NCBI RefSeq assembly: GCF_000472285.1
Contig: NZ_KI421423.1
Location: 13,711-77,710 of the forward strand
Length of the DNA stretch: 64,000 nucleotides
Source of the DNA: Desulfuromonas sp. TF
Lineage (GTDB): Bacteria > Desulfobacterota > Desulfuromonadia > Desulfuromonadales > ATBO01
Reading direction: 5' to 3'
Under the pieces are notes generated by a model. That model was not told the origin of the DNA. It made no database searches and saw nothing but the letters and a program-made list of their open reading frames with translations. The position numbers and the translations under genes are program-made. This document shows positions 1 through 64,000 of the stretch, piece by piece (position 1 is the first letter of the stretch; each line of letters starts with the position of its first letter).

Positions 1-480
1 CTCCCGCCATTCCGCAACCATGACGAGAATCGTTCGAAAGATGCTCATGCCCCCCAGAAGCGGCAGGACGGCATAGAGGTACCACTCCGGAATCTCGAGT
101 ATCGTCGTTGTGGCATACGGATCCCGGAATTTCCATAAGGTCATCTCCCCTCCCAGCCACATCAGCAGGCCGCCAAAGAATATCATCGCCAGATGACCGA
201 AAACCGACAGGGGTTTCCTGGAGAACCGCAAGAGCTGGGGGACCGCGTCGATGCGGATCATCGAGCGCTGGCGGATAGCGGCGCTGGCGCCGATATAGGT
301 AGTGAAGTAGATGACGGCTCTGACCACCTCATCCGACCAGGGAAGACTCTGGGAGGTCATCTTGCGCATGATGATATTGACGAAGGCGACGACCAGGGCG
401 ACGGTGACGGCGAGGAAAAGGGACCAATCCTCGACGAATTCGATGCCTTTGTCGATTGTCTTGACGGTTTTCTTCAGCAT
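1..480 (-). CDS. TRAP transporter small permease (DctQ), C-terminus cut by the window edge
   Basis: The reading frame is open from an ATG at 480 down to base 1 (160 codons, no stop), so the gene runs out of the window. The protein starts MLKKTVKTIDKG and has four hydrophobic stretches with the DctQ-type WSDEVVRAVIYFTTYIGAS segment near residue 50. DctQ is the small membrane subunit of a tripartite ATP-independent periplasmic transporter for carboxylates or other organic anions. An AGGAGG ribosome binding site lies just upstream (484-489). It follows the IclR gene by 45 bases on the same strand, so the two are probably co-transcribed and the large permease and binding protein should lie to the left. 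Substrate cannot be read from the sequence. Confidence 0.85.
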   Translation of the reverse strand, partial: MLKKTVKTIDKGIEFVEDWSLFLAVTVALVVAFVNIIMRKMTSQSLPWSDEVVRAVIYFTTYIGASAAIRQRSMIRIDAVPQLLRFSRKPLSVFGHLAMIFFGGLLMWLGGEMTLWKFRDPYATTTILEIPEWYLYAVLPLLGGMSIFRTILVMVAEWRE

Positions 481-525
481 GAAACCTCCTGGGAACTCAG
501 CCGTTCCTTAAATGAAAAGAGATCC

Positions 526-1383
526 TCAAAGACGGGCCGCTTCAGTTTCAAGGGTGCGAACCATGTTGACGAGGCGTGGCCCGATATCGTCTTCAAGCAT
601 GTGCCGGCGAAGGAAAAAAGAGGGGGCCGCACAGTTGAAGGACAGGAGTCGGGAGCCGGCGATGGGCAACATCGGCACTCCGACGGCATTGACATCTTTG
701 CGCCAATCACCGATTGAGAAGCAGAATCCCCGATCGTGATAGTCCTTGAGCGCCTGCTCGATTCCCGCCTTGTATCTGGGCCATTCCGACGGATCCTGCT
801 TGCGGAGACGGTCCATCAGGCATTCCCGGTCTTTTTCGGGAAGTCCGCATAACAAAGCCCTCCCCATGGAAGTCGTGGCAATGGCAATATGCGTTCCCAC
901 TTCCATATGCAGGGAGATAGTGGCTTCGGTGCTGTGGCATCCTTTCAGGTAGACGATGCCCAGGCGGTCGCGAGCGCCAACGCCCACAGCCGTATGTGAA
1001 TAGTCGGCCAGGTCCTGCATCAGGGGACGGGCTATTTTCAGGATGTCCATGTTGGAAAGGAGCGAATATCCCAGCGACAGCACAGCTGTGCCCAATTGAT
1101 ATTTCCCGAGTTTTTCCGAGTAGTGAAGATATCCCAGGCGGGTCAGTGTATGGGTCAGGCGGGATACCGTCGGTTTGGGAAGGCTTGTCCGCCTGGCGAT
1201 CTCCTGGTTGCCCAGGAGCCGGTCCCCGGGTTCAAAGCAGCGCAATACTTCCAGCCCCCGGGCCAGGGCGGTAATAAATTGACGATCCTTTGCACTTTCT
1301 TCGGGTTCAACGCCGAGATACAGATCACTTGCGGGCTGTCCGGTTTTGGAAGGCATCTGGTTATAAACCCTTTTGGGATTCAT
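526..1383 (-). CDS. IclR family transcriptional regulator
   Basis: A 285-residue protein with an N-terminal winged helix-turn-helix (about residues 38-90, with LGNQEIARRTSLPKPTVSRL) and a C-terminal IclR effector-binding domain (about 105-280; GIVYLKG, TSMGRALL, the AVGVPM segment). IclR proteins bind small aromatic or organic acids and usually control an adjacent catabolic or transport operon. It sits directly upstream of the TRAP permease gene and divergent from a PcaF-type thiolase, so it probably senses the transported compound. The start at 1383 has only a weak ribosome binding site; an internal ATG nine codons in is an alternative. Inverted repeats in the divergent gap could be its operators. 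Confidence 0.9.
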   Translation of the reverse strand: MNPKRVYNQMPSKTGQPASDLYLGVEPEESAKDRQFITALARGLEVLRCFEPGDRLLGNQEIARRTSLPKPTVSRLTHTLTRLGYLHYSEKLGKYQLGTAVLSLGYSLLSNMDILKIARPLMQDLADYSHTAVGVGARDRLGIVYLKGCHSTEATISLHMEVGTHIAIATTSMGRALLCGLPEKDRECLMDRLRKQDPSEWPRYKAGIEQALKDYHDRGFCFSIGDWRKDVNAVGVPMLPIAGSRLLSFNCAAPSFFLRRHMLEDDIGPRLVNMVRTLETEAARL

Positions 1384-1577
1384 CGAGCTTTGCGGGCACG
1401 CTTGTTACCTGACGAAGATGGTGCCAGGGGCCAAATGAATTGTGGGAAAGCGTCAAAAAAGTACTAAAATGCGATAGCTGGATTTGGAAGGAGTCGGCAG
1501 CTTCCATGATTTGATTAACATCTAACCAGAAGGAGATAAGAGTGTCAAGGAAATATAACGCCGTTATTAAAAAATTA

Positions 1578-1592
1578 TTCCGCAGTGCGAAA
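1578..1592. promoter_or_regulatory. Candidate IclR operator 1
   Basis: TTCCGCA-G-TGCGAAA is an interrupted palindrome with six of seven base pairs matching across a single central base. The right arm TGCGAAA recurs in the second candidate site about 190 bases away. Form and position, between an IclR gene and its divergent neighbour, fit an IclR-family operator. This is inference; no binding data exist here. Confidence 0.4.
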
Positions 1593-1769
1593 ACGAAAAC
1601 GCTTCCGTTGGGAGATTCGTGGGCGCCTTAAGTTAAAATAAATCAGGTATAAATGCGTCCATCTACGTAAGTGTCCGAAATGGATAGAATAAAATAGATG
1701 AGACTGGTTTCGAGGTTTAATGCGATGATAATTAGAACAAGGTTTTTTTTGACCGGCTTCGGTGGGTTA

Positions 1770-1796
1770 TGCGAAACCATATTTCGCACAGCAAAA
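1770..1796. promoter_or_regulatory. Candidate IclR operator 2
   Basis: TGCGAAA-CCATA-TTTCGCA (1770-1788) is a perfect 7-bp inverted repeat with a 5-base spacer. Its second arm begins a looser palindrome, TTTCGCA-C-AGCAAAA, reaching 1796. The TGCGAAA arm is shared with site 1, giving three copies of one half-site in the divergent region. Confidence 0.4.
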
Positions 1797-1871
1797 TATC
1801 TCCTGGTTGGTGCAGTTGGTATTAACATTGTTTGAAGGCATCCTGTTCCGGCCCGCCAGGGCAATATCTGC

Positions 1872-1899
1872 TTGACAGATTACGGGTAAAATGGTACCA
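1872..1899 (+). promoter_or_regulatory. Possible promoter and TGGTACCA palindrome upstream of the thiolase gene
   Basis: A TTGACA hexamer (1872-1877) lies 93 bases upstream of the thiolase start. The sequence at the right distance for a -10 box is poor, but a perfect TGGTACCA palindrome (1892-1899) falls exactly there and could be an operator covering the promoter. The promoter assignment is weak. Confidence 0.3.
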
Positions 1900-1964
1900 G
1901 ATTACTAAAACTATAAACACAATCTGGGAATCCACATTTTAAATAACCATTGGGAGAACTGACC

Positions 1965-3170
1965 ATGCGCGAAGTTTTTATCTGTGATGCCGTTCGCACT
2001 CCGATCGGAAGCTATGGCGGGATTTTATCCGGTGTTCGGACCGATGATCTGGCCGCCCATCCCATAAAGGCTCTGATGAGGCGCAACCCTTCCGTGGACT
2101 GGGGACGGGTTGATGAAGTGATGTACGGTTGCGCCAATCAGGCCGGAGAGGACAACCGCAATGTCGCAAGAATGGCAGGTTTGCTGGCAGGGCTGCCTGT
2201 AGAGGTGCCCGCGGGGACCTTCAATCGTCTGTGTGGCTCGGGCATGGATGCGGTTGGCTGCGCCGCCCGAACCATCAAGGTCGGAGAGGCGGAGCTGATC
2301 ATCGCCGGTGGCGTGGAAAGCATGTCCCGCGCCCCTTACGTGATGAGCAAGAGTGCCACGCCTTTCGCCCGCAATGTCGAGTTTTTCGATACCACGATCG
2401 GATGGCGTTTTGTTAACCGACTCCTCAAGGACCAGTACGGGATCGATTCGATGCCCGAGACAGCTGAGAACGTGGCGGAGCAGTTCGGTGTCGCGCGGGA
2501 AGATCAGGATGCGTTTGCTCTGCGCAGCCAGCAACGGACAGCCCGGGCAGTTGCCGCCGGCGTTTTCAAGGAGGAAATCACGCCGGTGGTGATTCCTCAG
2601 CGCAAGCAGGACGACCTCGTGCTGGACGCCGACGAACATCCACGGCCGGATACCACCCTTGAAAAGCTGGCCAACCTGAAGGCGCTGTTTCGGGCCAACG
2701 GTACAGTGACGGCAGGCAATGCCTCGGGAGTCAACGACGGTGCATGCGCCTTGTTGCTTGCATCGGAGCAGGCGGCCGGTCAGTACGGTTTAGAGCCAAA
2801 GGCTCGAATCGTCGCCATGTCCACCGCCGGAGTGGAGCCCCGCATCATGGGGATGGGCCCGGTGCCGGCCACCCGCAAGGTCCTGGATATAGCCGGATTG
2901 AGCCTGAAGCAGATGGACGTCATCGAGTTGAATGAAGCCTTTGCCGCCCAGGGTCTCGCCGTGATGCGGGAGCTGGGCCTGGCCGACGATGCGCCGCAGG
3001 TGAATCCCAACGGCGGGGCCATCGCCCTGGGGCATCCGCTGGGGATGAGCGGGGCGCGCCTGGTGGCCACTGCGACGTACCAGCTGCGGCGGACCGGGGG
3101 CCGCTACGCCCTCTGCACGATGTGCATCGGGGTGGGGCAGGGGATTGCCCTGATCATCGAGCGCGTCTGA
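1965..3170 (+). CDS. Acetyl-CoA acyltransferase, 3-oxoadipyl-CoA thiolase type (PcaF/PaaJ-like)
   Basis: A 401-residue thiolase. The acyl-accepting cysteine is in NRLCGSGMDAVG (about residue 90). The other catalytic regions are NEAFAAQG, GGAIALGHPLGMSGAR with the catalytic histidine, and CTMCIGVGQG with the second cysteine. The DTTIGWRFVN and GNASGVNDGA segments are those I associate with 3-oxoadipyl-CoA thiolases of aromatic pathways. The start at 1965 (MREVFICDAVRTPIG) is preceded by GGGAG; a TTG five codons earlier lacks such a site. It would cleave a 3-oxoacyl-CoA with CoA to acetyl-CoA. It differs from the BbsAB-type thiolase at 14874, so it serves another route. Confidence 0.88.
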   Translation: MREVFICDAVRTPIGSYGGILSGVRTDDLAAHPIKALMRRNPSVDWGRVDEVMYGCANQAGEDNRNVARMAGLLAGLPVEVPAGTFNRLCGSGMDAVGCAARTIKVGEAELIIAGGVESMSRAPYVMSKSATPFARNVEFFDTTIGWRFVNRLLKDQYGIDSMPETAENVAEQFGVAREDQDAFALRSQQRTARAVAAGVFKEEITPVVIPQRKQDDLVLDADEHPRPDTTLEKLANLKALFRANGTVTAGNASGVNDGACALLLASEQAAGQYGLEPKARIVAMSTAGVEPRIMGMGPVPATRKVLDIAGLSLKQMDVIELNEAFAAQGLAVMRELGLADDAPQVNPNGGAIALGHPLGMSGARLVATATYQLRRTGGRYALCTMCIGVGQGIALIIERV

Positions 3171-3231
3171 CCCGGCTCGCGGAAGCAGGCCGGAATCTCG
3201 GCCCGAGTGAGCGCCGAGGAAGGGAAACCGG

Positions 3232-4401
3232 ATGGCAGAGGCAGAAACGATGAGACCGTATCAGGGATTCGAACAGGGACCGATCAGGCCGCCGAGTGAG
3301 GCCTACAGCCTGCTTCTTCGCATCACGCGGAATTGCCCGTGGAACCGGTGTACGTTCTGCTCTGTTTACAAAAAGAGAACGTTCTCTCTTCGCCCGGTAG
3401 AGGAGATCATTCGGGATATCGACGCCGTTCACCGGTTTGTAAACGAATTGCAGGCGCCGGGCAGATCCACCGGATCATGGGGAAAACATTTCGTTGCGGA
3501 TCTTCACTCCAAAGACCAGCAGGCCTTTTTTGCGGCGAAGAGCTGGCTTGAAAGCGGGATGGAATCTATTTTTCTCCAGGATGCCGACAGCCTGGCGATG
3601 AAGCCGGAAGATCTGATCACCGTACTCAGGCATGTGAAGGCGCGCTTTCCCATGGCCGCGCGAATCACCTCGTATGCCCGCTCGGCAACCATCGCCCGCA
3701 TCAGCGACGAAAATCTGAAGGAAATGGCCGACGCCGGACTCAACAGGATTCATATCGGCCTGGAGACCGCTTCCGACAAAATCCTGAAAATGATCCGGAA
3801 GGGGGTCACCAAAGAGATCCAGATCAAGGCGGGCGTAAAAGCCAGGAATGCCGGCATGGAAGTCTCCGAATACGTCCTGACCGGCATCGGAGGGAGCGAG
3901 TTCTGGCACGACCATGCGGTCGAAACGGCGGACGCCTTGAACCGGATCAATCCCGACTTCATCCGGTTCCGGACCTTGCGCATCTCGGACAGCCTCAAGC
4001 TTTTTGAAAACGCGGACGACACGAGTTGGAAAAGGGCTCCCGGTCTGGTTCAGGCCAAAGAAATCCGTTTGTTGATCGAAAAGCTCTCCGGTATCTCCAG
4101 CCGGATCAAAAGCGACCATATGTTCAACCTTTTTCAGGAAATCGACGGGACCTTGCCGCAGGACAAGGAAAGGCTGCTGTCCGTTCCGCAGAAGTTTATC
4201 GATATGGACCCGGAACACCGGATGCTCTTCCAGATCGGAAAGATGTACCGATATTTCTGGCAGTTGAGTGATATGCAGATCCCCGGGCGTCTTGCGCAGG
4301 TCGAAGAGATCTGCCGTCGTCTCGAAGTCACCCCTGAAAACGTCGATGAGAAAATCAACGGGATGATTCAGGAAGGGATGAGGACGGGGGTGTCTTTGTA
4401 A
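3232..4401 (+). CDS. Radical SAM protein
   Basis: A 389-residue protein with a radical SAM core. Cys35, Cys40 and Cys43 (NCPWNRCTFCSVYK) make a Cx4Cx2C cluster motif, one residue longer than the usual Cx3Cx2C. Related proteins annotated only as radical SAM carry similar CPHNRCTFC motifs. Further core segments are IFLQDADS, RIHIGLETASDKILK and EYVLTGIGG. The C-terminal 120 residues show no domain I recognise. A GGAAGGG ribosome binding site precedes the ATG at 3232. It follows the thiolase by 61 bases and may be co-transcribed, then ends before a terminator-like hairpin. The substrate cannot be told from the sequence. Confidence 0.85.
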   Translation: MAEAETMRPYQGFEQGPIRPPSEAYSLLLRITRNCPWNRCTFCSVYKKRTFSLRPVEEIIRDIDAVHRFVNELQAPGRSTGSWGKHFVADLHSKDQQAFFAAKSWLESGMESIFLQDADSLAMKPEDLITVLRHVKARFPMAARITSYARSATIARISDENLKEMADAGLNRIHIGLETASDKILKMIRKGVTKEIQIKAGVKARNAGMEVSEYVLTGIGGSEFWHDHAVETADALNRINPDFIRFRTLRISDSLKLFENADDTSWKRAPGLVQAKEIRLLIEKLSGISSRIKSDHMFNLFQEIDGTLPQDKERLLSVPQKFIDMDPEHRMLFQIGKMYRYFWQLSDMQIPGRLAQVEEICRRLEVTPENVDEKINGMIQEGMRTGVSL

Positions 4402-4480
4402 AGCCCTGACCGGGAGAATCCATCCTGTGGTGCGCGGAGGGTTTCGAGCGCAGTCCACCCCGGATTGTTAACCTGTTGAA

Positions 4481-4524
4481 AAAAGAGCGTCGCGACTTCC
4501 ATCAGATGGGAGCGCGGCGCTTTT
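4481..4524 (+). terminator. Terminator-like hairpin after the radical SAM gene
   Basis: An imperfect stem runs from AAAAGAGCGTCGCGACTTCC to its near-complement GGGAGCGCGGCGCTTTT around the loop at ATCAGAT. It is preceded by an A run and followed by TTTT then GCTTTC, as in a factor-independent terminator. It lies about 80 bases past the stop of the radical SAM gene. Confidence 0.55.
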
Positions 4525-4537
4525 GCTTTCGTAGCGC

Positions 4538-4583
4538 AGTTGATCATGTACCTTGCCAAAAGTTGATCATGTACCTTGCCAAA
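4538..4583. repeat. Perfect 23-bp tandem duplication
   Basis: Bases 4538-4560 are repeated exactly at 4561-4583, and the next two bases continue the match. Each unit contains the palindrome TGATCA. The repeat ends 28 bases before the start of the FMN-binding-type gene, so it is in its probable promoter or leader. Confidence 0.9.
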
Positions 4584-4611
4584 AGCTTTTTGGAGAAGTA
4601 CTCTGCGATTC

Positions 4612-5094
4612 ATGACAGCAAATCGGCACGCCACGGTTTTGAACTATCTTCGGGACCATCAGGTTGCGACCCTGGGCACCTGTACCGATCAGGCTCCCCG
4701 GGCAGCTGCGGTCTTCTATGTCAACGATGGTTTTACCCTATTTTTTCTCTCATCGCCAACTACACAACACTGTCTGAATCTGGCGAAAAACTCTCGGGTG
4801 GCCGTGACCATCCAGGAGGACTACGCCGACTGGCTGGAGATCAAGGGCGTCCAGATCGAAGGGGTCGCCCACGAGATCTCGGGGGAAGAGGAGGAGAAGG
4901 CCCGCCGCTTGTATGGAAAGAAGTTCCCCGTGGTCGGGAAACTGGCCCAGGCGCCTGCGGCCATCGTCAAGGCTCTGGCCAGGGTGCGCTGGTACAAGAT
5001 CGTTCCTCACAGTCTCTTTTTCATTGATAACTCGGTCGGCTTGGGTCATCGCGATGAGATCGACTTGTCGCCTGCGGAAAAAAGCTCACCCTAA
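4612..5094 (+). CDS. Pyridoxamine 5'-phosphate oxidase-like FMN-binding split-barrel protein
   Basis: A 160-residue protein of the PNPOx-like split-barrel type: N-terminal HATVLNYLRDHQVATLGT, then RAAAVFYVNDGFTLFFLSS and RVAVTIQEDYADW, the usual strand order of small FMN-binding flavin reductases and heme or F420-type relatives. The family name does not fix the substrate. I start it at ATG 4612 (MTANRHATV), where the domain begins; the ribosome binding site (GGAGAA) is distant, and a TTG 12 codons upstream inside the tandem repeat is a possible alternative. It stands alone between a terminator-like hairpin and an IS remnant. Confidence 0.75.
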   Translation: MTANRHATVLNYLRDHQVATLGTCTDQAPRAAAVFYVNDGFTLFFLSSPTTQHCLNLAKNSRVAVTIQEDYADWLEIKGVQIEGVAHEISGEEEEKARRLYGKKFPVVGKLAQAPAAIVKALARVRWYKIVPHSLFFIDNSVGLGHRDEIDLSPAEKSSP

Positions 5095-5235
5095 TCGCTT
5101 GACGAAACTTCCAGAGTCCGGCAGAGCAGAGGGGCAGTGGGCTCGCTTTTTGTCAAAGTACGCGGCGGCCTTTTTGGGGATGGCGCGCTCCTGTTTGAGC
5201 TGAGCCAGATCTCGCTTGACCCGAAACTCCTCCGA
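5086..5235 (-). pseudogene. Remnant of an IS3-family transposase (orfA end, orfB start)
   Basis: Read on the minus strand, the frame ending at a TGA (5086-5088) contains DLAQLKQERAIPKKAAAYF, which closely matches the leucine-zipper end of IS3-family OrfA (consensus RDILKKAAAYFAKE). A stop lies just upstream, so the frame is broken. A second frame through the same bases reads LLCRTLEVSSSD, similar to the MCRVLxVSRSGYY start of OrfB, as expected where the two frames overlap. Nothing else of the element is recognisable, and I see no terminal repeats. It overlaps the last bases of the neighbouring plus-strand gene. Confidence 0.6.
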
Positions 5236-5280
5236 CTAGCCGACATCGGAACCTCTCACATTTTTTATTATCTGATAAAA

Positions 5281-5546
5281 GATCAAGGTCCTTTGCCTCA
5301 TTTTTAGAAAATAATGAAATCGGCTGGAAAATCGACCTTAACCCTTTCTTGCATGTACTTTCTCTTCGCGAATAATCCCAAAAGATCAACATGTTCTGCT
5401 CCCTAGCCATCTGTTTTATCTGCTTCCTGCCATAATCACGCCTACTGTATCCCTCATACAGAAAATAACATTATTTGAAAATTATGTATGCTGGCCTGTC
5501 CCTTGTAAGAACCTTGATTTACATCTTTTTTTGTGCTGATCAAGGT
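5281..5546. promoter_or_regulatory. GATCAAGG repeats and inverted repeat upstream of the bbs promoter
   Basis: The 10-mer GATCAAGGTC occurs at 5281-5290 and again at 5538-5547. The second copy forms a perfect 8-bp inverted repeat with ACCTTGAT at 5511-5518 across a 20-base spacer. The cluster ends about 50 bases before the -24 box of the sigma-54-type promoter at 5595, where upstream activating sequences for sigma-54 activators usually lie. The core GATCAAGG also occurs in a palindrome upstream of the V4R activator gene (40004-40011). An activator-binding role is inferred. Confidence 0.45.
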
Positions 5547-5594
5547 CTTGGCATTGGGGATATAATTCCAATGATTAAAAAGTAATAACACCGT

Positions 5595-5611
5595 TTGGCA
5601 TATGGCGTGCT
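5595..5611 (+). promoter_or_regulatory. Sigma-54-type promoter for the bbs operon
   Basis: TTGGCATATGGCGTGCT has GG and GC separated by exactly 10 bases, the required -24/-12 spacing, and matches the TTGGCA -24 element fully. Transcription would start near 5622, upstream of the small CxxC gene and bbsE. Confidence 0.6.
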
Positions 5612-5793
5612 TTTGTGTGAGCTCAAATGCATTTGCCTCGGTAGCAATACATATTTACGTTCTAAGTCCGCAAGGAGAAACGACAGCCGTTTTATTTAAA
5701 GCAAATCGATGGGCGAAAGGTTGGCCATTTCCGGCACCCTGGATCGCCCATGCACTAAAGGTAAAAACAAGGTGCTTTCCCCGGGAGTGCGTA

Positions 5794-5988
5794 ATGACAA
5801 TGACATCTGCTTGTGCCTGGTGCAGAACCAATTTCGATGGAACTGGAGTTGCGGAAACCCATGGCGTCTGCGTTGGTTGTGCAAAGAAGCTGCTTCTGAA
5901 TGCGGCGAAGGATTCGCCCGACATATTGTCATCCATCCTTCAGATTTGGCCTGAGATTCTTGCACCGGCGACTCCGACCACAACTTGA
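5794..5988 (+). CDS. Small CxxC-CxxC zinc-ribbon-like protein
   Basis: A 64-residue protein starting MTMTSACAWC. Two CxxC pairs (CAWC and CVGC) are separated by 16 residues that include ETHGVC. The pattern resembles the CxxC plus SHGICxxC metal-binding tail found at the end of some PAS or response-regulator proteins, here as a free-standing protein. The ATG at 5794 is preceded by GGGAG at suitable distance; a longer frame begins inside the promoter and is unlikely. It is the first gene after the sigma-54-type promoter and lies 70 bases before bbsE, so it is probably co-transcribed with the bbs genes. Function unknown. Confidence 0.5.
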   Translation: MTMTSACAWCRTNFDGTGVAETHGVCVGCAKKLLLNAAKDSPDILSSILQIWPEILAPATPTTT

Positions 5989-6058
5989 GTGAAGTGCATA
6001 ACCAGATAATCTTTTATTGCTAGATTCAGATATGGATTAAATATAGAGGAGAAACGTA

Positions 6059-7294
6059 ATGGAACAAGATAAGTCTTTATCTAACTTAAAAATATTGGAT
6101 TTTACTGGAGAAGTAGGGCCTTATGCATCAAAGCTTTACGCCAATCTAGGCGCTGAAGTTATACATATTGAACCAATTAACGGAGATACGTTGAGACATG
6201 TTGGTCCATTTTATAAAAATAAGCCTGGAAGCAATAGTAGTCTGCAATATATTTATTACAATTCAGGCAAAAGAGGAATGGTTTTAGATCTCAAAAAAGA
6301 AAAAGGGAAAGAAGTTTTTATCGAAATGTGCAAAAGCGCAAATATATTATTTGAAAGCTTCATTCCTGGTTATTTAGAAGATTTAGGCCTCTCTTTTGAC
6401 TATTTAAGCTCAGTAAATCCCGGATTGGTACAAACCTCCATTACACCTTTTGGTCACTTAGGGCCATATCGCAATTATCCTGGATCCGATTTGACCTGTT
6501 CAGCACTTGGAGGTTTTTTGTACCTGGCAGGAATTGAGAACGACAAGCCGGTAAGGGCCTGTGACAATCAGGCCTATAGGATGGCCGAAGTCTATGCAGC
6601 CGTTGGGAGCGCAGTTGCAACTCTTTTCGCCCAACGAACGGGCATAGGTCAGTTTGTTGATGTGTCCTGTATGGAGGCTGTCGGCATGGCCCTCGAGACC
6701 GCGGCTCAATGCTGGGACCTTGAGGGGACGTTAAGAAGGGGCAGGGGCAAGGAAGCGGGTACGGCGACGATTCATCCCTGCAAAGACGGGTATGTCGCTC
6801 TCGTAGCAATCATGGGCAGGAACAAGGTCATGTGGGATCCGTTCGTCCAATGGATGAAGGACGAGGGCGTGGAAGAATGGGAGCTTTTTGGCAACGACAA
6901 CTGGATTCAGCCGGGCTATCGGGAATCGAAAGAAGCGTATGAGCTGTTTTGCCGCATCTTCGAACGCTTCAGCATGAAGCACACCAAGCAGTATCTCTAC
7001 GATGCAGGGCAGGCTCACCGGGTCGCCATCAGTCCCGTCAGCGACGGCAAAGATCTTCTTGAGAACCCACAGCTCAATTATCACGAATTCTGGAAGCGTC
7101 TGTATCACGATCCTATCCAGGCGGAAGTGGTCTGTCCCGGACCTCCATATGTCTTTGGCAACCTGGAATGGCGGTTGGGCGCGGCCCCCTCATTTGGTCA
7201 GCACACCGCCGAGGTGTTGGGCGAATGCGGATTCAGTAAAGCCGAGATCGATGCGCTTGATAAAGAGGGAGTGGTTTATGTTGCAAAATCTTAG
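6059..7294 (+). CDS. bbsE: Succinyl-CoA:benzylsuccinate CoA-transferase subunit E (family III CoA transferase)
   Basis: A 411-residue family III (CaiB/BaiF) CoA transferase: [29 protein letters not shown] at the start, [11 protein letters not shown] in the middle. With the next gene it matches the BbsE-BbsF pair that moves CoA from succinyl-CoA to (R)-benzylsuccinate. When I align the two subunits by eye on RTGxGQ, the catalytic aspartate of BbsF (YTDHVM) falls on an alanine here (QAYRMA), so this is probably the non-catalytic partner. GAGGAG precedes the ATG. Odd feature: the first 450 bases are strongly AT-rich and the rest is not (see findings). Confidence 0.85.
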
Positions 7295-8507
7295 GAAGGC
7301 CCTCGAGGGAATAGTCGTTTGTGACTTCTCCTGGGTGGGAGCGGGGCCGATCGCGACGAATGTTCTCGGTCAGTGCGGCGCGGAGGTTATCAAGATCGAG
7401 AGTAAAAGCCGGCCGGATCTTCTGCGGACGGGCGGTCCCTTCAAGGATGGGATCGGCGAGGGGCTGGAGCGCAGCGGCTATTTCGCAAACCGCAATCCCA
7501 ACAAAAAAGGGATTGCTCTCGACATGAGCCATCCCAAGGCCCGTGCTGTCGCGGTGCGTCTGATACGCAAGAGTGACATCGTCATCAACAATTTCCGTGT
7601 GGGCCAGATGGAGAAATGGAAACTGGGGTGGGAAGACGTCAGGGAAATTAATCCACGGATCATTTACGTCACCATGAGCCTGCAGGGAGAGACCGGACCA
7701 CAGAAGAGCTATATGGGCTTCGGAGTCAATCTGAACGCGCTGTGCGGGCTGACCGACCGGGCCTGTTTTCCTGGCGAGAGGCCATTCGGTACCGGTACGA
7801 ACTACACGGACCATGTGATGGCGCCCAGTCACACGCTGTTCGGCATCATGGCCGCGCTGCTCGATCGTGAGCGGACGGGGAAGGGGCAGACGGTGGCCAT
7901 TTCCCAGCTGAAATCCGCCATCAGCATGGCACCCACCAGTGCAATGGCCTATGCGGCAAACGGCGATACCCTGGGACCCGCTGGATTCAGCGATCCGGAT
8001 GCGGCGCCGCACGGGATATACACGACTCTGGGATACAGGAGATGGATTGCCATCGCGGTCTTTATTGAAACAGAGTGGGTCGCGTTGAAAAAGGTGATGG
8101 GATATCCCGAATGGGCCGAGAAGCCAAGATTTGCTTCTCTCAAGGGCCGAAAGGAGAATGAGGTTGAGCTCAACAGCCGTATCGAAGAATGGACACAAGG
8201 GCTCTATGCCGAGCACCTCATGAAAGAGCTGATTCAAAATGGCGTGAAGGCGGGGGTTGTCAATGATGCCAGGGGAGCCATCGAGGATGAGCATCTGAGG
8301 CAGCGGGGCTTCTGGTCTTACCTCGACCATCCGGTTATGGGCAGCACACTGTACAACCGGGCGCCGATCCGCTTTTCAAAAACCCCGCTACGCATGGAAG
8401 CTGCTGCTCCTTTGTTGGGCCAGCATACCCTGGAGGTGCTCACGGGGATGCTCGATTATACGGAAGCGGAAGTGAACACGCTTATTGAAGAAAATGTGCT
8501 GGTGTGA
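7278..8507 (+). CDS. bbsF: Succinyl-CoA:benzylsuccinate CoA-transferase subunit F (family III CoA transferase)
   Basis: A 409-residue family III CoA transferase that keeps the likely catalytic aspartate in NYTDHVMAP (about residue 180). N-terminal [20 protein letters not shown] and [11 protein letters not shown] are family segments. It starts at ATG 7278 and overlaps bbsE by 17 bases, so the two are translated together and probably form one heteromeric enzyme. It activates benzylsuccinate (or a substituted analogue) to its CoA ester using succinyl-CoA, which BbsAB regenerates at the end of the pathway. Assignment to benzylsuccinate rests on the neighbouring bbs genes and on bssABCD in the same window. 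Confidence 0.85.
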
Positions 8508-8559
8508 AGGCCCATCAGTATTGGAGCCATCTCAATAAATAACTCCCAGGAGAAAGAAA

Positions 8560-9792
8560 ATGGATTTCAGTATCCCTGAAGAATACATGATGCTCAAAGA
8601 TGCGATGAAAGAATTCGTCAAGAGAGAATTGATGCCCCTTGAGAAACCCTTGCTGGAACGCGAACTCTCTCTCTGGACAAAGCCGGGCCACCTGATCCCG
8701 GAAGAGGATCATAAGCGGCTGATGCAGAAGACCAAGGACCTGGGGTTCTGGGGCCTGGAGGTGGATGAGCAGTTCGGTGGCCAGGGGCTGGGGATGCTCG
8801 CCAAAACCCTGGTGGTGGAGGAGATCTCCAAGAGCCTGGTCGGCTTCTCCAATCACGGCTTCACCCTTCCCCCCGATGCCCCCAACCTCTACTACCTGCA
8901 CGAGTGCTGCGGCCCCCGGCAGCGGGAGAAGTACTTCATACCTTACTGCAACGGCGAGATCGACTCCGCCATGGCCTGCACGGAGCCGGGGGCCGGATCG
9001 GACGTCAGCGGCCTCAAGACCCGGGCCGTGAAGAAGGGGAGCAAGTGGGTCATTAATGGTACCAAGACCTTCATCAGCAAGTGCGACTACGACAAGGTCT
9101 TCTTCATCGTCATCGCGGTCACCGACCCCGCGGCCACCACCAAGGACCGGTTCACGGCATTTCTCATCGACCGGGAGCATCCGGGGGTGCGGGTGGGGAA
9201 GGAGATCCCGGTCATCGGGCCAATGCCGACCTGGGACCTGATCCTGGAGGATGTGGAGGTGGACGACGACGCTATCCTCGGTGAGGTCGGCAAGGCCTTC
9301 ATTCCACTGCAGAACCGCTTCGGGGTGCGCCGGATCGAGCTGGCATCGAGCTGCACCGGCATGGCGGAGCGGCTGATCCAGATGATGATCGATCAGGCCA
9401 ACAACCGCTTCACCTTCGGCCAGCCGCTGGCCGATCGGGGGACCATCCAGAACTGGATCGCCGATTCGACCATGGAGCTGGAATCGGTTCGCTGGATGCT
9501 CTACTACGCTGCCTGGAAATCGGACCAGGGGCACAAGGACCTGCGCATCGAGGGGGCCAGCGTCAAGGTCGCTGCTACGGAGATGCTGAGCCGGGTAGCC
9601 GATCGGGCGATCCAGATCCATGGCGGCCTCGGCGTCTCCCATGAGCTGGGGATCGAATACGTGGCGCGGCATGTGCGGATCTGGCGCATAGTGGAAGGCC
9701 CTTCCGAGATCCATCGGTGGCTCATCGCCCGGCAGCTCTTGAAGGAGAAAAAACCATATAACCCGTTCATTGTCGCCCAAGAGGAAGAGTAG
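8560..9792 (+). CDS. bbsG: Acyl-CoA dehydrogenase, (R)-benzylsuccinyl-CoA dehydrogenase type
   Basis: A 410-residue acyl-CoA dehydrogenase. FAD- and substrate-binding segments are visible: ACTEPGAGSDVSGLKTRA, the NGTKTFIS strand, and IHGGLGVSHELGIEYVARHVR. The probable catalytic glutamate is in IVEGPSEIHRW near residue 378. In the bbs pathway it oxidises benzylsuccinyl-CoA to phenylitaconyl-CoA and passes electrons to ETF, whose genes follow two positions later. An AGGAG site precedes the ATG. Gene order E-F-G-H matches known bbs operons; the substrate is inferred from that. Confidence 0.85.
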   Translation: MDFSIPEEYMMLKDAMKEFVKRELMPLEKPLLERELSLWTKPGHLIPEEDHKRLMQKTKDLGFWGLEVDEQFGGQGLGMLAKTLVVEEISKSLVGFSNHGFTLPPDAPNLYYLHECCGPRQREKYFIPYCNGEIDSAMACTEPGAGSDVSGLKTRAVKKGSKWVINGTKTFISKCDYDKVFFIVIAVTDPAATTKDRFTAFLIDREHPGVRVGKEIPVIGPMPTWDLILEDVEVDDDAILGEVGKAFIPLQNRFGVRRIELASSCTGMAERLIQMMIDQANNRFTFGQPLADRGTIQNWIADSTMELESVRWMLYYAAWKSDQGHKDLRIEGASVKVAATEMLSRVADRAIQIHGGLGVSHELGIEYVARHVRIWRIVEGPSEIHRWLIARQLLKEKKPYNPFIVAQEEE

Positions 9793-9845
9793 GGCGGTCA
9801 GGGGACGTTGGATTCATGCCTACGAACGATTGCGAGGAGGATACG

Positions 9846-10616
9846 ATGGGAGTCGATTTTGTTCAGGAAGGCAATGTTGCCTACATCACATTGAACCGCC
9901 CGGAGGCGATGAACTCGCTGGACCCGGAGGCCACGGTGCGCCTTGCGGAGATCTGGGCCGAGGTGAAGGCCAACCCGGATATCCGCGTCTCGGTTCTGAC
10001 GGGCGCCGGTGAAAAGGCTTTCTGCACAGGGACGGACATGAAAAAGACCCCGGTCCCCGACGAGTGCATGGCCGCCCTTTACTACAAGGAGGGGCAGCCG
10101 ATCGTTCCGCACATGCAGATGTGGAAGCCGATCATCGCCTGCGTCAACGGCTACGCCGTGGGCGGCGGCCTCGAGATGGCCCTCGCCTGTGATCTGATGA
10201 TCTGCAGCACAACTGCAAAGTTTGGACTGACCGAGACCAAGGTCGCCAGCCTTGCCGGACTCAACGGCACCCAGTGCCTCCCCCGGGCGATACCCAAGGC
10301 CGTGGCCATGAAGATGCTGCTGACAGGGGAACTCATCGACGCCCAGGAGGCGCACCGCATCGGCCTGGTCAGCGATGTGGTGGAGCCGGATAAGCTCATG
10401 GCTCTGGCCAGAAGTTATGCCGAGAAAATCGCCGGCAACGCTCCGTTGAGCGTCATGGCAGCCAAGCAGGCCGTTGTCATGGGGATGGACATGCCTTTGC
10501 GTCACGCCATCGACTTTTCCTATCTGCTGTGGGGCGCTCTGCGGGATACGGAGGATCGAAAAGAGGGTTTCAAGGCGTTTGCCGAGAAAAGGCCCCCCCA
10601 GTATGAAGGCAGGTAA
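9846..10616 (+). CDS. bbsH: Enoyl-CoA hydratase, phenylitaconyl-CoA hydratase type
   Basis: A 256-residue crotonase-fold protein. The oxyanion-hole segment is CVNGYAVGGGLEMALACD and the second active-site region is FGLTETKVASLAGLNGTQCLPR. The start at 9846 (MGVDFVQEG) has GAGGAGG six bases upstream; an ATG 10 codons earlier has none. In this operon it would add water to phenylitaconyl-CoA, the step after BbsG. Confidence 0.85.
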   Translation: MGVDFVQEGNVAYITLNRPEAMNSLDPEATVRLAEIWAEVKANPDIRVSVLTGAGEKAFCTGTDMKKTPVPDECMAALYYKEGQPIVPHMQMWKPIIACVNGYAVGGGLEMALACDLMICSTTAKFGLTETKVASLAGLNGTQCLPRAIPKAVAMKMLLTGELIDAQEAHRIGLVSDVVEPDKLMALARSYAEKIAGNAPLSVMAAKQAVVMGMDMPLRHAIDFSYLLWGALRDTEDRKEGFKAFAEKRPPQYEGR

Positions 10617-10716
10617 AAACCTTCATTCCCTCTGGAAGGACCGGTCCGCACCGGTCCACCGGAAGGGGAGAGTGTTTTTGACACGAAGCCAAACTATCGT
10701 CTGAAGGAGCAAGCAT

Positions 10717-11472
10717 ATGCATATAGTCGTCTTGGCAAAGGTGGTGCCTGATTATGAGGTTCCGTCGGCAGACTTCGAGCTGGTCGGGAATCGAGCACAT
10801 CCCCGGTATGCCAGAATGATCGGACTTTACGATGAAAATGCCGTCGAACTGGGCGTTCAGCTGAAGGAGAAACATGCTGCCGGGTTAACGATAGTCTCGT
10901 ATGGCCTCCATGAAGATGTCCAGTTCCTCAGGAAAGCCATCGCCATGGGCGCTGACAAGATTGTCCTTGTGGAGGGGACCTCGGATGACCCCTATGTCAT
11001 TGCCGCAAACTTGAAAGAGGCCATCGACAAACAGGGCGAGGTCGATCTCGTTCTGGCGGGCCGCCAGTCCTCCGATATGGACCGGGGTGTCGTTCCAGGC
11101 CTCTTGGCTGGAATGCTCGATTACCCATTTGTACCACAGGCCTGTAGCGTTGAGAGTGTCGCCGACGGCTGGAAGGTCGCCCAGATCACGGAAACCGGAA
11201 AGCGTCTGATGAAGCTGAGCGGCAAAGGCGTCCTCTCGATCACCAGCGTCCCGGAAAACGTCCCCAGGATTCCGGCGGTCAAGGCCATTTTCGCCGCTAA
11301 GAAAAAGCCGGTGGAGAAGCTGCCGGAGATCGGAGCCAGACCAATGGGAGTATCCGAGATATCGGTAAGCATTCCCAAGATCGAATCGGTTTGCGAGCTT
11401 ATCCCGGCCGAGGACATGGACGAAGCCGCCCGTACGTTGTTCAGAAGGCTCAAGGAGGAACGGTATCTATGA
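10717..11472 (+). CDS. etfB: Electron transfer flavoprotein beta subunit
   Basis: A 251-residue ETF beta: starts MHIVVLAKVVPDYEVP, with the AIAMGADKIVLVEG and DLVLAGRQSSDMDRGVVPGLLAGML segments typical of the AMP/FAD-binding subunit. It overlaps etfA by four bases (ATGA). Lying between bbsH and a membrane ETF-oxidoreductase gene, it is the likely electron acceptor for BbsG. Confidence 0.92.
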   Translation: MHIVVLAKVVPDYEVPSADFELVGNRAHPRYARMIGLYDENAVELGVQLKEKHAAGLTIVSYGLHEDVQFLRKAIAMGADKIVLVEGTSDDPYVIAANLKEAIDKQGEVDLVLAGRQSSDMDRGVVPGLLAGMLDYPFVPQACSVESVADGWKVAQITETGKRLMKLSGKGVLSITSVPENVPRIPAVKAIFAAKKKPVEKLPEIGARPMGVSEISVSIPKIESVCELIPAEDMDEAARTLFRRLKEERYL

Positions 11473-12356
11473 AAACACTGATCGTTGAAACGGCAAATCC
11501 CAAGATTCTGGGGGAACTGGTCAGCGTAAGCAGGATATTTGGCGAGACACCGGATATTGTCGTTCTGGGGCTCGGGGATCTTCCCGGCAGCTACGGAGAG
11601 GCGTACCGGATCTCCGATACCCTGGGGGCGAATGCGGGGGCGGCCCTCTCAGAGCTCATAAGGCAGAAGGGCTACGAATTGATTCTGCTGAGCGCCACGG
11701 CCGTCGGGTCGGGGATTGCTGGCCCGCTGGCCGTACGGCTTGGGGCCCCCATTCTCTCTGAAGTGACCGGCGTCACTGATGATCTGACCATCGAAAGGGC
11801 TCTCTATGGCTCCAAGGCCGTCGCCCGCTACAAGATGGAGTCGGGGCCGCTGGTTCTGACCATCAAGCGCAAATATTTCGAAGCAACAGTGCTGGAAGGG
11901 AAGGCAGAGACTGTAGATCTCCCCGTCGGTCCCCAGAAGCTTGAATTGCTGGAGGAGATCGAAGAGGAACACAGAGGAATTCCCCTTGAAGATGCCGAGG
12001 TCATCGTAACCGGTGGCAGAGGCATCGGCGGCGGGGATAATTTCGCCACACTCAACGACATGGCGGCACTGTTGAACGGGGCCGTCGGGGCGACCCGTGG
12101 CGCGGTCGATGAAGGATGGATGCCGCCTGGGGCGCAGATTGGCCAGACCGGAAAGATCGTGGCGCCCAGCGTCTACTTCGCCGTCGGCGCCTCCGGCGCA
12201 AGCCAGCATCTGGCGGGCATCTCCAACGCCAAGTGTGTCGTTGCTATCAACAAGGACAACGAGGCGAACATCTTCAAGCGAGCTCGGTTTGGCATCGTGG
12301 GCGACTACAAAAAGGCGGTACCCGCTCTGATCAATATCCTTAAGGAGAGCGTCTGA
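11469..12356 (+). CDS. etfA: Electron transfer flavoprotein alpha subunit
   Basis: A 295-residue ETF alpha. The C-terminal FAD domain is clear: VIVTGGRGIGG, GATRGAVDEGWMPPGAQIGQTG, then YFAVGASGASQHLAGI and VVAINKDNEANIF. I start it at ATG 11469 (MKTLIVETANPK), overlapping the etfB stop, with AAGGAGGAA upstream. The next gene begins one base after the stop, so the three are a tightly coupled unit for carrying electrons from acyl-CoA dehydrogenase to the membrane. Confidence 0.92.
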   Translation: MKTLIVETANPKILGELVSVSRIFGETPDIVVLGLGDLPGSYGEAYRISDTLGANAGAALSELIRQKGYELILLSATAVGSGIAGPLAVRLGAPILSEVTGVTDDLTIERALYGSKAVARYKMESGPLVLTIKRKYFEATVLEGKAETVDLPVGPQKLELLEEIEEEHRGIPLEDAEVIVTGGRGIGGGDNFATLNDMAALLNGAVGATRGAVDEGWMPPGAQIGQTGKIVAPSVYFAVGASGASQHLAGISNAKCVVAINKDNEANIFKRARFGIVGDYKKAVPALINILKESV

Positions 12357-12357
12357 G

Positions 12358-14319
12358 ATGGAACGGGTCCCCTATTGGAACATCAGCTTCGGCCTGCTGA
12401 TCGATCTCCTTTCCATACCGGCGATGGCAATTTTTGTATACGGGCTCTACCGCCATTGGAAGCGCATAAAGCAAGGGAGGTCGAGAATCAGGCTGGGTAT
12501 TCCGGTTAGCGCTTTGAAAATCGGGCCGCTCTACGTCCGGTCCTTCCTGGCCAACGGCATAGTGGGCACCCGCATCTACAAGAAGCTGTTTACGGGGATT
12601 GCTCACGGGTGCCTTCTCTGGGGAATGATCATCCTCACCATAGGAACCACCCTGGTCTTCCTGAATGTGCTGTTCGGCCTCCCCGTTTTCAAGGGGGACT
12701 TCAACCGCTGGTTCATGGGCGCAACCCTCGATGCTGCCGGGGTGGCGGCGTTGGTCGGAGTGCTGTTTCTGTTGATGAGAAGGGTTTTCCCACCTGAGAG
12801 ACTGACCATTTTCAAATCCAACTCCGCCTTTATCACGATAGAGGTTGTAATAGCCGTCATAATTGTCACCGGGTTCCTGGTCGAGGGAGTGCGGATCGCC
12901 CAAACCGGCCCAGACCCCGGCTCATTTGTTGGGAACGCACTGGCTCTGCTGCTGGTCAACGTCGCACTCCCGGAAATTCATCGATACCTGTGGTGGATTC
13001 ATGGCCTGATCGCCATCTCCTTAATCGCCTATATTCCCTATTCCCCCCTTGTGCATCTGGTCCTCGCCCCCATTAATGCCGGCCTTGATACGCCGGTGCC
13101 TGGACCCAAGATGGGGGTCATTGATTTCGAAGCCTTTGAAGGAGAGGGCGAGGAGGTTCCGAGTTTGGGGCTGAGCAGGCTGGCCGATTTCCAGTGGAAA
13201 AACCTGCTCGATGCTTCCACTTGTCTGCAATGCGGCAGGTGTCACGAGGTCTGTCCCGCCGCGCAGACGGGAAAAAGCCTCTCCCCCAAGGGCGTCATGG
13301 TCACTCTGTCCGAGTATCTGGAGCAGGGAAAGATGGAAGACGATTCGGTGCTAGAAGCTATATCAACCGATGCCATCTACAGCTGTACCACCTGCGCTGC
13401 CTGTATGGAGGCCTGTCCCGTCTCTGTGAACCAGCCCAACGCCATTCTCGGCATGCGTCAACACCTGCTCATGGAACGCTCGGAAATACCCGACATCATG
13501 GGGCAGGCGCACCGGAGCCTGGAGGCCAGGCATCACCCTTTCATCGGAACCGGCTTCGGGCCCAACGACTGGCGCAAAGGGCTGGAGGTTCCCATCTTCG
13601 AAAAGGGCAAAACCGAATATCTCCTCTGGATCGGGTGTTCGGTGGCCTACGAGGAGCGGACGCAGAAGATCACCCGAGCGATGGTCCATATCCTGAAAAC
13701 CGCGGGGGTCTCCTTTGGCATTCTTGAAGAGAACCGCTGCACGGGCGACCCCGCCAAGCAGATGGGGAATGAATTCCTCTTTACCGAAATCGCCGGACAG
13801 AACATCGAGGAATTCAATGAACTGGGGGTTTCCTCTGTCATCACCATGTGCCCCCATTGTTTCAACAGCTTTACCCGGCACTATCCCCTGCTTGGGGCAA
13901 AATTCGCCGTCATTCCCCATGCCGTCTTCATCCGCGACCTGATCGATAAGGGCGCCATACGATTGTCCAAAGGGACAGAGACCATCTGCTACCATGACCC
14001 GTGTTACCTGGGCAGGCATAACAAAGTGCTCTCCGAACCCCGGCAGATCGTCGACGCGGTGGGACAACTTGTCGAAATGCCGAGAAGCGGAAACGAGAGT
14101 TTCTGTTGCGGCGGCGGCGGTGGCAATTACTGGACCGAGGAGGAAGGGACGCGGATTAACCAGACAAGAGCCCTGGAGGCATTGGATACAGAAGCAGACA
14201 CGATCGCGACGGCTTGCCCCTTCTGCATGCTGATGCTGACGGATGGCCTGAAAAAGCATACCGAAGAACAGAAAGTCAAAGACATCGCGGAGTTGGTGAG
14301 CAGTCGGATGGAAGTGTGA
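12358..14319 (+). CDS. Membrane-bound Fe-S ETF:(mena)quinone oxidoreductase (EMO type)
   Basis: A 653-residue protein. The N-terminal 240 residues hold several membrane helices of NarI-like character. Two 4Fe-4S motifs follow, CLQCGRCHEVCP near residue 288 and CTTCAACMEACP near 342. Then come two CCG domains of the heterodisulfide-reductase type (HDPCYLGRHN; CCGGGGGNYW near 583). This architecture is that of the ETF:menaquinone oxidoreductase described in Geobacter and syntrophs, which couples reduced ETF to the quinone pool. Placement one base after etfA supports this role: reoxidising the ETF used by BbsG. Confidence 0.88.
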   Translation: MERVPYWNISFGLLIDLLSIPAMAIFVYGLYRHWKRIKQGRSRIRLGIPVSALKIGPLYVRSFLANGIVGTRIYKKLFTGIAHGCLLWGMIILTIGTTLVFLNVLFGLPVFKGDFNRWFMGATLDAAGVAALVGVLFLLMRRVFPPERLTIFKSNSAFITIEVVIAVIIVTGFLVEGVRIAQTGPDPGSFVGNALALLLVNVALPEIHRYLWWIHGLIAISLIAYIPYSPLVHLVLAPINAGLDTPVPGPKMGVIDFEAFEGEGEEVPSLGLSRLADFQWKNLLDASTCLQCGRCHEVCPAAQTGKSLSPKGVMVTLSEYLEQGKMEDDSVLEAISTDAIYSCTTCAACMEACPVSVNQPNAILGMRQHLLMERSEIPDIMGQAHRSLEARHHPFIGTGFGPNDWRKGLEVPIFEKGKTEYLLWIGCSVAYEERTQKITRAMVHILKTAGVSFGILEENRCTGDPAKQMGNEFLFTEIAGQNIEEFNELGVSSVITMCPHCFNSFTRHYPLLGAKFAVIPHAVFIRDLIDKGAIRLSKGTETICYHDPCYLGRHNKVLSEPRQIVDAVGQLVEMPRSGNESFCCGGGGGNYWTEEEGTRINQTRALEALDTEADTIATACPFCMLMLTDGLKKHTEEQKVKDIAELVSSRMEV

Positions 14320-14372
14320 ACAGAATCATTTCCATAGACAAATGAACGCTAGGAGCATACAGGAGGAGAGTC

Positions 14373-14816
14373 ATGGGTCAGGAAGAGGTTCAGAAAAAAA
14401 AGACCAAGGAGAAGGAGCCGGACATTACTTTTTTTCATCCCGATCTGCTGGAAGTGCCCCAAGACGGGAGCTTGCCCTACCTGAAGGGGCAAAAATGCAA
14501 AAAATGTGGCCAGATCGATTTCAAAACAACCATGTGTATCAACTGCTGGAGCGAGGAGTTCGAAACGATCCCCCTCTCCCGCAGGGGAAAGGTCTACAGC
14601 TTTTCCGACATCTATATCGGACAACCGGGGCTGGCAACTCCCTATATTTTCGCTTATGTGGATCTTCCCGAAAATCTGCGGATCTTTGTCCAGCTCGAAG
14701 GGGATGTCAATACCTACAAATGCGACGAAGAAGTGGAGTTGACGCTGGGCCCCATCCGGATGAACAACGATAATCTCCCGATTATCAGCTATAAGTTCAA
14801 AAAAATTTCGGCATGA
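14373..14816 (+). CDS. bbsA: DUF35-type zinc-ribbon/OB-fold subunit of benzoylsuccinyl-CoA thiolase
   Basis: A 147-residue protein with an N-terminal zinc ribbon (Cys42, Cys45, Cys55, Cys58 in CKKC and CINC) and an OB-fold (RRGKVYSFSDIYIG; TPYIFAYVDLPENLRIF). Such DUF35 proteins pair with SCP2-type thiolases; here the partner is the next gene, as in BbsA-BbsB. The complex cleaves benzoylsuccinyl-CoA with CoA to benzoyl-CoA and succinyl-CoA. The AGGAGGAG site lies 6 bases before the ATG at 14373. Confidence 0.85.
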   Translation: MGQEEVQKKKTKEKEPDITFFHPDLLEVPQDGSLPYLKGQKCKKCGQIDFKTTMCINCWSEEFETIPLSRRGKVYSFSDIYIGQPGLATPYIFAYVDLPENLRIFVQLEGDVNTYKCDEEVELTLGPIRMNNDNLPIISYKFKKISA

Positions 14817-14873
14817 GGTTCTAATTTCACGGAGTAATCCGTTGTTACATAACGGCTTAAAGGAGATAGCAAC

Positions 14874-16046
14874 ATGAAGCTACAGCGTGAAGTATATATT
14901 GCAGGTGTCGGTGAAACGAGGTTCGGCAAGCATACCGACAATTTTGATGCCTTGGGGCGAGAGGCGGCTCTCCAGGCCATGCGGGCCTCGAGCATCGACC
15001 GCCCTGACATGATCCAGAGCGCCTATGTGGGGAACGGCTTCAACGACATGGTAACCGGCCAGACGGTATTCCGGGGCCTTGGCATGTGCGGTCCCAAACT
15101 GCCTATCATCAACGTGCAGAGTGCCTGTTCTGCCGGTGCTATGGCTGTCTACTGCGCCATCAAGGATGTCGCCACGGGGCTAACCGATCTTTCCATCGGG
15201 GTCGGGTGCGAAAACCACACCCTGCACCGGCAGGCCGGCACCGCCTTCAGTGCCGCCCGTTCCGACATCGAGACCATGCACGGGGCGGTCATGACCGGCA
15301 AATACGCCATGCGAGCAACACGTTACATGCATGAAACAGGCGCCACCATTGAAGACCTGGCCATGATCACGGTCAAAAACCGCAGGCATGCCACCCACAA
15401 CCCCCATGCCTGGTTCAAGGGGGAGATCTCTGTCGAGGAGGTGGTCAACTCGCGAATGGTAGCCTATCCCATGACGCTCCAGCAGTGCTGCGGCATCGCC
15501 GACGGCGGCGCTGCCGTCGTGGTCGGCTCCAAAGAGATGATGAAGAAGCTCGGCATCGACAAACCGGTAAAAGTTGCCGGTGCCGTTGTCGAGTCCGGTC
15601 CCTATCATAACTTTCCGCGGGATATCACCGGCGACGACATCACCGAGACCTGTTCCGAGGCACTCTACGAAGAGTCGGGTATTGGGCCGGAAGATGTCGA
15701 TATCCTTGAGCTTCATGACGCTTTCACCATCGCCGAACTGCTCTATTACGAATGCATGGGCCTCTGCAAAAAAGGAGAGGGGCTGAAGTTCCTGCGCGAC
15801 GGCCAATCGACCTATGGCGGCCAATGCGTGGTCAGCCCCCGTGGCGGGATGCTCTCCTACGGCCATCCGATCGGCGCCTCGGGGGCGGCTCAAATCGCGC
15901 AGAACGTCAAGCAGTTGCGCGGAGAGTGCGGCGGGCATCAGGTCGGTCCGACACCCAAGGTCGCCATGTCTCATGTGACCGGAGGCGGACTCTCCGGCAC
16001 GGAGCATGCGGCCTGCACCATGCACATGCTGGTCAAGGGCTGGTAA
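14874..16046 (+). CDS. bbsB: Benzoylsuccinyl-CoA thiolase, SCP2-type thiolase subunit
   Basis: A 390-residue SCP2-like thiolase: the nucleophilic cysteine is Cys85 in [12 protein letters not shown]; the usual NEAF motif is replaced by [10 protein letters not shown]; the histidine motif is [13 protein letters not shown]; and the C-terminal part has [11 protein letters not shown]. It follows bbsA by 57 bases with an AAGGAGAT site. With BbsA it performs the last step of benzylsuccinate beta-oxidation. The HDAFT variant is shared by thiolases that work with a DUF35 partner. Confidence 0.87.
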
Positions 16047-16114
16047 GCGGGTGATCGTCGTTGAGCAAAACCTACTGTTTGATGTCGAGTCAGAAATCAC
16101 AGGGAGATAGTCAC

Positions 16115-16861
16115 ATGAGAAACAAGACCGCGTTGATAGCTGGAGCTGCCAACGAGATAGGGCTGGCAATATGTAGCAGGCTGGCAAAAAACGGGGCAAA
16201 GTTGCTGCTGGTTGATTCGGGTGCGACCAAACTGGCGGCCATTGCCAAGAAACTTGCGGCAGATGGGGCAGAGGTGGAAACGATTGCGGTTGACCTGGCA
16301 AATCCGGCCGCTGTCGCTGAAGCCGCTGTCAAAATTGCCAAGGCCTATAAGACGATTGACATTCTTGTCAACAATATCGATCACAAGGACGGCACCCCCA
16401 TATCGCAGTCGTCATTGGAATCATGGGCCCGCTCCATCAACACCAACGTGACTCCGTTGGTTGCTCTCTGCCTCGGGATCATACCGGAAATGAGGGCCAA
16501 CAATTACGGCCGTATCGTCAATGTCGGCAGTCTGGAATATCTCGGTTTTTCCAATATTTCGAATTACAGCGCATCCAAGTCGGCCATATTCGGTTTGACC
16601 CGCTCTTTTGCCCTAGAGTTGGCACAGGAGGGGATTACGGTCAATCAGGTCATTAAGGGAGACGTTCAAACGGCCGATGATGGGATGGCTGCCGATGCCG
16701 AGGAACAAGCTGCGGAGCGTTTGCCGGTGAAGCGCCTTGGAAAGCCCGATGATATTGCCTATGCGGTGGCCTATTTTGCTTCCGAGTCAACCGGATATGT
16801 TACAGGCCAGAATCTGATAGTCTGCGGTGGGAAAAGTATCTATTCGTCCATGTCGGCTTAA
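16115..16861 (+). CDS. bbsC: SDR family subunit, degenerate nucleotide site (BbsC type)
   Basis: A 248-residue short-chain dehydrogenase fold. YSASK (YxxxK) and an upstream serine are kept, but the cofactor signature is not: the glycine loop is AGAANEIG instead of TGxxxGxG and NNAG is NNID. Known BbsC subunits are described as inactive partners of BbsD, and this one fits. The start at 16115 (MRNKTALIAG) has GGGAGAT upstream. With BbsD it oxidises 2-(hydroxyphenylmethyl)succinyl-CoA to benzoylsuccinyl-CoA. Confidence 0.82.
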   Translation: MRNKTALIAGAANEIGLAICSRLAKNGAKLLLVDSGATKLAAIAKKLAADGAEVETIAVDLANPAAVAEAAVKIAKAYKTIDILVNNIDHKDGTPISQSSLESWARSINTNVTPLVALCLGIIPEMRANNYGRIVNVGSLEYLGFSNISNYSASKSAIFGLTRSFALELAQEGITVNQVIKGDVQTADDGMAADAEEQAAERLPVKRLGKPDDIAYAVAYFASESTGYVTGQNLIVCGGKSIYSSMSA

Positions 16862-16909
16862 GTCGGAATTAGTGCATCGGATACACGATATATCTTTGGA
16901 GGTATAGGA

Positions 16910-17659
16910 ATGGAAACCTTACAGGGCAAGACTGCATTGATAACCGGATCGGCTAGCGGGATGGGCAAAAAAACCGCGATGCGGATGGCAGAACGGGGGG
17001 CCAAGGTCGTTATCAACGATATTGTTCCCGAAAAGGTGGAGCAAACGGTCGCAGAGTTCAAGGCCAGGGGATTTGAAGTCATGGGACGGGTTGCCGACAT
17101 CTGCAATGCGTCGGCTGTGAGCGAAATGGTGCAGGCGGCTGTCGACACGTTCGGCTCTCTGGACATCCTGGTCAATAACGCGGGGATGGAAAAGGCCGGT
17201 GCGCTCAGGAATCTCAGTGAAAAAGACTGGGATGTGACAGTGAATGTCAATCTGAAGGGGGCGTTTCTCTGCTCACAGGCCGTTCACGGCCACATGGTTG
17301 GGAAAGGCTGGGGGCGCATCATCAATATCGCCTCCAGAGCATGGCTGGGTGGCCCCGGTCAAGCCCCTTATGCGTCTGCCAAAGCGGGTCTAGTCGGTCT
17401 GACCAGAACCCTTGCGCTGGAACTAGGCAGAAAGGGAGTCACCGTCAACTGCATTGCCCCCGGCCTGATACACACACCGATGTGGGACGAGTTGCCTGAA
17501 AAGAACAGGACGGCGTTTCTCGAAAAACAGCCTATGGGAAAAATAGGCGAAGATGATGATATCGCCAACACCATCCTTTTCTTTGCAAACGAAGAAGCCT
17601 CATTTATCACGGGGCAGGTTTTTTATGTTTGTGGAGGAAGAAGCCTGTTTGCCGGTTGA
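16910..17659 (+). CDS. bbsD: SDR family dehydrogenase, catalytic subunit (BbsD type)
   Basis: A 249-residue classical SDR with all signatures: TGSASGMG glycine loop, NNAG, catalytic serine in NIASRAW and YASAK as YxxxK, then the PGLIHTPMW segment. It would be the active, NAD-binding half of the BbsCD hydroxyacyl-CoA dehydrogenase. TTGGAGG precedes the ATG. Tandem arrangement with bbsC (48-base gap) supports the heteromer. Confidence 0.85.
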   Translation: METLQGKTALITGSASGMGKKTAMRMAERGAKVVINDIVPEKVEQTVAEFKARGFEVMGRVADICNASAVSEMVQAAVDTFGSLDILVNNAGMEKAGALRNLSEKDWDVTVNVNLKGAFLCSQAVHGHMVGKGWGRIINIASRAWLGGPGQAPYASAKAGLVGLTRTLALELGRKGVTVNCIAPGLIHTPMWDELPEKNRTAFLEKQPMGKIGEDDDIANTILFFANEEASFITGQVFYVCGGRSLFAG

Positions 17660-17735
17660 TTTTTCCCAGTCATATCTCGGATGAGAGGCGAAGTAACGCG
17701 TTTGGAAAGCAGTGGCTATGATAGGAGTCTCTTCT

Positions 17736-18401
17736 ATGAAAAAACAAATCGGTGTAGTTCTCTCCGGTTGTGGCGTATATGACGGAAGCGAGATTCATGA
17801 ATCGGTCCTCACTTTGCTGACCATCGATCAGCTTGGCGCCGAGGCGATCTGTATGGCTCCGGACGTCGAACTTGAGGAAATCGACCATTTAACCGGCCGC
17901 CTGACGGGCATCAAGCGAAATGTTTTAGTCGAATCGGCACGCATCGCCCGAGGCCGGATCAGGGACATTGCCAGCGTCAAGGTCTCCGATCTGGATGCCA
18001 TAATTTTCCCTGGCGGCTTTGGTGCGGCAAAGAACCTCTCCAATTTTGCGACCAATGGAGTTGACGCAATCATTGACCCGGAAGTATCTCGTCTTTTGCG
18101 GGGGATGGCTGCTGAGAAAAAACCGATAGGAGCTATTTGCATTGCTCCTGTCCTCATTGCTGCTACTCTCGGCAGAGATTATTCACCCTGTCTTACTATA
18201 GGGACCGACACCGATGTCGCCTCGGCAATTCTCTCAACCGGGAGCAGGCATTCATCCTGCGCGGTTACGGGATCTGTTGTTGATCAAGAGAACAAGATCA
18301 TCACAACACCCGCCTATATGCTGGCTGAGCGGATTTCAGAGATATCGGAAGGAATTACGAAGACGGTTAGGGCACTGCTGGAACTTACTGAGGCAAAATA
18401 G
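17736..18401 (+). CDS. elbB: ElbB-like DJ-1/PfpI superfamily protein
   Basis: A 221-residue protein with IGVVLSGCGVYDGSEIHE at the N-terminus, AIIFPGGFGAAKNLSNFA and PIGAICIAPVLIAA, the hallmarks of ElbB (isoprenoid biosynthesis protein with amidotransferase-like fold, reported as a glyoxalase). Start at 17736 (MKKQIGVVL) with AGGAG upstream. Its place at the end of the bbs genes is unexpected; it might deal with a reactive carbonyl by-product, but that is a guess. Confidence 0.85.
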   Translation: MKKQIGVVLSGCGVYDGSEIHESVLTLLTIDQLGAEAICMAPDVELEEIDHLTGRLTGIKRNVLVESARIARGRIRDIASVKVSDLDAIIFPGGFGAAKNLSNFATNGVDAIIDPEVSRLLRGMAAEKKPIGAICIAPVLIAATLGRDYSPCLTIGTDTDVASAILSTGSRHSSCAVTGSVVDQENKIITTPAYMLAERISEISEGITKTVRALLELTEAK

Positions 18402-18511
18402 GCAAAAATGGATCTCAATACCACCCTTTCCCTTGCTTGGTTCCAGGATGTGCGTTCGCCATTCTGCGTCTCTGCCTCTCTACGGCAAGGCATACCTAAT
18501 GATTTTATCAA

Positions 18512-19258
18512 ATGGATAAAATAGAACGTCAGATTAAATCTGTCGAATATGCTCTTAATGTACTGGAAGTTCTGGGGGAAGTTGATGGTAACTTTCGTCT
18601 CGCCCGCTTGAGCGAAAAACTTAATATGAACAAATCCTTGGTTTACAGAATTCTTACGACATTCGAACGAAGGGGTTATGTTGAGAAGGTCAAATCATCT
18701 AAAGAGTATCGCTTGGGTTTAGGAGCGTATGAGGTAGGTCAAAAATTCCTTTCCCGCATGGAATTGCTGCACCTTTCCAAACCCGTCATGGAGGGGTTGG
18801 TCAGGGAATGTGATGAAACCGTTTACCTTGCGCTGCCCACTGGCCTAGAGATTCTTTTCTTAGAAAAGATCGATACCTCCAATCCCGTCAGCACCATTCC
18901 CTTGGTTGGGAAACGTTATTTTCTTTTCAAGTGCGCCGCCGGAAAGATCACTCTTTCCTTTGATGCCGTTTTAAGGCGAAGGTTCACCGAGGAGGAATCC
19001 TCTTTTTCAGTAGAAAACATGGATGATCTCCGAGAACAGGGATTCTGTCATGATTATGACATTTTAGGGGAAGGTGTGGCCAGCCTGGCCGTACCTCTTT
19101 TGAACGAGGCTAAAAAGGTAGTGGCATCCCTTTGCTTAGTAGGGCCTCAATACCGCTTCACTGACGAGAAGATACATAATGAGTTCCTTCCTGCGCTCAA
19201 AGCCGCCGGGCAGATCCTTTCCTGCAGGCTTGGTTATCTTGGATATTACTTGTCTTAG
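18512..19258 (+). CDS. IclR family transcriptional regulator
   Basis: A 248-residue IclR protein: winged helix at residues 10-60 (LARLSEKLNMNKSLVYRILTTFERRGY) and C-terminal effector domain (ETVYLALPTGLEILFLEKID; KCAAGKITL). It lies 110 bases after elbB on the same strand and could be part of the bbs transcript or have its own promoter. It is a candidate second control layer on the bbs operon, or a repressor of itself. No clear ribosome binding site. Confidence 0.85.
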   Translation: MDKIERQIKSVEYALNVLEVLGEVDGNFRLARLSEKLNMNKSLVYRILTTFERRGYVEKVKSSKEYRLGLGAYEVGQKFLSRMELLHLSKPVMEGLVRECDETVYLALPTGLEILFLEKIDTSNPVSTIPLVGKRYFLFKCAAGKITLSFDAVLRRRFTEEESSFSVENMDDLREQGFCHDYDILGEGVASLAVPLLNEAKKVVASLCLVGPQYRFTDEKIHNEFLPALKAAGQILSCRLGYLGYYLS

Positions 19259-19696
19259 GTGATCTCTTGAACTTTTCGTAGCGTGATCCAATAGCATATC
19301 GAAATCCTATCGTAATTTTTCGAGAATTTTGGCCTCTTTCCGAATCCTTGCGAGTAGCAACCGTCGCCGCTCATCGACGTACAAGCCTCTGTCCAGCCTG
19401 AGACGTTGCATTGTGGATCTCGCCTGATTTAGGTGAGGCCTCCGCAACCTCCAAATTGCAAAGAGCTGTGAGCTGCTCTGAAAACTCACATCCCCAACTC
19501 CAAGACAGGCCCCCGTAGCATTATGTACATTAAAAATAGCCAAGACTGGCTATGGTAATGCTGCGAGCGTAAGAGTGGTTTTTCAACAGACCTCTTTGTT
19601 ATACTTTTATGGAGGGTGATTATCCTGGCCCCAAAGTGACCAAACGTGATCGTTACAGCTGCGAACGTGAACTGCTCGTAAGCGAGGGGTTATGAT
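19259..19696. other. Intergenic gap with no recognised feature
   Basis: The 438 bases between the IclR gene and the PAS phosphatase gene contain no gene, clear terminator or promoter that I can support. A short minus-strand frame is present but resembles nothing I know. Confidence 0.5.
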
Positions 19697-22021
19697 ATGC
19701 GAGCAAAACTCCTTGAAGATTACCTGAGAAAACGACGAGGAAGTGAACGCAAAGAAGATAAGGTACGAGAAAGTTATGCGCTCTTGCGTGTCATGTTCGA
19801 ACAGTCCTCTTCACTGATGGGGCTGTTGAAGCCGAATGGAATTGTGCTGGATGTCAACCCGACGGCTTTGAGTTTTATTGGGTGCAAAAAATCCGACGTG
19901 ATCGGCAAGCTTTTTTGGGAAACACCCTGGTGGACCCACGCAGCTGAACAGCAGGAGCGGCTCCGCGAAGCCATCGGGACTGCGGCCCGGGGAGAGTTTA
20001 TCCGTTTTGAAACTAACCATCCGACGGTGGATGGCGACCTGATTTTCGTTGATTTCTCGCTTAAACCGGTAAGGGACGATCACGGGAACGTAGTCCTTTT
20101 GCTGCCGGAAGGGCGCGACATTACCGAGCGCAAAAAGGCGGAAGAGTCCCTCCGTGAAAATTATGCGCTCTTGCGCGTCATGTTCGACCAGTCATCTTTA
20201 TTGATGGGGCTGTTGAAGCCGGATGGAGTTATGCTGGATGTCAACCCGATGGCTTTGAGTTTCATTGGGGGCAAAAAATCCGACGTGGTCGGTAAGCTTT
20301 TTTGGGAAACACCCTGGTGGACCCACGCAGCTGAACAGCAGGAGCGGCTCCGCGAAGCCATCAAGGATGCGGCCCGGGGAGAATTTATCCGTTTTGAAAC
20401 TAACCATCCGACGGTGGATGGCAAGCTGATTTATCTCGATTTCTCGCTTAAACCGGTGAAAGACGGAAACGGAAAGGTGGTTCTTCTGCTGCCGGAAGGG
20501 CGCGACATCACCGAGCGCAAGAAGGCGGACGAGTCCCTGCGGGAAGCCGCGGTCAAATACCGGATCGTTGCGGACAATACCTATAACTGGGAGTTCTGGC
20601 TAAGCCCGCAAGGAAAGTTTCTTTACAATTCTCCCTCCTGCCAGCGTATCAGCGGACATCAGGCCGAGGAGTTCGATGCCGACCCTGCTTTGATCTGGGA
20701 CATCGTCCACCCGGACGACCGACAGCTTCTGAACAACCACAGGCATGATATTGCTCATACAAAGGCGCTGGGAGAGCTCGAATTTCGCATCATTCGTGCT
20801 GACGGAGAGCTGCGCTGGATTCACCACGTCTGCCAGCCTGTTTTCGATGACAGCGAGAATTACCTCGGTGTCCGTGGAAGTTTCTCCGACATCACTTCAC
20901 GCAAGCGAGCCGAAGAGAAGAACTTGCGGCTGGCGGCCATCGTGGAAACATCCGATGACGCGATCATCAGCAAGTCGGTGGATGGTATCATCACAAGTTG
21001 GAACAAAGGTGCGGAAAAAATTTTCAACTATACGGAGAGCGAGGTGCTCGGCAAGTCGATCACGATGTTGATCCCGGCCGAATATGTAGAAGAAGTACTC
21101 CAAATGCATGAAAGGATCCTGCGCGGAGAACACGTCGAACATTTTGAAACCGTGCGCCGAAGAAAGGATGGGGAGTTGATCAATATGTCGGTCACCTATT
21201 CTCCTATCAAAGATGCGCATGGCAGAGTAGTTGCCATCTCAGCCATCGGCCGCGACATCACCGAACAGAAAAGAGCCGCCCGTATTCTTCTGGATAATGC
21301 GCGGATCAACCGGGAATTGGAGATTGCCAAGGAGATTCAGCAGTCGTTTCTGCCTGTGTGCCCGTCGGAGCTCCAGGGAATGCTCATGACATGTCGCTGC
21401 GTGCCGGCGGCCCATGTGGGGGGTGACTACTATGATTTTTTCCCTCTGGACGAAAGCATCGTCGATGCCGTAATTGCCGACGTCACCGGCCATAGTGTCG
21501 GCTCGTCGCTGTTAATGACAATGGCCCGCAGCGTGCTCAAAGCCAGGGTCGGTCTCGAGCGTTCGCCTGGAGAGCTTCTTGCAGAGGTAAATAATCTACT
21601 TCACGATGACCTGACCAGGGCGGAACTTCAGATAAGCATGTTCTATGCGCGGCTGGATACCCAAAATCATTCACTTGTCTACGCCAATGCCGGGCACAAC
21701 CGACCCTTGCTGTTTCGCTGCAACGAAGACATTTTCATGGAACTAGACGCCGACGGGCTGCTTATGGGAGTTAAAACGGATGTTCATTTTGAGGAAATTA
21801 CCACCTCGGTGGATGCCGGCGACATTCTCGTCCTCTGTACCGACGGCATCATCGAGGCGGAGGACAGTACAGGCAAGTCGTTCGGTGTCGGACGGTTGAG
21901 CAGGTTTGTTGCCGAGTATTGTGAACGGCATCCACGAGAGATTATGGCAGCGATCTTTCAGGAATTGACCGCCTTCACCCTCGCCGATGATGTGGCGATG
22001 ATCATCTTTAAAATTGTCTAG
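19697..22021 (+). CDS. Multi-PAS sensor with SpoIIE-type serine phosphatase output
   Basis: A 774-residue soluble signalling protein with four PAS domains (about residues 25-150, 155-280, 285-405 and 410-530), each ending in a PAC segment such as GRDITERKKAEESL. A PP2C/SpoIIE phosphatase follows (about 545-774). Metal-binding motifs are GGDYYDFF, IADVTGHS and DILVLCTDG. No transmembrane segment is seen. Such proteins usually control anti-sigma partner switching, but no anti-sigma or STAS gene is adjacent. PAS1 and PAS2 are near copies of each other. The FETNHPTVDG segments give no clear hint to the ligand. Confidence 0.88.
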   Translation: MRAKLLEDYLRKRRGSERKEDKVRESYALLRVMFEQSSSLMGLLKPNGIVLDVNPTALSFIGCKKSDVIGKLFWETPWWTHAAEQQERLREAIGTAARGEFIRFETNHPTVDGDLIFVDFSLKPVRDDHGNVVLLLPEGRDITERKKAEESLRENYALLRVMFDQSSLLMGLLKPDGVMLDVNPMALSFIGGKKSDVVGKLFWETPWWTHAAEQQERLREAIKDAARGEFIRFETNHPTVDGKLIYLDFSLKPVKDGNGKVVLLLPEGRDITERKKADESLREAAVKYRIVADNTYNWEFWLSPQGKFLYNSPSCQRISGHQAEEFDADPALIWDIVHPDDRQLLNNHRHDIAHTKALGELEFRIIRADGELRWIHHVCQPVFDDSENYLGVRGSFSDITSRKRAEEKNLRLAAIVETSDDAIISKSVDGIITSWNKGAEKIFNYTESEVLGKSITMLIPAEYVEEVLQMHERILRGEHVEHFETVRRRKDGELINMSVTYSPIKDAHGRVVAISAIGRDITEQKRAARILLDNARINRELEIAKEIQQSFLPVCPSELQGMLMTCRCVPAAHVGGDYYDFFPLDESIVDAVIADVTGHSVGSSLLMTMARSVLKARVGLERSPGELLAEVNNLLHDDLTRAELQISMFYARLDTQNHSLVYANAGHNRPLLFRCNEDIFMELDADGLLMGVKTDVHFEEITTSVDAGDILVLCTDGIIEAEDSTGKSFGVGRLSRFVAEYCERHPREIMAAIFQELTAFTLADDVAMIIFKIV
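19774..20547 (+). repeat. Tandem duplication encoding PAS1 and PAS2
   Basis: Bases from 19774 and from 20161 match closely over about 387 bases (129 codons). Long stretches are identical at DNA level, for example around the codons for FWETPWWTHAAEQQERLREAI. The few differences include E/D and S/L changes near residue 35 of the unit. The high DNA identity points to a recent in-frame duplication. Confidence 0.85.
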
Positions 22022-22068
22022 AAACCCAGAAGGCAGCGCTGGCAAGATTATGTGCCTGATCTGGACTC

Positions 22069-23553
22069 TCAGATAGCTTTTGTTTTGTCGTTGTCGTGTG
22101 AGAATTTTTCACGTGCCGCATTGGTGCCAGCGATTCTGCCGAATGCGAGACATTCTGCAATGTTTCCACCGCCTTGGTAAATTAGACCCCACATGGATCC
22201 TAATTCGCCGGCACTGTAAAGCCCTGGAATAGGTGCATCAAAGACATCGACAACCTGTGCCTTCTCATTGCGTCTGGGCCCACCTTGTGTGTTCAGCAGG
22301 CAGGGATAGACTTCCATGGCATAGAATGGCTGGTTTTCGATCGTTGCGGAGTGACGGTTATCTGGAGTCTCGCGGCCATAAAGAGTGTCTTTCCCCTGAC
22401 GAGTGTCTTCATTCCAACGCTCAATGGTCTCAACCAAGGTCGTTTCATTAATATTCAGTCTTTGAGCTAATCTGGGCAGGGTCTCAGCCTGCTGAATCCA
22501 TCCCTTTTTGATCTCTTCGCTGTTGTCCGTACTCCAGGCATATTGTATGCCGGCAGAGCCTAAGCCAGCTTTTCGGGAAATGGGACCCCTTCTCCGGGTG
22601 ACCTCATCGAATATCAGGTAGAAGGGGATTCTCGGGTATTCCAGACTGTGAGTGTCGAAAAAGTCGACTGCCAGCAATCCGGCATGCCTTTCTACCGCTC
22701 TTTCGTTGATAAAGCGTTTGCCTGATTTGTCGACGAAAATCTGCCCCGCATTTCCAATATCCATCAGCAGGGCCGATTCAAACTCGGGCACTTTCATCCC
22801 GAAGGCGCATGATACGCCATTCATGTGCCATAGCTTGGCCCCAACCTTCTGCGCCATTCGCAGACCGTCACCGCGGTTCCCCGGGTGCCCCAACGAATAG
22901 ACCGGATCACCTTTGATATTGTTCTTGATGGTTTGTGAATCGAACTCATAGCCTCCGGTTGCCAGGACGACCCCTTTTTGTGCCCGAATCGCGATTTCCT
23001 TCCCCTGCGCCAGTGCAATAACACCGATGACGGCGCCATCCCTATTGGTAACAAGTCTTTTAGCAGGGGTTTGCGTCAGAATCTGGATGGCTCTTTGCTC
23101 TTGTACGGCATGAGAGAGCATCTGCCACAGGTTCTGGGCAAAGGCGGTTGCTCCCTTGTTTAAGCCCTTGATAACATATCTTTTTATCGAACTGGCGCCC
23201 TTGATATCTGGATAGCTTGCGCCGCCATAGACCTGAAGCTCAAGACCCTTGTACAGGCTTTTCAGCCAATCGACCGTTTTCGCTGACTCTTCAGCAAAAA
23301 TCCTTAAAAGCTCATCGTCTTTATCGGAATGTGAAAACTCATAGAGAGTTTTAAGATAGCTGAAGGCGTCAGATAAATTCTCGGGGTACATGAACCCACC
23401 AAAGGAGACCAGCGTATTACCTCCACCTTTGTCAGTGCTTTCAAGGATCAGTACGCTTGCTCCTGCGTCATGGGCTGCAATTGCGGCTGTTGCACCAGCT
23501 CCGCCATAGCCGATGACCACGACCTCAGCAGTCTTATCCCACGTGGTTGCCAT
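22069..23553 (-). CDS. FAD-dependent oxidoreductase, fumarate reductase/ketosteroid dehydrogenase type
   Basis: A 494-residue flavoprotein: N-terminal VVVIGYGGAGATAAIAAHDAG (FAD dinucleotide fold), ESTDKGGGNTLVSFGG, KGVVLATGGYEF, and C-terminal PIPGLYSAGELGSMWGLIYQGGGNIAE. This is the FAD_binding_2 family that includes fumarate reductase flavoproteins, urocanate reductase and ketosteroid dehydrogenases. No flavocytochrome heme motifs or signal peptide are seen, so it is likely cytoplasmic. It lies 36 bases after the DUF4125 gene and converges on the PAS phosphatase gene. Substrate unknown. Confidence 0.8.
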   Translation of the reverse strand: MATTWDKTAEVVVIGYGGAGATAAIAAHDAGASVLILESTDKGGGNTLVSFGGFMYPENLSDAFSYLKTLYEFSHSDKDDELLRIFAEESAKTVDWLKSLYKGLELQVYGGASYPDIKGASSIKRYVIKGLNKGATAFAQNLWQMLSHAVQEQRAIQILTQTPAKRLVTNRDGAVIGVIALAQGKEIAIRAQKGVVLATGGYEFDSQTIKNNIKGDPVYSLGHPGNRGDGLRMAQKVGAKLWHMNGVSCAFGMKVPEFESALLMDIGNAGQIFVDKSGKRFINERAVERHAGLLAVDFFDTHSLEYPRIPFYLIFDEVTRRRGPISRKAGLGSAGIQYAWSTDNSEEIKKGWIQQAETLPRLAQRLNINETTLVETIERWNEDTRQGKDTLYGRETPDNRHSATIENQPFYAMEVYPCLLNTQGGPRRNEKAQVVDVFDAPIPGLYSAGELGSMWGLIYQGGGNIAECLAFGRIAGTNAAREKFSHDNDKTKAI

Positions 23554-23589
23554 GATAAATCCATTGTCTAACAGTATTATCGTAACTAA

Positions 23590-24189
23590 CTATATGTTTT
23601 TTAGTTGCTTTTCTCTTAAGTAACTTTCTGCTTGTTCGAGATTTTTTAACCCAATTTTTTGGGTGAGGTTTAACAATAGTTCGGATGTTAAGTTCTTTTT
23701 ATTTAGATAGGCGCTCATGGCGTGTTTAAAATAAAGTTCCACTGTGCGCTCACCATATGTTTCCAGTTCACTTCGTAAAAATATCCAAAGCTTGCCTCCA
23801 TCGACGGCAGCATTCACATAGGGACAACAAAGTTTAGATAAAATAGGATACTTGACTTGTAGTTCGCGGTGCCAATAAACACTTATTGCTACAATATCGA
23901 TTATGAGAGGATTTTGAGTAATATATGGAATACAATTGTCTATACGATCATATTTTTCAGTTATTAAATTTCGACCATTGTTTTTGGCACTTTTAATGTG
24001 ACTCAGATAGTTCTCCAACATTTCATATGTCCATACTTTTAAAATGCAACTCCTTATTGTCCTAAATTTGAAAGGATCACTATGGCAAGCCCAAACATTT
24101 CGCGTCGTTAATGAAATCGACATCTCCCATTCTATATCCAGTATATAATTTATAATCGATTCTTTACCCATGAGTTTGATTATATCCAT
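23590..24189 (-). CDS. DUF4125 family protein
   Basis: A 199-residue protein matching the DUF4125 pattern as I know it: INYILDIEWEM, FKFRTIRSCILKVW, AKNNGRNLITEKYDRID, then VEAISVYW-like and ETYGERTVELYFKH. Function of the family is unknown. The gene is very AT-rich compared with most of the window. It sits between the hairpin behind the DUF1329 gene and the flavoprotein gene, with 36 bases to the latter, and the two may be expressed together. No good ribosome binding site is seen at the ATG. Confidence 0.65.
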   Translation of the reverse strand: MDIIKLMGKESIINYILDIEWEMSISLTTRNVWACHSDPFKFRTIRSCILKVWTYEMLENYLSHIKSAKNNGRNLITEKYDRIDNCIPYITQNPLIIDIVAISVYWHRELQVKYPILSKLCCPYVNAAVDGGKLWIFLRSELETYGERTVELYFKHAMSAYLNKKNLTSELLLNLTQKIGLKNLEQAESYLREKQLKNI

Positions 24190-24360
24190 TTTTAACGTAC
24201 AAATGTTTGAGATTTAACTTGGCATAAATATCATGAGAATAAAGATAAGACCTAATTCACAGGAAGAGAGAGACATGATTGGTGTTTTTTTATCTCTGAT
24301 CGCAGTCCGTAGAACTGCAAAGCGACCACTGCGGCGAATACTCCCGCAGAGGTGTCTATA

Positions 24361-24396
24361 AGAGGTACTGGCCTACACGAAATGGCCAGTACCTCT
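24361..24396. terminator. Strong hairpin after the bss operon
   Basis: A perfect 13-bp stem, AGAGGTACTGGCC (24361-24373) with its complement at 24384-24396, and a 10-base loop. It lies about 90 bases past the DUF1329 stop in an otherwise gene-free 294-base gap (24190-24483). There is no U run on either strand, so it may be a transcript-end stabiliser or a weak terminator separating the bss operon from the two distal genes. Confidence 0.45.
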
Positions 24397-24483
24397 CCTA
24401 TGACTTTGTACACCATCCAAAATTAAAAAGAATGTATGTGATTTTTAATCTCAATCATTGTTTTGTCATAAGGGCTGAGACTT

Positions 24484-25797
24484 TTAACGACCAGCTGAAC
24501 GCAGTTGCTGGACCGAGAACAATTCGGGCGTTGTTTCGGGGGCATTTGTAATGGTTTTGAACTCTGCCGTGGTGCAGTGATCGGCCTGAACATCGATCAT
24601 AGAGAAATAATTATACATAGCGACACCGGTTCCCTTGTTTTGCGGCGCATCATAATCCGCATGTGTGTAGCCGATAATAAAGTTTTTCCAGAATTTCCCG
24701 GAGCGGTCATAAATAAAATTGAGAGGCATACCAAATGTTTGGGTATCAACATAGTGGATCCGTTTGCTGACCGGATGAGCTTTATCCACCGGCGAAGATT
24801 CTAATATATACATTTTCCGTAGCTGCCAAGTCACATCTGGGAAACAACCGCCTTTGCCCGTTACAGCGATCATCTTATAGCCATCAGGATCGTTTTTATA
24901 GATCTCTTGGTCCAGGGGCATCTCATTGTGGTTATAATATGGTACTAGGACATTTTTTGTTCCTTTGTAAGTCCAATTCATATCGCTGATACGGCCATTA
25001 TATCCTTCGAAGTCTTCAAGAGTAATATCAGAGCCTAGAAAGGCATCTGTATATTGCCCGCTGGACATGCGGCGAACCCGACGTTGGTAACCGAGGTAGA
25101 GGTAGGAATTATCTAACTTTGTATCATCTTGATAACGCTGAATGAGAATCTGCGTGTTTTTTATATCAAAGGGTTCCTCTGCCATTATATAGGTGCTACG
25201 GAAAAGCTTGTCGGGGTTAGGGGTGTATTCGGGAAAGGGGGCGACCCTGGTGCGATTGCTGAGTTTCATAAAGTGAAAGTTAAACCTCAGGTTTCGCTCA
25301 ACCTGACCGGTTTTCATGTTGCGGTACTGCCAGAACCAGGGATTGATCCACCAAGAATCCCCTTGGGAGTACGATTTTCTGAAATTCCAGATCAACTTTT
25401 CACCGGCCCTGGGATCATCGGTGGTGAGCTCGTTCACAAAGGGGAGTCCAGAATCAGCATTATAGATAACGCCAACCTTGTCGCCAAGCTTGGCTCGATT
25501 GAGGTTAGCCTTTGTCGCTTCAATAAAGTCCGGATGTACGTCAAAAGAGGTGGTCTCGCCGACCGTGATCACATAGTCGCCGTCTTTAATATAGGTCAGA
25601 ATTTCCTCCGGGAGCACGTCTTTGGCAACCTGCCAGTTGCTTGCATTGATGACCATCCCTGGTGTGATCCCGGCAGCGGAGGGGACACCGCTCTTGTAAG
25701 GATAGAATGTCTTTTCCAAATCCGCCTCGGTCGCTGCCAAAGCCGTAGTTACTGCCAGGGTTAAGTACATCAGGTTCAGAATAATTTGGTTTCTCAT
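24484..25797 (-). CDS. DUF1329 periplasmic protein
   Basis: A 437-residue protein with an N-terminal signal peptide (cleavage near residue 21, TTALAATEA). The family segments are WQVAKDVLPEEILTYIKDGDY, the NFHFMKLSNRTR region and RKMYILESSP. DUF1329 proteins are LolB-like and found beside DUF1302 outer-membrane proteins and MMPL pumps. It is the last of the four-gene envelope set at the end of the bss transcript, 25 bases after DUF1302. A role in moving a hydrophobic compound through the periplasm is inference from gene neighbourhood. Confidence 0.85.
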   Translation of the reverse strand: MRNQIILNLMYLTLAVTTALAATEADLEKTFYPYKSGVPSAAGITPGMVINASNWQVAKDVLPEEILTYIKDGDYVITVGETTSFDVHPDFIEATKANLNRAKLGDKVGVIYNADSGLPFVNELTTDDPRAGEKLIWNFRKSYSQGDSWWINPWFWQYRNMKTGQVERNLRFNFHFMKLSNRTRVAPFPEYTPNPDKLFRSTYIMAEEPFDIKNTQILIQRYQDDTKLDNSYLYLGYQRRVRRMSSGQYTDAFLGSDITLEDFEGYNGRISDMNWTYKGTKNVLVPYYNHNEMPLDQEIYKNDPDGYKMIAVTGKGGCFPDVTWQLRKMYILESSPVDKAHPVSKRIHYVDTQTFGMPLNFIYDRSGKFWKNFIIGYTHADYDAPQNKGTGVAMYNYFSMIDVQADHCTTAEFKTITNAPETTPELFSVQQLRSAGR

Positions 25798-25822
25798 GGC
25801 ACTTTTCCTTTCTTTTGTCTAA

Positions 25823-27511
25823 TTAGAAGGTGTAGCGAAGGGTCAGTTGGATTTCATCTTCTTGGTTGGCAACGCCCATAGGTCCGTTAGTAAAACGAGC
25901 CAATGGCTCATAATCGTTGGGCAGCGATTCTCCTGCCAAGGCATCATTTGCACTCCAGTCGAATTTTTTCTTGCCCCCGGATTTGACATTGGCGGTTAAG
26001 GTTATCTTCAGATTGTCGGTCATAAGCCATTCGATGCTTGGTGCAACTGCCATCCCGTCACTTCGAATGTCACGCGCCATCAGGAGTTGGGGGCTGATCC
26101 GGTCGCTGTACCACCAGCCCTTTAAGAGAAGGGTGGCGGTCCAATTGTCTTTGTAGTCGGGCATATCGTTCTCATGATCCAAGATGTGCTGACCAAATAC
26201 CTGGGTAGAGATCAGGAAGGCGCGCTTCTTGTTAAGAAAGGGAATCATCTGGTTTTTGTCGAAACCGATTACATAACGGACAATGTCAGTTTCTTTGTGT
26301 CCGTCCTTATCGCGGGGAAGTTCTTCGCCATTTGTGTAGACGGCCTCCAGTCGCCAAACCGCATCCATCGACTGGGAGTAGTAGTCGATGGAACCACCGA
26401 ATAAGTTGACCCTGGGGAAGACAATATCGAAGACCCCATCGGTTGCGGGCAGGCCGCTACCCGGGACTGCCGGATGCTCTCGAAAATGCAGAGACGGCAG
26501 TTGCTGACGGTAATGCAGAATATTGGCAGAGAAGGTCGTGTCTTTGTAGACACCTTCAAATTTCAATCCGATTTGAGTGTTTCTTAATTTCCAGCTGGGG
26601 ATATCAACATCATGAATAATGGGTACTGGTCCTCCAGGATACAGGGGGCCAACTACAGGGTGAGCATCGATATTCAGGTAGGAGCTGAAGAAATTCCCGG
26701 CATCCAGGATCGCATACGGTTGGCCGGACTGGCCGAGGACGCTGGGCCGGAACTTGTCGAAATTCCATACCAGGGTGGAATTGAACTCACTGAAAATGCC
26801 GGTTTGTCCCATGCGTGATTCAGCCTGCAATATCCACTGTGGGATGCGGATATCCTCCAACTCGTCATAAATGTTATGGCGCGAATAATCGACCGGATTG
26901 ATGACATCGAGCACTCTGAACAGGTCGGTTTTTCCCCAGACAACCTGTTGTTTGCCAAGGCGAACGGCAAATTTATCGCCGCCAGACAGGTCGTAGGCCG
27001 TGTCAAGATAGAGTTCTCTTATGAAGTCAAATTCATCATTGAACTCCGGGAACTTGGCCTCGTCCTCATCCAGGTCCATGTAATCATCAAGATTCCTACA
27101 CAGAGTTGGATCGTTTTCGCAGGGGAATGGCACGGGAGCAGAGAGAAAGGGTTTCCCGCCCAAAATCGGGTGGCCGGTTGTTGCATCGCCTCGGGGGTGC
27201 CAGTTTTGCCCAAGATAGTCTTCCCTTGCAGACGCTCCGAATTCATCATCGTTCAGATCATAAACGCCATCATAAGTGGCACGCAATACACCATTGATGG
27301 AAAACTGGGAAAAGAAGTTGCTGTCGATCTCCTTCATAAACTCCAGCTGTGCGGTATTGCGAAATTTTGATAATCCCCGTCCGTCTCTGACATGTGTGGC
27401 GTTTTCAAGAAAGCCATCAACCTCGACTTTTTTCGCTCCTACCGGTGTCGTAAGCAGCAGCATGCCGCCAATGCAGGCGATCATACCTAGGAGCACCTTT
27501 GTCGCTTTCAT
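25823..27511 (-). CDS. DUF1302 outer-membrane beta-barrel protein
   Basis: A 562-residue protein with a signal peptide (MKATKVLLGMIACIGGMLLL, cleavage near TPVGA) and a C-terminal phenylalanine (QLTLRYTF), the usual signature of outer-membrane barrels. The repeated pattern of alternating aromatic strands fits DUF1302. I start it at ATG 27511, overlapping the MMPL stop by four bases (ATGA); a frame seven codons longer lacks a site. With DUF1329 and MMPL it forms a typical cross-envelope set for hydrophobic substrates such as sterols or hydrocarbons. Confidence 0.85.
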   Translation of the reverse strand: MKATKVLLGMIACIGGMLLLTTPVGAKKVEVDGFLENATHVRDGRGLSKFRNTAQLEFMKEIDSNFFSQFSINGVLRATYDGVYDLNDDEFGASAREDYLGQNWHPRGDATTGHPILGGKPFLSAPVPFPCENDPTLCRNLDDYMDLDEDEAKFPEFNDEFDFIRELYLDTAYDLSGGDKFAVRLGKQQVVWGKTDLFRVLDVINPVDYSRHNIYDELEDIRIPQWILQAESRMGQTGIFSEFNSTLVWNFDKFRPSVLGQSGQPYAILDAGNFFSSYLNIDAHPVVGPLYPGGPVPIIHDVDIPSWKLRNTQIGLKFEGVYKDTTFSANILHYRQQLPSLHFREHPAVPGSGLPATDGVFDIVFPRVNLFGGSIDYYSQSMDAVWRLEAVYTNGEELPRDKDGHKETDIVRYVIGFDKNQMIPFLNKKRAFLISTQVFGQHILDHENDMPDYKDNWTATLLLKGWWYSDRISPQLLMARDIRSDGMAVAPSIEWLMTDNLKITLTANVKSGGKKKFDWSANDALAGESLPNDYEPLARFTNGPMGVANQEDEIQLTLRYTF

Positions 27512-29976
27512 TGTCCTTGTTCTGCCGGGCATGTCGTACCTCCTTGTGCTATTTTATGTGACGATAATGCTGCAGAGGGGGAGAAAGAGTGGATTACTCC
27601 ATCCTCGTCCTCGTAGGCAGCGCAGATAAACTTCGGTCTAAACACCAACACCCACGCAGGGACCAGAATCATTGCAGCAATTGCGTTGAGAATGACCATA
27701 ACAATAAGCAACAAGGCCGCGTCGGCCTGGAAGCGCAGATCAGACAGGATCACCCACATGACAATCCCAGAAATCAGGGTAAGGACCGTGAAGCTGATTG
27801 CCTGGCCTGTGGTGGTAATGGCTCGCTTTACGCTCGAACTAATGGATTTCAAAGTCACCATTTCAGTCCGAATCCGATCCATCATGTAAATTGAATAATC
27901 AATTCCGACACCAATACCCACGGCTATTATCGGTACGGTATTAATATTGATCCCCATCCCTGTCATTCCCATATACCCATAGGTTAGGGAGGTGGCGAAG
28001 AGCATCGCCATAAACATCATCAGTCCGGCTGCGAGGGAGGAGTAGAAGATGGTGACGAAGGTGAAAATCAGCAAAAACGCCAAGGGAAGCACTTTGAGGT
28101 TGGTTTCGTATGCCGCTTCGTTCATGGCCGCTGTTACTCCAATGGTGCCTCCCGCCAAGCGTATTGTCAGCCCTTCGACCTTGCCCTCGTTTTCGGCTAT
28201 CCACTGCTTAGCGGTATGAATCGCACGCCGGATCGTCTCGCCCCGGTGATCCTTGTAATAGAAAACGAGATTGGCCATTCGTTCGTTGGGATCGACAAAC
28301 TCATTCAGGGCACCTGGGATGGGGTTGGACATCATATAGGTGAACATCAAACCGCCAACGTACGACGAATCCTTGGGGATCTGATCCCACCGTGGATCAT
28401 TGTTGTGCAACAGTCGGTTGACCTGCTTTACAAGCCCCTGAATGCCTTTGACGCCGCCTACCTCGGGGTCCAGCAGCATGTGCTTTTGCAGGTCTCCCAG
28501 GGCATGTAATACCTCGGGTCGCTTGATACCTCCCTTGCTGTCGGTCTCAGCGACCAGGTACAGTTCCTCGGACCCCGGGAATCGATCATTAATCTCCGTG
28601 GAAGAGATGTTGTAGTCATGATCCTGATACAGGATTGGAGAACCCGGTTCAGATTCGCCAATAACGACCCTCGATGAGGCAAACCACCCTCCGCACAGCA
28701 AGACACCTGCGCCAATCAATGCCACTACTGCCGCTTTTTTAGAGCTGATGATGCTGGCGCAAAAGGTACCAATCCCACGAAAGAAGGTCTGCTTGATCAA
28801 GGTATCTTTCGGTTTGGGTAATATTGACAACAGCAAGGGTACCGACAACAGAACGGTGACGATGAGGGACAGTGCCCAAAGGGAGGCGTAGTGGGCCAGC
28901 TTGGTATTAAGGGGGATGGAACCTATGGCGATCAACAGCAGACCAATGGCATCTGAAACAACACCTAGGGTTCCAGGGCGGAACAGGTTCTCAAATGTCT
29001 TCCGGGAAGCTTTGTGGGGGTCCGGGTCTATGGCGAGTTCTTGGTAGTAGCGTTCTACCAGTTGGATACCGTGAGACATGGCCCGCGCACTGATCAGGAA
29101 GGGGATGACCAGGCCAAGCGGGTCCAGGTTGTAGCCGAAGAGGGAAATGATGCCGAGTCCCCAGATGCAGGAAACAATCACCCCCGCCAGCGGAACCAGC
29201 ACCCCGTAAACATTCCGAAAATAGAATATTAACAGGAGAACCATGATCAGCGCGGTAAACAAAAAGATCTGAATGACCTGGTCCAGGTATTGATATGCCC
29301 AGCCCACCAATATCGGCTGGCCGGTTGCAAAAATGCGGATTCCTGGGGCCGTTTCCTTTGTACGTAGCTCCTGAACCTGCTTAAATGTCTCAGCGTAATC
29401 GAGCTTCCCTTCATTCAATTGGCCCTTGATCAAGGCCATGTGCAGATCTGGCGATATCAGGGGGCCATAAACACGGGGGTCGGCCGATACCTCCTGTCGA
29501 ATGGTTGCAAGTCTTTCTGCCGACAGGTCTGTTTGGGCAGGGTCGTAGTAGGGTTCGGAGTTGACGTTGCCGTCATTGGTCAACCAGACCTTGCGGGTGT
29601 TGCGATGGGTGAGACTGGTCACAAGGTTGTGATTTATTCCTGGCAGCCTATCCACCGCTTGGGTAATACGGTGAATCCTGGCCAAGGTTTCGTTGCTGAA
29701 AATATCGCCATCCTCAACCTCAACGCCTACAATTATCACGTTGGCACCGCCAAAGGACTCTTTGATTTCGTTGTGCAACTGGATGTAGCTGTGAGTTTGC
29801 GGCAGTAGGTCGGCAAAATCCGAATAGATCTTCACAGCCGGGATCTGCGCAGCGAAGAAGACCGTCACAAGCAGGATCAGCCCGAGGACGATTTTGGGAT
29901 GATAGAATACCTGCTTGTCTAATTGGTTTAGCAGATGAGTAATTTTATGAGCTTTTCCGGATGTTTTGTCTGGCAT
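27508..29976 (-). CDS. RND/MMPL family transporter
   Basis: An 822-residue MMPL-type RND permease: a first helix around residue 30, two large loop regions, and two sets of five or six helices. The VGIGVGIDYSIYMMDR motif (about 705-720) holds the aspartate used for proton coupling. An AGGAG site precedes the ATG at 29976, 15 bases after the upstream gene. MMPL pumps of this kind accompany DUF1302/DUF1329 genes in many hydrocarbon and sterol loci. Export or uptake of toluene-type compounds or a metabolite is inferred. Confidence 0.88.
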   Translation of the reverse strand: MPDKTSGKAHKITHLLNQLDKQVFYHPKIVLGLILLVTVFFAAQIPAVKIYSDFADLLPQTHSYIQLHNEIKESFGGANVIIVGVEVEDGDIFSNETLARIHRITQAVDRLPGINHNLVTSLTHRNTRKVWLTNDGNVNSEPYYDPAQTDLSAERLATIRQEVSADPRVYGPLISPDLHMALIKGQLNEGKLDYAETFKQVQELRTKETAPGIRIFATGQPILVGWAYQYLDQVIQIFLFTALIMVLLLIFYFRNVYGVLVPLAGVIVSCIWGLGIISLFGYNLDPLGLVIPFLISARAMSHGIQLVERYYQELAIDPDPHKASRKTFENLFRPGTLGVVSDAIGLLLIAIGSIPLNTKLAHYASLWALSLIVTVLLSVPLLLSILPKPKDTLIKQTFFRGIGTFCASIISSKKAAVVALIGAGVLLCGGWFASSRVVIGESEPGSPILYQDHDYNISSTEINDRFPGSEELYLVAETDSKGGIKRPEVLHALGDLQKHMLLDPEVGGVKGIQGLVKQVNRLLHNNDPRWDQIPKDSSYVGGLMFTYMMSNPIPGALNEFVDPNERMANLVFYYKDHRGETIRRAIHTAKQWIAENEGKVEGLTIRLAGGTIGVTAAMNEAAYETNLKVLPLAFLLIFTFVTIFYSSLAAGLMMFMAMLFATSLTYGYMGMTGMGININTVPIIAVGIGVGIDYSIYMMDRIRTEMVTLKSISSSVKRAITTTGQAISFTVLTLISGIVMWVILSDLRFQADAALLLIVMVILNAIAAMILVPAWVLVFRPKFICAAYEDEDGVIHSFSPSAALSSHKIAQGGTTCPAEQGQ

Positions 29977-29991
29977 TGCTAGGGCTCCTGA

Positions 29992-30993
29992 TTATTGTTC
30001 CTGTTTGGTATTTGTGGTTATTATTGTTCCCCTACCACCGGCAACCAGCAGTAGATCATCGGCGAGGACCTCTCCATCACGGAGATAACCGTTCGCGTGG
30101 AGGTGTGACGTATCAAGAGCCACCCAGCGCTGATCACTCAGTTCGAGGACTGTGCCATGCTCCCCGAAGACGAAAAGTCGGCCACCCTCGGCATGAAACC
30201 CGTAAAGGGGAAAGTCGGTGGGCGTCTCTTGACGCCTCCAGGTTGCACCGCCATCGGTGGTGTGTAGAATCGTCCCATACAGTCCGGCAGCCCAGCCATG
30301 TTGGAGATCGGCAAAGTAGCTGTCCTGAGGATAGAAATCGGCAGGAAGCATACCGAAGCGTTGCCAGCTTTGACCGCCATCCTCGGTTTTGGCAGTCAAA
30401 CCGAACTCGCCGAGAACAAATCCGTTTTGCGCATCGAGGAACTTAATTTTGGTCAGCATCGCATCCTGGTCGAGGCTGTTTTCTTTCCAGCTCTTACCCT
30501 GGTTTGTGCTGTGTAAAAGGGTGGTGAAGCTGCCCACAACCCAGTAATCACCGTTGGGAGCGCAGGTCAGGGAGAGCATGTCTTCTCGGGTAGGCAGATC
30601 TGACTTGGTCCAGTCCTGGCCGTTGTCGATGCTGATCCACACTTGCTGCTCCACGCTCAGCGCGATCAGCGAGTTGTCGGGACAGCTGTCAATGTCGATA
30701 AGATTGGGTTTCCCCATCAGCCCAGTACGAGTCCACTGCAGTGGTTCCTTAATGCCATTGGGCTTAGGGCTGGTAATAATTACCCCCGTGTCGCCGACAA
30801 CTGTAACGACAGCCTCATTGGTTGCGACAGCCTGAAAATTATCAGTACGACGTACCGACTTTGTTCTCTCCTGATGGACGCCGTCAAGATCCAACTTTGC
30901 CTCGCAGCCCATAAGCAACAACGGGAATGCTAAAAGTAACAATACTGTTTTGATTTTCCGTGGATGTGACTCCAGCTGGTTTCTAAATGTCAT
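29992..30993 (-). CDS. YCF48-like beta-propeller lipoprotein
   Basis: A 333-residue protein with a lipoprotein signal (lipobox LLMGC, Cys30). It then has repeats of about 45 residues carrying the sequence TxDGGxSW or similar (TEDGGQSWQRF, TTDGGATWRRQ, STNQGKSWKE, SIDNGQDWTK), as in YCF48/BNR propellers. Plant and cyanobacterial YCF48 helps assemble photosystem II; bacterial relatives next to MMPL/DUF1329 genes probably act as scaffolds for the envelope complex. A GGGAG site precedes the ATG at 30993. Confidence 0.85.
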   Translation of the reverse strand: MTFRNQLESHPRKIKTVLLLLAFPLLLMGCEAKLDLDGVHQERTKSVRRTDNFQAVATNEAVVTVVGDTGVIITSPKPNGIKEPLQWTRTGLMGKPNLIDIDSCPDNSLIALSVEQQVWISIDNGQDWTKSDLPTREDMLSLTCAPNGDYWVVGSFTTLLHSTNQGKSWKENSLDQDAMLTKIKFLDAQNGFVLGEFGLTAKTEDGGQSWQRFGMLPADFYPQDSYFADLQHGWAAGLYGTILHTTDGGATWRRQETPTDFPLYGFHAEGGRLFVFGEHGTVLELSDQRWVALDTSHLHANGYLRDGEVLADDLLLVAGGRGTIITTNTKQEQ

Positions 30994-31062
30994 TTCTTAG
31001 GTCTCCCTTTACAATTATCAGTGTGCTAATAATTTAAATATACTAATTGGTATTTATGTATT

Positions 31063-32760
31063 TTAGTTGAATAACTTTTTAAATACTAACGGAAGTTGAT
31101 TTAAATTCTCAACGAATTGTACATATTTGCCATATTCTTTTCGAAGCATATCTTTATTCATTGGGTCACATTTTAAACCAAGAGTCAAAAGACGAATTTT
31201 ACTCTCTTCGCAGTGTCGTATAGCATCACTTACACCGCATCCCCAATTTGATGCACCGTCGGTAAGGTGAATGATAATGGGCCTCCGTTTGCTGTCTCTT
31301 AAGAAGAGAGTTGTGGCAATAATTGCCTCACCGGAAGCTGTCCTCCCGTGGGGTGTAACGGAAAAGAATTTTCCCTGCATGTAGATTTCCGTAATGCGGC
31401 AAGTATCCTTTCTTTCGTTGTAAGCAAAAATTCTGGCATTAGAGTTATAACTGAGAATTGCCAAAAAAAGTGTCTGATAGATTGTTTCAATTTTTGCCCA
31501 CTTATCAGGTTCAGCCATGGACCCGGTGCAATCAACGAGAAGTATGATGTCATTCTTGAGTTCGAAAAAAAATTTTTTCATGGTGAAAATTGAACCGTTG
31601 GTTGCAACTCTGAACAACCTTGAACGATCGATCTTCCCTGATTTGAGTCCTCTATTGTAATTGAAGTTACGTTGAGCAAGCGATCTGAAGAAGGTTTTGA
31701 GTTGATAGAGGAGTGCGTTGTCAACGGTGTTTCTTGCCGGCATAACGAAGTCGTTCCCTTCGACGCGGGCCATGTCGCCAAAATTAGCAACGACCCCTTT
31801 CACCTGCTCAGTGAAATCTACACGTTTCTTCTGAAGGTTTCTTTCTATCTCATCCGCGTAGCTGAGGAGTATCGATCTGACGGCTTCCTGAGCTCTGCCC
31901 TCCCTCTCATCATTTTCCCTGATGGCTCCAGAGACAAGAAACGGGTCTCTTCGGTCTGCTGGCCAAAACTTCACCTTTTCGAGTAGTTTGTCGAAGATGG
32001 CTGCATATAGTTCCAATCTAAAGTCACAGCGATCTTTTACGCTTGATCGTGATGAACACCCCTTCTCAAATCCTTCAACAATGCCATTGAGAATTGCCAA
32101 TGGCTCTCTGTAAAACTGGGTAGAAGAAATACGCCCCACCATGCCAACGACTGTGGGATCATCATATTCCTTTTTGTACGCGACTTTTTCCCTGTCAGTC
32201 GCCATATCCCACCATATATGCATAAGTTCTATGAATGTCGGTGGTGAGATGAATTCGTTCTTGGCTTTTCTTTGCGCCCATTTCCTTGCTCTTTCGGTGT
32301 AGGCCCCGTAGATACTCCTATTCGAAATAAGGTCTACGTAGACCTTTTCGGCCATCTCGATGAATCTGGAAAATTTATATTTATAGACTGGGGACAAAGC
32401 GTAGTTTGTGCGTGCCATATGGATGACATGATCCGTCCATTCTGTTTTGTGAAAGGCTTCGTGTACAGCTATCCCTACGACAATATCTGCCTTGTCCGCT
32501 GGGATGGGGTACGCTCCTAGAACCGGTGAGGGGTCGAGAGCAATATCCTCCGTCTTGTAGGGCATTCCTTCCCAGACGACGGAGCCGATATTTCTGCCGA
32601 TGTGCGAAACGGCTTTGCGGATGCCGCCCAGTAGCTTGGCCAGCTCCAGTAATTCAACGGACGATTTGTCCCTGCGCCAGTAGGCCGAGTGGCCGACTTC
32701 CGCGCTTACGAGGAGGCGCCTTTTGGGGGCTATGTTGCATTTGTATTCGCATCCACGCAT
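31063..32760 (-). CDS. VWA-domain protein paired with the AAA ATPase
   Basis: A 565-residue protein. The C-terminal 190 residues form a von Willebrand A domain with the metal site in LLVDCTGSMAEP (DxTxS-type MIDAS), the TASGEAIIAT segment and IIHLTDGASN. The N-terminal part has HEAFHKTEW. Paired with the MoxR-type ATPase just upstream (9-base gap), it resembles NorQ/NorD or CoxD/E-type chaperones that insert metal or remodel enzymes. Here the pair lies in the bss operon, as AAA and VWA genes do in other bss loci. A role in benzylsuccinate synthase activation or repair is inferred. Confidence 0.78.
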   Translation of the reverse strand: MRGCEYKCNIAPKRRLLVSAEVGHSAYWRRDKSSVELLELAKLLGGIRKAVSHIGRNIGSVVWEGMPYKTEDIALDPSPVLGAYPIPADKADIVVGIAVHEAFHKTEWTDHVIHMARTNYALSPVYKYKFSRFIEMAEKVYVDLISNRSIYGAYTERARKWAQRKAKNEFISPPTFIELMHIWWDMATDREKVAYKKEYDDPTVVGMVGRISSTQFYREPLAILNGIVEGFEKGCSSRSSVKDRCDFRLELYAAIFDKLLEKVKFWPADRRDPFLVSGAIRENDEREGRAQEAVRSILLSYADEIERNLQKKRVDFTEQVKGVVANFGDMARVEGNDFVMPARNTVDNALLYQLKTFFRSLAQRNFNYNRGLKSGKIDRSRLFRVATNGSIFTMKKFFFELKNDIILLVDCTGSMAEPDKWAKIETIYQTLFLAILSYNSNARIFAYNERKDTCRITEIYMQGKFFSVTPHGRTASGEAIIATTLFLRDSKRRPIIIHLTDGASNWGCGVSDAIRHCEESKIRLLTLGLKCDPMNKDMLRKEYGKYVQFVENLNQLPLVFKKLFN

Positions 32761-32769
32761 GTGATGCCC

Positions 32770-33645
32770 TCAGATTGCCTTTTGCAGAAAATTGCTGTCG
32801 AACAGTACGTATTCGGTAACAACGTTTTCATCGTAGCCCTTGTTGAAATGCAAACCTGCCAGGATGGTTTCGAGTATTTCCTGGTTTGTCTGCAAGCTGA
32901 CCGTCAAGGACTGCCGTAGCGTGGCGCCGACGGCCATCATGTCGCCCAACATAAGTGCTGTGCGGGTGGACACGTCCATGCCAAGGTCGCCGTGCCCGCG
33001 CAGAAAGTTCAGGGCGGCCATGATGTCCGCGGCCTGTTCCGGATTGATCCCCGTTTTCATAATCAGGACTTCTTTTTCGACTTCGTTCGGTAGGTAGTCC
33101 ATCAGCAAAAAATAGAAACGATCACGGAGTGCAGCATCCAGCACCTCGGTTCCGACAAAATCTTCCCCTTCGTTTAACGTTGCGAAAAAGACAACGCCCT
33201 CTGCGACCTTCAGATGACCCAACTCTTCCAACCAGACGTCCCTAGTGTCCGAAAGGAGAGAAAAAAGCATGTTAAGAGCCTTGGGATGCTCCGGACGGTT
33301 GATCTCTTCGAGATGAATGACTGTGTTGGGCGTTTGAATGGCTTCAGGAAATAAAAACTGCCTGTATTTCGTCTCTCCTGCTTCCAGGGCGTACTCGCCG
33401 AACAGCTGACCCGGTTCGGAAAGAATCCCAACCTGAAAGGTCGACAGGGGGCGCTGGTAGATAGCGGCGAATTGCCTTACCAACGAAGATTTACCACACC
33501 CCTGACGGCCGGAGATCAGCACGTTCACCGGCTTTTTTTGCGAAAGCAGGTTGATCTTTTCGAAGATGTCGGCAAGATCTTTGCTCACATAGAAGTATGG
33601 ATCTTCCGGAGGTATCGATAAATTCTCTTTTCTGTTTGCTGACAT
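32770..33645 (-). CDS. bssE: MoxR-type AAA ATPase (BssE-like)
   Basis: A 291-residue AAA+ ATPase of the MoxR/NorQ type. Walker A is SGRQGCGKSSL (about residue 46), Walker B is TVIHLEEINR, sensor 1 is FFATLNE, and the arginine-finger segment is DAALRDRFY. BssE is the similar ATPase in bss operons. It is thought to act as a chaperone on benzylsuccinate synthase, with the VWA protein encoded next. The symbol rests on family and operon position. Confidence 0.78.
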   Translation of the reverse strand: MSANRKENLSIPPEDPYFYVSKDLADIFEKINLLSQKKPVNVLISGRQGCGKSSLVRQFAAIYQRPLSTFQVGILSEPGQLFGEYALEAGETKYRQFLFPEAIQTPNTVIHLEEINRPEHPKALNMLFSLLSDTRDVWLEELGHLKVAEGVVFFATLNEGEDFVGTEVLDAALRDRFYFLLMDYLPNEVEKEVLIMKTGINPEQAADIMAALNFLRGHGDLGMDVSTRTALMLGDMMAVGATLRQSLTVSLQTNQEILETILAGLHFNKGYDENVVTEYVLFDSNFLQKAI

Positions 33646-33758
33646 AATATTTGTACCTTACTGAAGTAGATGGAAATGATCTCTCTATATTTCCTTCACG
33701 GCTGTGAACAACCCTTGCAATACCAGGCTCCCCGATCAAGTAATGACGGGTAAAGTCA

Positions 33759-34820
33759 TCAGGCCAGAAAATGCATTTGAGTCAGACATTTTTCGACATG
33801 GCGCAGGATGTCCTGACAGTCTTCGGTATAGAGATCTTTTGCGGACTTGCCGCCGGAGCGTAGTGACCGGGCAATGGCCTTTCCGCACCGGTAGCCACTA
33901 TCCATGGCCGCGCTGATTCCTTCGCAGTTAAGGTAGATAAAGCCAGCCGCTTCGCCGGTAAGGAGCACATTCTCCTTGCCCATAAAGATCGGCAGGAGTT
34001 CACACATGCAACCCTCGTCCCGCCAATGTTCGCCAAAAGTGACGCCGAAGCGGCTCGAAAGCAGTTCTTTGAATTTCTCCATAGAATCCCGAAGGTTGCG
34101 CCCATCTACCCCACCCACATGCATAACCAGATATTCATCCTTCTGATGGACACACAGGATGTAATCCCCAATGTCAGGCCTCAAGAAGACGGTCCAACCA
34201 TCTTTCTTTAGTGAGCCCAGAGACCCCACTTTGTAATAACTCTGAAAGGATGCGAGCCTTTGCCTTTGGGCGGATTCCGGAGTCTGTGCTCTGAGTAAAC
34301 GCCGCACGGTCGAATCATTGCCATCTGCGCCCACGAGGTACTTGCAGGTGAAGACGGACGATTCGTTCGATCGAGCCGTTTGGACATGAACCTTCACAAA
34401 ACTCCCGCTGCTGTCAAAGGCTTTGACACGCGTACCGTCACGGTACCCCGCACCCGATTGATCAAGCAGCCATTTATCAAACTTGTTTCGCCAGATGTTC
34501 TGATAGGTACGTGAGAACTTTTTGCCATCCTTGTCTATTTCCCAGGTATATGGGATATAGCCTCGTTCATCATCCCATTCGCAGATGTCGTCCGCTTGCA
34601 CGTATTTGTTGCTGCAATAGACCTCAGGCGGAGCATCGCCCCCCAAATATGTCCTGACGAGTTCCTGGGTCTGTCCGAACAAGACACCGGAACAGGTCTT
34701 GTGTCGGGGGAGGAATTCTTTTTCGAGGACAAGGACACTGAACCCTTCATCCTTAAGTGCCTTGGCACAGCAGGAGCCTGCGGGCCCGGAGCCGGCTACG
34801 ACGACATCATACAGTTGCAT
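33759..34820 (-). CDS. Geranylgeranyl-reductase-like FAD-dependent oxidoreductase
   Basis: A 353-residue flavoprotein: N-terminal DVVVAGSGPAGSCCAKALKDEGF, LVGADGNDSTVRRLL, and LLTGEAAGFIYLNCEGISAAMDSG. These are signatures of the geranylgeranyl-reductase/FixC-like group of FAD oxidoreductases, which reduce or hydroxylate hydrophobic or CoA-linked substrates. An AGGAGG site precedes the ATG at 34820. It sits between bssB and bssE on the same strand. I know of no such gene as a standard part of bss operons, so its role here is unclear. Confidence 0.8.
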   Translation of the reverse strand: MQLYDVVVAGSGPAGSCCAKALKDEGFSVLVLEKEFLPRHKTCSGVLFGQTQELVRTYLGGDAPPEVYCSNKYVQADDICEWDDERGYIPYTWEIDKDGKKFSRTYQNIWRNKFDKWLLDQSGAGYRDGTRVKAFDSSGSFVKVHVQTARSNESSVFTCKYLVGADGNDSTVRRLLRAQTPESAQRQRLASFQSYYKVGSLGSLKKDGWTVFLRPDIGDYILCVHQKDEYLVMHVGGVDGRNLRDSMEKFKELLSSRFGVTFGEHWRDEGCMCELLPIFMGKENVLLTGEAAGFIYLNCEGISAAMDSGYRCGKAIARSLRSGGKSAKDLYTEDCQDILRHVEKCLTQMHFLA

Positions 34821-34910
34821 TCAATCCTCCTAGCCTCCCTTCCCAGAAGGCGTAATTTCCGGCCCAGTCAAGGAGAAAGTGATTAGGGTTTGGGAAGGGG
34901 ATTTCCGGGA

Positions 34911-35138
34911 TCACACATGCTCCCGGAAGCTGAGCTTGCCGACCTCGTGGCTACCGCAGGTCATATTGTTCACGTCGGTTACCCATCTTTTCCACACGCC
35001 ACCCATTGGAGTTCTGTTGACTGTGCATTGTCCCCGAAGCGGATTGGTGGGATCGGCTATTTGCCATTTGCAGCTACGGCAAGGTTTTTTGGTTCCAATT
35101 TCCTCATGCATCATTTTGTGATTAGTCGTTGCGCTCAC
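34911..35138 (-). CDS. bssB: Benzylsuccinate synthase beta subunit
   Basis: A 75-residue protein with four cysteines, Cys20, Cys23 (PCRSC), Cys38 and Cys61, as in BssB, which carries a low-potential Fe-S cluster and covers the active site of BssA. It has GQCTVNRTPMGGVWKRW and NNMTCGSHEVGKLSFR, strongly like known BssB. The start is taken as GTG at 35138, with AAGGAGG eight bases upstream; a longer ATG frame at 35171 would run through that site. It follows bssA after a stable hairpin. Confidence 0.82.
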   Translation of the reverse strand: MSATTNHKMMHEEIGTKKPCRSCKWQIADPTNPLRGQCTVNRTPMGGVWKRWVTDVNNMTCGSHEVGKLSFREHV

Positions 35139-35162
35139 TGTTTCCTCCTTGCCTAGATAACG

Positions 35163-35190
35163 AGGAGGCATCCTCTTCTGGATGCCTCCT
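35163..35190. other. Intercistronic hairpin between bssA and bssB
   Basis: A perfect 11-bp stem, AGGAGGCATCC (35163-35173) with GGATGCCTCCT (35180-35190), with the loop TCTTCT. It lies in the 64-base gap between the bssA stop and the bssB ribosome binding site and has no U run, so it is unlikely to stop transcription. It could protect the upstream mRNA or tune bssB translation. Confidence 0.55.
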
Positions 35191-35202
35191 GGTAGGGGAT
35201 TC

Positions 35203-37794
35203 CTAATTCAGTTCCGTATTCAGGTCTTCAAGCTCATTTGAACCAAAAGATTGCTCGTTTCTGGCAATAATCGTGTTTTGACCATATGTGGGGATATCCA
35301 CAAAGCGGGCGCTGAACCCCGAAACCCTGACGATGAGGTCCTGATGTTTCTCGGGTTCCTTTTGTGCCGCCTTCATCTCTGCGGTGCTTACGCAGTTAAA
35401 CTGGACATGGTCGATGTTGAGTTTCTCCCAGGTATCCATATAGGATTTCCAGATATCAAACCCATGGACGCTTCGCATGATCGGCACGGAAAGCCTCTGA
35501 TTGAGCAGGTTGGCCTTTTGATTTTTCTGCACCTTGGAAACTGATTTCAGTACTGCAGTCGGCCCTTTCTTGTCCGTGCCCATGTAAGGAGAAATTCCGC
35601 CGTCGTCACCGGCATCGCCCCCGAAACGACCATCCGGGGTCGGGCCTGTCCGTGACCCGATTTCCATGTAGAGTCCGACCGCCTGACCTACCGGAAGTAC
35701 GGGGCCGCCCGAGTAATTGGTGATCTTCGACATCTCGCCGCCAATAATATCTTCGTAAAAATCCTTGATGATGGCATCGGCGTAGTCGTCGTCATTTCCC
35801 CATTTGGGCGCATTCAGGAACTCCTGGCGCATGTCTTCAAAGCCGCTCCAATTTGCCCGGAGTGCAGTGACGAGCTGGGCCATCGTGTACTTCTTCTCGT
35901 CATAGATCAGTTTCTTGATTGCGACCAGGGAGTTGGCGGCAACGACCGTAGTGATGGGGTTGTGCCAACCGTTCGGTTGCTCGGAAAGCTCCATGGCATC
36001 AATGCCCAACTCCATGCAGCCATCGTCGATACTGGAGACAAAAGGCATCTGCAGGAACTTCGACTCGAAATAGCGCATTATGTCCTTGGCGCGGATCACC
36101 TTGCTCGTCGCGTAGGCATACTGGGCCCTGAAGGCTTCCCACAACTGTTCGAACGTCTTGAACTCGGTAGGATCACCGGTGTGGGGGCCCAGCTGCATTC
36201 CGGAATAGGACCAGTCAAATCCGTCAGCCAGCACGATTTCCATCATCTTGGCCGGGAAGATCGAGCCGCCACCTTCGGACCTGGTTTTGTGGGTCTTGCG
36301 CCTGCCGCACACGCCGGGAGACATGCACAGAACCAGGCCCCAGTAATGGGCCTCGGCATCGGTTGCGCCGTTGTTGTTCTTGCTGAACTTGCTGTAATAC
36401 TTCATCTGCTCCGTACCAATGACGTCATGCTTGATGGATGGGTAGCCCAGACCATCGCGGATGCACTCGAAAACGAGGCGTTTGGTCTTTTCCCGGCCGA
36501 CCGGATGCCACCTGAACACGATGGACGGTTCCGTGGTCCTGATATTCCTCGCCCCTTCGAGAATCGCGTCGGTCATGTCGCTGCAGGCATCCACATAGCC
36601 AAGCTTGGTCCCGCCAATGGTCAGAATGAAAAGATCGTTGGAACCGGGGAAAATTTCGCGGTACGCCCTGGATTTTCCGGCACCATGTTCAGAAATTTTC
36701 AAACGTTCCATTTCAACCATTTCGACGGCGTCGGCATAGGTCATAGGTTGAAAAGATTTTTCTTTGACGCTGATATTGTAGTAAGGCTCCAGCAGTTCAT
36801 CTTCCTTATGGGCGTAGCCGCTGGCATAGCGATCGATGGCATGGCAGATGAGGTACGTATACCATTTCGCCTGAAAGGCATCCTTCAAACCCCTGCAAGG
36901 CTCTGCGGGCACACGGTGGCTTATTTCGGCAATCTCCAGCAGCTCTTCCCTCCTTGCTGGATCTGGCTCGAAATTCTCGGCGACGATTTTGGCCAGGCGG
37001 GCATGACGCCGAGCCCAGTTGATTACTGCTTCATCTGCAATAATCATTGACTTCCAGACATCGATCTTTCCTATCCAGTCGAGCCCGGTTGTCGCATTCC
37101 AAGGGATTTTTTGCATCTCTTTTTGGGCATGCTCGATCTTTCCTTTTGCCATCTCTATCCGCTTCAGCAAACCGTCCTGCACGACTGTCTCGTAAGGTGG
37201 GCAGATGCTGTTGTACCCAGTAGCAAAACCTGGAGCTTCCATGGTGCTTACCTGGTACATTTGCAAGAGCTCTTCTTGAGTAAAGTAGCGCTCTCCCTTC
37301 GCCTGCATACTGTATCGCTTCCAGTATTCGTTAATTTCAGCCGCCTCTTCTACCGGCTGAGGAGCATAGTCGCTCATGAGGTAGTCCTGGACGGCCATAT
37401 AAGAAAGTTCAGGGTAGAGAGGGAACATCTCAGGATCTTCTGCGTGATAGCCAATAATGAATTCGTCCTGCTGTAGAACCAAGGTGCTCTTGTTTAAGAT
37501 ATTTTGAAGGCCCAATGCTCTTCTGATTACTTCCGGTTGGCCTGCGCTAGCCTTATGTGCCTCAGTGATAAAACGCATCCTTTCTATGCCTGCCCTAACA
37601 TCACTGTCTACAAATTCACCGGCAGCGGCATGTTTCCATCTACAACGTGCCTTTAGTCTTTTAGTTCTTTCAGTACTCGGACGGGCAAGGTTCTCATGCA
37701 GCGCTTCATCTGCTATCTCGATTTCCTGTGGATTTGTTAACGGAAATTCTATTTTTTTGCCTCGATACTTAATTGATTCTGCGACCGTTGCCAT
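35203..37794 (-). CDS. bssA: Benzylsuccinate synthase alpha subunit (glycyl radical enzyme)
   Basis: An 863-residue glycyl radical enzyme. The thiyl cysteine is Cys490 in VLCMSPGVCGRR, the fumarate-binding arginine is Arg505 (KTRSEGG), and the radical glycine is Gly826 in VRVSGFSARFVD. Spacing Cys490 to Gly826 equals that in Thauera BssA as I recall it. The N-terminal KRLKARCRWK region and long stretches such as DDGCMELGIDAMELSEQPNG read as BssA rather than pyruvate formate-lyase. It adds fumarate to the methyl group of toluene or a close relative. The start at 37794 follows bssC by three bases, with GAGGAGG in the end of bssC. Confidence 0.92.
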   Translation of the reverse strand: MATVAESIKYRGKKIEFPLTNPQEIEIADEALHENLARPSTERTKRLKARCRWKHAAAGEFVDSDVRAGIERMRFITEAHKASAGQPEVIRRALGLQNILNKSTLVLQQDEFIIGYHAEDPEMFPLYPELSYMAVQDYLMSDYAPQPVEEAAEINEYWKRYSMQAKGERYFTQEELLQMYQVSTMEAPGFATGYNSICPPYETVVQDGLLKRIEMAKGKIEHAQKEMQKIPWNATTGLDWIGKIDVWKSMIIADEAVINWARRHARLAKIVAENFEPDPARREELLEIAEISHRVPAEPCRGLKDAFQAKWYTYLICHAIDRYASGYAHKEDELLEPYYNISVKEKSFQPMTYADAVEMVEMERLKISEHGAGKSRAYREIFPGSNDLFILTIGGTKLGYVDACSDMTDAILEGARNIRTTEPSIVFRWHPVGREKTKRLVFECIRDGLGYPSIKHDVIGTEQMKYYSKFSKNNNGATDAEAHYWGLVLCMSPGVCGRRKTHKTRSEGGGSIFPAKMMEIVLADGFDWSYSGMQLGPHTGDPTEFKTFEQLWEAFRAQYAYATSKVIRAKDIMRYFESKFLQMPFVSSIDDGCMELGIDAMELSEQPNGWHNPITTVVAANSLVAIKKLIYDEKKYTMAQLVTALRANWSGFEDMRQEFLNAPKWGNDDDYADAIIKDFYEDIIGGEMSKITNYSGGPVLPVGQAVGLYMEIGSRTGPTPDGRFGGDAGDDGGISPYMGTDKKGPTAVLKSVSKVQKNQKANLLNQRLSVPIMRSVHGFDIWKSYMDTWEKLNIDHVQFNCVSTAEMKAAQKEPEKHQDLIVRVSGFSARFVDIPTYGQNTIIARNEQSFGSNELEDLNTELN

Positions 37795-37797
37795 TAG

Positions 37798-37977
37798 TTA
37801 CCTCCTCTTTTTGAATTGTTGACATGATTCAGAAGTGTTGACTGTTGGCTTAGATAGATAATATTTGCCTTTACTATCTTCCTTTTCTGTCACACAATCC
37901 CCCTTTCCAGGTTGATAATCACCAGCATTCTCTGGAACCTGGAAAAACCACCTGCATTCTTTACATGTACTCATCAT
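37798..37977 (-). CDS. bssC: Benzylsuccinate synthase gamma subunit
   Basis: A 59-residue protein with four cysteines (Cys5, Cys8, Cys28, Cys52), TCKECRWFFQVPENAGDY and KGDCVTEKEDSKGKYYLSKP, as in BssC, which binds an Fe-S cluster and clamps BssA. The start at 37977 overlaps a short upstream frame by ATGA; a second ATG follows directly. AAAGGAGG lies upstream. It is located between bssD and bssA, the usual bssDCAB order. Confidence 0.8.
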   Translation of the reverse strand: MMSTCKECRWFFQVPENAGDYQPGKGDCVTEKEDSKGKYYLSKPTVNTSESCQQFKKRR

Positions 37978-38045
37978 TTATCCTCCTTTACGGACTTGGG
38001 TGGGTGATCTAGACAAAAATACATGCTGCATTCACAGACATTCAT
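37974..38045 (-). CDS. Candidate 23-residue cysteine-rich micro-ORF
   Basis: ATG at 38045 opens a 23-codon frame ([11 protein letters not shown] then LDHPPK) ending in TGA that overlaps the bssC start as ATGA. It begins inside the last codons of bssD, with AGGAGGA just before it. The layout suits translational coupling of bssD to bssC; whether the peptide does anything is unknown. A leader role without a functional product is equally likely. Confidence 0.3.
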   Translation of the reverse strand: MNVCECSMYFCLDHPPKSVKEDK

Positions 38046-38730
38046 GTCTATCCTCCTTTCTAAATAGGTTGTATTCACAATTCCTCGTTCCAAAAATTCC
38101 ACCTATCGTAACATGATCCAGGCCAATCTGCTTTAAAGAGTTAAAAAGCGGTTTAACCTGTTGCTCTGATAGGTCTTTAAACTTCTTGTATTCGTACTTG
38201 TGGCCTAATTGTCTGTATTTAACAACTCCGTAAGAGTGAAATGGCAAAATATCAACTCCTGAGAGCTTATCTGAAAATTGGCTTAAATATTTAACATATG
38301 CCTCCAGCTCCGAGCTTGAATCATTGAAACTTGGTATGATAGGCAGATGTATTAGAACCTTTGCCTGAGATTCGATAAGTCTTTCTATGTTTCTTAGGAT
38401 TTTTTCCAAGGACCCGCCTATGACTTTTTGATGTTTGTTTGGATCCATTGATTTGATGTCAACAATGAATAGGTCAACAAACTTGATCAGAGGTTCGATC
38501 ATATCCCAGTCTGCATAAGCAGATGTTTCAAGGGCTATGTGAAGATTTTCCTTTGTTTTAAAAAGACGGGCCAGTTCAAGGGAAAATTTTGGGAAGAGGA
38601 GCGGTTCGCCGCCGCTTATTGTGATGCCTCCACCGCTGTGCTCATAAAAAATCTTATCAGCTACAGCTTCCCGAACGATGTCACCAATATCTAATGTTTT
38701 GCCTACGATCTCATCGCACCAAAGTGGCAA
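38032..38730 (-). CDS. bssD: Benzylsuccinate synthase activating enzyme, C-terminal part (split bssD)
   Basis: The 232-codon frame carries the SAM-binding and barrel segments of a glycyl-radical activase: [43 protein letters not shown] and [14 protein letters not shown]. It lacks the N-terminal radical SAM cluster, which lies in the overlapping upstream frame. The first eight codons are probably not native protein; real homology begins at about [11 protein letters not shown]. Together with the upstream part it makes about 330 residues, the normal BssD length. Confidence 0.75.
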
Positions 38731-39023
38731 TGTTTAATGCATTTGAGGCAAGAGTTACATTTCAGTCTGTTAAAAGTGAGGGCCCTCTTCTTGTTTAAAC
38801 CTTGGATCATATGTAGCGAGCCCGAAGGACAGATTTTTACACACTGACCACATGCAATACACTTGTCAGTGTGATAATAAATCTCATGCCTGGGGTTAAT
38901 AGACTCTGGGTTGTGACACCAAGGGCAATGGAGAGGGCATCCCTTTAAAAATATAGTAGTTCTTATGCCAGGCCCATCATGTAAACAAAATCTTTGGATC
39001 TCTGTTATAAGTGGTATTTTCAT
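38703..39023 (-). CDS. bssD: Benzylsuccinate synthase activating enzyme, N-terminal part (split bssD)
   Basis: The 106-codon frame has [21 protein letters not shown], the Cx3Cx2C radical SAM cluster, and two ferredoxin-like 4Fe-4S motifs ([22 protein letters not shown]). These features are typical of glycyl-radical enzyme activases. The frame stops at HFGAMRS while the next frame, one base back, goes on with the missing barrel. A single-base deletion near 38720 (or an assembly error) would explain it. BssD makes the glycyl radical on BssA. Confidence 0.75.
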
Positions 39024-39095
39024 CGAAATAGACTCTTTAAATATGTTTATTTATACCGTTAACAAAGAGTTGTCCTTATATTTATATCTCTAGTA

Positions 39096-39266
39096 TCAAT
39101 TGATATGTGTATTTTGCAATAAACGTTCTACGCGTATATAAAGTTTCATATCCTCTGAATACGCTATACGTACTTTCCATCCATTGCTAAATGTAACCTC
39201 CGTAGGATACAAATCATCGTTCGAAGAGTATCTCAGCCCTTTAGTCAAATTACCTTTTTTCCCCAT
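39096..39266 (-). CDS. Small ORF leading the bss operon
   Basis: A 56-residue basic protein (MGKKGNLTKGLRYSSNDDLY, then TEVTFSNGWKVRIAYSED). AAAGGAGG is seven bases before the ATG at 39266. It is the first gene after the sigma-54-type promoter and lies 72 bases before bssD. I do not recognise it; a beta-strand-rich small domain is possible. The strong ribosome binding site argues for translation. A longer frame begins at 39344 but has no such site. Confidence 0.5.
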   Translation of the reverse strand: MGKKGNLTKGLRYSSNDDLYPTEVTFSNGWKVRIAYSEDMKLYIRVERLLQNTHIN

Positions 39267-39407
39267 CTTCAAACCTCCTTTCGTGTCCGGAGCCACTGTA
39301 GCGGAGTGGATGTCCATTTTTTTTGAAACTTCGGAATCTTTCATCTGTACACCCTAGAGGCATCTACCTATATTCCTCCCGGCGGTTTTTCCTATGCTCA
39401 TGTTCTT

Positions 39408-39424
39408 AGCAGGTCACGTGCCAA
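39408..39424 (-). promoter_or_regulatory. Sigma-54-type promoter for the bss operon
   Basis: Read on the minus strand: TTGGCACGTGACCTGCT. The -24 element TTGGCACG is perfect, GG and GC are 10 bases apart, and -12 reads CTGCT. Transcription would start near 39397, 130 bases before the 56-residue ORF. Confidence 0.75.
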
Positions 39425-39491
39425 ACATCGTTATAAAAAAAATCCCTCAGATTTTTAAGCCATTTTGAGAAGCAAGGCATTTGGAGAAAAA

Positions 39492-39507
39492 TATTGTTAA
39501 AACAATA
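39492..39507. promoter_or_regulatory. Inverted repeat upstream of the bss promoter
   Basis: TATTGTT-AA-AACAATA, a perfect 7-bp inverted repeat, centred about 100 bases upstream of the predicted bss start point. This is a usual distance for an upstream activating sequence. Which protein would bind is not known. Confidence 0.4.
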
Positions 39508-39995
39508 ATTTATAAATTGATTTTCTTTCCCTCGAAAGAATCGCTGGTAGTTTTTTCGCTTTCTGGGTTTGTCTTTAAATTTTGGGGGTTGGTACAGAAG
39601 TGCAGAAAGAAGGATATTGATGTAAGTTGGCTATTTCATGTGGGTTATCGGGTATTGGTAAGTGCATGTAGCTTGCGACTCATAGGAAAATCGCCACCAG
39701 CCCGCCGTTATTTTCATCATATCCTCAATATCTGCCCACCATTTTCTATTCTTTTATCTAATAATGAAATTTGGTCTTCATCTGAGACAAGTCCTTGTGA
39801 CATAAGGAAACTTTCATGTCGCCAAAGGAAATTTAAGAAATGGTGGTTAGGGAAAAGTGTATTTTTATAGTTAAGCACAGCCAATTAAAAATAGTTGTCT
39901 ATTTTTTTTCCTGTTTCGACCCTCTTTGATGCTATAGTGAAACAATGTTTTAACGTTTATCGCATAGGCTTGATATTGACGTGACCATCACCTTT

Positions 39996-40010
39996 CTTGA
40001 TAAGATCAAG
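39996..40010. promoter_or_regulatory. CTTGAT-AAG-ATCAAG palindrome upstream of the activator gene
   Basis: A perfect 6-bp inverted repeat with a 3-base spacer, 44 bases before the activator start. It contains the GATCAAGG core (40004-40011) that also occurs twice upstream of the bbs promoter. Its TTGAT/ATCAA arms resemble the TTGATC half-sites of XylR/DmpR-type activators. Autoregulation and action on bss from a distance are both possible. Confidence 0.45.
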
Positions 40011-40053
40011 GATTGTCTTAGGCAGCACTGTTTTAACGAAAAGGATGTTTGCG

Positions 40054-41754
40054 ATGAGAAAGAGCGAGAAAGGGATAAAAGAGCCTGCTCCTAACGATAC
40101 TTTCCGAAGCAATTTGCGTTCAGAGTTAAGCTTTTGTAGTGATACCGGTCAGATATGGCTACACGAGCATCGGATGCTTCTCGTTCATGCCGATGCGAAT
40201 GCCCTGATGCGACGAGAGTTGATCGACATCCTTGGATTTAACCATGCGCGAGGTGTGCTTATGCGAATGGGCTATACTTCAGGGGTCCGAGACTTTGAAC
40301 TTGCACACATAAACAAGGAACACACTAATCTTCACGAAGCCTTCATGGCCGGCCCAATCCTTATAACACTGGAAGGACTTGTGAAGACCACCATTACTAA
40401 GTTAGAAATAGACTCGAAATTAGGCAGTTTTTACGTTGAGTGCATCTGGGAAAATTCTTGGGAGGCCGAGGCACACCTTCGAGACTATGGGGTCTCTTCG
40501 GCACCGGTGTGTTGGAATTTGATTGGGTATGCGAGTGGCTATTGTACTGCTTTCATGGGTAAGCCAATTTTGTGCAAAGAGATCCAATGTTTCAGTACGG
40601 GGGCAAATAATTGCTACCTTGTAGGCAAGCCAGTCGAGGAATGGGAGGACGCGAGCGAGTTTGAGCTTTTTTTGAATAAGGAGTCGATTGCTGAACAACT
40701 CATGGGTCTCCAAACTGAAGTTGTACAGCTGCGGTCAGCATTAGGTAAACAACAAAAACATACGTCAGATATAGTTGGCAATTCACCGGCCTTCCTTGCT
40801 GCCTATGAGCTCGCTGTCCGAGCATCTGCTAGCCAGATTACTGTACTTCTGCAGGGTGAGACAGGTGTTGGTAAGGAAGTTTTCGCCCGCACCCTTCACA
40901 GCGGAGGTGATCGTTGCAAGGAACCGTTCATCGCCATTAATTGCGCTGCGATTCCTCATGACCTTGTAGAATCCGAATTATTCGGTGCTGAAAAAGGTGC
41001 CTTTACGGGCGCACTTTCCTCAAGGCCCGGAAGATTTGAACGGGCCAATGGAGGAACGCTCTTTCTCGATGAGATAGGTGATCTGCCTCTCTCGGCACAG
41101 GCAAAACTTTTGCGTGTATTGCAGGAAGGAGAGGTGGAGCGTCTTGGCAGCACAGAATCACGTAAGGTAAACGTCAGATTTGTGGCAGCAACCAACATCG
41201 ATCTGAAAAAATTGGTTGAGGAAGGGAAATTTCGGGCTGACCTGTATTACCGGCTCAACGCATTGCAGATCAATATCCCACCATTAAGAGATCGAGGTTT
41301 AGATGTTTTACTTCTCGCGAAGAATTTCCTCAAAAAGTCTGCCATGTTGAATGGCAAAAAGGTGCGTGGATTTTCTGATAAGGCCAAGTTGGCACTACTC
41401 GCCTATCAATGGCCTGGTAATATCCGAGAACTGCAGAATGTTGTTGACCGCGGAGTCATGCTGGCACCAAACGGCACCCATATTGAGATCAATCACATGT
41501 TTCCGTCGTACAATAATGAGGGGCCTGAATTCGGCTTGGATGCCAGCGGGGGGCTCAGTGTCAAGCAGGAGGAGCTGGGTAAGGATTTTTGTGAAGCCAT
41601 CCTGAGCGGGAATTTTACGCTGGAGCAGGCCAATACGCTGGTGGCAGAGGCTGCTGTGAAAAAGGCAAACGGCAATATTTCCGCTGCTGCTAGGATGCTC
41701 GGTTTGACCCGGCCGCAGCTTGCGTATCGGCTTGAGCGTAAATCGGGGAATTGA
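40054..41754 (+). CDS. XylR/DmpR-type sigma-54-dependent activator with V4R sensor domain
   Basis: A 566-residue activator. XylR_N/V4R aromatic-sensing region about 25-195 (cysteines 153, 164, 174, 179 and 187, and the HINKEHTNLHEAF region), linker, AAA+ domain about 240-460 (Walker A GETGVGKE at 268-275; GAFTGA at 315-320, which contacts sigma-54), and Fis-type helix-turn-helix at the C-terminus (NISAAARMLGLTRPQLAYRL). Start at ATG 40054 with AAAGGA upstream; a TTG start at 39997 would lie in the palindrome. It is divergent from bss. Family members bind phenol, toluene or xylene directly, so it is the best candidate toluene sensor for the bss and bbs promoters. Confidence 0.88.
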   Translation: MRKSEKGIKEPAPNDTFRSNLRSELSFCSDTGQIWLHEHRMLLVHADANALMRRELIDILGFNHARGVLMRMGYTSGVRDFELAHINKEHTNLHEAFMAGPILITLEGLVKTTITKLEIDSKLGSFYVECIWENSWEAEAHLRDYGVSSAPVCWNLIGYASGYCTAFMGKPILCKEIQCFSTGANNCYLVGKPVEEWEDASEFELFLNKESIAEQLMGLQTEVVQLRSALGKQQKHTSDIVGNSPAFLAAYELAVRASASQITVLLQGETGVGKEVFARTLHSGGDRCKEPFIAINCAAIPHDLVESELFGAEKGAFTGALSSRPGRFERANGGTLFLDEIGDLPLSAQAKLLRVLQEGEVERLGSTESRKVNVRFVAATNIDLKKLVEEGKFRADLYYRLNALQINIPPLRDRGLDVLLLAKNFLKKSAMLNGKKVRGFSDKAKLALLAYQWPGNIRELQNVVDRGVMLAPNGTHIEINHMFPSYNNEGPEFGLDASGGLSVKQEELGKDFCEAILSGNFTLEQANTLVAEAAVKKANGNISAAARMLGLTRPQLAYRLERKSGN

Positions 41755-41796
41755 GCCTCGGGGAGGCGTTAAATCCGCCGCCCCTTCAGAGCGAAT

Positions 41797-41833
41797 ACGA
41801 AAATCCCGCCCAACCCATGGCCGAGATTTTCGT
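41797..41833. terminator. Hairpin between convergent genes
   Basis: A 9-bp perfect stem, ACGAAAATC (41797-41805) with GATTTTCGT (41825-41833), in the gap between the activator gene and the convergent acyl-CoA synthetase gene. There is no U run, so it is at best a weak bidirectional stop. Confidence 0.3.
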
Positions 41834-41884
41834 CTAACGGAGTGGCTCTCCGCCTCCTATGCCAAGTCGCTCGGTGGCCGCGCA

Positions 41885-44017
41885 TCAAGGTTGAGAGAGG
41901 TATAAATCGAGGCTGTTGGCTTGCTTGCAATTGACTGGCGGCCACATTCCGATTTTCTCATTTCCCATCCCGATCCGGATGCGCGCATCGACCGCCACCA
42001 CCCGTTCCCTCGTCCCGAGGAGGGGATTGAGGTCGAGCTCCCGGATCTCGGGGGCGATCTCGCAGAGGGCGGAGAGGCGGGTGATGGTGTCGGCGAACCT
42101 CGCCTCGTCGACCCCCTCCTGGCCTCTCGTCCCCTGAATGATCTTGTAGGATTGAAGGGATGCTATCATCTCGGAAGCCTGGTTTCTGCTCACGGGGGAG
42201 AGCTCCGCGGCCGTATCCTTCAGGATTTCGATGAAGACACCGCCAAGGCCGCAGAGGATCATGTGGCCGAATTTTTCTTCGTAACTGGCGCCGACGAAAA
42301 GTTCCGTGCCGGAAAGCATCGGCTGGATGAGAATGGCCGTGGTATCCTTTATTTTCATCATTCTTTCGAATTCGTTCTCCACCGACTCGACATCATTTAC
42401 ATCGAGAGCAACCCCCCCGACGTCGGATTTGTGAACCGGGCCGACGACCTTCATGACGACCGGCAGACCGAGCTCCATCGCTTTCTCCACGGCTTCTTCT
42501 TTGCTCGAAACCACGGCTTCACCGGCTCTGTCTATCCCGGCGGCGTCGAGAAGAGCCTGCACTTTCTCCGGGGGCATGTACCCATCCTCGCATCCGTCGA
42601 GGATGGTTCTTACGGCTTTCACATCGATCTCGGGAAGTTCTACTTCGCCTGCAGGTTTCGGAGTTTTTGCAACGGCCGCCAGGGCTCTGGCGAGAAGCAC
42701 TTCGTCGGAGAAGGAAACGTTCCCCAGCTCATGGAAGTAATCCGCCTCCTTCTTCGCGGTGACGACGGAGGGAAGAACCGTATAGACAGGCTTCCGGGAA
42801 GTCCTGGTCTTTTCGGAAATCACATCCAGGGCTTCGGAGATGTCGGTAAGCCCGGTAGATCCGAAGATGACGGCCATGCTGTCGATGTTGTCGAACTTGT
42901 CGTTCATGGCGTCGATGATGAGGCCGATATGCTCCGGGGTTCCCGTTGCAAGGAAGTCGATGGGGTTTGCAACGCTCGATCCGGGGAATAAACCGGAAAG
43001 AAGCTCCTCCGTATCCGGCCCTTCCAGATGGGGCACCTGCATCCCGCCTTTCTCGAGGGTATCCGTCATCATCACCCCGGGACCTCCTGCATGGGTGACG
43101 ATCGCCACTCTCCTGCCCGCAGGTTCCGGATGGCAGAAGACCGCTGCGGTGGTCACGAGGTCTTCCTTCCCGTGGCACCGCACGATTCCGGCTTTTCTGA
43201 AAAGGGCATCCACCGCGCTGTCGGGGCTTGCAAGGGCGCCGGTGTGAGAGGTCACCGCGCGGCTCCCCGATTCGGAGCTGCCCGATTTGATTGCGGCGAT
43301 CTTGCACCCCTTCTTGATGAGGGAGGAGGCGTGCCTGAGAAGTTTCGCGGGCTGGCTGACGCTCTCGATATAGATGAGCTTTATCCTTGAGCTGCTATCC
43401 GGATCGAAGGTTTCATCCCAGTACTCGATGACCTCCTCGACCCCGATCTGGGCGGAGTTGCCCACGGTGAACATGCTCGAGAAGGAAAGACCCATCAGCA
43501 TCCCCTTTTCGACGATCCATGCGGCGGTGGCGCCGGAGGCACAGACGAAGTCGCACCCCTTGGGGTCGAGTTTGGGGACAGGGCCGGCAAATATGCCGGC
43601 ATAGTGCTGGGTCAGGGCGCCGATACAGTTCGGGCCGAGAAGGGAGCCGGCGTTTCTGTTGATGATTTCGAGGATCTCGCCCTGGAGGCTCTCCCCTTCG
43701 GGACCGACCTCGGAGAATCCCGCGGAAAGAATGATGAAGGCTTTACAGTTTTTGTGGTTTGCCAGTTCTTCGACGGTCTCCTTCACGTAGGCCGCGGCGA
43801 CGCAGATGATCGCCATTTCGACATCGGGCAGCTCGGCCGCGGTCTTGAAGCATCTGAACCCCTGGACGTCGGTCTCTTTCGGGTTTACGGCGTAGATCTT
43901 CCCTTTATAATTCTTCTCGGTCAGGTTCTTGATGAGCGCACCGCCGACCTTGGACCGGTCGTTTGAGCCCCCAACAATGACGATCGATTTCGGATCGATC
44001 AGCTCCCTATTGATCAT
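41885..44017 (-). CDS. ADP-forming acyl-CoA synthetase (acetate-CoA ligase family, fused alpha-beta)
   Basis: A 710-residue fused protein: CoA-binding domain first (SIVIVGGSNDRSKVGGALIKNL), catalytic histidine in SHTGALASPDSAVDALF, then an ATP-grasp half (LPVVMKVVGPVHKSDVGGVALDV; ILCGLGGVFIEILKD; IRELDLNPLL). It interconverts acyl-CoA + ADP + Pi and acid + ATP + CoA. It overlaps the fused indolepyruvate oxidoreductase gene by 11 bases, so arylacetyl-CoA from that enzyme is the likely substrate, as in archaeal aryl-CoA synthetases. Here it could save ATP from phenylacetyl-CoA or indoleacetyl-CoA, or make phenylacetyl-CoA from phenylacetate. Confidence 0.85.
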   Translation of the reverse strand: MINRELIDPKSIVIVGGSNDRSKVGGALIKNLTEKNYKGKIYAVNPKETDVQGFRCFKTAAELPDVEMAIICVAAAYVKETVEELANHKNCKAFIILSAGFSEVGPEGESLQGEILEIINRNAGSLLGPNCIGALTQHYAGIFAGPVPKLDPKGCDFVCASGATAAWIVEKGMLMGLSFSSMFTVGNSAQIGVEEVIEYWDETFDPDSSSRIKLIYIESVSQPAKLLRHASSLIKKGCKIAAIKSGSSESGSRAVTSHTGALASPDSAVDALFRKAGIVRCHGKEDLVTTAAVFCHPEPAGRRVAIVTHAGGPGVMMTDTLEKGGMQVPHLEGPDTEELLSGLFPGSSVANPIDFLATGTPEHIGLIIDAMNDKFDNIDSMAVIFGSTGLTDISEALDVISEKTRTSRKPVYTVLPSVVTAKKEADYFHELGNVSFSDEVLLARALAAVAKTPKPAGEVELPEIDVKAVRTILDGCEDGYMPPEKVQALLDAAGIDRAGEAVVSSKEEAVEKAMELGLPVVMKVVGPVHKSDVGGVALDVNDVESVENEFERMMKIKDTTAILIQPMLSGTELFVGASYEEKFGHMILCGLGGVFIEILKDTAAELSPVSRNQASEMIASLQSYKIIQGTRGQEGVDEARFADTITRLSALCEIAPEIRELDLNPLLGTRERVVAVDARIRIGMGNEKIGMWPPVNCKQANSLDLYLSQP

Positions 44018-46532
44018 GGTTGACCCCTCCCATGAAAGCGGTGTGATTTGCCGACTTCACAAAGTCGTTCGGAGAATGCTTCATCAGGGATTTGAGCCAG
44101 ACCTCCTTCGGTATCCGGTTGAAGGGTTCTATGGTCGAAAGGAGGCCGAGAACGACGACGTTGGCTGTCTTCCCCGTCCTGTCATTCAGATCGTAGGCCA
44201 CCCGATTCGCATCGATGGTGATTACCTTGTACCCTTCCAGCGCCTTCTCGATATCCTCCAGCTGCGGGTAATCCTCCGGTCTGGTTTTCGGGGGAAGCGC
44301 CCTGAAGCGGTTGAACAGGATGGTCCCGTCCGGCTTCAGCAGCTCCAGGAATCCGGGCCTCAGGACCTCGCTCATCTCCATGACCACCAGAACGTCGGCG
44401 GAACCGGGCGCAAGGACGGGAGAGTGAACGTTGCCGCAGCTGAAGGTCGAGATGACCGGGCCGCCAAGCTGCGCCATGCCGTGAGTGTCTCCTTTGACGA
44501 TGTGTTTCTCGGCGTAGGGCGTATCGAGCATCATGTCCGCCAGAATCTTTCCGAAGAACAGGTTTCCTTGTCCGCCGATGCCCCGAATGGCGAGTCTGAG
44601 GGATTCGGGCAGGTTCCCGCTGTCCATCTCCACTCTTCCGTAGGCTTTTATCTCCTGAAGAGCGGGACGGGTGTCCGCGGCCTGCATGATCCCAGGCTCG
44701 CTCATCGACTCGATGGCGTCGAAGGGGCACAGCTGCATGCAGACCTGCTCGCCCTCGGCGCAATTGGTACAAAGGTTCGTGAAGTGAGGATTTTTTTCCT
44801 CGTCAAGTTCGATCCCCGGGCACATGTTGCAAATGCCGCAACTCTTGCAGAGAGCCCCGTTCACCTCCACCCCTCTGACCTTCTCCTTCCCCGCTACTTC
44901 GTTGATGCAGGCGCCTTCAAGAACCAGGGTGGAGAACACCCCGGTTTCCGCCAGTTCGAGAGCTTCGACAAGCGCCTTTTCGACGGCGGCGACGTCATAG
45001 GAGTCGACCGCGACGACCCTTGCCTGCTCGGCTTCCAGGGCCTTTTTGAGGTCGAATCGGTTGGGTACGCCGGCGAGGTTCGAGGGAGAACTCGGGGCGG
45101 GCTGGCCGCCGGTCATGGCGGTGACCCGGTTGTCCAGGACGATCTTCACGCCGGGAGTGTTCCTGAAGACCGCATTCCTTGTCGCGTCGAGACCCGAGTG
45201 GCACTCGCAGGAGTCGCCGATCAGGGAGATCGTCTTCGCGGCGTATTCGGGCCGTGAAAGGACGAAGCCCTGTCTCATGGAGTCGGATGCGCCCATGCAC
45301 AGGCAGGTGTCGATGGCGTTGAGGAAGTAGAGGAGGGTGGAACAGCCGATGTCCCCGAAGCTGGAAAAAATCTTCCCCTTTTTCCTCAACTTGTCGACCG
45401 TGAGTCCGAAGGCCCTGTACGGACATCCCGGACAGATCGACGGAGGCCTCATGATCGGTTGTATGTCGAGTTTTCTGCTTTCCGGCCGGCTGAATTTCAC
45501 GCTCTCCACATGCCGGGTGATGTGATCGATCACGGCCTCGGGAGTCCACTCGGTTATAGTGCTGTACTTGCCCTTGGTCACCACGTCGATCCCCAGGAGC
45601 CTGATCTTTTCCTCCAGGAACTTGTCCCCGTCCTCGAAAACCAGGATCCTGCCTTTCGACCTGGAGGCGAAAGCCTTTATTCTCTCTTCCGGAATAGGAT
45701 ACAGGGCGGCCAGGGAGAGGATCGAAGGACTGACTCCCAGAGTGTTGAGGGCTTCCCGGACGATGATGTTGCTTTCTCCGCCGGCGATGATCGACCAGTT
45801 CTCCGTCCCTTCGGTCTCGCAGACGAGGTCGGACGACTCCAGCCATTCGACCAACTGGGGGATTCTCTCGGTCGTCGCCTTGTTGTAGTTCATCCGCGCA
45901 AGATAGGGCATCCCCATCCAGCTCTTCAGGTCCTGGGGGACCTCCCGCCTTTCAACCTTGCGGCTTTCACCCGTTTTGACGAGGGCCTCCGAATGGCACA
46001 GAACCCCATTGGCCAGGATGACGACGGGGGTGTTGAATTTTCTGCTGATGTCGGCCGCAATCCTCGGCATCTCGTACATGTCCTGATGGTTTCTCGGTTC
46101 GAGCACCGGAATTCTGGACGAGGCGAACAGATATTTCAGATCGATGACATGCTGAGTGCTGGAAGGGACGTAGTCCGATGCGACCAGAAGCACGATCGCG
46201 CCGGAAGGAGCGTTGTAGAAGGCCGAGGTGGTGATCGTGTCTCCGGCCTGAAGGGCGCCGGGGGTCTTCATGGTGATCAGGGTGTCGTCGCCGGCGATGG
46301 CTCGGCCGAATCCGACGGCTACCGCGACCGCCTCGTTGACCGACCACCCAACACTGATCCGGTCCTGCACTTTCGCAAGAGCCTTGTCTATGATCTCCGT
46401 GCTGGGCGTACCCGGATAGCCGTCCGCGCTGTGGTATCCGGCGTGCATGACGCCCAGAGCGAAAGCCAGATTCCCCTGCAATATGAATTTGCTCCCGGCG
46501 GGAGCATCTACCATTTTTGCGAATTGGGACAT
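44007..46532 (-). CDS. iorAB: Fused indolepyruvate ferredoxin oxidoreductase (IorA-IorB)
   Basis: An 841-residue fusion. The IorA part (about 1-630) has GYPGTPSTEIID, the TPP segment IGDSCECHSGLDATRNAV and DNRVTAMTGGQ, and two 4Fe-4S motifs (CKSCGICNMCPG, then CTNCAEGEQVCMQLCP) near residue 560. The IorB part begins about 645 (RLAIRGIGGQGNLFFGKIL). It decarboxylates aryl-pyruvates to arylacetyl-CoA with ferredoxin. Start at 46532 (MSQFAKMVD) with GGAGAGAAG; an ATG 11 codons earlier has no better site. Usually iorA and iorB are separate genes. Confidence 0.88.
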   Translation of the reverse strand: MSQFAKMVDAPAGSKFILQGNLAFALGVMHAGYHSADGYPGTPSTEIIDKALAKVQDRISVGWSVNEAVAVAVGFGRAIAGDDTLITMKTPGALQAGDTITTSAFYNAPSGAIVLLVASDYVPSSTQHVIDLKYLFASSRIPVLEPRNHQDMYEMPRIAADISRKFNTPVVILANGVLCHSEALVKTGESRKVERREVPQDLKSWMGMPYLARMNYNKATTERIPQLVEWLESSDLVCETEGTENWSIIAGGESNIIVREALNTLGVSPSILSLAALYPIPEERIKAFASRSKGRILVFEDGDKFLEEKIRLLGIDVVTKGKYSTITEWTPEAVIDHITRHVESVKFSRPESRKLDIQPIMRPPSICPGCPYRAFGLTVDKLRKKGKIFSSFGDIGCSTLLYFLNAIDTCLCMGASDSMRQGFVLSRPEYAAKTISLIGDSCECHSGLDATRNAVFRNTPGVKIVLDNRVTAMTGGQPAPSSPSNLAGVPNRFDLKKALEAEQARVVAVDSYDVAAVEKALVEALELAETGVFSTLVLEGACINEVAGKEKVRGVEVNGALCKSCGICNMCPGIELDEEKNPHFTNLCTNCAEGEQVCMQLCPFDAIESMSEPGIMQAADTRPALQEIKAYGRVEMDSGNLPESLRLAIRGIGGQGNLFFGKILADMMLDTPYAEKHIVKGDTHGMAQLGGPVISTFSCGNVHSPVLAPGSADVLVVMEMSEVLRPGFLELLKPDGTILFNRFRALPPKTRPEDYPQLEDIEKALEGYKVITIDANRVAYDLNDRTGKTANVVVLGLLSTIEPFNRIPKEVWLKSLMKHSPNDFVKSANHTAFMGGVNHDQ

Positions 46533-46628
46533 GTTTCTTCTCTCCTTTTCCTTTATTTGATACAACCCTTTGACCCATGATGTCCGGGACTCGAGTTGTG
46601 GGCTATCGGGGTACCTCTAAAAACCTCG

Positions 46629-47813
46629 TTAAAAGAATTCCCTGGCGAGTTTTTCCCAGGCCGGGAGACTGCGGCGGATGATCCCTTCATCGATGCAGTA
46701 GGCGATACGGAAATATCCGGGTGCGCCGAAGCCGGTTCCGGGAACCAGAAGCAGGTTGTATCTCTGAGCCCTGCGGACAAATTCAATATCGTCTTCGATG
46801 GGGGATAGGGGAAAGAGGTAGAAAGCGCCCCCGGGTTTGGCCATCCGGAAGCCGAGAGCGGTCAGATGCTCATAAAGCAGATCACGCTTTTCCCGGTACT
46901 TTTGAATATCGACACTTTCCCGTTGCAGCTTCGCCACCAGCCTTTGCACCAGGGCTGGAGCATTGCAGAAACCCAGCACCCGGTTGCAGAAGACAGCCCC
47001 CTCCATGAACTTTCCGACCTGATTCATCGCCGGGTTGGCGGCCAGGTAGCCGATACGCTCGCCGGGGAGGGCCAGATCTTTCGAGTGGGAAGTGACGACC
47101 ACCGAATTGGTCACGAAATTGAACACGGAGGGGACCGGTGAATCGTCGTAGCGGATCCTGGCATAGGGTTCGTCCGAAATCAGAAAAATTGTGCGTCCCA
47201 GCTCTTTTTCTTTCCGGCGGAGAAGATCCCCCAAGATCCTGAGGTCGGACTCGGGATAAATAGCCCCTGTCGGATTGTTCGGGGAGTTGACGATGATGGC
47301 CCGGGTCAGGGGTCCGATGGCCGCATCGATGGCGGCCAGGTCGAGCTGAAAGGTTTCCCGATCGGTCCACACGACCGTGGTTGTTCCACCGTGATTGTCG
47401 ACATAGGATTTGTATTCGACAAAGAAGGGGGCGAGGATGAGGACCTCTTCCCCAGGATTGAGGATCGTTTTAAGGACGACATTAAGGCCGCCGCCGGCAC
47501 CGCAGGTCATCACGACGTGCTCCGGGCCGACGGGGACCGCCGAGGTCTCGGAGAGGATTTCGGCGACTGCGCTGCGGGTCTCTTCGTAGCCGGCATTATT
47601 CATATACCGGTGCATCCCGGGCTGCGGATGATTGGCGATCTTGAGCAGTTCCTCTCGAAATGCTGCCGGCGGTTCGACGGAGGGGTTGCCTATGGTGAAA
47701 TCGAAGACATTTTCCGCCCCATGAATCCGGCTGAGATTCGCCCCTTCCTCAAACATCTTGCGAATCCAGGAAGAACCCTCGATGCTCTTTTTGATTTTGT
47801 CGGATACGCTCAT
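46629..47813 (-). CDS. Class I/II pyridoxal-phosphate aminotransferase
   Basis: A 394-residue aminotransferase. The PLP lysine is in VTSHSKDLALPGERIGYLA (about residue 240); NSPNNPTGAIYPESDL and the C-terminal YFRIAYCIDE are family segments. N-terminal FTIGNPSVEPP is typical of the aromatic/aspartate type-I group. With the fused IorAB gene after it, it would convert phenylalanine, tyrosine or tryptophan to the aryl-pyruvate that IorAB needs. The amino acid preference cannot be set from the sequence. Confidence 0.85.
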   Translation of the reverse strand: MSVSDKIKKSIEGSSWIRKMFEEGANLSRIHGAENVFDFTIGNPSVEPPAAFREELLKIANHPQPGMHRYMNNAGYEETRSAVAEILSETSAVPVGPEHVVMTCGAGGGLNVVLKTILNPGEEVLILAPFFVEYKSYVDNHGGTTTVVWTDRETFQLDLAAIDAAIGPLTRAIIVNSPNNPTGAIYPESDLRILGDLLRRKEKELGRTIFLISDEPYARIRYDDSPVPSVFNFVTNSVVVTSHSKDLALPGERIGYLAANPAMNQVGKFMEGAVFCNRVLGFCNAPALVQRLVAKLQRESVDIQKYREKRDLLYEHLTALGFRMAKPGGAFYLFPLSPIEDDIEFVRRAQRYNLLLVPGTGFGAPGYFRIAYCIDEGIIRRSLPAWEKLAREFF

Positions 47814-47873
47814 CAGTAACTCCAGGCCTTAATTCAAATCCGGCGGGGCCGCGCGGCGGGATGAAACCTCATC

Positions 47874-49178
47874 TCAGCCGAGGAGCGCGGGCAGCCAGGT
47901 GGCCATGGCGGGGAAAAAAATCAGGAGGCCGATGCAGGCGACGAAGGCTGCCATAAACCAGCTCACGCCCCGGAAGACCGTCCCTATTTCCACATCGGGC
48001 GCCATGGCGGCGACGACATACGTGTTCACTCCCACCGGCGGCGTCACCGCGCCCATGGTGGTGATCACCGTGATGACGACCGCGAACCAGAGCGGGTCGT
48101 ATCCCAGCCGCAGCGCGACGGGGAAAAAGATCGGGATGGTGATCATCAACAGGCCCAGCGCGTCCATCAAGGCTCCGCCCACCAGGTAAATGGTCAGCAT
48201 CAGCAGCAGGACCACCACGCTGGGAATGGGGAGCGCGGCGACCCAGTCGGCCGCCTCGAAGGGGAGCCGGGTCACCGTGAGGAACCGCCCGAAGATCACC
48301 GCGCCGCCGACGATCATCATGATCATGCAGCTCATCACGACCGAGTCCTTGACTGCGGAGAGGAACTTCTTCCAGGTCAGGTGCCGACCCGCCACGCTGA
48401 TGACGATGGAGAAAAAAGCGCCCGCCGCGCCCGCTTCAGTCGCGGTGAACCACCCCAGGTAGAGCCCGGCCATGATCAGCGCGAAGAGGATCAGCATCTC
48501 GATGGAACCGGGCAGGCTGCGCAGTTTTTCCCGGAAGGTCGTTTTGGGCCCTTTGGGTCCCAGTTCGGGGTTGCGCAGGCACAACAGGTAGACCGTCAGG
48601 ATAAACAGCGCCATCAGGAGCAGCCCCGGAATCAGGGAGGCGAAGAAGAGTTTGGCGATGGACTCCCCGGTGGAGAGCCCGATGACGATCAACACCACGC
48701 TGGGAGGTATGACCACCCCCAGCGTCGAGCCGCAGGCGACCGAGCCGGTGGAAAGGGCGGGGTGGTAGCCGAACTTCTTCATTTCGGGGAGCGCCACTGC
48801 GCTCATGGTCGCTGCCGTTGCGGCATTGGATCCGCAGATGGCGGCAAACCCGGCGCAGGCCAGGACGGTGGCCATGCTGATCCCCCCCTTGATCTGGCCG
48901 CTCCAGGTGTAGGCGGTCTTGTAGAGACGATTGCTCACCCCCGCGCTGAAGCAGATGTTGCCCATGAAGATGAAGAAGGGGATCACCGCCAATCCATAGG
49001 AGGAAAAGACTTCCCAGAGCGACGAGGTCATCGAACTCATGGCCGCCCTGGGGTTGACCACGGCCGCGAAACCGCAGAAGCCGACCAATGCCATGGCGAA
49101 GCCTACCGGCATCCTGGTGAAGAAGAGCATGAACATCAGCCCGGCGAGGCCGAGCAGACCGATCGTTATCGGCTCCAT
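47874..49178 (-). CDS. dctM: TRAP transporter large permease (DctM)
   Basis: A 434-residue permease with about 12 membrane segments. DctM features are ITIGLLGLAGLMFML at the start, AICGSNAATAATMSAVALPEM and GVVIPPSVVLIVIG. It overlaps the DctQ gene by 13 bases. TRAP systems import carboxylates with a periplasmic binding protein. Here it is between tryptophanase and an aminotransferase, so an aromatic amino acid derivative, aryl-carboxylate or keto acid is a likely substrate, but this is inferred. Confidence 0.9.
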   Translation of the reverse strand: MEPITIGLLGLAGLMFMLFFTRMPVGFAMALVGFCGFAAVVNPRAAMSSMTSSLWEVFSSYGLAVIPFFIFMGNICFSAGVSNRLYKTAYTWSGQIKGGISMATVLACAGFAAICGSNAATAATMSAVALPEMKKFGYHPALSTGSVACGSTLGVVIPPSVVLIVIGLSTGESIAKLFFASLIPGLLLMALFILTVYLLCLRNPELGPKGPKTTFREKLRSLPGSIEMLILFALIMAGLYLGWFTATEAGAAGAFFSIVISVAGRHLTWKKFLSAVKDSVVMSCMIMMIVGGAVIFGRFLTVTRLPFEAADWVAALPIPSVVVLLLMLTIYLVGGALMDALGLLMITIPIFFPVALRLGYDPLWFAVVITVITTMGAVTPPVGVNTYVVAAMAPDVEIGTVFRGVSWFMAAFVACIGLLIFFPAMATWLPALLG

Positions 49179-49654
49179 TCATGACCTCCCTTTGCCGCCA
49201 GAACTGTCACCGCCTGCGTCAGCGCTAGCCCCGCCAGGCCTGCCGCTACCGCATAGACAACGGGGTAGACGGGCAACCCCAGGGTTTCGGAGACTTCGCC
49301 GGTCGTATAGAGACTTCGACCGAAGCGGAGCATCTGCCACGCCGCGATCCCGAAGAAGGCCGAGCAGACCAGATCTCCCGTCGCTATGAAGAGGTGCCTC
49401 AAGCGGGCGGGGAGGTAGTTGAACAGGATATCTACCGCGATATGGGTTCGCCCCTCCTGGGAATAGCCCAGCGTCAGGGCGACGATCAGCGCTCCGCCAA
49501 GCCCCATCAGTTCGAAGGAGCCGGCTATGGGCATTTTAAAGGGGCGGCCGATCATATTGATCACAGCCATGACCATGGTAGCGAGCAGTACGACGCCCGC
49601 CACCCACATGAGGGCGCGATTGATCCAGGCCACGACACGAACGACATAATTCAA
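49166..49654 (-). CDS. dctQ: TRAP transporter small permease (DctQ)
   Basis: A 162-residue protein with four membrane segments. ALMWVAGVVLLATMVMAVINMIGRP, RTHIAVDILFNYLPARL and AWQMLRFGRSLYTTGE are DctQ features. It precedes dctM and follows dctP, forming the usual P-Q-M set. Confidence 0.88.
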   Translation of the reverse strand: MNYVVRVVAWINRALMWVAGVVLLATMVMAVINMIGRPFKMPIAGSFELMGLGGALIVALTLGYSQEGRTHIAVDILFNYLPARLRHLFIATGDLVCSAFFGIAAWQMLRFGRSLYTTGEVSETLGLPVYPVVYAVAAGLAGLALTQAVTVLAAKGGHEWSR

Positions 49655-49727
49655 GAGACATCTCCCTGAAGGAAACGCTGGGAGCCCCGCTCGGCGCGAA
49701 GGCTCCCGGCGATCATCATCTTTCCGC

Positions 49728-50753
49728 CTATTTGCCTAATTCCGCTTCATACTTCGCCTTCATCTGCAGAAGGTCGTCGAAGAACGCCTGGGCGGGGAGG
49801 TTCTTTTCGGCCGTCGTCTTCAACCACTCGTCGGTGATGGGCTGCATCGCTGTGTGCCAACTCGCATACTCATCGGCGGACAGCTCGATGTACTCGTGCT
49901 TGTGGTTCGCCTTCGACCACTCGATCGACTTTTTGCCGTGGTCGTCCACATAATTGCCGGTCCACATGGAATGCTCCCGAGCCAGGTCTTCAAAGACCTT
50001 CTTCACGTCCGCGGGGAGGGCGTTCCACTTGTCCATGTTCATGAGGACGCCGAAGGAGGTCGTCTGGAGGTCGGCGCGGGTCGTGTAGAAGACCTGCTCG
50101 GCGAATTTGAAATCCATCAGGATGTCGGTGGAGGAAAGGACACCCTTCACCACGCCTCTTTGCAGGGCCTCGACGGTGGCCGGCATGGGCATGGAGACCG
50201 GCACCGCTCCGAGGATATTCAACGGGGCAACGCCAGCGCCGGTGGTGCGCAGTTCATACCCTGCCAGGTCCGATTTTTTGCGAATAGGATCCTTGGACAT
50301 GATGGCGGCCGGAGGGGCGGTGAAGAGCGCCAGGACCTTGACTCCCTTGAGCGAGGCGGGATCATACTTCTTGTAGAGATCCCACAGAACCGCATTGGCC
50401 ACCTTGGAATTGGGAAAGCCGATGGGCAGGTCGACCGCGGCGAGGAGCGGGAACCGGCCCGGCTGGTAGGGGAAGGCGACGCAGCCGATGTCGGCCACGC
50501 CGTCCACCACGCCGTCCATCATCGCTTTGGCCGTGAGCAGCGTGCCTCCGGGAAAGGTCTTGACGTCCACCTTTCCATTCGTTCGGGCTTCCACTTCATC
50601 GGCCCAGCGCTCCATTTGCACGCTTGGGAAGGTCATCGGTGGGGGGAAGTTGGCGTAAGTCAGCTCGATCGGGGAACCAGCCATGGCGCCGGCGGCCAAC
50701 AGGGTGACGGCAAAAGTTCCCAATAACACGTGCATACCGATTTTTTTGAACAT
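49728..50753 (-). CDS. dctP: TRAP transporter substrate-binding protein (DctP)
   Basis: A 341-residue periplasmic protein with a signal peptide (MFKKIGMHVLLGTFAVTLLA, cleavage near GAMAG). Family segments are LTYANFPPPMTFPSVQMERWADEVEARTNG, the KVLALFTAPPAAIMSKDPIRKKSDLAGYELRTTG-type region (KSDLAGYELRTTG visible near 175) and PMPATVEALQRGVV. Start at ATG 50753 with AAAGGAGA upstream; a frame 11 codons longer lacks a site. Lies 95 bases after tnaA. Confidence 0.88.
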   Translation of the reverse strand: MFKKIGMHVLLGTFAVTLLAAGAMAGSPIELTYANFPPPMTFPSVQMERWADEVEARTNGKVDVKTFPGGTLLTAKAMMDGVVDGVADIGCVAFPYQPGRFPLLAAVDLPIGFPNSKVANAVLWDLYKKYDPASLKGVKVLALFTAPPAAIMSKDPIRKKSDLAGYELRTTGAGVAPLNILGAVPVSMPMPATVEALQRGVVKGVLSSTDILMDFKFAEQVFYTTRADLQTTSFGVLMNMDKWNALPADVKKVFEDLAREHSMWTGNYVDDHGKKSIEWSKANHKHEYIELSADEYASWHTAMQPITDEWLKTTAEKNLPAQAFFDDLLQMKAKYEAELGK

Positions 50754-50848
50754 ATCATCCTTCTCCTTTGGGCGATCCACTTGCACCGGGCGCCAACGCC
50801 TTCGGTCGGTGGTTCGCAGTGATGGGAATGGAACCAGACAGGGACCTG

Positions 50849-52261
50849 CTACATCATGCCCGCCACCGCCGCAGATTCCGTCTCGATCGGTCTCAGCCGG
50901 GCGGTGAAGTGACGCAGGATTTTAGGCTCATAGGTGAATTCAAGGCCTCTTATCTCTTTAGCACGGTCCTGAATAGCGACGAGAGCGGCGACGACGACAT
51001 CCATGTGGTTCATGGTATAGACACGGCGCGGTATGGTCAGTCGCAGCAGCTCCATGGGAGAGTCCTGCTGCTCACCGGTTTCCGGGTCGCGGCCCAAAAG
51101 CAGGGAACCGATCTCCACACCACGGACGCCGCTTTCGATGTACAGCTCATTTGCCAGGGCGTGGGCGGGGAATTGCCCCTTGGGGATATGCGGCAGCATC
51201 TTCCCGGCGTCTACAAAAACGGCGTGACCGCCGGTGGGGTACTGGATGGGCACTCCGGCATCGCGCAGCCGGTTGCCCAGATAGCCGACCTGAGAGATAC
51301 GATAGGCCAGGTAGTCCTCATCGACGCTTTCCTGCAGGCCCCGAGCCAGACACTCCATGTCTCGCCCGGCCAATCCTCCATAGGTGGGGAAGCCTTCCAG
51401 GGGCACAACCATGGCCTGGCAGGCCCGGAATAGTTCCTCATCGTCTTTGAATATGAGCAGCCCGCCAATGTTGACGAGCGGGTCCTTCTTGGCGCTGACC
51501 GTACTGCCATCGCCGTAAGAGTACATTTCGCGGACGATTTCCCTGACAGACTTGTCGCTGTAGCCTTCTTCTCGCTGCTGAATGAAGTAAGCGTTTTCCG
51601 CATAGCGGGCCGAGTCGAAAAAAAGGCGGATGCCGTGCTTTTTGGCGCAGGCATGGACAGCCTTGATGTTTTCAATCGATACGGGCTGCCCGCCTGAAGA
51701 GTTGCAGGTAACCGTGATCAGGATGAAGGCGACCGCTTCCGCTCCTACATCGTCGATGAATCGCTCCATTTTTTCAACATCGAAATTGCCCTTGAAGGGG
51801 TGGTAGGTGGTGGTGTCATAAGCGGCATCGATAACGAAATTGCGGGCGCGGCCGCCGGGCATCTCAATATGGGCCTTGGTGGTGTCGAAATGCATATTGC
51901 CGAGAACGTATTGTCCCGGCTTGATCAACTGGGGGAAGAGAACCTGTTCCGCCCCGCGCCCCTGGTGAGTGGGAATCATGTATCTGTAGCCGAAAATGTC
52001 GGCCACCGATTCAGCGAGGTGGTAGAAGTTGTCGCTGCCTGCATAGGACTCATCACCCAACATCAGCCCGGCCCACTGGTTATGGCTCATGGCACCGGTG
52101 CCGCTGTCGGTAAGCAGGTCTATGTAGACGTCTCTGGATCTCAGAGAAAAAGGGTTGTATCCGGCTTCGATCAGGGCCTGTTCCCGCCGCTCCCGAGAAA
52201 TCATACGAATGGGTTCGACCATCTTGATCTTGAACGGTTCGGCCAGATGCGCATTATTCAT
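50849..52261 (-). CDS. tnaA: Tryptophanase
   Basis: A 470-residue beta-eliminating lyase. PLP lysine in [13 protein letters not shown]. Three positions separate tryptophanase from tyrosine phenol-lyase by my comparison with the E. coli and Citrobacter enzymes. Each is of the tryptophanase kind: aspartate in MHFDTTKAH (threonine in the lyase), isoleucine in [14 protein letters not shown] (arginine in the lyase) and histidine in [10 protein letters not shown] (phenylalanine in the lyase). It splits tryptophan to indole, pyruvate and ammonia. It is first in an operon with a TRAP transporter, an aminotransferase, iorAB and an acyl-CoA synthetase. A sigma-70 promoter lies upstream. Confidence 0.87.
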
Positions 52262-52360
52262 ATCGGAATGCCTCGCTAAAAAAGTGTTTTGTAGAGTCCT
52301 CTCAAAGCAAGCAGATGGATATCGCTATCTCCTGTTGCCACCCTGGTTTTCATGTTGCAA

Positions 52361-52389
52361 TGTTTATCAGAAAAGAAAACCCGTGTCAA
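52361..52389 (-). promoter_or_regulatory. Sigma-70 promoter for tnaA
   Basis: On the minus strand, TTGACA (52384-52389), a 17-base spacer and TAAACA (52361-52366). The start point would be near 52354, leaving a leader of about 93 bases before the tnaA ATG. That leader encodes no tryptophan-containing peptide of the TnaC type. Confidence 0.65.
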
Positions 52390-52423
52390 CAAAAATTGTT
52401 TTATTTTCAATAACTTAACATCG

Positions 52424-52461
52424 TTTTGCAAGCCTTTTTAAAACTTTGCAAAAAAAGTTTT
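52424..52461. promoter_or_regulatory. Overlapping inverted repeats in the tnaA-regulator gap
   Basis: Two perfect 8-bp inverted repeats overlap: TTTTGCAA (52424-52431) with TTGCAAAA (52446-52453), and AAAACTTT (52440-52447) with AAAGTTTT (52454-52461). They lie upstream of the tnaA -35 box and between divergent genes, a natural place for binding by the divergently encoded regulator. This is inference. Confidence 0.4.
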
Positions 52462-52565
52462 GGAGTGGTATTCTTAAAATCCGGTGCTGGTATCGAAGCG
52501 CCTTATATATATAACATTGTTTGTTTTTAAGGATTGACAATAGTCGAAAAGCGGGAAGGTGGCCT

Positions 52566-53492
52566 ATGGCGAATATCGGTCTGATGGATATCCAGGATTT
52601 TGAGGCGAAGGTTCAGATCTCCCTGATGGTCGTTCCCATGCGGGAGGTGACCACCATTATTCAAGATCAGCTCGGGGGAACCCTGACCTCTGTCACTCTG
52701 GAGTCCTGGAAGGCTGGAAAGAGCCGTCCCAGCAAGAGCAAGCTGCATCTTTTTTGCCGTGCGATCGGGTTGAATCCGGCTGACATGTATGCTGATTTCA
52801 CCGACTATGTGAAAATTTTGTGCCTTGCGCACGGCATCTCCGACCGCGACAGGGATATTTTCCTCAAGCGGATCGAAGAGCGACAGAGCGGAAGCCTCAG
52901 GCTTTCGGTATTCTCTCGTTTTTCTCGATCCCATACCCAGCGTCTGTTCGACAAGATCGGCGGCAACTATATTCTTTACAACTACTCGATCAACAATGTG
53001 GACAAGGTCAACATGACACTCGTCTGCATCGAGAGCGAGTGCCACCCATTCCTGAGAGTAAAGGTAAAAAACTTTCGGGACAACAGGTTTCTCGGTTACA
53101 GCGGTACCATCTTCCCGGTTCGCTCCAACCTGCACTTTATTCTGGAGACCGACCCCAAGACCCACGACGAGGTGGTCATGATCGTAACCAACAACCCCGT
53201 GGACATGGGACGAGATGTGGAGTTTCTCTACGGGATAATCCTCTCCGGCTCGGAAGATTTCGTCTCCCACCCCTCTGCCGCCCGCGTTTTCATGGAGAAG
53301 ATGCCGCAGGACGCATCCACGGAAGATATCCTCTTGAAAATTGCAGGAACAGATCAGGAAGAAATCCCGGCTTACTGCAAAGACTTGATCTGCAACAATA
53401 CCGACCGGGAGGAAGCAGGCTTTGTGCTTCGTGCCGAACAGCTCAATTGGGCTTTTGTTGAGCAACTCAGGCAGAAGAAACCATCGACTTGA
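52566..53492 (+). CDS. Unrecognised protein with N-terminal helix-turn-helix, probable regulator
   Basis: A 308-residue protein. Residues about 20-70 (EVTTIIQDQLGGTLTSVTLE, then WKAGKSRPSKSKLHLFCRAI) look like an XRE/HTH fold with a recognition helix; the rest (about 90-308) matches no domain I know and is rich in beta strand, with YILYNYSINNVDKV and LHFILETDPKTHDE. Start at 52566 (MANIGLMDI) with GGAAGGTGG upstream. It is divergent from tnaA and probably controls that operon. No signal peptide or membrane helix. Confidence 0.55.
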   Translation: MANIGLMDIQDFEAKVQISLMVVPMREVTTIIQDQLGGTLTSVTLESWKAGKSRPSKSKLHLFCRAIGLNPADMYADFTDYVKILCLAHGISDRDRDIFLKRIEERQSGSLRLSVFSRFSRSHTQRLFDKIGGNYILYNYSINNVDKVNMTLVCIESECHPFLRVKVKNFRDNRFLGYSGTIFPVRSNLHFILETDPKTHDEVVMIVTNNPVDMGRDVEFLYGIILSGSEDFVSHPSAARVFMEKMPQDASTEDILLKIAGTDQEEIPAYCKDLICNNTDREEAGFVLRAEQLNWAFVEQLRQKKPST

Positions 53493-53528
53493 TCGATAAG
53501 GGATAGTTCCGGGGCTTGTCCGCTTCAG

Positions 53529-53561
53529 AAAAATGCCGCCACCCCTTTTGGGGGTGACGGC
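53529..53561 (-). terminator. Factor-independent terminator after the pad operon
   Basis: An 11-bp stem with one mismatch (GCCGCCACCCC at 53535-53545 with GGGGTGACGGC at 53551-53561) and a 5-base loop. On the minus strand it is followed by ATTTTT. It lies 115 bases past the padI stop, so it ends the pad transcript. Confidence 0.75.
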
Positions 53562-53675
53562 GAAGTCGACAGGAGGAGAGCCGACGATCAGGGCAGGAGA
53601 GAGACAGGATTAATCATTCACGTTGGGATCAAGTGCACGTCGTGCAAAAGCGGTCCCGAGCTGTATCAATGTTGC

Positions 53676-54554
53676 CTAAGCCTCCGAACAAAACTTCACC
53701 TCCAGCCTCTCCCAATTGCGATCGACCTCTTTCTGAATGAGATCAACCTCCCCGACGGAAAGGTGGCGGAATCTTTTTTGGCCGGAGACGTAGTCCGCCA
53801 CGGAAATCCCGCTTGGACCGTGATTCAAGGTATAGTTCTCGCCGTTTTCCACCTCATAGAGGGGGAAAACACCGGACTCCACCGCCAGCCGCGAAGTCCT
53901 GGGCCCGGCCTTGTCCGCAATCCCCCACCCGTCGATGCAGGGGGTCAGCACGACGATGAATCTCAATCCTCCCTTGATCTCCTTGGCCCGGGCGACTTTC
54001 CTGGCCAGGTCGTCGGGGTAGCCCGTCGTGGCCGTCGCCATATAAGGGATCTTGTGGGCGGCCATGATTTCGGCGACATTTTTCTTCGGGGTCAGCTTTC
54101 CGGCGGGGGTCGAGGTCGTATAGGCCAGCGACGGGGTCGCCGAACTTTTCTGGGAGCCGGTATTCATGTAGCCTTCGTTGTCGAGGCAGATGTAAATGAT
54201 GTCCTCGCCCCGCTCCGCCGCTCCGGACAGGGCCTGAAAGCCGATATCGTAGGTCCCGCCGTCGCCGGCGATGGCCACGACGCTGGTATGGTGATTGCCT
54301 TTCGACACCAGGGCCCTTTTGATGCCGGCGGCGGAGGCGGCGCTGGCCTCCAGGGTCGTCTGGTAAACGGGTATGCGCATGGAACTGAGGGGCTGAGGGC
54401 CCGAAATGATCGCGATGCAGGAGGGGGGGACCACCGCGATGGTATCGCTCCCCAGGGTATTGAGAATGAATCGAAGGGCCAGGGCCTCGCTGCAGCCGGG
54501 GCAGGCGGAATGGCCCGAATTGAAAACCTTCTGTTCCTCGATCTTATAGCTCAT
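53676..54554 (-). CDS. padI: 2-oxoacid oxidoreductase beta subunit (PadI-like, phenylglyoxylate)
   Basis: A 292-residue TPP-binding subunit: ACPGCSEALALRFI, SCIAIISGPQPLSSM, GDGGTYDIGFQALSGA and CLDNEGYMNTGSQ, the TPP/Mg site of the PorB family. Next to padG, padHF and padE-like genes and padBCD, the best reading is the beta subunit of phenylglyoxylate:acceptor oxidoreductase, which makes benzoyl-CoA. Pyruvate or another 2-oxoacid cannot be excluded by reading alone. Confidence 0.75.
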   Translation of the reverse strand: MSYKIEEQKVFNSGHSACPGCSEALALRFILNTLGSDTIAVVPPSCIAIISGPQPLSSMRIPVYQTTLEASAASAAGIKRALVSKGNHHTSVVAIAGDGGTYDIGFQALSGAAERGEDIIYICLDNEGYMNTGSQKSSATPSLAYTTSTPAGKLTPKKNVAEIMAAHKIPYMATATTGYPDDLARKVARAKEIKGGLRFIVVLTPCIDGWGIADKAGPRTSRLAVESGVFPLYEVENGENYTLNHGPSGISVADYVSGQKRFRHLSVGEVDLIQKEVDRNWERLEVKFCSEA

Positions 54555-54561
54555 CTGGTCA

Positions 54562-55719
54562 TCACCCTTTCCATACGGAATTCGCCGTCGGCTTCTCAGT
54601 CATGGCGCTGCAGACCATCTCCTTGATGGCGGCCGGCGAAATGTTCGTCCCTCCCACTCCGGCCAGGTAGCCGTGGATTTGCGGAGCCCCGTCCATCCCG
54701 TACAGAGCGGCTTTGAGCTCCTGAAAAAGGATGCCGCCCAGGCCTGGGGAAAAGTTGCGGTCTAGCACCATGACTTTGGGGATCCCGGCGAGTGCCTCCC
54801 GCACGTCCTCCAGGGGGAAGGGCCTGAAGAGCTTGATCTTGAGAAGACCGACCGGCAGCCCCTCTTCCCTGAGCTCATCGACGGCATCGCGAGCGGTCCC
54901 GGTCATGCTCCCCATGGTGGCGATGACGAATTCGGCGCCTTCGCAGCGGTACCGCTCCATGATGCCGTGGCCCCTGCCGACCAGTCGCTGCAGTTGCCGG
55001 TCGGCCAGCTTTGCGGCCTCCAGGGCCCGGTCCATCGCCTCGCTCATATCCCGGCGATGGTTCTGGAACATGATCTGGGAGACGGTGTTGCCCCAGGACT
55101 CACCGATCCGGGGATCGAGGCGGTGGGGCGGGTCGAAGGGGGGCAGATACCGGTCGACCTGCTCCTGGGACACGAGCTCGATCGCCTCCATGGCATGGGA
55201 GACGTAGAACGCTTCGTGGATGACCATGGCGGGGAGCAGAACTTCTTCGGCCACGCGGAAGGCCTGCAGGGTGGTGTCGTGGGACTCCTGCCCGTTTTCG
55301 CAGTAGTACTGGATCCACCCGCAATCCCGCTGCGCCAGGCTGTCGGTCTGATCGGGCCAGAAGCCCCAGGGAGATCCAAGCGTCCGGTTGACATTGGCCA
55401 TGACAATCGGCGCCCGCGCGCCGGCGGCGTAATGAAGCATCTCGTGCATCAGCAGCAGCCCCTGGGAGGCCGTGGCGGTAAAAACGCGCACCCCGGTCAA
55501 GGAGGCGGTGATCGCGGCCGCCATGGCGGAGTGTTCCGACTCCATGGTGATGACCTCGGCCGCCAGCTCGCCGTCGGACTGGAACTCGGTGATTCTCTCC
55601 AGAATCGGTGTCTGGGGCGTGATCGGATAGACCGGGATCACGTTGGGCCTGGCCAGCTTGACCGCATAGGAGACGGCATGGTTTCCACTCAGAAGAAGCC
55701 TGTTCACGGCGGCGCTCAT
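54562..55719 (-). CDS. padG: 2-oxoacid oxidoreductase alpha subunit (PadG-like)
   Basis: A 385-residue PorA-type subunit: NVIPVYPITPQTPILERI, TMESEHSAMAAAITASLTGVR, TASQGLLLMHEMLHYAAG and the C-terminal VMLDRNFSPGLGGIL. Start at ATG 55719 overlapping the padH stop as ATGA, with GGAGGAAACC upstream; a longer frame from 55779 reads through the end of the preceding gene. It pairs with PadI to form the catalytic core. Confidence 0.77.
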   Translation of the reverse strand: MSAAVNRLLLSGNHAVSYAVKLARPNVIPVYPITPQTPILERITEFQSDGELAAEVITMESEHSAMAAAITASLTGVRVFTATASQGLLLMHEMLHYAAGARAPIVMANVNRTLGSPWGFWPDQTDSLAQRDCGWIQYYCENGQESHDTTLQAFRVAEEVLLPAMVIHEAFYVSHAMEAIELVSQEQVDRYLPPFDPPHRLDPRIGESWGNTVSQIMFQNHRRDMSEAMDRALEAAKLADRQLQRLVGRGHGIMERYRCEGAEFVIATMGSMTGTARDAVDELREEGLPVGLLKIKLFRPFPLEDVREALAGIPKVMVLDRNFSPGLGGILFQELKAALYGMDGAPQIHGYLAGVGGTNISPAAIKEMVCSAMTEKPTANSVWKG

Positions 55720-57395
55720 TTGGTTTCCTCCTTGACGCCCATCGCTCCCCGGGGGCACTCCTCCAGGCAGCACCCGCATCCTTTGCAGTACTGATCAAGG
55801 ACGCGGTAATGGGTCGGTGAAGACTCATCCTTCACGACGGCCATGTCGGGGCAGAAATAGAAACAGTTATCGCATTCGACGCAATTTCCGCAGCTGAAGC
55901 AGCGCTCGGTCTGAGCCTGCGCCTGTTCGGCTTCAAGTCCCAGCCGGATCTCTCTGAAGTCGGCTTTCCGGTCCTTTGGATCGGCCTTGCCCCGCTCGCC
56001 TTTGGGCAGTAAAGGGAAGTAGAAGGTATTGATATCCGCGATAGCCACTTCCCGCGGCTCCGGCAACTCCCCATCGGCGGGGTCCGTCACGGCCGTGGCC
56101 TGCCGTCCCAGGTATTGGGCGATATGGTTGGCGGCTTTCTTTCCGTCGCCCACCGCGGTCGATACGAAACGCTCGGAACCGGCCGCGTCGCCGGCGGCGA
56201 AGATTCCCGGACGGCTGGTCATGAAGTTTCCATCCACCACGACCATGGACCTGTCGATTGCGACCCTGGTCTCCCAGTCTGCCAGCTCCGGGTCCTGACC
56301 GACGGCCAGGATCACGGTATCGGCGTCGAACGCGAAGTTCGTACCGCTCACCTCCAGGGGGCGGATCGTCCCGGCCGGAGCCTGCGGATCGAGCTTCACC
56401 TTGACGCAGTGCAGCTTCAGGGCAGAGCCGGTGTCCGCAACGCTTTTGGCCATGGCGCCGTCCATGAGAACGGCGCCCTCCTCGAGGACGTCTTCGATTT
56501 CTTCCGCGGGGGCGGGCATCGTCTCCCTGGTTTCCAGGGCGAGCACCCTGACCTTGCTCCCCTGTCGCAGCGCCGATCCGGCCACGTCCATGGCCACGCT
56601 CCCTCCCCCGATGACCAATACCTTCCGGCCGAGAAGAAGGGGAGAGCCGAGCCGGATGCTCTTCAGATAGGCGAGGGCGTCGATCACACGCCCGTCTCCA
56701 CCTGGGAACTGGGGGAGGTGTTTCGGCTGGTGGGCCCCGAAGGCGATGAAGACGGCCGCGTAACGCGTCTCCAGTTCCTCCAGATCCGCGGCGGTGATCC
56801 TGCGCCCGGTGACGACCTCGATCCCCAGATCGACGATCCTGCCGGCCTCGGCGGCCAGCACCTTTTTTGGGAGGCGGTATTCGGGGACGCCGTAACGCAG
56901 CACGCCCCCCAACTCGGGATTGGCATCGTAGAGGGTGACCTGGAAGCCCTTGCGCCGCAGCTGGTAGGCGCAGGAGAGGCCGGCGGGACCGCCGCCGATG
57001 ACGGCCACCTTCCGGTCGAGCTCGGCCGGAGGTGCCGGAAGCTCCCACCCCTCTTCGATGGCGAGATCCCCCACATACTGCTCCAGGGCGTTGACGGAAA
57101 CCGCCCCGTCATGCTCCTTGCGGTTGCAGCCGCCCTCGCAGGGATGATGGCAGGTCCTGCCGATGGAGGCCGGAATCGGGTTGTGCTCCACCAGCGTCCG
57201 CCAAGCCTCCTGGACGTTTCCGTTGCGAAGCTGCTGCACCCAGACCGGAATCTGTCCTCCCACGGGGCAGGCGCCGTGGCAGGGCGCCGGTCTTTTCTGG
57301 TGCACGGCGATGGCGTTGCGCCAGGTCCCGGTCCGCAGGATGTCGGTCCATCCCGTGGTCCAGATCGAAGGAACCTTCTTCTCTTCTCTGCCCAT
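55716..57395 (-). CDS. padH: GltD-like NAD(P)/FAD subunit fused to a ferredoxin domain (PadH-PadF-like)
   Basis: A 559-residue protein. Residues about 20-110 have the GltD-type N-terminal Fe-S region (PCHGACP; GRTCHHPCEGGC). FAD and NAD domains follow (KVAVIGGGPAGLSCAYQL; KVLVIGGGSVAMDVAGSAL; RPGIFAAGDAAG). The C-terminus has cysteine motifs of two 4Fe-4S clusters (CGNCVECDNCFYFCP and YCKGCGCCLEECPRG). In Aromatoleum-type pad operons the flavin subunit (PadH) and the ferredoxin-like subunit (PadF) are separate as I recall; here they are one chain. It would carry electrons from the catalytic core to NAD(P). Confidence 0.78.
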   Translation of the reverse strand: MGREEKKVPSIWTTGWTDILRTGTWRNAIAVHQKRPAPCHGACPVGGQIPVWVQQLRNGNVQEAWRTLVEHNPIPASIGRTCHHPCEGGCNRKEHDGAVSVNALEQYVGDLAIEEGWELPAPPAELDRKVAVIGGGPAGLSCAYQLRRKGFQVTLYDANPELGGVLRYGVPEYRLPKKVLAAEAGRIVDLGIEVVTGRRITAADLEELETRYAAVFIAFGAHQPKHLPQFPGGDGRVIDALAYLKSIRLGSPLLLGRKVLVIGGGSVAMDVAGSALRQGSKVRVLALETRETMPAPAEEIEDVLEEGAVLMDGAMAKSVADTGSALKLHCVKVKLDPQAPAGTIRPLEVSGTNFAFDADTVILAVGQDPELADWETRVAIDRSMVVVDGNFMTSRPGIFAAGDAAGSERFVSTAVGDGKKAANHIAQYLGRQATAVTDPADGELPEPREVAIADINTFYFPLLPKGERGKADPKDRKADFREIRLGLEAEQAQAQTERCFSCGNCVECDNCFYFCPDMAVVKDESSPTHYRVLDQYCKGCGCCLEECPRGAMGVKEETK

Positions 57396-57941
57396 TCAAC
57401 AACCCCCTTCGTTGGCGAGGCGGTAGCCCTCCAGGCAGGCCGCCACATTCTCTTCGGCCTTCACGGGGCTCGTCTCGCCGACCACCTTTTTGAGCAATTC
57501 GACATTGCCATAGCCCATCAACCCCAACGCCGCCCCCACCAGGGTTGTATTGACGATCCGGCCCAGCTGGTTTTTCCTGGCAATGTGTTTTGCATCGATC
57601 GTCATGACCCTGAAGCTGCCCAGGTGACGGAAGGTCTCCGCGGGAAGGGCTGAATTGATCAGCACCAGCGTTTGCTCCCCGGCTCCTTTCAGCAACGTCC
57701 CCCCATCCAGAAGGCTGGGGTCGAAACAGACGATGACGTCGGGATTCTCAATGTCGCAGCGCAGCCGGATCGGCTTTTTGTCCACCCGCAGCAGGGAACT
57801 GACGGGGGTCCCCCTGCGGGCGCCGCCATAGGTGGCGTAGGACAGGACGTGCCTGCCTTCCTGGAAATACATCTCCGACAGGATCTTTCCCGCCATCTGG
57901 GCGCCCTGGCCCCCTCGCCCCTGGATAATGATCTGTAACAC
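57396..57941 (-). CDS. padE: 2-oxoacid oxidoreductase gamma subunit (PadE-like)
   Basis: A 181-residue PorG-type subunit: IIIQGRGGQGAQMAGKIL, YATYGGARRGTPVSSLLRVD and NTTLVGAALGLMGY. The stop TGA is directly followed by the padH ATG. With PadG, PadH and PadI it gives a four-polypeptide oxidoreductase. Confidence 0.78.
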   Translation of the reverse strand: MLQIIIQGRGGQGAQMAGKILSEMYFQEGRHVLSYATYGGARRGTPVSSLLRVDKKPIRLRCDIENPDVIVCFDPSLLDGGTLLKGAGEQTLVLINSALPAETFRHLGSFRVMTIDAKHIARKNQLGRIVNTTLVGAALGLMGYGNVELLKKVVGETSPVKAEENVAACLEGYRLANEGGC

Positions 57942-58041
57942 GCTTTACCCCTTTCACTTTCAGCTTCGCCTCGCCCTGCCGAACCGGACAGCCTCACCCG
58001 ATCCGGCCGGGAAAAAACCGCTCGGCCAAGGGACCTGGAAA

Positions 58042-58923
58042 TCAGATCTTCAGGTGCCCGAGCACCGGTTTGAAAACTCCGACCTTCAGCAGCAGGAAAA
58101 AGATGAAATAATGCCCGACCAGGTCGGCAACGGTGATCAGGGCCACCACCCCAGGCCCGGCATGAGCTCCGCCGATGACGGTCATCAGTAGGGTAAAGAC
58201 CAGCCCGATCCCTATGGCCAGGGTGAAGAACGGAACGGCATAGGGCCCCTTGACGAGCAGGTCGAAAGACTCCCGGCCCGCCGCTCCGGTGTTGATGCTG
58301 GCACTGAGATAGAGGACGACGAGAATCAGGTTGACGACCAGCAGAATCATCTCGACGTTCGCGAGCAGGTCCCCCGCAATCGACAGGTTTATCAGGCCGA
58401 AATGGGCGAGGAAGAGGGTCATGGTCGTTCCCCCCAAGAGCGCGTAGAACATGCACATGACCGGCATCAGTGCCGTATTCCAGATGGGAATGGCCGGCGA
58501 GGAGGTCAGGAGGAACCCGTCGTAAATAGCCACGATGAAGGCGAAGACACCGGCGATGATCGCCAGGGGCATGAACAGCGGACTGCCTTCGGGCAGAGGC
58601 AGGGCGGAAAAGCCGAAGATCAGCATGAAAGTCATCGCCCAGAACCCCCGGGAGACCCAGGAACTTGCGGGACGGCGCATGCCGCGCCAGAAGCGCAGCG
58701 GTTTGCCGAGGTACAGCATGTGGGCCCCGCCCTTGCCGCAGAGGACGATCAATAAGCCGATCAGCATGCCGATCCGCGACTCGTTAAAAACGGAAATCAT
58801 AAAGAGGCCGGCGCCGACTTTTCCGAAGAAGAAAGCGCTGGCGATCAGGCCCGCCCACTCAGTCTGCCGACGGAACCCAGCGACGAACTGGTTACCCACT
58901 ACAAGGGGGATATTTCTGGCCAT
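58042..58923 (-). CDS. padD: Phenylacetyl-CoA:acceptor oxidoreductase membrane subunit (PadD-like, NrfD family)
   Basis: A 293-residue membrane protein with about eight hydrophobic segments, GLIASAFFFGKVGAGLFM near the start, MLYLGKPLRFWRGMRRP, and SSPAIPIWNTALMPVMC, of the NrfD/DmsC-like quinone-linked anchor type. ATG 58923 is preferred because the AGGAG site lies six bases upstream of it; an ATG two codons earlier is too close. It anchors PadBC and hands electrons to quinone. Confidence 0.78.
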   Translation of the reverse strand: MARNIPLVVGNQFVAGFRRQTEWAGLIASAFFFGKVGAGLFMISVFNESRIGMLIGLLIVLCGKGGAHMLYLGKPLRFWRGMRRPASSWVSRGFWAMTFMLIFGFSALPLPEGSPLFMPLAIIAGVFAFIVAIYDGFLLTSSPAIPIWNTALMPVMCMFYALLGGTTMTLFLAHFGLINLSIAGDLLANVEMILLVVNLILVVLYLSASINTGAAGRESFDLLVKGPYAVPFFTLAIGIGLVFTLLMTVIGGAHAGPGVVALITVADLVGHYFIFFLLLKVGVFKPVLGHLKI

Positions 58924-58933
58924 GGCCATTCTC

Positions 58934-59542
58934 CTAACTCAGATAGTAGACAGAAGGATCGGTATTGTCTTCGCACAGGGCCTGTCTGCCGCCCCGGCTG
59001 CGAATCAGGCGGCTGACCTGGCTTTCGGGGTCGTCGAGATCCCCGAAGATCCGCGCGTCCGCCGGACAGGTCTGCACGCAGGAGGGCTTCAGCCCCTCGT
59101 CGACCCGGTGTGAGCAGAACGTGCATTTCTGCACGATCCCGTCCTGGTGCTCTTTGTATTTCACCTCCTCATAGGGGGTTTTTTGGTTGCCGAAATACCC
59201 TCCCTTGAGGTTTCCTTTTTTGACGAAAATCCGGTTGTTGTACGGACAGGCGACATAGCAGGCGCGACAGCCGAAACACTTGTCCTGATCTACCAATACC
59301 AGGCCGTCTTCCCGCTTCGAGGTCGCACCCGTGGGGCAGACCCTCTGGCAGGGGGCGCTCTGGCAGTGGTTGCAGAGCACGGGGACAAATTGTTTCCGGA
59401 CATTGGGATACTCCCCGGAAACCTGGTCCAGAACCTTGGTGTACAGGATGCCCTGCGGGGTCCCGTTTTCCGCCTTGCAGGCGACGGTACAGGCCTGGCA
59501 TCCCACACACCGCTTGAGATCGATCACCATTCCATAATGCAT
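58934..59542 (-). CDS. padC: Phenylacetyl-CoA:acceptor oxidoreductase Fe-S subunit (PadC-like)
   Basis: A 202-residue DmsB-type ferredoxin with four cysteine groups: CVGCQACTVACK, CNHCQSAPCQRVCP, CFGCRACYVACP and CTFCSHRVDEGLKPSCVQTCP (four 4Fe-4S clusters). AGGAGAGAGG lies upstream of the ATG at 59542. It links the molybdenum subunit to PadD. Confidence 0.8.
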   Translation of the reverse strand: MHYGMVIDLKRCVGCQACTVACKAENGTPQGILYTKVLDQVSGEYPNVRKQFVPVLCNHCQSAPCQRVCPTGATSKREDGLVLVDQDKCFGCRACYVACPYNNRIFVKKGNLKGGYFGNQKTPYEEVKYKEHQDGIVQKCTFCSHRVDEGLKPSCVQTCPADARIFGDLDDPESQVSRLIRSRGGRQALCEDNTDPSVYYLS

Positions 59543-59570
59543 TGCGGCCTCTCTCCTATGAAGAAATGAG

Positions 59571-59698
59571 GGCGTCGCAAAAATTCACCAACTGCTGCGT
59601 TGCTGCAATTGCCCTCGCTGCTTCGACGTAAGTAAGTACGCCTCCTTGCTCGACAATCGCGCGCCTTGCATTTGGCGCTTTTTGCTTAGCCATCTGCT
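59571..59698. repeat. REP-like intergenic element between padB and padC
   Basis: A GC-rich 128-base stretch with CGTA/TACG pairing around 59625-59640 and other short dyads, in the 178-base gap. Such mosaics occur as dispersed intergenic repeats in deltaproteobacterial genomes as I recall them. Only one copy is in this window, so the claim needs genome-wide support. Confidence 0.35.
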
Positions 59699-59720
59699 GT
59701 TTTGCTTTCTTGCGAAAGCA

Positions 59721-62237
59721 TCAAGAAATGATGCTGAGTTTGACTTTTGTCGACGTCTCCAGATGTCCGCTCATGCTGTCGGTCCATTTGACGTCGGCCG
59801 GCAGCAGCTTGTTGAAATGCGTGGAGACTTTTTGCTTGCCGACAGGGTGCTGCGACCAGCGACTTATGGTGTTCGAGATAGCGACACACTCGGGATGAAC
59901 CTCCTCGCACACGGTGGCGCGCCCGGAGATCTCTCCGAAGGGGGACTCGAGCTTCAGAATGTCTCCGGTTTTGATCCCCTTCTTTCGGGCCGTCTTGGAG
60001 TTGATCATCACTCCGAGATGAAGGGGCTGACAGCCGATGACCTCTTCGATCCAGGGGATGGTCGTGCTTTCCGAAAAATTCGACTGGCACTCCTTGAAGG
60101 CGAAAGCGTACAGGTCGTACTCGGCAGGCATGTTATGCAGGGGGTGATGCTCCCGCCAGACCGGCACCGGCAGATAGCCCGAGGTATCCCACGGGACTTC
60201 GGCCTCTTTCATCTTCTGCGCCATGTCGTCTCCGACTTCCTTGATGAAGTTGAAGTACAGGGGGATTCTCTGCCCCTTCCGGGCGTAGGGGAGATACATT
60301 TCCTCCGGCGTCTGTTTGCGGGTGGTGTGGCCGTTCTCCTGGAACCAGTCAAGACCCTTGTCCTGACCGTAGCGGCTCTTGGCCATGCGGTCCATCAGTT
60401 CCAGGTTGGAGTACCTGGTATTCGGGTCGAGCTGATTTTCCGGGGTGAGGAAGAGAGTGAAGTTCAACAGCCCGTTCCAGTCGGCCAGGAACCCTATGCG
60501 ATCGGCCAGTTCGGTAAAGATGTCGGTGGCGTCGCGGCCGTCGTAGAGCGGCTCGATAACCGGCCGGCGGTAGACGTGTCCCGTGACCATCGGCGGCTCG
60601 ATGCACACCAGCAGGTGGGATTCGAGGTAGGAGAGGTCCGGCAGGACGATATCGGCCCAGTCCGTCGATTCGTTGAGGATGATATCGATGGCGACGATAA
60701 ATTTGAGCTTCTTGAAAACTTCCATGACCTTCGTGGTCGCCGAGAGGTTCCACAGGGGGTTCGAATGTTCGATGATCAGCGCCTCGGGCTGAAAGTCGAA
60801 GCCGTATTTCTCCGGATCGAGGACATTCGCCGCCGTCAGATGGCCGGGATCGATGCCGATGGGATACCACTCCATGAGTTGATAGCTGTACGGTTTGGGG
60901 GCGAACTCATAGGGCGGGTGAAGGATGTGCGGCTGCGGCTTGAGCATTCCGTCCTTCCCCTCTTCGATGATGAGCAGCCGGTGATCCAGACCGACCCCGA
61001 TATGCCCGCCGGGAACGTCGATATTGCCGATCACCAGGTTGATCAGCTTCATGGCCGCCGAATCGAGCCCCCCATCATAGTGGCCGATGGCCCCGCGATA
61101 GAAATTGAGCGCGGCCGGCCGGTAGGGATATTCCTTGCCTTCAATCTTGATGGTGCTGCCGATGCAGGCGGCCTCGCCGAATTCCTTGGCGATGCGGCGG
61201 ATCGTCTCGGCCGAAATCGAGCAGATCTCCGACATCCGTTCGGGGGTGTGATCCTTCAGGGTGTCCTTGACCACCTGGAAGGACGGACGGTACTCCACCC
61301 CGTCGATCGTGTAGACGCCTTCGAGAGCGGCATCCTCAAGCTTGAGATCCGCGGCATCGAACTCTTTGGCCGTTTTTGAGGCCGCATCCCAGACCAGCGG
61401 CTTCTGCGTCTCGGCCCTTCTGAAAAGGTTGCCGTCCGGAGCCACCAGGTAGATCCCGTTGGTGTGCTTGCGCATGAATTCGGCGTCGTAGAGGTTCAAC
61501 TCGTGCAGCAGCACATAGACCATCCCCAGGACGAAGGCCCGGTCCGTCCCCGGACGGATCGGCAGCCACTCGTCGGCCTTGGCCGCCCCGGCCGACATGC
61601 GGGGCTCGACCACCACCAGCTTCATTCCGCGGTCGACGCGCGCCTCGGCCATCCTTTTGATGGAGGCCGCTACGTGGAGGTGGGAGGAAAAACCGTCCCC
61701 GGCGCCGATCTGGATCCAGTATTTGCAGTGATCGTAATCGTTGACGGCCGCGAAGGAGCCATCGAGAATGCCGTTCAGGGGGTGGTAGGCCGCACCGCAG
61801 TACTGACCGACGGTGGAGAAGTAGTGGGGGGTCCCGAAGACCGCTCCCCATCCCCAGAGATGGATGCGATGGAAATCGTTGATCGCGGGAAGAAGCTTGC
61901 GGGGGTCGTCCTGGCGGATCGCCTTGAATTTTTCAGCCACCGTACTGAGCGCCTCCTCCCAGGAGATCGCGACCCATTTGGGATCCACTCCCGGCCCTTT
62001 TTCCGGGTTGGTGCGCTTCAGGGGGGTTTTGACCCTGTTGGGATCGTAAAGCCGCATGATCCCTGCCTGCCCCTTGGGACACAGCTTCCCGCGATTGCTG
62101 GGGTTGTCGGGGTCGCCTTCGATCTTCACGACGACGCCGTCCACAACGTGAGCCCTGATCGCGCAGCTGTGAATGCACATCTTGCACGCGCTCTTAGCCC
62201 AGTAATCCTTCTGTGCCACCAGTTCACTCTGTTTCAA
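59721..62237 (-). CDS. padB: Phenylacetyl-CoA:acceptor oxidoreductase molybdopterin subunit (PadB-like)
   Basis: An 838-residue DMSO-reductase-family molybdoenzyme. The N-terminal 4Fe-4S cysteines are Cys18, Cys21, Cys25 and Cys53 (CKMCIHSC; KLCPKGQ). Cofactor segments are WGWGAVFGTPHYFSTVGQYCGAA and DWADIVLPDLSYLESH. No Tat signal is present, so it is cytoplasmic. The start is a TTG at 62237 with GAGGAGGA upstream. With PadC and PadD it oxidises phenylacetyl-CoA to phenylglyoxylate; known PadB is about this size. The substrate is inferred from the downstream phenylglyoxylate-type genes. Confidence 0.77.
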   Translation of the reverse strand: MKQSELVAQKDYWAKSACKMCIHSCAIRAHVVDGVVVKIEGDPDNPSNRGKLCPKGQAGIMRLYDPNRVKTPLKRTNPEKGPGVDPKWVAISWEEALSTVAEKFKAIRQDDPRKLLPAINDFHRIHLWGWGAVFGTPHYFSTVGQYCGAAYHPLNGILDGSFAAVNDYDHCKYWIQIGAGDGFSSHLHVAASIKRMAEARVDRGMKLVVVEPRMSAGAAKADEWLPIRPGTDRAFVLGMVYVLLHELNLYDAEFMRKHTNGIYLVAPDGNLFRRAETQKPLVWDAASKTAKEFDAADLKLEDAALEGVYTIDGVEYRPSFQVVKDTLKDHTPERMSEICSISAETIRRIAKEFGEAACIGSTIKIEGKEYPYRPAALNFYRGAIGHYDGGLDSAAMKLINLVIGNIDVPGGHIGVGLDHRLLIIEEGKDGMLKPQPHILHPPYEFAPKPYSYQLMEWYPIGIDPGHLTAANVLDPEKYGFDFQPEALIIEHSNPLWNLSATTKVMEVFKKLKFIVAIDIILNESTDWADIVLPDLSYLESHLLVCIEPPMVTGHVYRRPVIEPLYDGRDATDIFTELADRIGFLADWNGLLNFTLFLTPENQLDPNTRYSNLELMDRMAKSRYGQDKGLDWFQENGHTTRKQTPEEMYLPYARKGQRIPLYFNFIKEVGDDMAQKMKEAEVPWDTSGYLPVPVWREHHPLHNMPAEYDLYAFAFKECQSNFSESTTIPWIEEVIGCQPLHLGVMINSKTARKKGIKTGDILKLESPFGEISGRATVCEEVHPECVAISNTISRWSQHPVGKQKVSTHFNKLLPADVKWTDSMSGHLETSTKVKLSIIS

Positions 62238-62321
62238 TGGTCGTCCTCCTCTTCTGTGCAGAAGCTATTTGTGATCCGTTATCTACATCTCGACAGCCTG
62301 GAGCGGACTATGGTTTTCCTG

Positions 62322-63188
62322 TCATCTTCGCTCCCCCCTCGCACGCAACCCCCTGGAAGCCCGCAAGGCCCCCCTGCCGGTATTTACGACGGACAACATG
62401 GACGACAGCTCGATCCTCTCCGGGCAGGTGTAAATGTTCAGCTTATCCCCCCGGGCGAAACCGATGACCGTGATGTTCAGATCTTCGGCCAGGCCCAGTG
62501 CGAGATCGGTCGGCGCCGAGCGGGCCACGAGAATGGGGATGTTCATCTTGGCCACCTTCAGCAGGATCTCCGATGAAACCCTTCCGCTGAAAAAGAGAAC
62601 ATGTCCGGACAGGTCCAGATCCAGCAGGTAGGCCCGGCCAAGGAGCTTGTCGAGCACGTTGTGCCGCCCGATATCATGACAGACGTAGCGGACCTCCCCC
62701 GCATACCCTATCCCGCCGTTGTGAAGCCCTCCCGTCTCCTTGAAGAGGGAGGAGTTCTCCTCCAGGTAGTTGGCGTAGTAAACGGCTTCTTCGAGAGCGA
62801 TTCGTGATTTCGACTCCTGGACCCTGACCAGCTCGGCGTCGTTCTCAAAGTTGAAGGATGCCCGGCTCTTGCCGCAGCAGGCAGACATGACCCGGCGGTT
62901 CATGGCGCTTTTCTGGGCCGGACGCGGCCTGCCTTCAACCCGGATAATGTTTTCCGCGCAGTGATGCCCGATCGTGTACAGGTCGCTCCGCTCCCGAACA
63001 AAGCCTTCGGAGATCAGAAAACCGATCGTCAATTCCTTGATCTGGCTCGGAGAGCACAGGACGGTGACGATCTCTTCTTTGTTGAAGTAAATCGTTATCG
63101 GCACTTCTCGAACAACCGAATCCTCAACCTGCCACCTTTGCCTCCCCCTGACCTTGATGACGGGCAGCTTTATGGTCTCGTCGATCAT
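62322..63188 (-). CDS. fdhD: FdhD sulfurtransferase for molybdoenzyme maturation
   Basis: A 288-residue FdhD: VREVPITIYFNKEEIVTVLCSP, the KELTIGFLISEGF segment, SACCGKSRAS (the sulfur-carrying cysteine region), and VCHDIGRHNVLDKLLG. Starts at 63188 (MIDETIKLP), with AGGGATAAG upstream. FdhD transfers sulfur to the molybdenum cofactor of formate dehydrogenase-like enzymes. As the first gene before padB, it probably serves PadB. Confidence 0.88.
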   Translation of the reverse strand: MIDETIKLPVIKVRGRQRWQVEDSVVREVPITIYFNKEEIVTVLCSPSQIKELTIGFLISEGFVRERSDLYTIGHHCAENIIRVEGRPRPAQKSAMNRRVMSACCGKSRASFNFENDAELVRVQESKSRIALEEAVYYANYLEENSSLFKETGGLHNGGIGYAGEVRYVCHDIGRHNVLDKLLGRAYLLDLDLSGHVLFFSGRVSSEILLKVAKMNIPILVARSAPTDLALGLAEDLNITVIGFARGDKLNIYTCPERIELSSMLSVVNTGRGALRASRGLRARGERR

Positions 63189-63324
63189 TTCACTTATCCC
63201 TTCCTGGCAAAACGGTGTTATTAAGGACCGGCAGGCCGGCAATTCGCTCTTGTCGGTAAAAAATAGTTTGATATTAAGTACTTAGTTGTTTTTGCCGCTC
63301 ATTCTTGCTTCGATATACGAATAT

Positions 63325-63341
63325 GGCAATAATGATGCCAG
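63325..63341 (-). promoter_or_regulatory. Sigma-54-type promoter for the fdhD-pad operon
   Basis: On the minus strand CTGGCATCATTATTGCC. GG and GC are separated by 10 bases, and -12 reads TTGC. The start would be near 63313, about 125 bases before fdhD. The other strand also shows a looser match because the motif is partly palindromic; no gene lies on that side to use it. Confidence 0.6.
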
Positions 63342-63369
63342 GCCCAGCAAGGTCGGGTAAGTATGGAAA

Positions 63370-63386
63370 AACAAACGATGTTTGTT
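63370..63386. promoter_or_regulatory. Inverted repeat upstream of the pad promoter
   Basis: AACAAAC-GAT-GTTTGTT, a perfect 7-bp inverted repeat, about 30 bases upstream of the -24 box. It is a candidate activator site, perhaps for the sigma-54 regulator encoded at the right edge. The rest of the 63189-63589 gap holds no gene. Confidence 0.45.
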
Positions 63387-63538
63387 CAATGCTCGGGTGG
63401 GAGACCTCGGCGTAACGGGTATAAGAAAACTTTTGGGCAGGGGGTGGAAAGAGAAAGGAAACCTGAAAAGGCAGGGGGATGGATGCGTATAAGCAAGCTT
63501 GGGGTTATAACAAAACCTTGCTCCCTTCAAGGGGCTTG

Positions 63539-63567
63539 AAAAAAAATCCCCGCACGAAGGCGGGGAT
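63539..63567 (-). terminator. Factor-independent terminator of the edge regulator gene
   Basis: An 8-bp stem, ATCCCCGC (63546-63553) with GCGGGGAT (63560-63567), loop ACGAAG. On the minus strand it is followed by a run of eight T. It lies 23 bases past the stop of the sigma-54 regulator. Confidence 0.85.
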
Positions 63568-63589
63568 ATGGTCTGCGATCCGGTGTTTT

Positions 63590-64000
63590 TTACTCGGTCA
63601 TTTTCTTCAATCTGCTGCTGAGGGCAGGCTGGGTGATGCCGAGCAGCCTCGCCGCCATGGACTGGTTGCCCCGGGTCCGCGCTATGGCTTCTCTGACCAG
63701 AAGGTCGGCGGCCTCCCTCAGGGTCGGCAGACGCTCATGAAAGGTCAACAGGGGCCTTTCCTGGAAGGCGTCCTCGCTTACCGGATCCTTTCTGAAGATT
63801 CCCATGCTTTTTTTGAAAGATTCCATGGAAAGCGTGCGGCCCCTGTGCATACTCACGGCATTGAACACCATGGCCCGCAATTCACGGACGTTTCCGGGAA
63901 AAGGATAATTGGAAAGTAAAAGCGGGAGTTCCGATGGCGGGGTCGGCTTCTTCTTGTCCATCTCCCGGGCCGCCTCCGTCAGGAGATGGTCGAGGAGAAT
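63590..64000 (-). CDS. Sigma-54-dependent transcriptional regulator, C-terminal end (cut by window)
   Basis: The frame is open from base 64000 to the stop at 63590 (137 codons), so only the end is seen. PFPGNVRELRAMVFNAV is the end of the AAA+ domain, and AARLLGITQPALSSRLKKM is the Fis-type helix-turn-helix. It is probably the activator of the fdhD-pad promoter next to it. The sensor domain lies outside the window. Confidence 0.85.
   Translation of the reverse strand: MLLDHLLTEAAREMDKKKPTPPSELPLLLSNYPFPGNVRELRAMVFNAVSMHRGRTLSMESFKKSMGIFRKDPVSEDAFQERPLLTFHERLPTLREAADLLVREAIARTRGNQSMAARLLGITQPALSSRLKKMTE

Follow-up and report, generated by a model that had tools for sequence, protein, structure and literature searches.

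How anaerobic bacteria carry toxic hydrocarbons of low solubility across two membranes is an open question, and it is raised by four genes at the end of the benzylsuccinate synthase (bss) locus of Desulfuromonas sp. TF. The genes code for predicted proteins of the inner membrane, periplasm and outer membrane, and we asked whether they belong to the bss operon, what they resemble and in which direction they might carry their substrate. The window is the whole stretch of 64,000 nucleotides that was analysed.

Layout of the bss locus and its terminal cassette

On the minus strand, the genes follow the order bssD-bssC-bssA-bssB, a geranylgeranyl-reductase-like FAD reductase, bssE, VWA, YCF48, MMPL, DUF1302 and DUF1329. 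The features are listed below, with the likened component of the AmeABCD system of Castellaniella defragrans in brackets.

39997..41754, plus strand: divergent sigma54-dependent activator of the bss locus; sigma54-activator-type AAA region read
39408..39423, minus strand: sigma54-type promoter motif TGGCACGTGACCTGCT before bssD, the best among the window matches listed
38032..39023, minus strand: bssD activating enzyme, split into two frames; a single open reading frame in L131, L012 and L013
37798..37977, minus strand: BssC small subunit, conserved beside bssA in other bss loci
35203..37794, minus strand: BssA, benzylsuccinate synthase glycyl-radical subunit; PF02901 3.1e-156, PF01228 4e-25
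34911..35138, minus strand: BssB small subunit, GTG start, read from the sequence
33759..34820, minus strand: FAD-dependent geranylgeranyl-reductase-like protein, inside the bss operon; PF01494 3.3e-16
32770..33645, minus strand: BssE, AAA (MoxR-like) ATPase; PF07728 2.1e-18
31063..32760, minus strand: VWA-domain protein, near bssE in most bss loci; VWA Pfam 2.5e-4
29992..30993, minus strand: YCF48/BNR-propeller lipoprotein (AmeC-like), 333 aa; PF14870 2.6e-21
27508..29976, minus strand: MMPL/RND inner-membrane pump, HAE3-like (AmeD-like), 822 aa; PF03176 3.8e-25
25823..27532, minus strand: DUF1302 putative outer-membrane beta-barrel (AmeA-like), 569 aa; PF06980 4.8e-45
24484..25797, minus strand: DUF1329 periplasmic LolA-like carrier (AmeB-like), 437 aa; PF07044 1.4e-65
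24361..24396, minus strand: terminator-like hairpin with a 13-bp perfect stem, just after DUF1329; fold z -3.66

The four open reading frames lie exactly where the original prediction had placed them, after bssE and VWA on the same strand, and the small gaps and overlaps that it described are borne out: YCF48 starts 69 bp after the end of VWA, 15 bp separate YCF48 from MMPL, MMPL and DUF1302 overlap by 25 bp (with the second ATG as the start, the overlap shrinks to 4 bp, ATGA), and 25 bp lie between DUF1302 and DUF1329. Its list of neighbours was correct save for the omission of the FAD reductase, a gene that also adjoins bss in G195, G197 and G200, lies on another contig in G261 and is absent from the TodX-type genomes. 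BssA, the only such enzyme of the genome, is 93% identical to that of Geotalea sp. SG265, and the DNA at the bssB position is conserved in other bss loci. The only bssD is frameshifted, with no second copy found in the genome, and growth of this strain on toluene is therefore uncertain; a genuine frameshift would probably leave it unable to activate BssA.

Activator homologues (62-78% identical) adjoin most of the bss loci in the class, and eight other loci have a similar sigma54-like motif 66-169 bp ahead of bssD. At the opposite end lies the hairpin, the sole perfect inverted repeat found across the minus strand of the window (perfect stem of at least 12 bp, loop up to 15), so that the operon very likely ends just after DUF1329; an apparent hairpin likewise follows DUF1329 in L014. 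No sigma54-like site for a second promoter in the 69-bp VWA-YCF48 gap appeared among the matches listed, and consensus sigma70 promoters and terminators were found at background level only. Judged from spacing and from the promoter-like and hairpin signals, the cassette and the bss genes would form one operon-like unit. In L146/L023 the cassette stands apart from the operon and has its own sigma54-like site.

Cassette proteins and their known relatives

The YCF48 lipoprotein carries a lipobox, LLLMGC, read in the sequence, and matches solved Ycf48 structures (7e-17); by analogy with AmeC it is a putative periplasmic adaptor. The pump scores 89 bits against PF03176 (cut-off 20.5), which places it in the MMPL group of the RND superfamily, and 121.5 bits (2.9e-35) against the HAE3 model TIGR00921, below the curated cut-off of 351.9, for which reason it is termed HAE3-like only. 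A simple scan gave 11 hydrophobic segments, a twelfth not being resolved; S301-H302 and D693-Y694 are invariant, and the solved relatives are MmpL3, SecDF and Patched. The DUF1302 protein scores 155 bits against PF06980 and has an invariant C-terminal Phe569; porins and AlgE are the structural matches of its predicted model, which is of low confidence (pLDDT 58). The DUF1329 protein, above the cut-off of PF07044 (222 bits), yields a predicted model (pLDDT 80) with the LolA fold, matching 9tp6, 3bk5 and 4z48.

The same four families (DUF1302 barrel, DUF1329/LolA-like, COG4447/YCF48-like and HAE3 RND pump) compose AmeABCD, which, like the window set, lies within a hydrocarbon catabolic island, for monoterpenes rather than toluene (PMC6394551). 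All four components occur together in both; their order is A-B-C-D in the Ame system and C-D-A-B in the window, and the window set is therefore a permuted relative, not a member of the AmeD lineage. The pump tree splits two subtypes. The C-D-A-B order is found in the window, the host's own set B, L014, L137, L142, L144, L145 and L150, and the A-B-C-D order in L015, L024, L130, L146 and others; the window pump is 25-28% identical to those of the A-B-C-D-order cassettes found here, AmeD itself being likened by description only.

Betaproteobacterial COG4447-COG1033-PF07044-DUF1302 operons comprise the same families and are tied to the control of aromatic catabolism: they are among the predicted targets of AphR/AphS/AphT, with a suggested role in solvent stress (PMC6449761). 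These operons belong mostly to aerobic phenol/toluene pathways, and their MMPL proteins are about 30-33% identical to that of the window. Copies of the four-family operon were seen in Methylibium PM1 and on EbN1 plasmid 2, the latter with the gene order of the window. The 'Nanopod' cluster of the benzene degrader ORM2a shares DUF1329, YCF48, MMPL and a porin-like protein, and differs in an extra universal stress protein and unknown gene and in its position apart from the catabolic cluster; it is highly expressed on benzene, and transport was proposed with its direction left undecided (PMC13101534). A report on Aromatoleum EbN1 describes a 6.5-kb 'efflux' cluster beside an anaerobic aromatic pathway, induced by the sigma54 activator EtpR together with p-ethylphenol catabolism (PMC4630880); we liken it by context, not composition, and its setting is alkylphenol rather than toluene.

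The cassette is an already known, AmeABCD-like kind of unit; what is new is its repeated tie to bss. Cassettes accompany varied aromatic pathways (bss, bbs, phenol, p-cresol, hydroxybenzoyl-CoA, phenol hydroxylase), and the phenol, p-cresol and hydroxybenzoyl-CoA copies rule out a bss-specific unit. The cross-envelope system for toluene or toxic hydrocarbon that was originally proposed is supported in its general form by architecture, operon signals, bss linkage and published relatives. The nearest relatives reside in phenol/p-cresol and hydroxybenzoyl-CoA loci. To judge from these gene neighbourhoods, the cassette is not toluene-specific.

Predicted envelope transporters beside bss in the class

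Each of the nine assessable bss genomes in the class has an outer-membrane hydrocarbon transporter encoded no more than about 12 kb from bssA. It is a permuted-order cassette of the window's type in two, the distant subtype in AmeABCD order in five (G195, G197, G200, G261 and G162; pump 25-28% identical to the window's), and a TodX/FadL channel in the remaining two, whose genomes are without DUF1329. The survey of bss loci suggested with the original prediction thus recovered a DUF1329 set near bssA in seven of nine genomes, against 0.14 such genomes expected from the number of sets and the size of the genomes. Every complete set that was examined has the four genes together as a cassette. L014 bears the same cassette at the same place (58-71% identity), with order and operon signals conserved, and in G197, a complete genome, the sole DUF1329 set sits between the two bssA genes. 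In L012 and L013, TodX/FadL (PF03349) occupies the slot directly after VWA. Recruitment on at least two separate occasions points, on comparative genomic grounds, to a real functional link between bss and the transporter.

No further bss locus emerged when 399 genomes from the order to which Herminiimonas belongs were scanned, so that Thauera/Aromatoleum-type loci fall outside the comparison, and a plasmid search for BssA relatives returned unrelated glycyl-radical enzymes only. A literature search on bss with RND, TodX or outer membrane found no earlier report of the link.

Probable direction and substrate of transport

Gene content and context support a role of the four genes in cross-envelope movement of toluene-like compounds; that the proteins form a physical complex, and its substrate and direction, are what we infer. 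On balance, we lean towards an AmeABCD-like four-part carrier for hydrophobic aromatics, made with benzylsuccinate synthase and working in the net outward direction. The MMPL pump, driven by the proton gradient, would withdraw toluene and related compounds from the membrane or the periplasm, and the YCF48 lipoprotein would tether it to its partner. The LolA-like DUF1329 protein would then ferry the hydrophobic cargo across the periplasm to the DUF1302 barrel, the final passage through the outer membrane. Such outward flow would keep membrane toluene below toxic levels during slow consumption. Efflux and tolerance are favoured because of the Ame precedent: deletion of ameABCD lowers monoterpene tolerance and increases Nile Red accumulation, and the system acts like an exporter (PMC6394551). 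This preference is weakened by the presence of TodX/FadL, a known uptake family, in the post-VWA slot of two bss loci, by the requirement for the P. putida relatives during growth on Tween20 (PMC10866462) and by the energy cost of exporting a growth substrate; the pump score below the HAE3 cut-off and the frameshifted bssD are further points against it.

Because TodX fills the same slot, uptake is a possible, if less probable, reading, in which DUF1302 and DUF1329 would bring toluene inward and MMPL would load or energise its entry at the inner membrane. Its more particular form, proton-driven uptake that feeds benzylsuccinate synthase and replaces the passive TodX/FadL channel, is slightly more doubtful still. 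L012 and L013 have TodX/FadL in genomes without DUF1329, G197 and G200 have the cassette and no TodX/FadL match in the genome, and the cassettes neighbour catabolic rather than general stress genes. The channel of the Geotalea sp. SG265 and Citrifermentans bremense loci is an unrelated single outer-membrane protein without pump or periplasmic parts, as opposed to the four-part cassette. Growth of P. putida on Tween20 depends on its four counterparts of the cassette proteins, a result that the authors interpret as substrate transport (PMC10866462). Against uptake, the characterised HAE3 pumps cited in PMC6394551 move lipids outward, AcrA/AcrB-like efflux genes, read by eye, lie downstream of a bss locus of D. 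cetonica, and small aromatics pass the inner membrane without a pump.

It is unlikely that the cargo is a lipid or another envelope component, moved to repair membranes under solvent stress, and not toluene itself. In favour, the related pumps HpnN and MmpL3 move lipids, DUF1329 is predicted to have the LolA fold, and a fatty-acid ester elicits a response of the P. putida relatives (PMC10866462); yet the cassette accompanies single aromatic pathways of diverse kinds, and loss of the Ame system leaves the mutant normal on acetate and oxygenated monoterpenoids (PMC6394551). That the cassette is a mere neighbour, moved along with bss by gene transfer, is very improbable: the locus is probably mobile, since organisms from a different order of the class have a BssA 92-93% identical to the one here, and an 83%-identical pump stands in the phenol/p-cresol locus of a genome without bss, but at least two distinct subtypes are bss-linked in those seven genomes, far above expectation, and L014 keeps order and operon signals.

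For the bss loci, the result is a plausible envelope partner. They constitute a natural experiment in which a single slot is filled either by a TodX channel or by one of two distantly related subtypes of the cassette; if uptake proved true, the cassette would represent an RND machine running inward on a hydrocarbon.

Gene layout and predicted transcription unit

The four cassette ORFs at the end of the bss operon (24484-30993, minus strand) have the positions, strand and families given in the original prediction, as confirmed by ORF reading and Pfam, and they are spaced as tightly as had been claimed: 69 bp separate VWA from YCF48, 15 bp YCF48 from MMPL and 25 bp DUF1302 from DUF1329, while MMPL and DUF1302 overlap by 25 bp. 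The bssE and VWA genes indeed lie upstream on the same strand, but a geranylgeranyl-reductase-like (GGR-like) flavoprotein gene had been left off the list of neighbours. The minus-strand order upstream of the cassette is thus bssD, bssC, bssA, bssB, the flavoprotein gene, bssE and VWA. Further features are as follows:

39096-39344, 82-aa ORF with the sigma54-like site on one side and bssD on the other, no Pfam family
34911-35138, minus strand, bssB, GTG start
33759-34820, minus strand, GGR-like FAD reductase, between bssB and bssE
23590-24189, DUF4125 gene beyond the hairpin, low GC (34%)

Among genomes of the class (G numbers), homologues of the reductase (70-81%) adjoin bss in G195, G197 and G200, and G261 carries one (76%) on a contig other than its bss contig; none was found in G161, G162, G182 or G198. 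For the 82-aa ORF, G182, G198, G200 and G197 show partial matches (49-57%) at other positions of their bss regions. The DUF4125 gene looks bss-linked, since Herminiimonas (L019) and Desulforhabdus (L025) have homologues close to VWA.

The best sigma54-type match among those listed for the window, TGGCACGTGACCTGCT (39423-39408), lies ahead of bssD and faces a divergent sigma54 activator. A like motif (TGGCAY...TGCW) precedes bssD by 66-169 bp in eight compared loci (L012, L013, L014, L015, L016, L023, L029 and L030). No such site was found before the co-linear cassettes of L014, L015 and L024, and the candidates before that of L030 have only 9 matches; in L146/L023, where an opposite-strand gene parts the cassette from bss, the cassette has its own sigma54-like site. 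Directly 3' of the DUF1329 gene is a hairpin whose stem pairs perfectly over 13 bp; no other perfect inverted repeat of at least 12 bp turned up on the window's minus strand. In L014, an inverted repeat, read by eye, also immediately follows DUF1329. Together, the site in front, the hairpin behind and their counterparts elsewhere make a single transcript from bssD to DUF1329 likely.

The reading frame of bssD (38032-39023) is broken: two ORFs overlap in different frames where relatives have a single ORF, and no second copy was found in the genome. The frameshift may be either genuine or an assembly or sequencing error; if genuine, the strain would probably be unable to activate BssA. BssA itself (35203-37794) shares 92-93% identity with its counterparts in genomes from another order of the same class, a hint of recent transfer of the bss locus.

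Features of the four proteins

The MMPL protein is an RND protein, with MmpL3, SecDF and Patched as relatives among its solved-structure matches. Two residue pairs, S301-H302 in its first half and D693-Y694 in its second, are invariant in 21 full-length relatives and plausibly form its proton path. The DUF1329 model has a LolA-like fold with good confidence; that of DUF1302, at pLDDT 58, is weak, yet resembles porins. Outer-membrane barrels typically end in Phe, and the C-terminal residue of DUF1302 is an invariant Phe. The YCF48 protein combines a lipobox with a BNR propeller. In a second cassette subtype, YCF48 (L015:15432-16538, L024:7278-8381) carries an inserted stretch with a c-type haem-like CxxCH (NSCGSCHDPGG in L015), which the window protein lacks.

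Cassettes in bss and other aromatic loci

Of the 70 loci that a scan of genome contigs yielded, about 19 (L012-L030) belong to bss or its close relatives; the survey covered loci other than the Thauera/Aromatoleum type. In the class, 10 of 277 genomes contain bssA and 68 contain DUF1329. Nine of the ten were assessed, the bss contig of G161 stopping just past VWA. The window-type cassette accompanies bss in two (G000, G247), and the second subtype, in AmeABCD order and with a pump 25-28% identical to the window type where measured, in five (G195, G197, G200, G261, G162). The remaining two (G182, G198) are without DUF1329 and have a TodX/FadL channel immediately past VWA. The chance expectation for genomes with a set this near bssA is 0.14. 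Outside the class, a window-type cassette in Herminiimonas sp. CN adjoins bbs genes, called by similarity to those of the window. In one bss locus of Desulfosarcina cetonica, VWA is followed 2.8 kb downstream by AcrA/AcrB-like efflux genes (L017:18418-20762). The gene for a BssA relative (53%) in Desulfobacterium sp. TRIP AH-1 is followed by YCF48- and MMPL-like genes (L027:12798-15523), beyond which the sequence is masked.

The closest pump (83%) belongs to G029, a genome without bssA, where UbiD- and PCMH-like genes lie next to it; sequence reading adds UbiX- and phenylphosphate-synthase-like neighbours. The window's genome has two further sets. Set B shares the gene order of the window cassette, and its relatives (L137, L144, L145) adjoin a gene for a Mo-enzyme that, among solved structures, matches 4-hydroxybenzoyl-CoA reductase best; set C has AmeABCD order and adjoins a p-cresol-methylhydroxylase-like gene. 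A cassette of the same type, its pump frame broken, lies beside phenol hydroxylase genes on a plasmid of Pseudomonas veronii. The copies in G029, L137/L144/L145, set C and the plasmid rule out a toluene-specific cassette; judged from these neighbourhoods, it resembles a transport module that aromatic catabolic islands use interchangeably.

Function, direction and precedents

At the level of protein families, the cassette matches AmeABCD of Castellaniella defragrans in all four parts, and deletion of ameABCD lowers monoterpene tolerance (PMC6394551). Very probably it is an AmeABCD-like trans-envelope carrier of hydrophobic aromatics, made together with bss, although its gene order departs from ameABCD, its pump scores short of the curated HAE3 cut-off in the profile search, and the sole bssD is frameshifted. 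For such a carrier, the example of AmeABCD and what related pumps are known to do would moderately favour outward transport; inward transport is the less probable direction. The authors describing a benzene 'Nanopod' cluster with the same elements leave direction undecided (PMC13101534).

Operons of the same four families are predicted under AphR, AphS and AphT, with a proposed role in solvent stress (PMC6449761), and growth of P. putida on Tween20 requires PP_0765, PP_0766, PP_2018 and PP_2019 (PMC10866462). In EbN1, the sigma54 regulator EtpR governs an efflux cluster along with the p-ethylphenol pathway (PMC4630880), a likeness in control and pathway context. Given these precedents, the kind of system is already known; new here are its tie to bss, the two cassette subtypes and the TodX alternative.
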